Of a stretch of 23,012 bases of DNA, positions 1 to 23,012 are shown one piece after another. The position numbers and the translations under genes were made by a program. The first letter of the stretch is position 1. Each line of letters begins with the position of its first letter. The stretch comes from Candidatus Symbiothrix sp. Its GTDB lineage: Bacteria; Bacteroidota; Bacteroidia; Bacteroidales; Azobacteroidaceae. Below the pieces are notes generated by a model. The model had not been told where the DNA came from. It made no database searches and worked only from the letters and a program-made list of their open reading frames with translations. The stretch spans positions 1 through 23,012 of the forward strand of contig JAISWY010000350.1 of assembly GCA_031270925.1 (NCBI GenBank). The letters run 5' to 3'.

Positions 1-234
1 TTTCGTGCTGTTTGCATATTTTCTAAGCAATTCCCAATCAGCTTTTGAACGTGGGTATTTTCCTGCAATATTCTCAATACGATTCAGAATTTGTAGTTCA
101 TTTTTCTTTTCCTGTGGCAAAGCTGCGCATTCCTTACAGATATGCGCAGCATGTCCTTTGCCGCTGAATTTCTCATTGGCTTTCCGCTCTCCGCAAATTT
201 TACAGTAATGTCCCGGCAGCTTCTTTTTGCTCAT
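1..234 (-). CDS. Small zinc-ribbon-like protein of a mobile element (3' end cut by window edge)
   Basis: Reading the minus strand from the ATG at 234 gives an open frame of 78 codons that runs off the left edge. The protein starts MSKKKLPGHYCKICGERKAN and carries two Cys-x2-Cys pairs (C11/C14 and C33/C36), so it probably binds one zinc ion. The remainder is charged and helical. It resembles small conserved proteins I recall from Bacteroidales conjugative elements, but I know of no assigned function. It is transcribed away from the DUF3945 gene to its right, with about 200 bases between them that could hold both promoters. The C-terminus is not visible. That it is a real gene is well supported by the metal-ligand pattern; its role is unknown. 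Confidence 0.65.
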   Translation of the reverse strand, partial: MSKKKLPGHYCKICGERKANEKFSGKGHAAHICKECAALPQEKKNELQILNRIENIAGKYPRSKADWELLRKYANSTK

Positions 235-434
235 TGTTCGTATTGCATAAAAAACATCACAAAGATACGGTTCTTTTTCCGGTCAATTACCAAAAACAGG
301 AGTTGAAAATATCCCGATACCCAAAACTACCCCAGACAACCTCGGACACAAGCGTCCACCACCTTAAAACCTTGTTCTCAATCCATTAGATAGGCTTACT
401 TTCGATAATAATGCAGAATAAAAACATATTTATT

Positions 435-1658
435 ATGGACGAAAGTAAAGTCAAAAATGAAGAGCCTAAAGTCTTACTGACGCAGGGCGAAGATGGCAAA
501 TTGAAAGTCATCGCAGGGGAACAGGACGGCAAGCTGAAAACCGTCACTCCCACCAAAGAGAATGCCGACCAGTTTATGAAGATCGACACCAACGGCAATG
601 CGTTGAAGAACTTCTTCAAGAAGTTTGCGGCACAGTTCAAACACCCCTCACATACGGGTGTTTATGCTGTCGGTCTGTCAGCCGCAGATAAAATCGCGGC
701 TTTCCTCGACAAAATTATCCGCATCGACCACACCGACAAAGTGCTTGACCCGTACCGTGTCAAATTTGACGGTGATATGAAGGTACAGATACAGGTAGAA
801 CTTACAGGCAGGTTTCAGCCCATAGACCTGAATAAGCTCGACTGGAAAGAGGTCGAAAAATTAGGTCTTTCCGGCGAGAAATTGCAGGATGCCCTCGAAG
901 CGATGGTTTACGGGCATAAGTCGCCCGGATTGGTCGAAATAAAACCTGTGATTGACGGGCAGGAGCTTCCCATGCAAGCCCGCTTATCGTTGGAGAAACA
1001 GGAGGACGGCATAAAAATCGTTACCCATCCCAAACAGGAGCAGCCCGATTTTGAAAAACCCTTCATGGGCATGGTCTTTACCAAACAGGATAAAGAGCAG
1101 TTCCAAAAGACAGGACACGGCGGGCGTGTGTTCGACCTTGAATCCGTAGCCGGAGGCGAGATATGGGTCTATTCCAAACAGGGCGGCGTACAGCTAAACC
1201 GGGAGGACTTCGACAAGCTGTGCAACAAAGAGCCTGTCTTTATTAAGGACATGGAATCTCAAAAACCCAAGCAACAGGCAGATACTTCGGGAGCGCAGAA
1301 AGTAGAAGCCACCGACCAGAAAGGGCAGAAGTACAATGCGTGGGTATGGATTGATGAAAGTAAAGGCAAAGTTCGCCATAGCAGTAAGCATCCCGATCAG
1401 GTACGGGCTATCGAAGCAAAGCAGTCGGCGCAATCCGGGCAGAATGTGAAGCCTGCCACAGAGAGCAAAACACAGGTAGCGGTCAATAACGAGGGTAAGA
1501 CCAACGAGGCGACCAAGCATTCGACCGAGCATTCGACCGAGCCGCTAAAGAAAGGCCAGTCGCAACCTACCGAAAAGCAGGCGGAGAAAAAAGAGCAGAA
1601 GGAACAGCAAAAACAATCTCCTGCCGCCCCGAAGAAAGGAAAAGGGCGCAAAATGTAA
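435..1658 (+). CDS. DUF3945/DUF4099-type conjugative element protein
   Basis: This is a 407-residue protein of the kind found beside topoisomerase genes in Bacteroidales integrative and conjugative elements. I chose the ATG at 435 (MDESKVK) over the in-frame ATG at 411, because a TACTTTCG box at 397-404 resembles a -7 element and would leave the earlier ATG almost leaderless. The N-terminal third matches my memory of DUF4099-like sequence (PPTK/NADQFM region). A repeated-looking GHGGRVFDLE ... GGEIWVYSKQGG segment in the middle fits DUF3945. The last 120 residues are low-complexity and rich in K, Q, E and S, including a short tandem repeat (HSTEHSTE). It has no signal peptide or membrane segment. 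Function is unknown; these proteins are thought to help element mobilisation or DNA handling. The truncated topB follows 35 bases downstream, as expected for the element. Confidence 0.75.
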   Translation: MDESKVKNEEPKVLLTQGEDGKLKVIAGEQDGKLKTVTPTKENADQFMKIDTNGNALKNFFKKFAAQFKHPSHTGVYAVGLSAADKIAAFLDKIIRIDHTDKVLDPYRVKFDGDMKVQIQVELTGRFQPIDLNKLDWKEVEKLGLSGEKLQDALEAMVYGHKSPGLVEIKPVIDGQELPMQARLSLEKQEDGIKIVTHPKQEQPDFEKPFMGMVFTKQDKEQFQKTGHGGRVFDLESVAGGEIWVYSKQGGVQLNREDFDKLCNKEPVFIKDMESQKPKQQADTSGAQKVEATDQKGQKYNAWVWIDESKGKVRHSSKHPDQVRAIEAKQSAQSGQNVKPATESKTQVAVNNEGKTNEATKHSTEHSTEPLKKGQSQPTEKQAEKKEQKEQQKQSPAAPKKGKGRKM

Positions 1659-1693
1659 TCCGATTTATCAACCACTAAAAAATCAATGTTAAA

Positions 1694-2047
1694 ATGAAAA
1701 TTATAATTGCAGAAAAGCCGTCTGTGGCTAAGAGTATAGCGACCATAGTCGGCGCAAACAACAAAAAAGATGGCTATATAGAAGGCGGCGGATATGCCGT
1801 TACGTGGGCTTTTGGACATTTGGTAGGGCTTGCCATGCCCGAACATTACGGTATCGCAGGATTCCGGCGTGAAAACCTGCCGATACTTCCCAAAGAATTT
1901 AAGCTGTTGCCCCGTCAGGTAAAGGAGGGCAAGGAGTATAAGAATGACCCCGGCGTGATGAAGCAGCTAAAGGTTATCAAAGAGCTGTTCAGTCGCGGGG
2001 ATAGTATCATCGTGGCAACCGATGCCGGACGCGATTATCAGAAGTAA
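1694..2047 (+). pseudogene. topB: DNA topoisomerase III, truncated N-terminal fragment
   Basis: The 117-residue reading frame begins with the Toprim signature of type IA topoisomerases (IIIAEKPSVAKSIA, catalytic Glu7). It continues colinearly to ATDAGR at residues 108-113, where the family goes on with EGE and several hundred more residues. Here the sequence switches to DYQK and a stop, so the break lies near base 2035, inside the metal-binding acidic motif. The active-site tyrosine domain is absent, so it cannot be an active enzyme. In Bacteroidales conjugative elements topB usually follows a DUF3945 gene, as here. I infer that this was the internal edge of an integrated element whose remainder was deleted or replaced. 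No continuation of topB is seen in the following 1.5 kb. Confidence 0.88.
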
Positions 2048-2112
2048 AACATTATCCAAAGGTGCTTTCTATATATGACTATAAACCACTGGTATTCAAT
2101 AGCACTTTCTAT

Positions 2113-2171
2113 GTATAACCCCCAAAACAATTCATACATAAATTTAAGACGAATTGTGTTAGGGTTTATAC
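2113..2171. repeat. Two-part inverted repeat
   Basis: GTATAACCC at 2113-2121 pairs with GGGTTTATAC at 2162-2171 (one extra base), and ACAATTC at 2127-2133 pairs perfectly with GAATTGT at 2151-2157. The arms are nested, giving one hairpin with an internal loop. It lies about 80 bases past the topB break. It could be an element end, a recombinase site or a transcribed hairpin. There is no T-tract immediately after it. Confidence 0.5.
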
Positions 2172-2193
2172 AGGATATTTAAAAATTAATGTT

Positions 2194-2264
2194 TAACTTT
2201 GTAGCGTGCAAGCATAACGTGAGCACACTCTTAACCTCACTTCGGTGGGGTTTCGTATTTTATG
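2194..2264 (+). ncRNA. Possible short RNA: -7 box followed by a terminator hairpin
   Basis: TAACTTTG at 2194-2201 matches the Bacteroidetes -7 consensus, although no TTTG lies at the -33 position. About 30 bases later comes a strong hairpin, AACCTCAC-TTCG-GTGGGGTT at 2233-2252, followed by a T-rich stretch. A transcript of roughly 55 bases would result. No coding region follows on this strand. The same hairpin also encodes the last residues of the minus-strand frame ending at 2237. It may simply be a terminator serving either strand. Confidence 0.3.
2233..2264 (+). terminator. Hairpin terminator with UUCG tetraloop
   Basis: An eight-pair stem (AACCTCAC with GTGGGGTT, one G-T pair) closes a TTCG tetraloop and is followed by TTCGTATTTTA on the plus strand. 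It sits between the truncated topB and the toxin-like fragment and could stop transcription in either direction. The stem is exact; the T-tract is interrupted. Confidence 0.5.
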
Positions 2265-2464
2265 AGTTTATCGGAGCCTGTAATAAAGAATCTTATATCA
2301 TATCCATATTTCACTTTTAATTTTTTGAGTTCGCTTTGTATTTTTCCGGTAAATTCGGGAAATTCAAAAATTATAACAGATGCACCTTTCTTTCTAACGG
2401 CATTTTTTGCCTCATTAACGATATTATTAGAGGAACTTAATTTTTTGAGTTCCCTTAGTAACAT
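2237..2464 (-). pseudogene. C-terminal fragment resembling a CdiA_C-type toxin nuclease domain
   Basis: From the ATG at 2464 the frame reads about 75 residues (MLLRELKKLSSSNNIVNEAK...). The pattern of an N-x-I-x-x-x-AK-x-AxxKGA helix, then a hydrophobic strand (SVIIFEF), an amphipathic helix (IQSELKKL) and a last strand ending FITGSDK resembles the C-terminal half of CdiA_C-like tRNase domains attached to contact-dependent toxins and phage head proteins. I recall this resemblance and have not computed it. The acidic and Lys catalytic residues expected upstream are not in this frame. The overlapping frame to the right (2427-2804) may be its former N-terminal part, joined by a frameshift near 2430-2470. 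It is most likely an inactive remnant. The stop codon lies within the hairpin at 2233-2252. Confidence 0.35.
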
Positions 2465-2804
2465 ATAAAAAATAAGTTGGTAAATCGCGTTGTTGCACCG
2501 TCTGTCCAAGCATCGACATTGCAAAAGCAAAATCAATTTCCTGATACGAACTGTCGGCGTTTTCTGCTAACAGCATTGCATTATTGTCCTGATTGACCAA
2601 CCATTTTGTAATGTGCGCCGTTTTCTTGTCGGTATCGCTAAAAATCTGCCAGTCATTGACATTCAAATAAAGAGGGCTTTCCTCTTTGCCTCCATAAGTC
2701 CATTGAACTTTGTTTGTTCCCGTAGCCGAAGTTAATGATTCCAAAATCTTCGGCGCGGTAAATTTCAATTCAATTTTTGATAACGAACTTGATACATTTT
2801 CCAT
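2427..2804 (-). CDS. Hypothetical protein, possible 5' part of a frameshifted gene
   Basis: This open frame of 125 codons begins MENVSSSLSKIELK, with an in-frame TGA three codons upstream of the ATG. I do not recognise it. The composition looks like real protein, soluble and mixed alpha/beta (for example WTYGGKEESPLYLNVNDW and ITKWLVNQDNNAML), without a signal peptide or Cys/His clusters. It ends in the first part of the region where the toxin-like fragment begins in another frame. The two could be one gene broken by a single indel, or two overlapping genes. Upstream lies a structured segment with a minus-strand terminator, so this gene would sit downstream of a possible attenuator. Confidence 0.4.
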   Translation of the reverse strand: MENVSSSLSKIELKFTAPKILESLTSATGTNKVQWTYGGKEESPLYLNVNDWQIFSDTDKKTAHITKWLVNQDNNAMLLAENADSSYQEIDFAFAMSMLGQTVQQRDLPTYFLYVTKGTQKIKFL

Positions 2805-2913
2805 GAAATCTCATTTTTTCCTGCCCCCAATCCCCGAACAGAGCGTTAAATTTTTATTATTTTCCTCAACACAGGGATTATGGGGTGGTGAGGCTTAATG
2901 TTCACATTTGCAT

Positions 2914-3190
2914 ATAAAAAAAGCACAGGTACTGTTCTATGTTTTATCTGCTTTTAGAGGCATCGCCAAACACCTTATCTCACAAATAAACAACAGTACC
3001 TGCGCTCCTATCTGTATATAATACAATCATACACAAACCAAAACGCAAGCGTTTGTTGTCTATTACCTTGTGAGATTTGAAAATTGGCGATTTTCCTAAA
3101 AGCAAAGTAATATCATCAAAACGCTTACGCTAAATTACTATGTTACACAACCATCGCTATGGTTGCTTTCATTTCGGATGTAAAGATAGA
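2914..3190 (-). promoter_or_regulatory. Structured leader or ncRNA with upstream peptide, terminator and crossing helix
   Basis: Read on the minus strand, a -7-like TATCTTTA (3181-3188) precedes an ATG at 3172 encoding the nine-residue peptide MKATIAMVV with stop at 3143. The hairpin CAACCAT-N4-ATGGTTG (3148-3165) lies inside this tiny frame. Further on, a 36-base arm at 3068-3103 pairs with 2950-2985 in three exact blocks (TTGTGAGAT, TTGGCGAT, CTAAAAGC) separated by unpaired blocks of equal length. A second helix, 2992-3005 with 2923-2936 (13 of 14 positions, the other G-T), is followed by seven T on the minus strand, which is a terminator form. The first helix reaches into the loop of the second, so both together make a pseudoknot, or else they compete. 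The pairings are visible in the sequence; the attenuator reading is inference. Confidence 0.45.
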
Positions 3191-3461
3191 CATTTATTTT
3201 ATCAAACAATAGATAATAAATAAAAATTTGTACAACAATTCGGTGGTTTTTGGAAAGAATGTGGAATTATTTCCTCCGCCTCTTGTTTCAGCCTCATTGC
3301 TATAAAAAAGCGAAGAGAAGAAGATAATATCGCTAAAAAAGGTTTACCTTTGCTGCCTTGTCAGGGGGGGTCCTTTCGAGCTACGCCCTTCAGTCAACCT
3401 AAATCAGGAACTTACAAATAATCCTATTTGAACTTACCCGCTAAAAAAACAAGGATCGAAT
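3191..3461. other. Intergenic stretch with no recognisable gene
   Basis: I see no coding frame with protein-like composition on either strand and no tRNA. TACCTTTG at 3345-3352 matches the -7 consensus on the plus strand but has no TTTG at -33. A run of seven G at 3364-3370 followed by GC-rich sequence is unlike its AT-rich surroundings and could be a scar or gene end. This stretch separates accessory DNA on the left from the conserved rplY-pth pair. Confidence 0.4.
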
Positions 3462-3493
3462 TTTGGCGGTTTCCCAAAAAAAAATTACCTTTG
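3462..3493 (+). promoter_or_regulatory. rplY-pth promoter
   Basis: TTTG at 3462-3465 and TACCTTTG at 3486-3493 are separated by 20 bases, a full match to the Bacteroidetes sigma-ABfr promoter pattern. Transcription would start near 3500, giving a leader of about 70 bases before the rplY ATG. Confidence 0.75.
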
Positions 3494-3569
3494 CCGCGCT
3501 TTTATCGAATCATCGTGTGATGGGAGATTAGGAAGCATCTTAATTTTGAGTAACACAAACAATTCAAAA

Positions 3570-4139
3570 ATGAAAACATTTCAATTGGAAGGCTCTAAAA
3601 GAGAGCTAATCGGCAAAAAAGCCGCAAAAGTGTATCGTAGCGAATCATTGGTTCCCGCCGTATTGTACGGAGGAGAAGAAATCATTCACTTCACGGTAAC
3701 AAAAGACGGAATACGTAAATTGATTTACACTCCGGAAGTTCAACTCGTTAGTTTAACTATTGGCGGCAAAAAATACACCGCCATTCTAAAAGACTCGCAA
3801 TATCATCCGGTATCGGACGAACTGTTGCATGCCGATTTTCAACAAATTTTTGAAGACAGACCGGTTACAATCGGCATTCCGGTTGTATTGGAAGGTTTGG
3901 CCGAAGGGGTAAAAGCCGGCGGTAAATTATCGTTGGAAATTCGTAAATTGAAAGTAAAAGGTTTTTACAAGGATTTTCCCGAAACCTTGGTCATCAATGT
4001 CGAAAACTTGGGATTGGGCAAAACCATTCAAGTAGGCAATTTGAACTTCGACAAATTAACTTTGTTAAATGCAAAAGACAGCGTGGTAGCCGCCGTAAAA
4101 CTGACTCGTGCAGCTCGTGGCGCCGCCGCAAAAGGATAA
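3570..4139 (+). CDS. rplY: 50S ribosomal protein L25 (TL5/CTC long form)
   Basis: This 189-residue protein binds 5S rRNA in the large ribosomal subunit. The start MKTFQLEG at 3570 is the family's usual start; an upstream TTG at 3546 would add eight polar residues and is unlikely. The N-terminal domain shows the L25 fold pattern KRELIGKKAAKVYRSE and VPAVLYGG. The second half (GIPVVLEGLAEGVKAGGKLS onward) is the C-terminal beta domain of the long CTC/TL5 form. It ends in an Ala/Arg/Gly-rich tail typical of Bacteroidetes L25. A strong promoter lies upstream and pth starts four bases after the stop, so the two are co-transcribed. Nothing is odd about it. Confidence 0.95.
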   Translation: MKTFQLEGSKRELIGKKAAKVYRSESLVPAVLYGGEEIIHFTVTKDGIRKLIYTPEVQLVSLTIGGKKYTAILKDSQYHPVSDELLHADFQQIFEDRPVTIGIPVVLEGLAEGVKAGGKLSLEIRKLKVKGFYKDFPETLVINVENLGLGKTIQVGNLNFDKLTLLNAKDSVVAAVKLTRAARGAAAKG

Positions 4140-4143
4140 TTAA

Positions 4144-4710
4144 ATGAAGTATTTAATTGTCGGTCTGGGTAATATCGGACAGGAATACGAAAATACCCGC
4201 CACAACATCGGATTTTTGATATTGGACGCACTCGCAAAGGCGTCCAATATTGTTTTCGACGTAAACAAACGTTACGGCGCGGTGGCCGAAATGCGTTTAA
4301 AAAACAAGCAACTTGTTTTGCTGAAACCTTATACCTACATGAATCTCAGCGGAAACGCCGTGCGTTATTGGATGCAAAAAGAAAAAATCCCCATCGAAAA
4401 TCTCTTGATTTTGGTCGATGATTTGGCTTTGCCCTTTGGAACTTTACGATTAAAACCCAAAGGGAGCGATGCCGGCCACAACGGACTGAAACATGTCCAA
4501 ACCATTTTAGGCACGCAGCAATACACCCGTTTGCGTTTCGGAATCAGCAATAATTTTCTTCCCGGAAGCCAAATCAATTATGTTTTGAGCGGCTTTACCG
4601 AAGAGGAAGAAAAAGCCTTGCCGCCGCGGATTGATATTGCCATCGACATCGTCAAAAGCTTTTGTTTGGCGGGAGTGGATACCACTATGAATCTGTTTAA
4701 CAACAAATAA
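4144..4710 (+). CDS. pth: Peptidyl-tRNA hydrolase
   Basis: The enzyme hydrolyses peptidyl-tRNA released from stalled ribosomes, recycling tRNA in the cytoplasm. The 188 residues are full length for the bacterial Pth family. Key residues fall at the positions known from the E. coli enzyme: Asn10 in VGLGNIG, His20 in TRHNIGF (catalytic base), Asn67 in YMNLSG, Asp93 in [10 protein letters not shown] and Asn113 in GHNGLKH. It begins four bases after rplY in the conserved Bacteroidetes order and shares the rplY promoter. It converges with the cysteine desulfurase gene, leaving 36 bases between the two stop codons and no clear terminator there. Confidence 0.97.
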
Positions 4711-4746
4711 AACAATTTTAGAGTTAAGATGAAAAAAATGGCAACA

Positions 4747-6318
4747 TTACCTCCTCCCTACAATATTTTTCACAGCCTCTACTAAGTGATCAATTTCCTC
4801 AGTCGTATTATAAAACGCAAACGACGGCCGCACGGTAGCTTCCAATCCGAAACGGCGCAAAGACGGTTGTGCACAATGATGTCCGGCACGCAAGGCAATA
4901 CCTTCTCCATCCAACAATTTGCCGACTTCGGGAGCCGGAATGCCATCTACAACAAACGACACCACGCTAATTCGTTCTCGCGGATTGCCGATTAATCGTA
5001 TTCCGCCGATTTTACCCAGTGCTTCGCGGGCGTATTCGGTCAAAAAATGCTCGTATTTTTCAATATTGTGAATCCCTACACGGCTCACATAATCTAAAGC
5101 GGCGCCCAAACCGACGGCATCGGCCACGTTGGGCGTTCCGGCTTCAAACTTAGCGGGTGGCGCATTGAAAACGGTTTCTTCAAATGTTACATCTTTTATC
5201 ATGTTGCCGCCGCCTTGCCACGGCGGAAGCAAATCGAACAATTCTTTTTTACCGTACACGACGCCGATTCCGTTCGGAGCATAAATTTTATGTCCCGAAA
5301 AAACGAAGAAATCCACATCTAAATCCTGCACATCCACCGACGAATGGGCGATAGATTGAGCGCCGTCGATCAGCACACGGGCGCCGTATTGATGCGCCCG
5401 GTCAATCATGATTTTAGCGGGCGAAATTGTTCCGAAAGTGTTATTGACCTGCGCAAACGAAACAATTTTAGTACGCGGACTTAACAATCGCTCATATTCT
5501 TCCAAAATCACATCGCCCTTGTCATTGACCGGAATCACGAGCAATTTCGCTTGACGTTCTTTGGCCAATTGTTGCCAAGGCACGATATTCGCATGATGAT
5601 CCAATGTTGAAAGAATAATCTCATCGCCGGGCTGGATATATTTTCGTCCAAAAGTTTGAGCAACGAGATTGATGCCTTCCGTCGTTCCGCGCACAAAAAC
5701 GATTTCTTCTTCCGACGAAGCGTTGATGAAGCGCTTTACCTTTTCGCGTGCGCCTTCGTAACCGTCGGTTGCTCGCGCCGCCAAAGTATGCGAAGCGCGA
5801 TGAATATTGGAATTATCGTTTTCGTAATAATGCGAAATGGCGTCGATAACCGATTGCGGCTTTTGCGTGGTGGCGGCATTGTCGAACCAAATCAGGTCTT
5901 TTCCATGCACTTTTTGATGCAGAATTGGAAAATCTTTGCGAATCGCTTCCACATCGAAAGTTTCCCGGCCATTGTAGGTAATCGACTGATCGCGCAAAGA
6001 AGCGTAAGGCACGTAATTCGTGTTGGAAAATTCCTCCACAGCGGCGGTGTGCAAACGCGCATCTTCGGTTTTTCCTTCAATGTCGGCAATTTCGTCGGGA
6101 AAAAACAGGCCCTTCAATTCGCTGACTTCGGGAAAAGCGGTTCGTAAATTTTCGCAAAACGACGAACCGCCGAGCAACGAATCGAAACTTTGATACACCG
6201 AAGTCAAGTCAATGTCATCGGGAAGCGCCTGCGATGCCAATTGTTTTTCTTCCCCGTCGGAAAACCGTCCGGCAATTTCACGCAAAGCAGCAATATCTAT
6301 TTCTGAATTGTATTGCAT
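4747..6318 (-). CDS. sufS: SufS-like cysteine desulfurase, predicted encapsulin cargo
   Basis: This PLP enzyme removes sulfur from L-cysteine, giving alanine and an enzyme-bound persulfide. The catalytic part (residue 119 on) aligns in register with E. coli SufS at an offset of 118: His241, Asp318, Gln321, Lys344 (SGHK, PLP Schiff base), Cys482 (AGHHCAQP, persulfide) and Arg497 match SufS His123, Asp200, Gln203, Lys226, Cys364 and Arg379. The first 118 residues are additional, acidic and poor in predicted structure, with short hydrophobic patches (VYQSFDSLLG, LKGLFFPDE). Desulfurases packaged in family 2 encapsulins carry such N-terminal extensions as loading domains. The shell gene ends six bases upstream, so they form one unit. 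No SufE or other Suf genes are in the window, which argues for a role other than general Fe-S assembly. Confidence 0.93.
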   Translation of the reverse strand: MQYNSEIDIAALREIAGRFSDGEEKQLASQALPDDIDLTSVYQSFDSLLGGSSFCENLRTAFPEVSELKGLFFPDEIADIEGKTEDARLHTAAVEEFSNTNYVPYASLRDQSITYNGRETFDVEAIRKDFPILHQKVHGKDLIWFDNAATTQKPQSVIDAISHYYENDNSNIHRASHTLAARATDGYEGAREKVKRFINASSEEEIVFVRGTTEGINLVAQTFGRKYIQPGDEIILSTLDHHANIVPWQQLAKERQAKLLVIPVNDKGDVILEEYERLLSPRTKIVSFAQVNNTFGTISPAKIMIDRAHQYGARVLIDGAQSIAHSSVDVQDLDVDFFVFSGHKIYAPNGIGVVYGKKELFDLLPPWQGGGNMIKDVTFEETVFNAPPAKFEAGTPNVADAVGLGAALDYVSRVGIHNIEKYEHFLTEYAREALGKIGGIRLIGNPRERISVVSFVVDGIPAPEVGKLLDGEGIALRAGHHCAQPSLRRFGLEATVRPSFAFYNTTEEIDHLVEAVKNIVGRR

Positions 6319-6324
6319 AAATCG

Positions 6325-7764
6325 TTACTTCAATGTAATTTTCCGGTTATTATAGTCATGGTAATAACCCACTTCCACGTTTTCGAGTACGGCAATTGCA
6401 TCATCGGTCAATGAAGCCAGCGAAAAATATTTGGTAAGCAAATAACTTGCAACGGCAAATTTATCCAGAGCCATCAAACGCGCGGAAAGGCTTGGCGCTA
6501 TCTCTCCCGGAATACCTGCTTGATGCAGACCGACAATGCCTTGTTCCTGTTCGCCGGTACGGACAAGGATAATGTTGGTCGTCCCCACGCCACGGTTAGT
6601 CAAATATTGACCTTGAATTTCGACTTTATCACTCGGAATAATCGGAACGCCGCGCCACGTAACCACCGGAACGCCGAACACAACCGTTGTTACAGGCGGA
6701 ACGCCACGCCACGTACATTCACGTTCAAAAGCAGCAATCGCCCGCGGATGCGCGAGGAAAAATGACGGTTTTTTCCAAACCAAAGATAAAAGTTCATCCA
6801 AATCATCAGGGGTTGGTGCGCCATAACGTGTGCTGATGCGATAGCCCGGTTCGACGCTCGCCAATAAACCGAAATCACGGTTATTAATCAATTCCCATTC
6901 CTGCCGTTCCTTGATACTTTCGATACTCAAACGCATTTGTTGTTCGAGTTGATTGTAGGGATTGTTGTACAAATCCGTAACCCTCGTATGCACGCGCACC
7001 ACTGTTTGAAGCGTGTTGAGCGGATATTCACGCGGTTCTTCTTCGTAATCGATATAGGTTTCGGGAATGATATTGTCTTCTTCATGTCCCGAAACGAGGT
7101 CGATATGCTTTTCGCCGTGGGTATTCACGGTCGCTTTGAGGCGCAAATGCTCATCGACGGCTTTTTGGAACTGCTCGCGGAAAGTTGGAATATCTTTGAT
7201 GATTTCTTCCAGTTCATTACTTTTCAGCGTAAAAAACACAGCCGGCGTAATCGCTTTGACCGTTACGGACGACGGCTGATCGGAAAGCAAACTCGCTTCG
7301 CCGAAATATTCCCCTTCGGAAAGGATGGCGATACGCAAATCTTCGCCATGCGTACCCTTGCTTGAAATTTCCACTTGCCCTTGTGCGACGATAAAGAATT
7401 TTTGCGGGTCTTTACCGGCTTTTATCAGATTGCCGCCCAAATCGGTATTTTCGATTTGGAACTTTTTAGCTAAGCGGGTTACAATATCGTCGTCGATATG
7501 CGCAAACAGAGGAATGCGGCGGAACGATTCCACGCGGAACGAAGGCACGCCTTCAAAAAATTCGACCTCAATGCGCTCGGCTTTTTTCAGTTCCACTTTG
7601 GTGCGGTTCACACGGTAAGTACCCGAATCGACCTGCACCCAAGGCAGGAGTTTCAACAAAAGACGTGGGGTAATCGACCCCATTTGCGGCGGGGTTTTCG
7701 TGGTGGTCGCTAATTTTTTTGCGGTTGCAGTTGCGATGCTGCGTTGTAAATCATTTTGTGCCAT
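6325..7764 (-). CDS. Family 2 encapsulin shell protein with cyclic-nucleotide-binding-type insertion
   Basis: This is a shell subunit of an HK97-fold protein nanocompartment. I start it at the ATG at 7764 (MAQNDLQRS), 479 residues, rather than at 7791, which overlaps the -7 element. Residues 1-80 are the N-terminal arm and the first HK97 strands. Residues 84-205 form a Crp-type nucleotide-binding domain (RIPLFAHID, FFIVAQGQVEIS, YFGEASLLSDQP). Residues 215-479 resume the capsid fold (YPLNTLQTVVRVHTRVTDLY, LLASVEPGYRIS, FFLAHPRAIAAFERE). This architecture matches family 2B encapsulins. The phosphate-binding cassette keeps FGE but has Ser165-Ser166 where Crp has Arg82-Ser83, so nucleotide binding is doubtful. 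TWRGVP occurs twice (351-356, 369-374). The cysteine desulfurase follows six bases later. No phage genes are near. Confidence 0.92.
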   Translation of the reverse strand: MAQNDLQRSIATATAKKLATTTKTPPQMGSITPRLLLKLLPWVQVDSGTYRVNRTKVELKKAERIEVEFFEGVPSFRVESFRRIPLFAHIDDDIVTRLAKKFQIENTDLGGNLIKAGKDPQKFFIVAQGQVEISSKGTHGEDLRIAILSEGEYFGEASLLSDQPSSVTVKAITPAVFFTLKSNELEEIIKDIPTFREQFQKAVDEHLRLKATVNTHGEKHIDLVSGHEEDNIIPETYIDYEEEPREYPLNTLQTVVRVHTRVTDLYNNPYNQLEQQMRLSIESIKERQEWELINNRDFGLLASVEPGYRISTRYGAPTPDDLDELLSLVWKKPSFFLAHPRAIAAFERECTWRGVPPVTTVVFGVPVVTWRGVPIIPSDKVEIQGQYLTNRGVGTTNIILVRTGEQEQGIVGLHQAGIPGEIAPSLSARLMALDKFAVASYLLTKYFSLASLTDDAIAVLENVEVGYYHDYNNRKITLK

Positions 7765-7788
7765 AAAATCTGTGTTTATATTGAGATA

Positions 7789-7837
7789 CAAAAGTATGGC
7801 TGATATTCTTTTGGGACAATACCGTTTTTGTGGTATT
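7789..7837 (-). promoter_or_regulatory. Encapsulin promoter with shared AATACC-N8-GGTATT operator (site 1)
   Basis: The palindrome is at 7818-7837. On the minus strand it is followed, after exactly 21 bases, by TACTTTTG (7789-7796), a full TAnnTTTG match. The palindrome takes the place of the -33 TTTG, which suggests that a bound activator helps recruit RNA polymerase. Transcription would begin near 7783, some 20 bases before the shell gene. Confidence 0.8.
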
Positions 7838-7838
7838 T

Positions 7839-7979
7839 TTATTCGAGAGTATCGGACAACATTCCGCCGCTTACAGTTTTGCTTGTTTGCGGGTCATGAA
7901 GGCAAATCGGACTGTCGCAGTTTTTGCATGTTCTGAAGTAAAAGCCACATTGTTGAGTTGGAAATTCAAGATTTATCAG
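7839..7979 (-). other. Cys-rich open frame in the +1 frame after the JAMM gene
   Basis: The minus strand is open for 46 codons between an in-frame TAG and the TAA at 7839. It would encode CGFYFRTCKNCDSPICLHDP and a short polar tail, with four cysteines and a His spaced like a zinc or Fe-S ligand set. It has no ATG, GTG or TTG before the cysteines; the first plausible codon is a CTG at 7977-7979. It overlaps the JAMM gene end in the +1 frame, so it could be a lost or frameshifted C-terminal extension of that protein, a gene with a rare start, or chance. It runs across the upstream part of the encapsulin promoter region and stops just before the operator. Confidence 0.25.
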
Positions 7980-8400
7980 ATTGTATCTCTACTTCAACAA
8001 CTTCTCCCGCCCTAATCGAAAACGCTTTAAGAACCGGATTATCCTCCTCCTGCAAAGAAAGAATAAGATAAAAAATATTCGGGTCGAACGCCAAGCGAAT
8101 ATCCTCCTGCGAGGGACGCGCCGGCGATGCGGGATGACTGTGGTAATTGGCAACAATCCGCAAACCATGCACACGAGCTTCGCGCAATACGCTAAATTGC
8201 TCTTTCGGATCGAATGAAAAATGTTCGGGGCTACGGTCGATATTTTCCATTGGATATTGTTTTTTTATAGAGACAGTTTGCAATGTATTGCTAGCGTTGC
8301 CGATAATTTCGCCGGCCAATAATCCGCAAGCTTCATTGGGAAGTTCGTTGCGGGCTTGCTCAATAATGCCGTCGATGATTTTTTGCGGAATGCAAATCAT
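7966..8400 (-). CDS. JAMM-motif (Mov34/MPN, Mec+-type) metalloprotease
   Basis: This 144-residue, single-domain protein has the complete JAMM zinc site: Glu23 in NEACGLLAG, then His87-x-His89-x7-Ser97-x2-Asp100 in NYHSHPASPARPSQED. Prokaryotic members of this size act on ubiquitin-like sulfur carriers. Mec+ of Mycobacterium cuts cysteine from the CysO-cysteine adduct, and HcyD and QbsD trim C-terminal extensions to expose Gly-Gly. Both jobs are plausible here because a carrier with a GGG-SK end and a cysteine synthase lie 2 kb away in the same regulon. Its ATG overlaps the tusA stop codon by four bases, so translation is coupled. It has no signal peptide and is cytoplasmic. The choice between trimming and release of cysteine cannot be made from sequence alone. 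Confidence 0.9.
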   Translation of the reverse strand: MICIPQKIIDGIIEQARNELPNEACGLLAGEIIGNASNTLQTVSIKKQYPMENIDRSPEHFSFDPKEQFSVLREARVHGLRIVANYHSHPASPARPSQEDIRLAFDPNIFYLILSLQEEDNPVLKAFSIRAGEVVEVEIQSDKS

Positions 8401-8624
8401 TTTTCTATCTCCACGTTATAAATGCCTTTCGTTCCCGTTTCGGTTACGGAAAGCACGTTGAATCCCTGTTCGGCAGCGCTTTTCGGAACGTTTTCCAAAG
8501 CTTCGCCTTCGCTGAGTTTCACATTTAAAATATCTCCCGTGCGAAGTTTGCTCAACTCGATTTTTGTTTTCACAAAAGTCATCGGACAATGTTCTTTTGT
8601 AATATCTAAATTGTAGGTTGCCAT
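8397..8624 (-). CDS. tusA: TusA-family sulfurtransferase
   Basis: This 75-residue sulfur carrier has the TusA signature Cys13-Pro14-Met-x3-Lys19 near the N-terminus and the usual beta-alpha-beta-alpha-beta pattern. TusA proteins receive a persulfide on the conserved cysteine from a cysteine desulfurase or rhodanese and pass it to DsrE-type proteins or biosynthetic enzymes in the cytoplasm. It starts 25 bases after the DsrE2-like gene and overlaps the JAMM gene by four bases. The DsrE2-TusA pairing is a known module in sulfur-handling bacteria; here the usual rhodanese partner is absent and a cysteine desulfurase is present in the neighbouring unit, a plausible donor. The family call is firm; the specific partners are inferred. 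Confidence 0.9.
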   Translation of the reverse strand: MATYNLDITKEHCPMTFVKTKIELSKLRTGDILNVKLSEGEALENVPKSAAEQGFNVLSVTETGTKGIYNVEIEK

Positions 8625-8649
8625 TTGTTTGAACTACGATTTTGGAGAT

Positions 8650-9138
8650 TTATATGAAAAGAGTTTGTCCACCTTCGGAAAGATTCAAAAAAGACGCAAC
8701 GCCCAAAACATCTTTGATTTCGGGAATAAAATCGCTTTTCTGCAAGCCGAGTATGTGCATTGCCATTTCGCAGGCATAAAAATTGATACCCAAAACCTTG
8801 GCCGCTTCCACCAGTTCTTCCAAAGTCGCCACATTGTTTTTCCTCATCAGATAACGGAAAATTTTCGGACTGATTCCGCCGAAATTCAACCGGCTGACCG
8901 GCGCCGATTTTAATCCACCCATAAAAATTCCGAATACTTTGGGCAAGAATCCTTTTCCGACCGGCGAACGGCCGAGTTTTTTCTTGATAGCATCCAAACC
9001 CCAAAAAGTAAAGAAAAGGTTTACTTCGTATCCTACGGCGGCGGCTCCCGTTGCAAGGGTAAAAACAGCCGTCAGTTTGTCGAAATCGCCGCTAAAAGCG
9101 ATGATTGACAATTTTTTTGTTTGTTTTTCTTCTGCCAT
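8650..9138 (-). CDS. DsrE2-like sulfur-transfer protein (DsrE/DsrF family)
   Basis: This 162-residue protein has the DsrE/F-like fold: SIIAFSGDFDKL, then AVFTLATGAAAVGYEVNLFF, and near the C-terminus the DsrE2 signature YACEMAMHILG with Cys123, the predicted persulfide carrier. A Gly/Pro/Lys-rich middle part (residues 60-85) is typical of the DsrE2 subgroup, often annotated as a peroxiredoxin-family protein. Some DsrE2 proteins have membrane segments; this one has one moderately hydrophobic N-terminal helix (residues 24-50) and may associate with the membrane. It is the first gene of the unit dsrE2-tusA-JAMM and sits behind operator site 2. I infer that it exchanges sulfur with TusA. Confidence 0.85.
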   Translation of the reverse strand: MAEEKQTKKLSIIAFSGDFDKLTAVFTLATGAAAVGYEVNLFFTFWGLDAIKKKLGRSPVGKGFLPKVFGIFMGGLKSAPVSRLNFGGISPKIFRYLMRKNNVATLEELVEAAKVLGINFYACEMAMHILGLQKSDFIPEIKDVLGVASFLNLSEGGQTLFI

Positions 9139-9164
9139 GATATTTGCGTTGAAATTATAAAGTG

Positions 9165-9213
9165 CAAATGTAAGGTTGAAATTTTGAACGGGAAATACCT
9201 TGTTTATGGTATT
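9165..9213 (-). promoter_or_regulatory. dsrE2-tusA-JAMM promoter with shared operator (site 2)
   Basis: AATACC-TTGTTTAT-GGTATT lies at 9194-9213, extended by one more matching pair on each side. After 21 bases on the minus strand comes TACATTTG (9165-9172), a full -7 match. Layout and spacing are identical to sites 1 and 3. The predicted transcript begins near 9160, about 20 bases before the ATG at 9138. Confidence 0.8.
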
Positions 9214-9224
9214 TTTCGTATTTG

Positions 9225-9285
9225 TGCCGAAAACGGCATTTCACTCAATCGCCGCCAAACTTTGGAATCTTATGATTTTTGGCGG
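9225..9285 (-). terminator. Two hairpins after the E1-like gene, possible terminator
   Basis: Just after the stop of the E1-like gene, CCGCCAAA pairs with TTTGGCGG (9278-9285 with 9252-9259, 18-base loop). Then TGCCG-TTTT-CGGCA forms a second stem (9225-9238). They lie between the stop codon and the next promoter, the right place to separate the two units. Neither has a T-tract on the minus strand, so termination is uncertain. Confidence 0.3.
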
Positions 9286-9293
9286 TATTCCGT

Positions 9294-10115
9294 TCAGCGC
9301 TTGTCTTTTCGATGGCTTGCAAGGTCGCAGGCTGTCTGTTCGTAATCAATCAAAGTTGTTACCGTGGGATGTTCGCCACAAACGGGACATCGGCCGGAGC
9401 GCTTGGTGCGGATGGTTCGAAAATCCATCGTTTTTGCGTTGAACGAGAGTAAGCGGTTCGTCAGTAATTCGCCGACTCCGGTAAAATACTTCAATACTTC
9501 CGCCGCTTGAATAGTTCCCAACATACCGGCGATGGCTCCCAAAACGCCCGCTTGCGAACAAGTCGGAACAGCATTAGGTGGCGGCGGGGAATTGAACAAA
9601 CAGCGGTAACAGGCATTTCCGGGCGTGTGCGTAAATGTTTGTCCTTCAAAGCGCAATATTCCACCGTGGGAAAACGGTTTTCCAGCCAACACGCAGGCAT
9701 CATTAATCAAAAATTTGACGGGAAAATTATCCGTCCCATCCACAATAAAATCGTAATCTGTGATAATGTCGAAAGCATTTTCGGAAGTGAAAAGTTCCTG
9801 ATAAATATTTACTTTCACATCGGGATTCAGTTGATTGATTTTTTCTTTTGCCGAAAGCACTTTGGGTTTATTCACATCGGCTGTAAAATGGATGATTTGT
9901 CGTTGCAAATTGCTTAAATCCACAACATCGCCATCAATAATTCCAATTGTGCCAAGACCTGCCGCCGCCAGATAAAATGCGACGGGAGCGCCCAAACCGC
10001 CGGCGCCGATAATCAACACTTTACCGGCCTTGATTTTTTCCTGACCTTCCACGCCGACATCTTGAAGCAAAATGTGGCGACTGTATCGTGTAATTTGATC
10101 TTCTGTGAAATCCAT
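9294..10115 (-). CDS. MoeB/ThiF/HesA-type E1-like adenylyltransferase
   Basis: This enzyme adenylates the C-terminal glycine of a ubiquitin-like sulfur carrier so that sulfur can be transferred to it as a thiocarboxylate. The 273 residues show the nucleotide motif GAGGLG (37-42), the RQ pair at 72-73, Asp127 in DGTDN, two zinc pairs (C169/C172 and CPVC 243-246) and the conserved Cys186 in PTCSQAG. It ends after the second zinc pair with no rhodanese domain, unlike MoeZ, so sulfur must come from another protein, plausibly TusA or the desulfurase. The ATG shares one base with the stop of the carrier gene (TAATG), implying coupled translation of the two partners. MoeB and ThiF cannot be separated by sequence alone; the neighbours favour a cysteine-forming role. 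Confidence 0.92.
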   Translation of the reverse strand: MDFTEDQITRYSRHILLQDVGVEGQEKIKAGKVLIIGAGGLGAPVAFYLAAAGLGTIGIIDGDVVDLSNLQRQIIHFTADVNKPKVLSAKEKINQLNPDVKVNIYQELFTSENAFDIITDYDFIVDGTDNFPVKFLINDACVLAGKPFSHGGILRFEGQTFTHTPGNACYRCLFNSPPPPNAVPTCSQAGVLGAIAGMLGTIQAAEVLKYFTGVGELLTNRLLSFNAKTMDFRTIRTKRSGRCPVCGEHPTVTTLIDYEQTACDLASHRKDKR

Positions 10116-10324
10116 TATTTGCTTCCTCCTCCCATAAAGTAAAGGAAATCAATTTCGTCGCCGTCGTTGATGATGGTTGCGTAATCTTCTTGATAGACAA
10201 ATTCGCCGTTGAGTTGGATGGATACCATATCCGGTTGGGCAACTTGGTTTAGGATGAGCAGTTCTGAGAGCGTGATGGGGAGTTTCAATTCTTGGACTTC
10301 CCCGTTTACTTTTATTTTTGCCAT
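10115..10324 (-). CDS. ThiS/MoaD/CysO-like sulfur carrier with a GGG-SK tail
   Basis: This ubiquitin-like carrier has 69 residues from the ATG at 10324; an ATG at 10348 in the same frame would overlap the cysteine synthase end and is less likely. The fold pattern is typical: MAKIKVNGE beta hairpin, a helix with TLSELL, then VSIQLNGEFV, an acidic turn (INDGDEIDFL) and the tail FMGGGSK. Carriers normally end exactly at Gly-Gly, which is adenylated. Here Ser-Lys follow, so the C-terminus should need trimming before activation, as known for HcyS and QbsE, which are processed by JAMM proteases. The cysteine synthase gene ends 13 bases upstream and the E1 gene overlaps downstream, an order that recalls the CysO/CysM/MoeZ system. 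Confidence 0.9.
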   Translation of the reverse strand: MAKIKVNGEVQELKLPITLSELLILNQVAQPDMVSIQLNGEFVYQEDYATIINDGDEIDFLYFMGGGSK

Positions 10325-10337
10325 TGTTTTTAGAATT

Positions 10338-11276
10338 TTAACGATCAAATTGATAGAGCGGGGTTGAGAGATAGCGTTCGCCGGTATCAGGCAAAATAGT
10401 TACGATGGTTTTGCCTTTGTTTTCTATTCGTTTAGCGATTTGCAAGGCCGCACAAACTGCGGCTCCGGAAGAAGCGCCTACCAGCAAGCCTTCTTCTCGT
10501 GCCAGTAAACGACTGATACTGAAAGCTTCGTCATTTTTTATTTTGATAATTTCGTCCACAATTGCAGCATTAAAGACTTTCGGAACAAATCCGGCGCCAA
10601 TACCTTGTATCTTGTGCGGACCGGGTTTTCCGCCCGAAAGCACCGGTGAATCGAACGGTTCGACTGCCACTACCCTAATATTCGGATTGTATTTTTTGAG
10701 TTTTTCACCCACTCCGGTAACCGTGCCGCCCGTACCCACGGCCGAAACGAAAATATCGACCTTTCCATCGGTATCTCGCCAAATTTCTTCTGCGGTCGTA
10801 ACCCGATGAATTTGCGGATTGGCCGGATTTTGAAATTGTTGCGGAATGAACGAGTTCGGATACTGTTTTTGCAGTTCTTCCGCTTTACGGATGGCGCCAC
10901 TCATGCCTTCAAAACCGGGCGTAAGTACGATTTCAGCGCCTAAAGCACGTAACAGGCTGCGACGTTCAACGCTCATGGTATCCGGCATGGCGAGTATCAA
11001 CTTATAGCCTTTGGATGCTGCAATGAAAGCCAATGCGATACCGGTATTTCCACTTGTAGGCTCTATGATAACGGTTTGCGAAGTGATTAAACCTCGCTCT
11101 TCAGCATCTTCAATCAATGACAAACCAATGCGGTCTTTCACACTGCGGGCGGGATTCAAGTATTCGAGTTTCCCTAGCACATGAGCCTCTATTTTCAGGA
11201 ACTTTTGCACTCTGCCGAGTTCGAACAAAGGTGTATTTCCGATTAATTCGGTCAGTTTTTTAGCAATTTTAGCCAT
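10338..11276 (-). CDS. cysK: Cysteine synthase family PLP enzyme (CysK/CysM)
   Basis: This 312-residue fold type II PLP enzyme forms cysteine from an activated serine and a sulfur donor. Visible are [11 protein letters not shown] at the N-terminus, Lys47 in [11 protein letters not shown] (Schiff base), [11 protein letters not shown] (substrate loop), GTGGTVTG (phosphate-binding, 181-188) and GASSGAA (267-273). Length and motifs fit O-acetylserine sulfhydrylase. It is the first gene of a unit with a sulfur carrier and its E1, so its sulfur donor could be the carrier thiocarboxylate, as for mycobacterial CysM, rather than free sulfide. Whether it prefers O-acetylserine or O-phosphoserine is not clear from sequence, and no serine acetyltransferase is nearby. 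Operator site 3 is about 60 bases upstream of the ATG. Confidence 0.93.
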
Positions 11277-11304
11277 AATGATATTGTACTTTTATTTGAA
11301 AGTA

Positions 11305-11353
11305 CAAAGGTGGCGGAAAGTTTTGAAACCGGAAATACCACAAACAAGGTATT
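11305..11353 (-). promoter_or_regulatory. cysK-carrier-E1 promoter with shared operator (site 3)
   Basis: The palindrome is at 11334-11353, with one more matching pair outside. On the minus strand it reads AATACC-TTGTTTGT-GGTATT. CACCTTTG (11305-11312), one base from the -7 consensus, follows after 21 bases. The core is almost the same as in site 2 (TTGTTTAT) and close to site 1, when site 1 is read on the plus strand (GTTTTTGT). Confidence 0.8.
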
Positions 11354-11437
11354 TTTTGAGACGAAAAACAAACAAGATATAACGGATAACTTATCAATTC
11401 ATATTTCAACAAGCCTTTGGTAAAATATCCCTGCCGG

Positions 11438-11456
11438 AAAAAACGATTACGTATCG
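11438..11456 (-). terminator. Weak terminator after the amylase gene
   Basis: On the minus strand CGAT-ACGTA-ATCG is followed directly by six T (11438-11443). The stem is only four to five pairs, so it is weak, but it lies 20 bases after the amylase stop and before the cysK promoter. Confidence 0.35.
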
Positions 11457-11476
11457 CTTTGCCGTATTTTGCCTTT

Positions 11477-13057
11477 TTATAAACGAAGAATGGCCGCATC
11501 CTGAGCCGGGACGACGACCGGGTAGGAAATTTCCTTTTGATTCGTTACACCGAAATATTCCCAAGCGTGTTGCGGAATCAAAACAGCGCAATTTACATCC
11601 TTTTCATCGAAATTTGCGACCACCAGCCAGCATTCGTTTTCGGCATAACGTAAAAAAGCGAATTGTTTTTCGTTTAAAGCCGGATTCATATACATTAAAT
11701 CGAAAAATTTTCCCGATCGAAAGGCCGTATTTTCACGACACAAACGTAATATTTTAATATAAAAATCGCATAATTTTGTTTGTTCATCCGTTTGCGGATT
11801 CCGGAACGACGGCAAGCTCCAATAATCGAAAATCGTAGTCCGCCCATCGCAACCGCTGAAACCTTCGGAGTCCATTCCGCGTTCGCCCAGTTCCTGACCG
11901 AAATACACCATGAAGGGATTCCCGTTCATCAAAGCAGAAACCGCTACGGCCGAACGAGCTTTCATTCCATTGCCCGCAAAAAAATGGGAAGCGATACGCT
12001 GCTCGTCGTGGTTTTCCAAAAAATTCAACATCTGAGCTTGAATATCGGCGACCGATTGCCAACAGCAGGTAATAGCCGCCGCCGGTTTCCGTCCGCAAAC
12101 CACATCACGCAAAGTATCGTATAAGCCGACTTTATCGTATAAATAATCGAATTTTCCGATGGAAAGGTAATTTCTGTATTCGTTAGGATTATACACTTCG
12201 GCGATAAAAAGGATTTCGGGAGAATGTTTTTTGATTTGCGGAATGACCCAAGCCCAAAATTCCACCGGAACCATTTCGGCCATATCGCAACGGAAGCCAT
12301 CGACTTTTTTTCCTGCCCAAAACAATAAAATATCCCGCATTTTCGACCATGTATCGGGAATCGGGTCGAAATGCGTTTGGCGGCCGTTCAAATAATCCAC
12401 ACCGTAATTCAGTTTTACAGTTTCGTACCAATCATTTGCGTTGGGATGTGCCGAAAAGCAATCGTTGCCTGTGGCTTTGGCCGGATATTCGTCGTAAAAA
12501 ACGCCCTTTTCATCGGCCAATGAAAAGTCGGGAGCAAATTTTTGTCCCGGAATATAATAGAAATTATTATCGCGGTCGAAAGTTGTTATCGGATTATCGG
12601 AAGCGCCCAAATTTTGCACTTTTTCCGGCTTTCCATCGGAAAAATACTCCCTCGCTACATGGTTGGGAACAAAATCGATAATCGCCTTTAATCCGGCGCG
12701 ATGCGTTCGTTCAATCAATTCTTCAAATTCGCCCATTCTTTCGGGAATATTGAGCGCCAAATCAGGATCGACTTGGTAATAATCCTTGATGGCGTAGGGC
12801 GAACCGGCCTTGCCCTTCACAATTGCCGGATGGTTGTCGCGAATCCCGAAATTGGAATAGGAAGTCTGCGTAGCGTGTTCTATAACGCCGGTGTACCAGA
12901 TATGCGAAAAACCCATTTTATGGATATTTTGCAAGATTTCATCGGAAAAACCGGCCATTTTTCCGCAACCGTTTTCCTCGATATTTCCATTCGGAACGGG
13001 GTTCGGATTTTTGTTTCCAAACAAGCGGGGCAAGACTTGATAGATTGTTAGTTTCAT
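11477..13057 (-). CDS. GH13 alpha-amylase-family enzyme, cytoplasmic
   Basis: This 526-residue glycoside hydrolase family 13 protein has no signal peptide, so it should act on internal alpha-glucans or imported maltodextrins. The four conserved GH13 regions are present: DFVPNH (128-133), GFRCDMAE with nucleophile Asp258, FIAEVYN with acid/base Glu287, and FLENHDEQR with Asp351. The start MKLTIYQVLPRLFG is typical of a Bacteroidetes subgroup that retains all catalytic residues, and the last 90 residues form the C-terminal beta domain. A clear promoter lies 24 bases upstream. It separates the sulfur island from the polysaccharide cluster and has no obvious link with either. The exact bond specificity cannot be read from the sequence. 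Confidence 0.92.
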   Translation of the reverse strand: MKLTIYQVLPRLFGNKNPNPVPNGNIEENGCGKMAGFSDEILQNIHKMGFSHIWYTGVIEHATQTSYSNFGIRDNHPAIVKGKAGSPYAIKDYYQVDPDLALNIPERMGEFEELIERTHRAGLKAIIDFVPNHVAREYFSDGKPEKVQNLGASDNPITTFDRDNNFYYIPGQKFAPDFSLADEKGVFYDEYPAKATGNDCFSAHPNANDWYETVKLNYGVDYLNGRQTHFDPIPDTWSKMRDILLFWAGKKVDGFRCDMAEMVPVEFWAWVIPQIKKHSPEILFIAEVYNPNEYRNYLSIGKFDYLYDKVGLYDTLRDVVCGRKPAAAITCCWQSVADIQAQMLNFLENHDEQRIASHFFAGNGMKARSAVAVSALMNGNPFMVYFGQELGERGMDSEGFSGCDGRTTIFDYWSLPSFRNPQTDEQTKLCDFYIKILRLCRENTAFRSGKFFDLMYMNPALNEKQFAFLRYAENECWLVVANFDEKDVNCAVLIPQHAWEYFGVTNQKEISYPVVVPAQDAAILRL

Positions 13058-13080
13058 TCGTTTTTGACAAATTAAGCCTG

Positions 13081-13111
13081 CAAAAGTATTATTATTTTTT
13101 GAGACGGCAAA
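13081..13111 (-). promoter_or_regulatory. Amylase promoter
   Basis: On the minus strand TTTG (13108-13111), 19 bases and TACTTTTG (13081-13088) match the Bacteroidetes consensus exactly. Unlike the sulfur genes it has a proper -33 box and no AATACC palindrome, a useful internal contrast. Confidence 0.75.
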
Positions 13112-13144
13112 ACGCTTTTTGTATTTATGAAAAAGGATAAAAAT

Positions 13145-14116
13145 TCAGGACAAAAATTTAAATTTCACTAAATAAACTAATACTAAAATAAGGGAAATAG
13201 CGATAGCGGCAACGCTTTCAAATTGCGGAAATTTGAAATGAACGGCAATGATTACACCGCCAATCAGCAGCTGGATTGCTGCATAAAGGAAAGAAACAAG
13301 TTGATGAGATAAGTGTTTTTCATTGGCAAGGATTTGATAGAAATGCAAGCGGTGTGGTTTGAAAATATTTTGTTTGAGACATAAGCGATGTAGAATTGTG
13401 AAAACCGTATCCACACCGTAAACAGCAAGGAACATTATCCAGATGATGGAATTGGTTTTAAGCATCAGTTGCAGGAGCGATGTTACTATCCAGAATGAGA
13501 TGGCCATGCTGCCGATGTCGCCGGCGAAGCATTTGGCTTTCTTTCTGAAATTGAAAAACAGGAAAACAATACAGGCGATTATCGCAAAATTGATGAAATC
13601 CGGCTCCGTGAACAAGTATTTCCGGTTTATGTATTGTAAGGAAATTAAGATTGCAAGACTATACAGACCGGTTATTCCATTGATACCGTCCATGAAATTG
13701 TAGGCGTTGAGGATACCCACGAAGAAAATGTAAGCAATGAGGATTAAGTACCAAGGCAAAGTTGAATAGAGGTTTAGCCCGTAGAAAACCAGTGAGATAG
13801 AGAGAAAATGAATGATTATTCGTATTTTGTTTGGTAATGATTTTATATCATCCCAAAAACTGACGATAGAAAGCATGGTCAGACCGGAGAAGAAAGAGAC
13901 TATGGGGACGGTAGGGATGGGAACAGACGAGACGGTAAGGGCAATAATAAAATACAGGAGAGCCGCTAACCAGAAGACAATGCCGCCGCCGCGTATTGTG
14001 ATGTAATTGTGCGAACTGCGGGTATTGGGTTTGTCGATGATGTTGTATTTGTCGGCTATCTTGAAATAAACCAACTCGCAGACAAAAAGGATAATTGTTA
14101 TTATCGCGTAAATCAT
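13145..14116 (-). CDS. Polyprenyl-phosphate sugar-1-phosphate transferase (WecA/WbpL-like)
   Basis: This integral membrane enzyme transfers a sugar-1-phosphate, probably an N-acetylhexosamine type, from a UDP-sugar to undecaprenyl phosphate, the first step in building a surface polysaccharide repeat unit. The 323 residues contain about ten hydrophobic segments. Conserved cytoplasmic motifs are visible: Asp89-Asp90 (SFWDDIKSLP), NAYNFMDGINGITG (137-150), FAGDIGSMA (197-205) and the HRLHFYQ loop (255-261). Length fits the WecA/MraY family, and the HR-x-HFYQ loop favours WbpL/WecA over MraY. It overlaps the epimerase gene by four bases and is the last gene of the cluster's transcript; amylase reads the same way downstream under its own promoter. 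The exact sugar is unknown. Confidence 0.9.
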   Translation of the reverse strand: MIYAIITIILFVCELVYFKIADKYNIIDKPNTRSSHNYITIRGGGIVFWLAALLYFIIALTVSSVPIPTVPIVSFFSGLTMLSIVSFWDDIKSLPNKIRIIIHFLSISLVFYGLNLYSTLPWYLILIAYIFFVGILNAYNFMDGINGITGLYSLAILISLQYINRKYLFTEPDFINFAIIACIVFLFFNFRKKAKCFAGDIGSMAISFWIVTSLLQLMLKTNSIIWIMFLAVYGVDTVFTILHRLCLKQNIFKPHRLHFYQILANEKHLSHQLVSFLYAAIQLLIGGVIIAVHFKFPQFESVAAIAISLILVLVYLVKFKFLS

Positions 14117-15087
14117 TGGTTTTTAAAACTTTTAATTGTTTTTTCAAAACTTGATTTGGCCGGTATCGGCATTTTTTCTATTTGCAGAGCTTTTTTGATT
14201 TTTTCATTACAAACAACATAGTTTTCGGTTAATTTGCGTAATCGTTCGCTATTGAGAGGCAAATGAAGGACTGTTCCGAGTTTGGCGGCGAAATTCATCA
14301 ATTTGGGCGAAAGTTTCCAGATTCTGCTCTTTTTGCCTAAAATTGATACAATCAATTCGATTAATTCGTTGGTCGATAATGTTTCGTCGTCAGAAACATT
14401 GTAAATTCCCGGTTGAATATCTTTTTCGAGCAGATTTTTCACAACGAACGCAATATTGTCAATTGAAGTGAAAGAACGTCGATTTTCAAATGCGCCGAGT
14501 GGATAGGGGATGCCACGCTTGACGAAATTGTAGAGCAGATTAAGATTTCCCTTGTTGCCGGGGCCGTGAATCATTGCTGGACGTAGGATGTAAATGGTTT
14601 TTAATTGCGAGTGGAGAATTGAAAATTGAGAATGGATGTAGTTTTCGGCGGCGATTTTACTTTCGCCGTAAGGACCGACAGGTTGAGAAATGACATCTTC
14701 GGTCAGGAAATTGCCGATTACAGTTTCGGCAGCGGCTTTTACGGTACTGAAAAAGATGAATTTCGTTGCGCTTGTGTGCAGGAAATAATCGAATATCTTT
14801 TGGGTTAAGCCTAAATTTATGTCGAAATATTCCTGTCGTAACAAGGAGGTATCACCCCTTGCCGGTCGTCGGGTATCGTGCGCCTTGCCTGCGAGGTGGA
14901 CAACGGCGTCAATGCACGGTGAAAACGTTGCACGCAAGGTTTTTACATCGTTCCATGAAAATGTTTTGACAATACCTGCTTTTTTGGGAAAAACGATATC
15001 CAAACCGTAGATGCTATGGTCGTTTTTCAATGCTTCGACGAGATTGGAGCCAACAAAGCCGTGTATGCCCGTAATTAAAAGATTCAT
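14113..15087 (-). CDS. NAD-dependent nucleotide-sugar epimerase/dehydratase
   Basis: This extended short-chain dehydrogenase has 324 residues: GIHGFVGSN (7-15) binds NAD, Ser114 and Tyr140-x3-Lys144 (PYGESK) are the catalytic set, and LRPAMIHGPGNKGN and RRSFTSIDN mark the sugar-binding part. It resembles GalE/WbpV-like 4-epimerases that pair with a WecA-type transferase, which overlaps it by four bases downstream. It probably makes the UDP-sugar used as the first residue of the polysaccharide. Residues 151-162 (IHSQFSILHSQL) are encoded by an AT-rich repeat unit and look like an in-frame insertion. The precise substrate cannot be told. Confidence 0.9.
   Translation of the reverse strand: MNLLITGIHGFVGSNLVEALKNDHSIYGLDIVFPKKAGIVKTFSWNDVKTLRATFSPCIDAVVHLAGKAHDTRRPARGDTSLLRQEYFDINLGLTQKIFDYFLHTSATKFIFFSTVKAAAETVIGNFLTEDVISQPVGPYGESKIAAENYIHSQFSILHSQLKTIYILRPAMIHGPGNKGNLNLLYNFVKRGIPYPLGAFENRRSFTSIDNIAFVVKNLLEKDIQPGIYNVSDDETLSTNELIELIVSILGKKSRIWKLSPKLMNFAAKLGTVLHLPLNSERLRKLTENYVVCNEKIKKALQIEKMPIPAKSSFEKTIKSFKNQ
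14604..14634. repeat. AT-rich short repeat in frame inside the epimerase gene
   Basis: On the plus strand the units gagtGGAGAATT, GAAAATT and GAGAAT follow each other. Such TTGAAAATT/GAGAATT strings are common between genes in Bacteroidetes; here one lies inside a coding region without breaking the frame. A similar stretch occurs at 15670-15702. Confidence 0.5.
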
Positions 15088-15851
15088 TTATTCTTTGTAA
15101 AAATCAATTCAAAAACTTTGATAAAATACTTCAATGATAAGATAAAAAGATTGGTATAAATTCCGTTTTCGCGACAGGCGCGGACGATTTCCCGATTCAA
15201 TAGCAAATTACTTTTCCATGATTTTGTACTTTTGCCGCCCGTCCTCATTTTAATAATGTCGAAAGCGAGGTAACGATGCGAAATTTGATGTTTGTACAAG
15301 AAGCGGATCAATAATTCGTAATCGGCTGCAATATGATAACATGTTTTGTAACAGCCGATTGTGTTAAATAATTTTCTTCGAATGAAGCAGGACGGATGCG
15401 CCGGCATAAATCCGAAACGGAACAATGAGGGTTTAAATTTGGCCGACGAATAATATCGCACTGTCTTTGTCAAATCGTCGGGATGGACGAAACGAACATC
15501 GGAATAGCACATATCGGCGCCGGTTTTGCGCAAATAATTGACCATTGTTTCGATGGAACCGGGGTAATTATAGAAATCATCGGCATTCAGTATCGCGACA
15601 AAATCTCCGGTAGCCATTCGGATGCCTTTGTTCATGGCGTCATACATACCCTTGTCCGGTTCTTTGACGAGTTGAAAATTGAAAGTTGTGAGTTGAAAAT
15701 TGTTTTTGATAATGTCGAGCGTTCCATCTGTCGAACCACCGTCAATAATGATATATTCAATATCACGGTAAGTCTGCGTCAAAACCGACTCAATGGTGGT
15801 TGCAATCGTCTTTTCGCTGTTGTAGCAGACAGTAATGATGGAGATTTTCAT
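15084..15851 (-). CDS. Family 2 glycosyltransferase (WcaA-like)
   Basis: This 255-residue GT-A fold transferase adds one sugar to the growing polysaccharide unit at the inner membrane face. It starts MKISIITVCYN, shows TIESVLTQTYRDIEYIIIDG, and has the nucleotide-sugar and metal site around LNADDF (88-93), followed by GFMPAHPSCFIRR, a pattern of this subgroup. Residues 51-62 (NFQLTTFNFQLV) are encoded by an AT-rich repeat and replace what is normally a short variable loop. The stop overlaps the epimerase start by four bases. A 108-base gap separates it from the upstream glycosyltransferase. Donor and linkage are unknown. Confidence 0.92.
   Translation of the reverse strand: MKISIITVCYNSEKTIATTIESVLTQTYRDIEYIIIDGGSTDGTLDIIKNNFQLTTFNFQLVKEPDKGMYDAMNKGIRMATGDFVAILNADDFYNYPGSIETMVNYLRKTGADMCYSDVRFVHPDDLTKTVRYYSSAKFKPSLFRFGFMPAHPSCFIRRKLFNTIGCYKTCYHIAADYELLIRFLYKHQISHRYLAFDIIKMRTGGKSTKSWKSNLLLNREIVRACRENGIYTNLFILSLKYFIKVFELIFTKNK
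15670..15702. repeat. AT-rich short repeat in frame inside a glycosyltransferase gene
   Basis: The plus strand reads GTTGAAAATT, GAAAGTTGTG, AGTTGAAAATT in succession, encoding the duplicated FQL of the WcaA-like enzyme. It belongs to the same repeat type as 14604-14634. Confidence 0.55.
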
Positions 15852-15959
15852 AAGATTTGCAAATCGATAGGTAGGAATATTCCTGATAAATCAAACATAT
15901 ATAAACTTGCGCAATATTCAGCGGAATGTGGTAAAAGAAATTGCATTCAATGGTTGAAT

Positions 15960-16796
15960 CTACCACAAGGCAATTCCTTTTTCTTTCATTTTCAATTCTT
16001 TAACTTTAAGTACGATAAAATATTCATAAATACCGATTAAAAAAGAATAAGTCAGACCGGGTTTTCCATCCAAAAATCCTCGACTGACAAAATACATGTG
16101 TATAAATCGAAAAAAAGGACGTAAGGGCAATCTGAAAGATAGTTTTTTCAGCATATTCCTTCTTTCAATCGTATCTTTGGAAAATAGACCTGCTATCTTA
16201 AAATCTCCATTGATAAGTGATTTTATCGTTTCTTCGGCTTCATAACTACTATATTTATTATGTCTTTCAATCCAATCGAAATAGCCTTTACTGAAAAAAT
16301 AATGTTCGAATTTGTTTTTAAGATAACCCGCTTTTCCATTAAACGTTGCAACCGGATTTGCTCCTCTATCCCATTCGATGTATGCAGGTTTCCACAGTCG
16401 AGCGATCCAAGCTTGCTCCCCTCCGCAATGTTTCAACCATTTTCCCATAAAATAGTTTTCACGTCGAGCAAAAAACACGACTTCTTCCGTGTCGGGATTG
16501 GAACAGATTTTTTGGATTTCTTCGGCTAAAGATGGTGGAGTTACTTCGTCTGCATCCACATACCAAACCCAATCATACTTAAAATCAATGTTTTTTACCG
16601 CCCAATTTTGATTGTTTGCCCGGCCATCGTATTTGCGTTGAAAAAAACGACATCCATATTGCTTTGCAATTACTTCGGTTCTATCGCAGCTAATAGAATC
16701 AAGAACAACTATATCGTCACTCCATTTCAAGCTGTCAAAACATCTTGGAAGATTTTTTTCTTCGTTCAATGTTTGTATAAAAATAGATACGCACAT
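15960..16796 (-). CDS. Family 2 glycosyltransferase (WaaE/KdtX-like)
   Basis: This 278-residue GT-A enzyme has the pattern of the WaaE/KdtX group: SIFIQTLNEEKNLPRCFDSL, the segment WSDDIVVLDSISCDRT, then GRANNQNWAVKN and the metal site VDADE (80-84). The motif GGEQAWIARLWK and the histidine-aromatic stretch FEHYFFSKG are also seen in that group. The C-terminal 60 residues include two hydrophobic helices (FIHMYFVSRGF, YSFLIGIYEYFIVL) that probably touch the membrane. The tail KVKELKMKEKG is encoded by AT-rich repeat-like sequence. It begins two bases after the stop of the beta-propeller-like gene. The sugar it transfers is unknown. Confidence 0.9.
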   Translation of the reverse strand: MCVSIFIQTLNEEKNLPRCFDSLKWSDDIVVLDSISCDRTEVIAKQYGCRFFQRKYDGRANNQNWAVKNIDFKYDWVWYVDADEVTPPSLAEEIQKICSNPDTEEVVFFARRENYFMGKWLKHCGGEQAWIARLWKPAYIEWDRGANPVATFNGKAGYLKNKFEHYFFSKGYFDWIERHNKYSSYEAEETIKSLINGDFKIAGLFSKDTIERRNMLKKLSFRLPLRPFFRFIHMYFVSRGFLDGKPGLTYSFLIGIYEYFIVLKVKELKMKEKGIALW

Positions 16797-16798
16797 CT

Positions 16799-18064
16799 TT
16801 ATTTTGTTATTTCTGAAACATCTATAATATACATACTCCGGCTTCCATTCATTGCAGAATCAATCAAAATTTTGTTTCCCTCGTGATTCGATCGTGGATG
16901 CAAATCAACCCGAATCTCCTTATCCAATTTTTTAGGAGTATAAAATCTGCCTGTTTCGACGAAATCATTGTTGGCCGTGTTAAATAGAAATAGAGGTTGT
17001 TTATTATCCAAGTCGGGATAACCATCTGTTAATATCCACTTTTTATTAAGAGAATAAGTGCAATGACCGTCGCAATACATTATTCCAAAGCCTATCCGTT
17101 CCGAATTATTTGCAGATTCCATATCTTTTATCAAATAAAATGAGTCTCTCATTATCTTTTGCATCAATATTCTGGGTTTTCCTAAAAAATAATAAATCGG
17201 TTTAAGTGTTTTATTCAAGGCAGTCGTTAGACTAAACTTTTTAGGAGTGCCATTCCCTATTAATTTGCGTTTGCCTGCCCACGCCAATATGGTTTCATTA
17301 TCCTTCCAATCGTAATGGCTTATCATACCTTCAAAAAGCAGACGGATGTCTTTCCCTTCCAAATCGGAAGTAAACAAACGGCTTTGAGTAATCCTGTCGT
17401 TTCTTTCATAGCGATGCAGAAAACAAAAACGATTGCTTGACGGATTGAACATGAGATGATTGACATATTGCTTTTTATCGCCAATATATACTTTACTTGT
17501 TTCCGACAATGTTTTTATCGATACAATCAATTTATATGTTTGAGTTGTCAAATCATACAGGAAAATACCATCATTATCGGGAGTATTTACATTCTTGTTC
17601 GTATCAATTATACCGAAAATACCATAATCTATCTTTGTATCATAAAGTCGTCCGTAGTTCAAAGTCAGTATTTTTGTTCCGTCACGGCTTACCGTATAAA
17701 TGGAAGAATCTATTATTGTCTTTTCAAGAGTATCCGCATCAACCATGCAACCCTTAATTGTATTGTTGATTCTTTGATTATAAATAATTTTCTCTTTCCC
17801 ATCATGGGTAATCCATTGAAGTTGAGAGCCTTGTTGCCAATTCCATGCAGATGTGGCATCTATCTTGACGAAAGTATTCGTCAATAAATCAATATATCCA
17901 ACTTCGGCAGTTTCGTTTTCGGGGAAATGGTCTAAAAACGATATTCGATGAGCCAATATTTTATCTTCCGCCTTATTCCACGGGCATCTATCGTAATATC
18001 CGAAAAAATATTGATAGCCGTCGTCCGGAGTAATTTTACTGATTGGGCAGTCTGTTTTTTTCAT
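16799..18064 (-). CDS. Predicted beta-propeller-like protein of the polysaccharide cluster
   Basis: This 421-residue protein has no catalytic motif I recognise. It shows repeated beta-strand blocks of the WD40/TolB or oligogalacturonate-lyase-like type: YSVSRDGTKILTLNYGRL, QYVNHLMFNPSSNRFCFLHR, GIMYCDGHCTYSLNKKWILTDGYPD and a final HPRSNHEGNKILIDS. The His-x-x-Ser-Asn-His segment and the repeated aspartates could bind metal. It starts KKTDCPISKITPDDGYQYFFGYYDRCPW without a signal peptide, suggesting a cytoplasmic location. Proteins of this kind occur in Bacteroidetes exopolysaccharide clusters between glycosyltransferases. It overlaps the acetyltransferase gene by 29 bases. It could be a glycan-binding protein or an unusual lyase; the role is open. 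Confidence 0.75.
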   Translation of the reverse strand: MKKTDCPISKITPDDGYQYFFGYYDRCPWNKAEDKILAHRISFLDHFPENETAEVGYIDLLTNTFVKIDATSAWNWQQGSQLQWITHDGKEKIIYNQRINNTIKGCMVDADTLEKTIIDSSIYTVSRDGTKILTLNYGRLYDTKIDYGIFGIIDTNKNVNTPDNDGIFLYDLTTQTYKLIVSIKTLSETSKVYIGDKKQYVNHLMFNPSSNRFCFLHRYERNDRITQSRLFTSDLEGKDIRLLFEGMISHYDWKDNETILAWAGKRKLIGNGTPKKFSLTTALNKTLKPIYYFLGKPRILMQKIMRDSFYLIKDMESANNSERIGFGIMYCDGHCTYSLNKKWILTDGYPDLDNKQPLFLFNTANNDFVETGRFYTPKKLDKEIRVDLHPRSNHEGNKILIDSAMNGSRSMYIIDVSEITK

Positions 18065-18632
18065 TGCTTTTATCTTTAATGATTTTTCTCTCCTTTATTG
18101 GTTTCGCCGGATTTCCTACACAGATCGTCCAAGCCGGCGAATTTTTATATATACTTGAACGCGCGCCAATTACACAACCTTCGCCAATAGTAACGCCTTG
18201 TCCAACAAAGACGTCGGCTGCAACCCAAGCATTGTTTTCAATTGTAATAGGCTCAGCATACAGCGTAAAATTAGCATCTTCATAATCATGCGTTGCCGTG
18301 CATAAACAGGCATATTGCGACACCGTAGCTTGTTTTCCAATTTTAACCGGAGCGGTAGAATAAACGATTGCATAAGGGCCAAGCGTTGCATAATCGTCCA
18401 TCTCCAAATTCCAAGGCATAGTAATAATTGCTTGAGGAGATATTCGAGCTTTTATTGATACTTTGGCGCCAAATATCCTTAATATGAATATTCTGTACTT
18501 ATGAAAAGGATTCGGAGAATACCTAAACAATATATTATACACACAAGACCATAATATCCGCCACATTTTGATTTTAAGCGTGTGGGGACTTTTCTTTTTG
18601 GAAATATCTATTTGTTTTTTAGGCACCTGCAT
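18036..18632 (-). CDS. Hexapeptide-repeat acyltransferase (WcaF-like)
   Basis: This 198-residue left-handed beta-helix enzyme probably O-acetylates a sugar of the surface polysaccharide with acetyl-CoA. After a basic N-terminus and a short hydrophobic segment (WRILWSCVYNILF), hexapeptide repeats run from about residue 57 to 170 (ISPQAIITMP, IGKQATVSQYACL, ENNAWVAADVFVGQGVTIGEGCVIGARSSIYK). The conserved catalytic His115 lies in TATHDYED, as in WcaF and related enzymes, and the end VGNPAKPIKER is the family signature. The start could also be the Met at residue 23. It overlaps the following gene by 29 bases. A degenerate ATPase fragment lies upstream. Confidence 0.9.
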   Translation of the reverse strand: MQVPKKQIDISKKKSPHTLKIKMWRILWSCVYNILFRYSPNPFHKYRIFILRIFGAKVSIKARISPQAIITMPWNLEMDDYATLGPYAIVYSTAPVKIGKQATVSQYACLCTATHDYEDANFTLYAEPITIENNAWVAADVFVGQGVTIGEGCVIGARSSIYKNSPAWTICVGNPAKPIKERKIIKDKSNEKNRLPNQ

Positions 18633-18671
18633 TTGCTTTTTGCAAATTTTTAGATGAATAATATCCGGTTT

Positions 18672-18903
18672 TCAGGTATGAGTAATGATAATAATTCCTA
18701 TTTGGTTTCGCGATGCCAGCAATACAAATCGTGTTTGAGCAAAGGGATTCCGTTTGTCTGACAACCGATCGGTTTCAATATAGGTAGCAAGCACTTCGGG
18801 CAAGCCGCCTCTCAACAACAATGGCTTACGTCGTTTGCAATCTTTCCATTCAAGCAGACGGCTGTCTATTTTTCGTTTATAATATTTTATTGGCTCGCGC
18901 TCA
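18672..18903 (-). pseudogene. Remnant of a DUF4143-type AAA ATPase gene
   Basis: The minus-strand frame reads YYKRKIDSRLLEWKDCKRRK and then PLLLRG, which is the N-terminus of the DUF4143 ATPase family just before its Walker A motif. It then jumps directly to GGLPEVLATYIETDRLSDKR, which resembles a motif from the middle of the same family, and to unrelated residues. Walker A and B are missing, so about 200 codons were deleted internally. There is no proper start codon; the frame runs in from the glycosyltransferase gene. It is a dead gene wedged between two functional polysaccharide genes. Confidence 0.65.
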
Positions 18904-20043
18904 TTTATTTTGATTTTCCAATAGATATACATATTCCGGTTTTGCGCCACCGTTCAGCATCCAGTCATATAACCGAATCATTTTTTTAGCGACAACCTCG
19001 ACAGAATAATTATTTTTGACCAATCCCTGTCCGCGTTTACCCATTTCAACACGTTCATTTTCCGGTGTATCAATGGCTTTTTGTATGGTTTCCGCCAAAG
19101 TATCCACATCATTATCCACCCACCAACCGCAATTGTGCGTATTGAGTTCTTCCCAAGGCGTGCCTGTTGAGGCAATCACGGGAATGCCTTTAATCAGGGC
19201 TTCGGGAATAATCATCCCGAAATTTTCAAAATCGCTTGGGACAACCAAATACGACAATGAATTTAAGGTGTTTTCTTTGGCTTTGCCGGTTAAAAATCCC
19301 GTAAATACTACATTTTTCAGATTTAATTTTGCTTGTTCGGCTTTTAGAAAATCCATATATTGCTTGTTGCCATCGCCGATAATTACCAATTCTACATTTG
19401 TTTGATTTAAATTCAATTTGTCCCAAACATATAAAAGGCGTTCAATATTTTTGCGTGGATGGACTCTGCCTAAATATCCGATTTGAAAAGATTTAAAGGT
19501 TTCATGGCCTTTAAAGTCGTGAATCGAAACAGGATTAGGAATAACCGCAATGGGAGATTCTACGCCTAAATTTCTTATATGTTGCATTTCTTCCATGCAG
19601 GTAGCATGAACACAGGCTGCTTTATTCAAATCATTCATTAAAAATAATTTGAGAAAGATTTGCTTTTTCAGTTTGGAAATGGCTAATGCCTGCGGATAAA
19701 GCATACCTCGCGGTGTTATTATGTATGGCTTGTTGCAGTAGCGGGCAAGTTTTGCCGTAATAAAAGTCGGATACGTCCAAACGCCTTGTGCGTGATAAAT
19801 ATCATACGGATTTTTCTGTAAAAATTGCCGGTATTCCGGCGAATAGGAGAAAGGCAGTTTTTTATTCGGCAAAGCAATAATATAATCTTCTTTGGATATA
19901 AACTTATCGTTTGAGGCAGGTTGATAAGTTAATATATCCGTTGTCAAACTCATCTCTCTTATGCCTTTGACAGTATAATAAATGCTTTGTGAGGGACCGC
20001 CGCCACTAATACCAAGATATGAAATGGTGTATAGTATTTTCAT
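18901..20043 (-). CDS. Family 4 glycosyltransferase
   Basis: This 380-residue GT-B enzyme has an N-terminal acceptor domain that opens MKILYTISYLGISGGGPSQS and contains DIYHAQGVW. The C-terminal donor domain has IGYLGRVHPRKNIERLL (188-204), IIGDGN, and the E-x7-E type site in DFENFGMIIPEALIKGIPVIAS. It resembles WcaI/WbuB-like or RfaB-like retaining transferases. Its start overlaps the stop of the upstream glycosyltransferase by four bases. The end is adjacent to the ATPase remnant, and the last residues (PEYVYLLENQNK) may have been altered by that insertion. The donor sugar is unknown. Confidence 0.92.
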   Translation of the reverse strand: MKILYTISYLGISGGGPSQSIYYTVKGIREMSLTTDILTYQPASNDKFISKEDYIIALPNKKLPFSYSPEYRQFLQKNPYDIYHAQGVWTYPTFITAKLARYCNKPYIITPRGMLYPQALAISKLKKQIFLKLFLMNDLNKAACVHATCMEEMQHIRNLGVESPIAVIPNPVSIHDFKGHETFKSFQIGYLGRVHPRKNIERLLYVWDKLNLNQTNVELVIIGDGNKQYMDFLKAEQAKLNLKNVVFTGFLTGKAKENTLNSLSYLVVPSDFENFGMIIPEALIKGIPVIASTGTPWEELNTHNCGWWVDNDVDTLAETIQKAIDTPENERVEMGKRGQGLVKNNYSVEVVAKKMIRLYDWMLNGGAKPEYVYLLENQNK

Positions 20044-21140
20044 AACAAAACATTTTCAAAAACCTTTATTTGATAATCCGGATTAAATTTTAGGTTTACA
20101 ATTTCAAAACAGTTTTCTATTAAATGTTTCGATTTTGGATAATTATTGGAAATCCACAATTTTATGGTATTTGCAAGAGATTCTGCATCAGCAAAATTAA
20201 AAAAATCGCCGGTTTTACCTCTTTCTATTGCCTCAAATTCAGGCATTTGAAGAGGAAAGTTATCATGCGTAATTACAGGACAACCATAAGTCAGAGCGTG
20301 TATAGCCGTAAGACCGACATTACCCGGCGATACACAAACAGTCGAATTATAGTACAAATTACCGATTATATTCTCATCATAACATTCTCCATAAAAACAA
20401 TAAAAATCTGCCAAACCCCATTTTTCTGCTTTCTCTTTTAAATAATCAGCCTCTTGTCCAGCACCTAATAATAAAACATTTATCTTTATTCCTTGACTAT
20501 TTAAGTGCTTATGGGCGTCAATCAATAAATCTATTTTTTTCTTTTTCGTAAGCCGTCCTGTAAAAATAACCACAGGGGCGGTTTCTTGAAAATACTCATT
20601 GCAAATATTGGATGGCCGTAAATTTTTTCTCACTTCCAATTGCAAATTATATGAAAGAGAGTTATATATGACATGTAATTTATCTTTTGAAAAACCTTCT
20701 TCTATCATCAGTTTTTTTGCATAGTCGCCGTACAAAAACAATCCGTTAGATAATCCGAAAAAAATTTTCTTTATTATTATCTTGCTTGTAGTTTCGTTGC
20801 CATACCATCCATGTGTCCATAAATATGTCTTTTTCCCCAACAAACGTGTGAAAATTAAAATCAACCAGTTGGATATACAACGAATATCGCCTGTCAAAAC
20901 ATATTTACGATATGAACTAAATGCCAATTTAACAGATCCTTTTATCCAATTAAAAACCAATATTTTTTTTGTTTGAAATTGTATTGTTTTCTGATGGAAT
21001 GAAGAAATATCCAACTTTTTTATATGACCGTCGTTAATGTTTCCAAAAACAAAATTACAGTCCAACTCATCTTCCATCAAACGATAGATGGCGTATCGGT
21101 AATGTGATGGATAGTTTAATATACAACAAACATTTGCCAT
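20040..21140 (-). CDS. Family 4 glycosyltransferase
   Basis: This 366-residue GT-B enzyme begins MANVCCILNYPSHYRYAIYR. It has the acceptor-domain segment KKTYLWTHGWYGNE, a bridge with VIYNSLSY, and the donor-domain motifs VIFTGRLTKKKKIDLLIDA, LLLGAG and VSPGNVGLTAIHALTYGCPVIT. The usual first Glu of E-x7-E is replaced by Gly-Asn-Val-Gly in this last motif, as in some WbaZ-like members, so specificity may differ. It is more AT-rich than the sulfur genes. It seems to be the first intact gene after the ATPase pseudogene and overlaps the next gene by four bases. Confidence 0.9.
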   Translation of the reverse strand: MANVCCILNYPSHYRYAIYRLMEDELDCNFVFGNINDGHIKKLDISSFHQKTIQFQTKKILVFNWIKGSVKLAFSSYRKYVLTGDIRCISNWLILIFTRLLGKKTYLWTHGWYGNETTSKIIIKKIFFGLSNGLFLYGDYAKKLMIEEGFSKDKLHVIYNSLSYNLQLEVRKNLRPSNICNEYFQETAPVVIFTGRLTKKKKIDLLIDAHKHLNSQGIKINVLLLGAGQEADYLKEKAEKWGLADFYCFYGECYDENIIGNLYYNSTVCVSPGNVGLTAIHALTYGCPVITHDNFPLQMPEFEAIERGKTGDFFNFADAESLANTIKLWISNNYPKSKHLIENCFEIVNLKFNPDYQIKVFENVLL

Positions 21141-21182
21141 TATTAAAACGATTATATTTTCTGAAATATATGGTAAAATTGC

Positions 21183-22049
21183 TTACATATCTTCCATCGA
21201 AAGGCCGATACATTTTATTTCATAGTCATTATATTCGGAATATTTTGACAGGACATATTTGGATTTTTGTTCGAGTATGGCTAAATTGATACGCCGGGGA
21301 TTGCGTTTTACCTCATAAAAATGAATAACTTTCTTCATATCATTCACGGCAATAATATCTATTTCGTTTTCGCCTTTTCGATCTCAATATGACTGTATAT
21401 CAGAAAATTGCTTTGATTCAATCAATTTTTCCTTAAAATATTTTTCAAGAATAATGCCTGAAAAAGTTTTTGATTTCGATGGCGCTACGACATTTGTATA
21501 TAAACCTGAACCAGAAATTGAAAAAACAATTGTCTATTTTGTATTTTACACTTTTACTTCCTTCTTTTGCTCCGAAAGGACGTTTTTTCCTGATAATATC
21601 AAAATCATTTTCCAATCGGTCTAAATGCCCTCCAGCGTGCATATTAAGTGTGCTTTCTATCGTTGCTCTATTTGTTTTTGAAGAGGCTATCAACGAAAGT
21701 ATAGAGAAATAGTTGCCGTATTCGTTTCCAAATTCCTCTATCAGAACATTGCGCCCTTCGTCGATAAAAAAAGAATCGTCAGTAAAAAAATAATCAAACA
21801 TGGCGGACGAAGTTTTGCAACCGTTGTTAACAAGTGCTTCGATTTTAGCTACACCGCCGGTAAGCATATCAAACGCGAGCAAGTCTTCGTTGGTATAATC
21901 CGGATTCAAGTCTGACAAAATTTGTTTAACGACATCTGTTGAAAATGAATAAACAGTCATTTTAGAAGTTAATCATCCATACAGCGGCTCCTTGTAATTC
22001 TCAAATATTTTTTTCATCAGCGAATAAGTTGCGGAAATATTTTGGAAAA
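21183..22049 (-). pseudogene. AAA ATPase of the DUF234 type, disrupted
   Basis: The longest frame, 21445-21960, encodes the middle and DUF234 part of the ATPase (LTGGVAKIEALVNNG, IDEGRNVLIEEFGNEYGNYF, FWFRFIYK). Upstream, LMKKIFENYKEPLYG is interrupted by a TGA before TSKMTVYSF. Downstream, a frameshift near 21450-21465 leads to TFSGIILEKYFKEKLIE; then SY-stop-DRKGENEIDIIAV, where the family has Trp (TGG to TGA); then FYEVKRNPRRINLAIL to the natural stop at 21183. The P-loop half is missing. At least two nonsense changes and one frameshift make it dead. These ATPases are widespread in Bacteroidetes; it is the second ATPase relic in the cluster. Confidence 0.85.
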
Positions 22050-22100
22050 GCGCTCGTACATTTTAATTTAAATAGGTAGTATTGGGCGAAAATTCATTTT

Positions 22101-23012
22101 TTAGTTTCTATTCAATAAGCATGAATAAATCTTTCCTTTGCCCGATTCATAACTAAAATATTTAAAATATTCTTTCATTATTGATTGAATTAAATAGTCA
22201 TTAGTTTGAATATAACATGTAATTCTATCTAATGCTTGCAAAAAACTGTTTTCATCATCATAAATTTGAAACCATTCCTTATCAAAAAACATATCATATC
22301 CTCTTGCAGCATTTTTATGTGCCAATACGGGCAACCCGTTTCTTAAACCATCCATTATTCGTAATTTTAATCCACCGCCAATTTCGATGGGACAAATATA
22401 AATATCAGCTTGACTAATAATTTTTTTCATATCAACAGGATTAGGAACAAGTTCAACATTTGGATAGAGCCTACATAAATTCTTTATCCCTTCCGAAGGG
22501 TGCTTGCCTGCAATAGTTATCGTCGATTGAGATGGTAACAGCAAATAATATTTTTTAAAGAAATTTTTTATCGTAATACAATTTTGATTAGATGATAATG
22601 AGCCTGATATTATAAATCTATTTGTTGCTTTTGTTTTTTTACAGATAGTTAAACATTGCTCCGATTCACTAGATTCAAAACACCCGATTACTTCATTATG
22701 CGCATTATTTTTACCATACTTTTCTGCAAATATTTTAAGGTCATTCATTGTCAGAAAAAAGTTGATTTTACTGTTACGGTATGCTTTTTTTTCTTGCCGT
22801 CTAATAACCGGAGGAAATAATATTCTTAATAAACAGTTGGAAGTAGTTGTTTTAAAATATTCCGGTTCGTGATTATGATTTATCGTGATAGTCGAAATGT
22901 TGAATTTATTTACATATTGAACCAAAGTACCTGCTATTGAATTATGGTCAAAAACACAATAATCATAGTCGCATTTATCCAATAAGAGCTTTTTTACAAA
23001 GGCAGTATAACG
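22101..23012 (-). CDS. Family 4 glycosyltransferase, N-terminus beyond the window
   Basis: The frame is open to the right edge (RYTAFVKKLLLDKCDYDY), so the TTG at 22982 is not the true start. The visible 300 residues hold the end of the acceptor domain (CVFDHNSIAGTLVQYVNKF, ITINHNHEPEYF) and the donor domain with RFIISGSLSSNQN, ITIAGKHPSEGI and the C-terminal site ADIYICPIEIGGGLKLRIMDGLRNGLPVLAH. That last segment is typical of GT4-like transferases with a G-G-G-x-K loop. It is transcribed toward the ATPase pseudogene and probably belongs to the same polysaccharide cluster. Confidence 0.85.
   Translation of the reverse strand, partial: RYTAFVKKLLLDKCDYDYCVFDHNSIAGTLVQYVNKFNISTITINHNHEPEYFKTTTSNCLLRILFPPVIRRQEKKAYRNSKINFFLTMNDLKIFAEKYGKNNAHNEVIGCFESSESEQCLTICKKTKATNRFIISGSLSSNQNCITIKNFFKKYYLLLPSQSTITIAGKHPSEGIKNLCRLYPNVELVPNPVDMKKIISQADIYICPIEIGGGLKLRIMDGLRNGLPVLAHKNAARGYDMFFDKEWFQIYDDENSFLQALDRITCYIQTNDYLIQSIMKEYFKYFSYESGKGKIYSCLLNRN

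Follow-up and report, generated by a model that had tools for sequence, protein, structure and literature searches.

Family 2B encapsulin, cysteine desulfurase and sulfur-carrier genes form a conserved, apparently co-regulated unit in Bacteroidales

Encapsulin shells are built from a virus-derived protein. For family 2B, 199 operons have been counted, and the accessories printed in the available part of that work are serine O-acetyltransferase and rhodanese (PMC8346489). The available text on SrpI leaves open whether the encapsulated desulfurase passes its sulfur to a carrier or adds it to a store in the shell (PMC8049743). In the available part of a study of the mycobacterial CysO pathway, the sulfur source of that pathway is called unknown (PMC3227635). 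Iyer, Burroughs and Aravind, in the available part of PMC1779556, describe class 4c, with a ThiS/MoaD-like protein, a JAB protein, a cysteine synthase and an E1-rhodanese fusion, and class 4e, with a ThiS/MoaD-like protein, a JAB protein, an E1 without rhodanese, SirA (TusA) and sulfur assimilation genes.

Gene content of the island

The locus lies in a 23,012-nucleotide stretch of DNA from Candidatus Symbiothrix sp., hereinafter designated the window. As the original prediction had it, the locus consists of eight adjacent minus-strand genes; all eight are open reading frames, and each matches its family in profile searches:

4747..6318, minus strand: SufS-type cysteine desulfurase, predicted shell cargo (TIGR01979, 559.5; NF041166, 769.3)
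6325..7791, minus strand: family 2B encapsulin shell with a cNMP-binding-type insert (NF041163, 566.6; PF19307, 379.3; PF00027, 59.1)
7966..8400, minus strand: JAMM metalloprotease, Prok-JAB (PF14464, 90.2 bits)
8397..8624, minus strand: TusA (PF01206, 66.1 bits)
8650..9138, minus strand: DsrE2-like sulfur carrier (PF13686, 135 bits)
9294..10115, minus strand: E1-like adenylyltransferase, ThiF/MoeB-type, without a rhodanese domain (PF00899, 271.5 bits)
10115..10348, minus strand: ThiS/CysO-like sulfur carrier (TIGR01683, 47.6 bits; cut-off 37.5)
10338..11276, minus strand: cysteine synthase, CysK type, of an island-specific CysK clade (TIGR01139, 456.7 bits; cut-off 351)

The shell had been predicted to be of family 2, and we now place it in subfamily 2B. 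It contains an SrpI-like HK97 domain (PF19307, 379.3 bits; NF041163, 566.6 against a cut-off of 400), and its true start, judged from relatives, is probably the ATG at 7764. The closest solved chains by sequence are 9bje and 9bhu, with a match spanning residues 15-475. A cNMP-binding-type domain is inserted at residues 122-199 (PF00027, 59.1 bits). Such domains have a canonical phosphate-binding arginine, a residue that does not define family 2B. This arginine is absent from the window and from the Bacteroidales shell rows compared, which have Ser or Ala in its place, and cNMP control of the shell is thus unlikely. Searching with Rfam at the gathering threshold gave no non-coding RNA match anywhere in the window, and a non-coding RNA was rejected as a candidate.

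The desulfurase has the SufS fold, with the PLP lysine motif SGHK in 63/63 rows and the catalytic cysteine motif HHCAQP in 62/63. Its N-terminal extension comprises about 120 residues (126 before R.DFP in the window); in relatives, the extension before R.DFP is weakly conserved and 50-264 residues long. The 2A-cargo model NF041166 scores 769.3, under its cut-off of 800. We predict that the desulfurase is the cargo of the shell.

The carrier, which probably starts at the ATG at 10324 as judged from relatives, ends in FLYFMGGG-SK in the window, a masked end. GGG is followed by at least one residue in the window and in 25/25 locus copies, and the closest solved carrier, 2k5p, likewise reads FLYFMGGGK. 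The E1 (273 aa; PF00899 as sole Pfam family) has cysteines 169, 172, 186 and 243 invariant in an alignment of 15 rows. Also invariant are JAMM residues E23, H87, H89, S97 and D100 (18 rows) and C123 of the DsrE2-like protein (19 rows). "DsrE2-like" is the right name for the latter because it scores 77 bits with the DsrE2 equivalog model NF047629, under the cut-off of 210. TusA has the motif HCPMTFVKTK in the window. The synthase scores 456.7 with the CysK model (cut-off 351) versus 309.9 with the CysM model (cut-off 394.2). In a tree from which duplicates L067, L131 and L134 were left out, island CysK forms its own clade (44 rows, support 97/90); a further CysK exceeds the cut-off in 12/13 shell genomes.

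Identity with the CysO/CysM/MoeZ/Mec+ route, which the original prediction had proposed, is rejected on three features. Specifically, the E1 lacks a rhodanese domain, the synthase is CysK rather than CysM, the type that uses O-phosphoserine, and the carrier ends in GGG plus a tail, while CysO ends in a bare GG. In the HcyS/HcyD homocysteine route of Wolinella, a masked carrier is reportedly trimmed by a JAMM protease, and the E1 is said to lack rhodanese. With its JAMM protease, E1 without rhodanese, TusA and masked carrier, the island fits a class 4e/HcyS-type carrier system. It differs from HcyS/HcyD, which is said to yield homocysteine and to have no shell; homocysteine-synthase-type genes are present in relatives L109 and L111, and none is present in the window.

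Membership of the ThiS and MoeB families would fit carrier, E1 and JAMM genes that serve thiamine or molybdopterin synthesis and were placed here by accident, a reading that we consider highly improbable. A strong ThiG match is absent from 8/13 shell genomes, which have the clade ThiS alone (two of the eight are incomplete, G000 at 67% and G104 at 86%). The other five have ThiG together with a second ThiS, which ends in a bare GG in four, unlike the island carrier, and carries a tail in the fifth. A search with PF02597, a family that ought to cover MoaD as well, brought up no additional small stand-alone protein. Thiamine synthesis as the carrier's only job, a case raised against the original prediction at its outset, is rejected by ThiG absence or by the separate ThiS, and a thiamine role of the carrier block is close to refuted.

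Conservation and linkage

We counted 26 Bacteroidales shell loci with flanks of at least 5.5 kb upstream and at least 1.7 kb downstream. The shell is accompanied by TusA in 24 of them, DsrE2 in 23, CysK in 22, JAMM in 20, and ThiS and E1 in 16 each. The complete set of six partners is beside the shell in 16/26 loci, ThiS and E1 are not beside it in 10/26, and 123/123 partner genes are co-directional. Among 393 genomes of Bacteroidales, island-type JAMM is present in 11/11 shell genomes versus 9/382 others, and island-type DsrE2 in 11/11 versus 8/382; clade ThiS is present in 11/11 shell genomes. Two shell matches under the family cut-off (G345 and G113), the 22-bit shell match L074 and weak JAMM rows (G075, G352, G012) were dropped, as were DsrE2 matches of 137 bits or less, treated as paralogs. 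In 14 named control genomes, CysK, SufS, CysE and ThiG were each found in 14, NIR_SIR and ThiS in 11, Prok-JAB in 8, and SrpI-like in 0. Co-occurrence above chance in Bacteroidales, which had been put forward for checking, is thus borne out. The island occurs in relatives of Bacteroides from guts and lakes, the cultured Parabacteroides sp. Marseille-P3160 among its Bacteroidales hosts.

Distances of shell and partners correlate (r 0.63-0.82; 0/500 permutations as high), and therefore much has been inherited together. Hitch-hiking by common descent alone is nevertheless rejected as the whole explanation: on the E1 tree, 6 linkage changes are required, at least 5 of them forced (several joinings or separations), and the relay lies away from the shell in some genomes. 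The tree leaves out duplicates L067, L131, L134 and L118 and rows with fewer than 240 residues or under 180 bits, and it counts G104 as linked. In G104, shell and carrier block are on two contigs, each within about 200 bases of the contig end, and so may be neighbours. The block is wholly or partly away from the shell, with clade genes still present, in G383, G060 (E1 and JAMM about 20 kb from the shell) and D. capnocytophagoides (L098). Nine JAMM genomes are without a shell match, which indicates that the relay does not need the shell.

Outside Bacteroidales, none of the 8 shell loci with sufficient flank had ThiS, E1, DsrE2 or JAMM in the stretch retrieved, and a JAMM over the family cut-off was not found in 11/16 shell genomes of other phyla. 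Shell-desulfurase pairs consistently without carrier genes, the other case raised against the original prediction, are not seen in Bacteroidales, but shells of other phyla mostly have no relay beside them.

In the Planctomycetes loci L052 and L065, CysK adjoins the shell without the relay, and serine O-acetyltransferase, a known desulfurase-encapsulin accessory (PMC8346489, available part), is present in 7/26 Bacteroidales shell loci. The latter name rests on good but sub-threshold matches, since the cysE model cut-off was not reached in 13 shell genomes (best 153-177 bits). Both observations are consistent with a CysK that supplies cysteine as substrate to the desulfurase, in which case sulfur would enter the shell one way, as into a sink or store, or be provided from it for iron-sulfur clusters. 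We consider this unlikely. It leaves ThiS, E1, JAMM and DsrE2 unaccounted for, and 12/13 shell genomes have another SufS, so that iron-sulfur supply should not need the island SufS.

Regulation and possible sulfur flow

The palindrome ATACC-N8-GGTAT is upstream of 3/3 gene groups in the window, with 0.02 expected. Promoter-like boxes of the TAnnTTTG type lie 22 nt from it:

11335..11352, unstranded: operator-like palindrome before CysK-ThiS-E1 (exact match)
11305..11312, minus strand: promoter-like box CACCTTTG, 22 nt from the palindrome, an imperfect match to TAnnTTTG
9195..9212, unstranded: operator-like palindrome before DsrE2-TusA-JAMM (exact match)
9165..9172, minus strand: promoter-like box TACATTTG, 22 nt from the palindrome
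7819..7836, unstranded: operator-like palindrome before shell-desulfurase (exact match)
7789..7796, minus strand: promoter-like box TACTTTTG, 22 nt from the palindrome

The collected locus sequences contain 58 such sites versus 0.4 expected, most of them upstream of sulfur genes, and the promoter-like box is at the fixed 22-nt spacing in 34/58. That the island gene groups have this palindrome in common is new. Because it precedes each group, shell, desulfurase and relay look like a single sulfur regulon, with a regulator presumably binding at the palindrome; a literature search for a CymR/Rrf2 link gave nothing usable on Bacteroidetes. Chance adjacency is rejected by genome co-occurrence, locus counts and palindrome excess. 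In Bacteroidales, then, the predicted shell-desulfurase pair and the carrier genes are conserved together as a unit that appears to be co-regulated.

We propose that the island serves under sulfur limitation and comprises three transcription units controlled by one operator, with an encapsulated desulfurase feeding a cysteine-making relay; the chances for and against this reading appear evenly balanced. Specifically, the desulfurase inside the family 2B shell would strip sulfur from cysteine, and the sulfur would stay in the shell or leave as persulfide or polysulfide. TusA and DsrE2 may take the released sulfur and pass it on to the E1, itself devoid of a rhodanese domain. JAMM would first cut back the tail of the ThiS-like carrier and so expose a free glycine end, the E1 would adenylate the trimmed carrier on the way to a thiocarboxylate, and the dedicated CysK would add the carrier sulfur to O-acetylserine; the product may be released by the JAMM protease. 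The direction of flow, like each transfer step, cargo loading and storage, is inferred; together they would close the sulfur loop from cysteine back to cysteine.

Against this relay, a closed shell should be impassable to a protein like TusA, which leaves the hand-over from the encapsulated desulfurase unexplained, and a cysteine-to-cysteine loop is without net yield unless it serves storage or timing. More tentatively, and with the balance tilting against it, the shell may act as a sulfur bank. In times of plenty, cysteine sulfur would be kept as sulfane sulfur in the 2B shell. Once sulfur became limiting, one regulon would drive its return to cysteine by way of protein carriers, bypassing free sulfide, via a carrier that is tail-locked until JAMM opens it.

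Some palindrome sites precede genes unrelated to any shell. The palindrome is also upstream of sulfite reductase-TusA operons, housekeeping CysK, transporter genes and a homocysteine-synthase-type gene, and the carrier block adjoins sulfite reductase, a different sulfur source, in D. capnocytophagoides and likewise in genomes without a shell. These observations favour a single sulfur-starvation response with two arms, which have control and place in common, and not sulfur: the shell would store or limit cysteine sulfur, and the relay would make cysteine from sulfite- or sulfide-derived sulfur. Co-regulation by itself would account for much of the co-occurrence, and we regard the two arms as a serious possibility that falls short of an even chance. 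However, sulfite reductase was not found in 6/11 shell genomes (five with a completeness of 98% or more, three of these five from a single genus), and the relay present there must therefore have another sulfur source. Moreover, TusA and DsrE2 adjoin the shell even where ThiS, E1 and JAMM do not (L021, L029, L031, L033), and island CysK is a clade of its own.

Comparison with known systems

The island resembles class 4e in its ThiS/MoaD-like protein, JAB, E1 without rhodanese and TusA, and class 4c in its carrier, JAB, E1 and cysteine synthase, although the 4c E1 is a rhodanese fusion; unlike the island, neither class is described with an encapsulin or desulfurase in the available part of PMC1779556. 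With the mycobacterial CysO-CysM-MoeZ-Mec+ pathway, as given in the available part of PMC3227635, it shares a ubiquitin-like carrier, an E1, a cysteine synthase and a JAMM-type protease. It differs in that the E1 is without rhodanese, the carrier end is masked, the synthase is CysK-type, with serine O-acetyltransferase in some islands, and not CysM, and a desulfurase with shell, TusA and DsrE2 are present. The island points to where a CysO-like pathway could obtain its sulfur, and its palindrome is a candidate sulfur-regulon operator for Bacteroidales.

The family 2A/2B desulfurase encapsulins (SrpI-CyD, Synechococcus) are like the island in shell family, in a SufS-type cargo (predicted for the island) with an N-terminal extension, in the link to sulfur starvation and in the serine O-acetyltransferase near some loci. 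To the desulfurase encapsulins of PMC8346489, in its available part, the island adds TusA, DsrE2, ThiS, E1, JAMM and a dedicated CysK, a combination not found mentioned in that part or in the literature searched. It hints at a way in which sulfur might be deposited in an encapsulin shell and withdrawn again. For the sulfur-fate question raised in the available text on SrpI (PMC8049743), the island supplies a full candidate acceptor set as well as an end product and a site of control, and the fate of encapsulated-desulfurase sulfur therefore becomes testable in a defined system.

The island and its partner genes

All eight genes named in the original prediction are present on the minus strand at 4747..11276, as judged by reading frames and family models. 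The shell belongs to family 2B, with an SrpI-like HK97 domain carrying a cNMP-binding-type insert (NF041163 at 566.6 bits, cut-off 400), and its closest relatives, with up to 95% identity, are from Bacteroidales metagenome-assembled genomes. The desulfurase is of the SufS type, has an N-terminal extension of ~120 residues, and scores 769.3 against the 2A-cargo model, just below the cut-off of 800. The island sits among ordinary genes: one flank encodes ribosomal protein L25 and peptidyl-tRNA hydrolase, and the other has an alpha-amylase-type gene (11477-13057). Locus L037 also has an alpha-amylase-type gene (4168-5889) immediately before the island.

The genome to which this 23-kb contig belongs is 67% complete. 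Window positions 411-2047 encode a DUF4099 protein and a fragment, as found in mobile elements; we take the fragment to resemble a topoisomerase start. At 13145-23012, where G+C is lower, frames resemble (by eye only) glycosyltransferases and other polysaccharide genes. A further N-extended desulfurase, closely resembling the shell cargo and truncated by a contig end, lies elsewhere in the same genome (locus L135 on G000:C415, 5432-6847); it would belong either to a second copy of the island or to a variant strain.

Using the shell protein as sole query and one genome per species, a design unbiased towards the partners, we obtained 73 loci. One with a very weak shell match (L074) was left out. 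Going by record titles, 55 of the rest belong to Bacteroidales or other Bacteroidota, with some genomes contributing more than one locus, and 17 do not. Loci were counted as comparable if their flanks reached 5.5 kb or more before the shell gene and 1.7 kb or more after it, which holds for 26 of the 55 and 8 of the 17. The desulfurase is present in all 26 comparable Bacteroidota loci, TusA in 24, DsrE2 in 23, CysK in 22, JAMM in 20, ThiS and E1 in 16 each, and serine O-acetyltransferase in 7. All six partners occur together in 16 of the 26 loci, and 123 of 123 partner genes lie on the shell strand. The linkage is kept although gene order varies by lineage (L006, L069 and L032/L037/L040). In L117 and L134, esterase-like and ATP-grasp-like genes (families tested in L117) lie between the desulfurase and serine O-acetyltransferase, with similar-sized frames in L115; these would add further steps to certain islands.

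The 8 comparable loci of other phyla have the desulfurase in 8, CysK in 2, serine O-acetyltransferase in 2 and TusA in 1; ThiS, E1, DsrE2 and JAMM are found in none of the 8 within the fetched stretch. One of them, from a Geobacteraceae genome, has the order shell-shell-desulfurase-TusA-CysK; ~8 kb on, past the fetched flank and on the same strand, are DsrE2, serine O-acetyltransferase, a Cys/Met-metabolism enzyme, ThiS, E1, JAMM and sulfite reductase. Its ThiS-like gene (L129, 5274-5477) ends LLLK without GG, so the gene may be damaged or wrongly assembled, or its product may not act as a thiocarboxylate carrier. Prok-JAB is above cut-off in 5 of 16 searched genomes outside Bacteroidota.

Genome-wide co-occurrence of shell and relay

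The survey covered 393 genomes of the order, a total made up of those with a completeness of 85% or more and the window's own; 11 have the shell above the family cut-off. Island-type JAMM (E < 1e-40) is present in 11 of 11 shell genomes versus 9 of 382 others, and island-type DsrE2 (at least 244 bits; next match at most 137 bits) in 11 of 11 versus 8 of 382. Island-type ThiS was found in all 11 shell genomes and in every JAMM-only genome except G221 (8 of 9), and also in the isolates Parabacteroides sp. Marseille-P3160 and Dysgonomonas capnocytophagoides. With genomes treated as independent, the chance probability of the shell-JAMM association is ~2e-16; by genera it is 5e-11 (204 genera, 14 with JAMM, including 8 with the shell) and by families ~9e-9, all too small owing to relatedness, with genus and family counts read from tables.

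The ThiS-E1-JAMM block of the relay is on a separate contig well away from the shell in G383 and D. capnocytophagoides, and E1 and JAMM are ~20 kb from the shell in G060, so the dependence goes beyond linkage. In G104, shell and carrier block are on two contigs (L106, L107), each at a contig end, so it is not counted as unlinked; should the contigs join, the gene order would fit L032. In an E1 tree of 45 rows, with G104 scored as linked, the label "beside a shell" has to change 6 times, and well-supported branches force 5 or more of these changes, which may be joinings or separations. Specifically, the E1s of L032, L037 and L040 nest among sulfite-reductase-linked E1s (support 100/97), and these loci have ThiS-E1-JAMM before CysK, elsewhere after, which together suggest a separate joining of relay to shell.

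A common palindrome, dedicated copies and a masked carrier

A palindrome, ATACC-N8-GGTAT, was first noticed in the sequence before CysK genes. The window has one copy before each of three gene groups defined by intergenic gaps, 55 to 59 bases from likely gene starts.

Palindromes in the window
7819-7836, exact copy, before shell-desulfurase
9195-9212, exact copy, before DsrE2-TusA-JAMM
11335-11352, exact copy, before CysK-ThiS-E1

Three exact copies compare with 0.02 expected, and 0 of 100 shuffles reach three; allowing one mismatch adds no window copy (0.40 expected), and 1 of 100 shuffles reaches three. In a non-overlapping set of 116 loci plus the window (117 sequences, 1.43 Mb), spacing 8 gives 58 copies versus 0.4 expected, and other spacings from 4 to 12 give 0 to 3 each. 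The shell-scan loci from outside Bacteroidota have none. A weight matrix finds 73 sites of at least 14 bits, one counted twice (L030, L152), and 0 in 298,299 random bases.

By our own reading, 53 of the 58 exact sites precede island genes, sulfite reductase/carrier operons, housekeeping CysK (L143-L145), transporter-type genes (L098, L099 and, as a weak match, L109) or, in L109, a gene of homocysteine-synthase type. Of the remaining five, one lies before threonine synthase (L108) and one before an amidohydrolase (L037), and three have no gene assigned (L027:14044, L029:6314, L100:6544). Because the loci were chosen for their shell or carrier genes, these counts are not a measure of the whole regulon. 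Among the weaker matrix sites, one in L039 is close to a gene for an NlpA lipoprotein and one at L108:4396 to a NifH-family gene (L108 3370-4254), itself near the G060 desulfurase and perhaps part of a nitrogenase-like organosulfur reductase. Another precedes an anaerobic sulfatase maturase gene (L102, 2010-3290), and a palindrome-like site (L030 3887) precedes a frame of similar length; sulfate scavenging may belong to the same regulon as the island.

A box, TAnnTTTG, which we take to be the Bacteroides -7 promoter element, starts exactly 22 bases downstream of 34 of the 58 palindromes and 21 bases downstream of 2, with no other distance shared by more than 2, versus 7 scattered matches on the opposite side, with the gene-ward side hand-set for minus-strand genes and L037:13516 scored on the wrong side. 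The box is exact at 2 of the 3 window palindromes; the CysK site reads CACCTTTG.

A second CysK above the model cut-off is present in 12 of 13 shell genomes (the exception is the window's own, incomplete), as is a second SufS (exception G104). In a CysK tree of 63 rows, Bacteroidales island copies form a single group of 44 (support 97/90). Only one of its rows, L152, had a housekeeping label, and this is the copy beside the shell in G271, identical to L030; outside the group are the other 11 housekeeping-labelled rows, shell-less L111 to L113, the L021 second copy and the other-phyla copies. Branches are long for L153, L107, L150 and L054. L024/L105 and L021 have a tandem pair of CysK-like genes before the shell; the alignment of the L105 gene (10094-11008) starts only at model position 42, and its predicted protein may lack the catalytic lysine. 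In G204 (L078, L133; G204:C2), the island's CysK gene is split across two reading frames. A strong ThiG match (at least 349 bits) is present in 5 of 13 shell genomes, each with a second ThiS; neither is found in the other 8.

The carrier C-terminus is FLYFMGGG followed by at least one residue in the window and in 25 of 25 locus copies; the L093 copy, from a whole-genome locus, terminates exactly at GGG. A bare GG ends 4 of 5 thiamine-locus ThiS copies, and the fifth (L137) is tailed, so the contrast is imperfect. The JAMM residues E23 and HSHP..PS..D are kept in 18 aligned rows. By analogy with HcyS and QbsE, carriers unmasked by JAMM, we infer that JAMM unmasks the island carrier. Perhaps it also frees the cysteine adduct, as Mec+ does according to PMC3227635.

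Sulfur supply and relation to known systems

In shell-less genomes, and at a distance from the shell in D. capnocytophagoides, ThiS-E1-JAMM adjoins a sulfite reductase-TusA fusion (L098, L099, L101, L102); ABC-transporter genes also adjoin in L098 and L099. In L111 and L112 the middle is taken by a gene resembling homocysteine synthase in type (family tested in L111) or in size. The strongest rival explanation is that shell and relay have common control and place and no common sulfur. Sulfite reductase has no match in 6 of the 11 shell genomes (5 of the 6 at least 98% complete, 3 of one genus), so the relay there needs another source, for which the adjoining desulfurase is the obvious candidate.

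The data show co-occurrence and co-orientation of shell and relay, a common palindrome, dedicated paralogs and a masked carrier. In the proposed mechanism, the desulfurase would be loaded in the shell, given kinship with SrpI-CyD (PMC8049743), and sulfur would be kept as sulfane sulfur; PMC12407261 speaks of desulfurase encapsulins in sulfur storage. Since the shell wall should be closed to TusA, sulfur would leave as a small persulfide or polysulfide; this exit is the weakest step. TusA and DsrE2 would bring the sulfur to E1 and the carrier, and CysK would make cysteine.

Our literature search found no publication on an encapsulin with "sulfur carrier protein" or TusA, and with "cysteine synthase" only PMC8049743 and PMC8346489; supplements and most subscription papers lay outside it, so absence is not proven. 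Desulfurase-loaded 2B encapsulins are already published, with 199 operons and serine O-acetyltransferase and rhodanese as the accessories named (PMC8346489). The ThiS-E1-JAMM blocks with sulfite reductase-TusA resemble operon class 4e of Iyer and others (PMC1779556).
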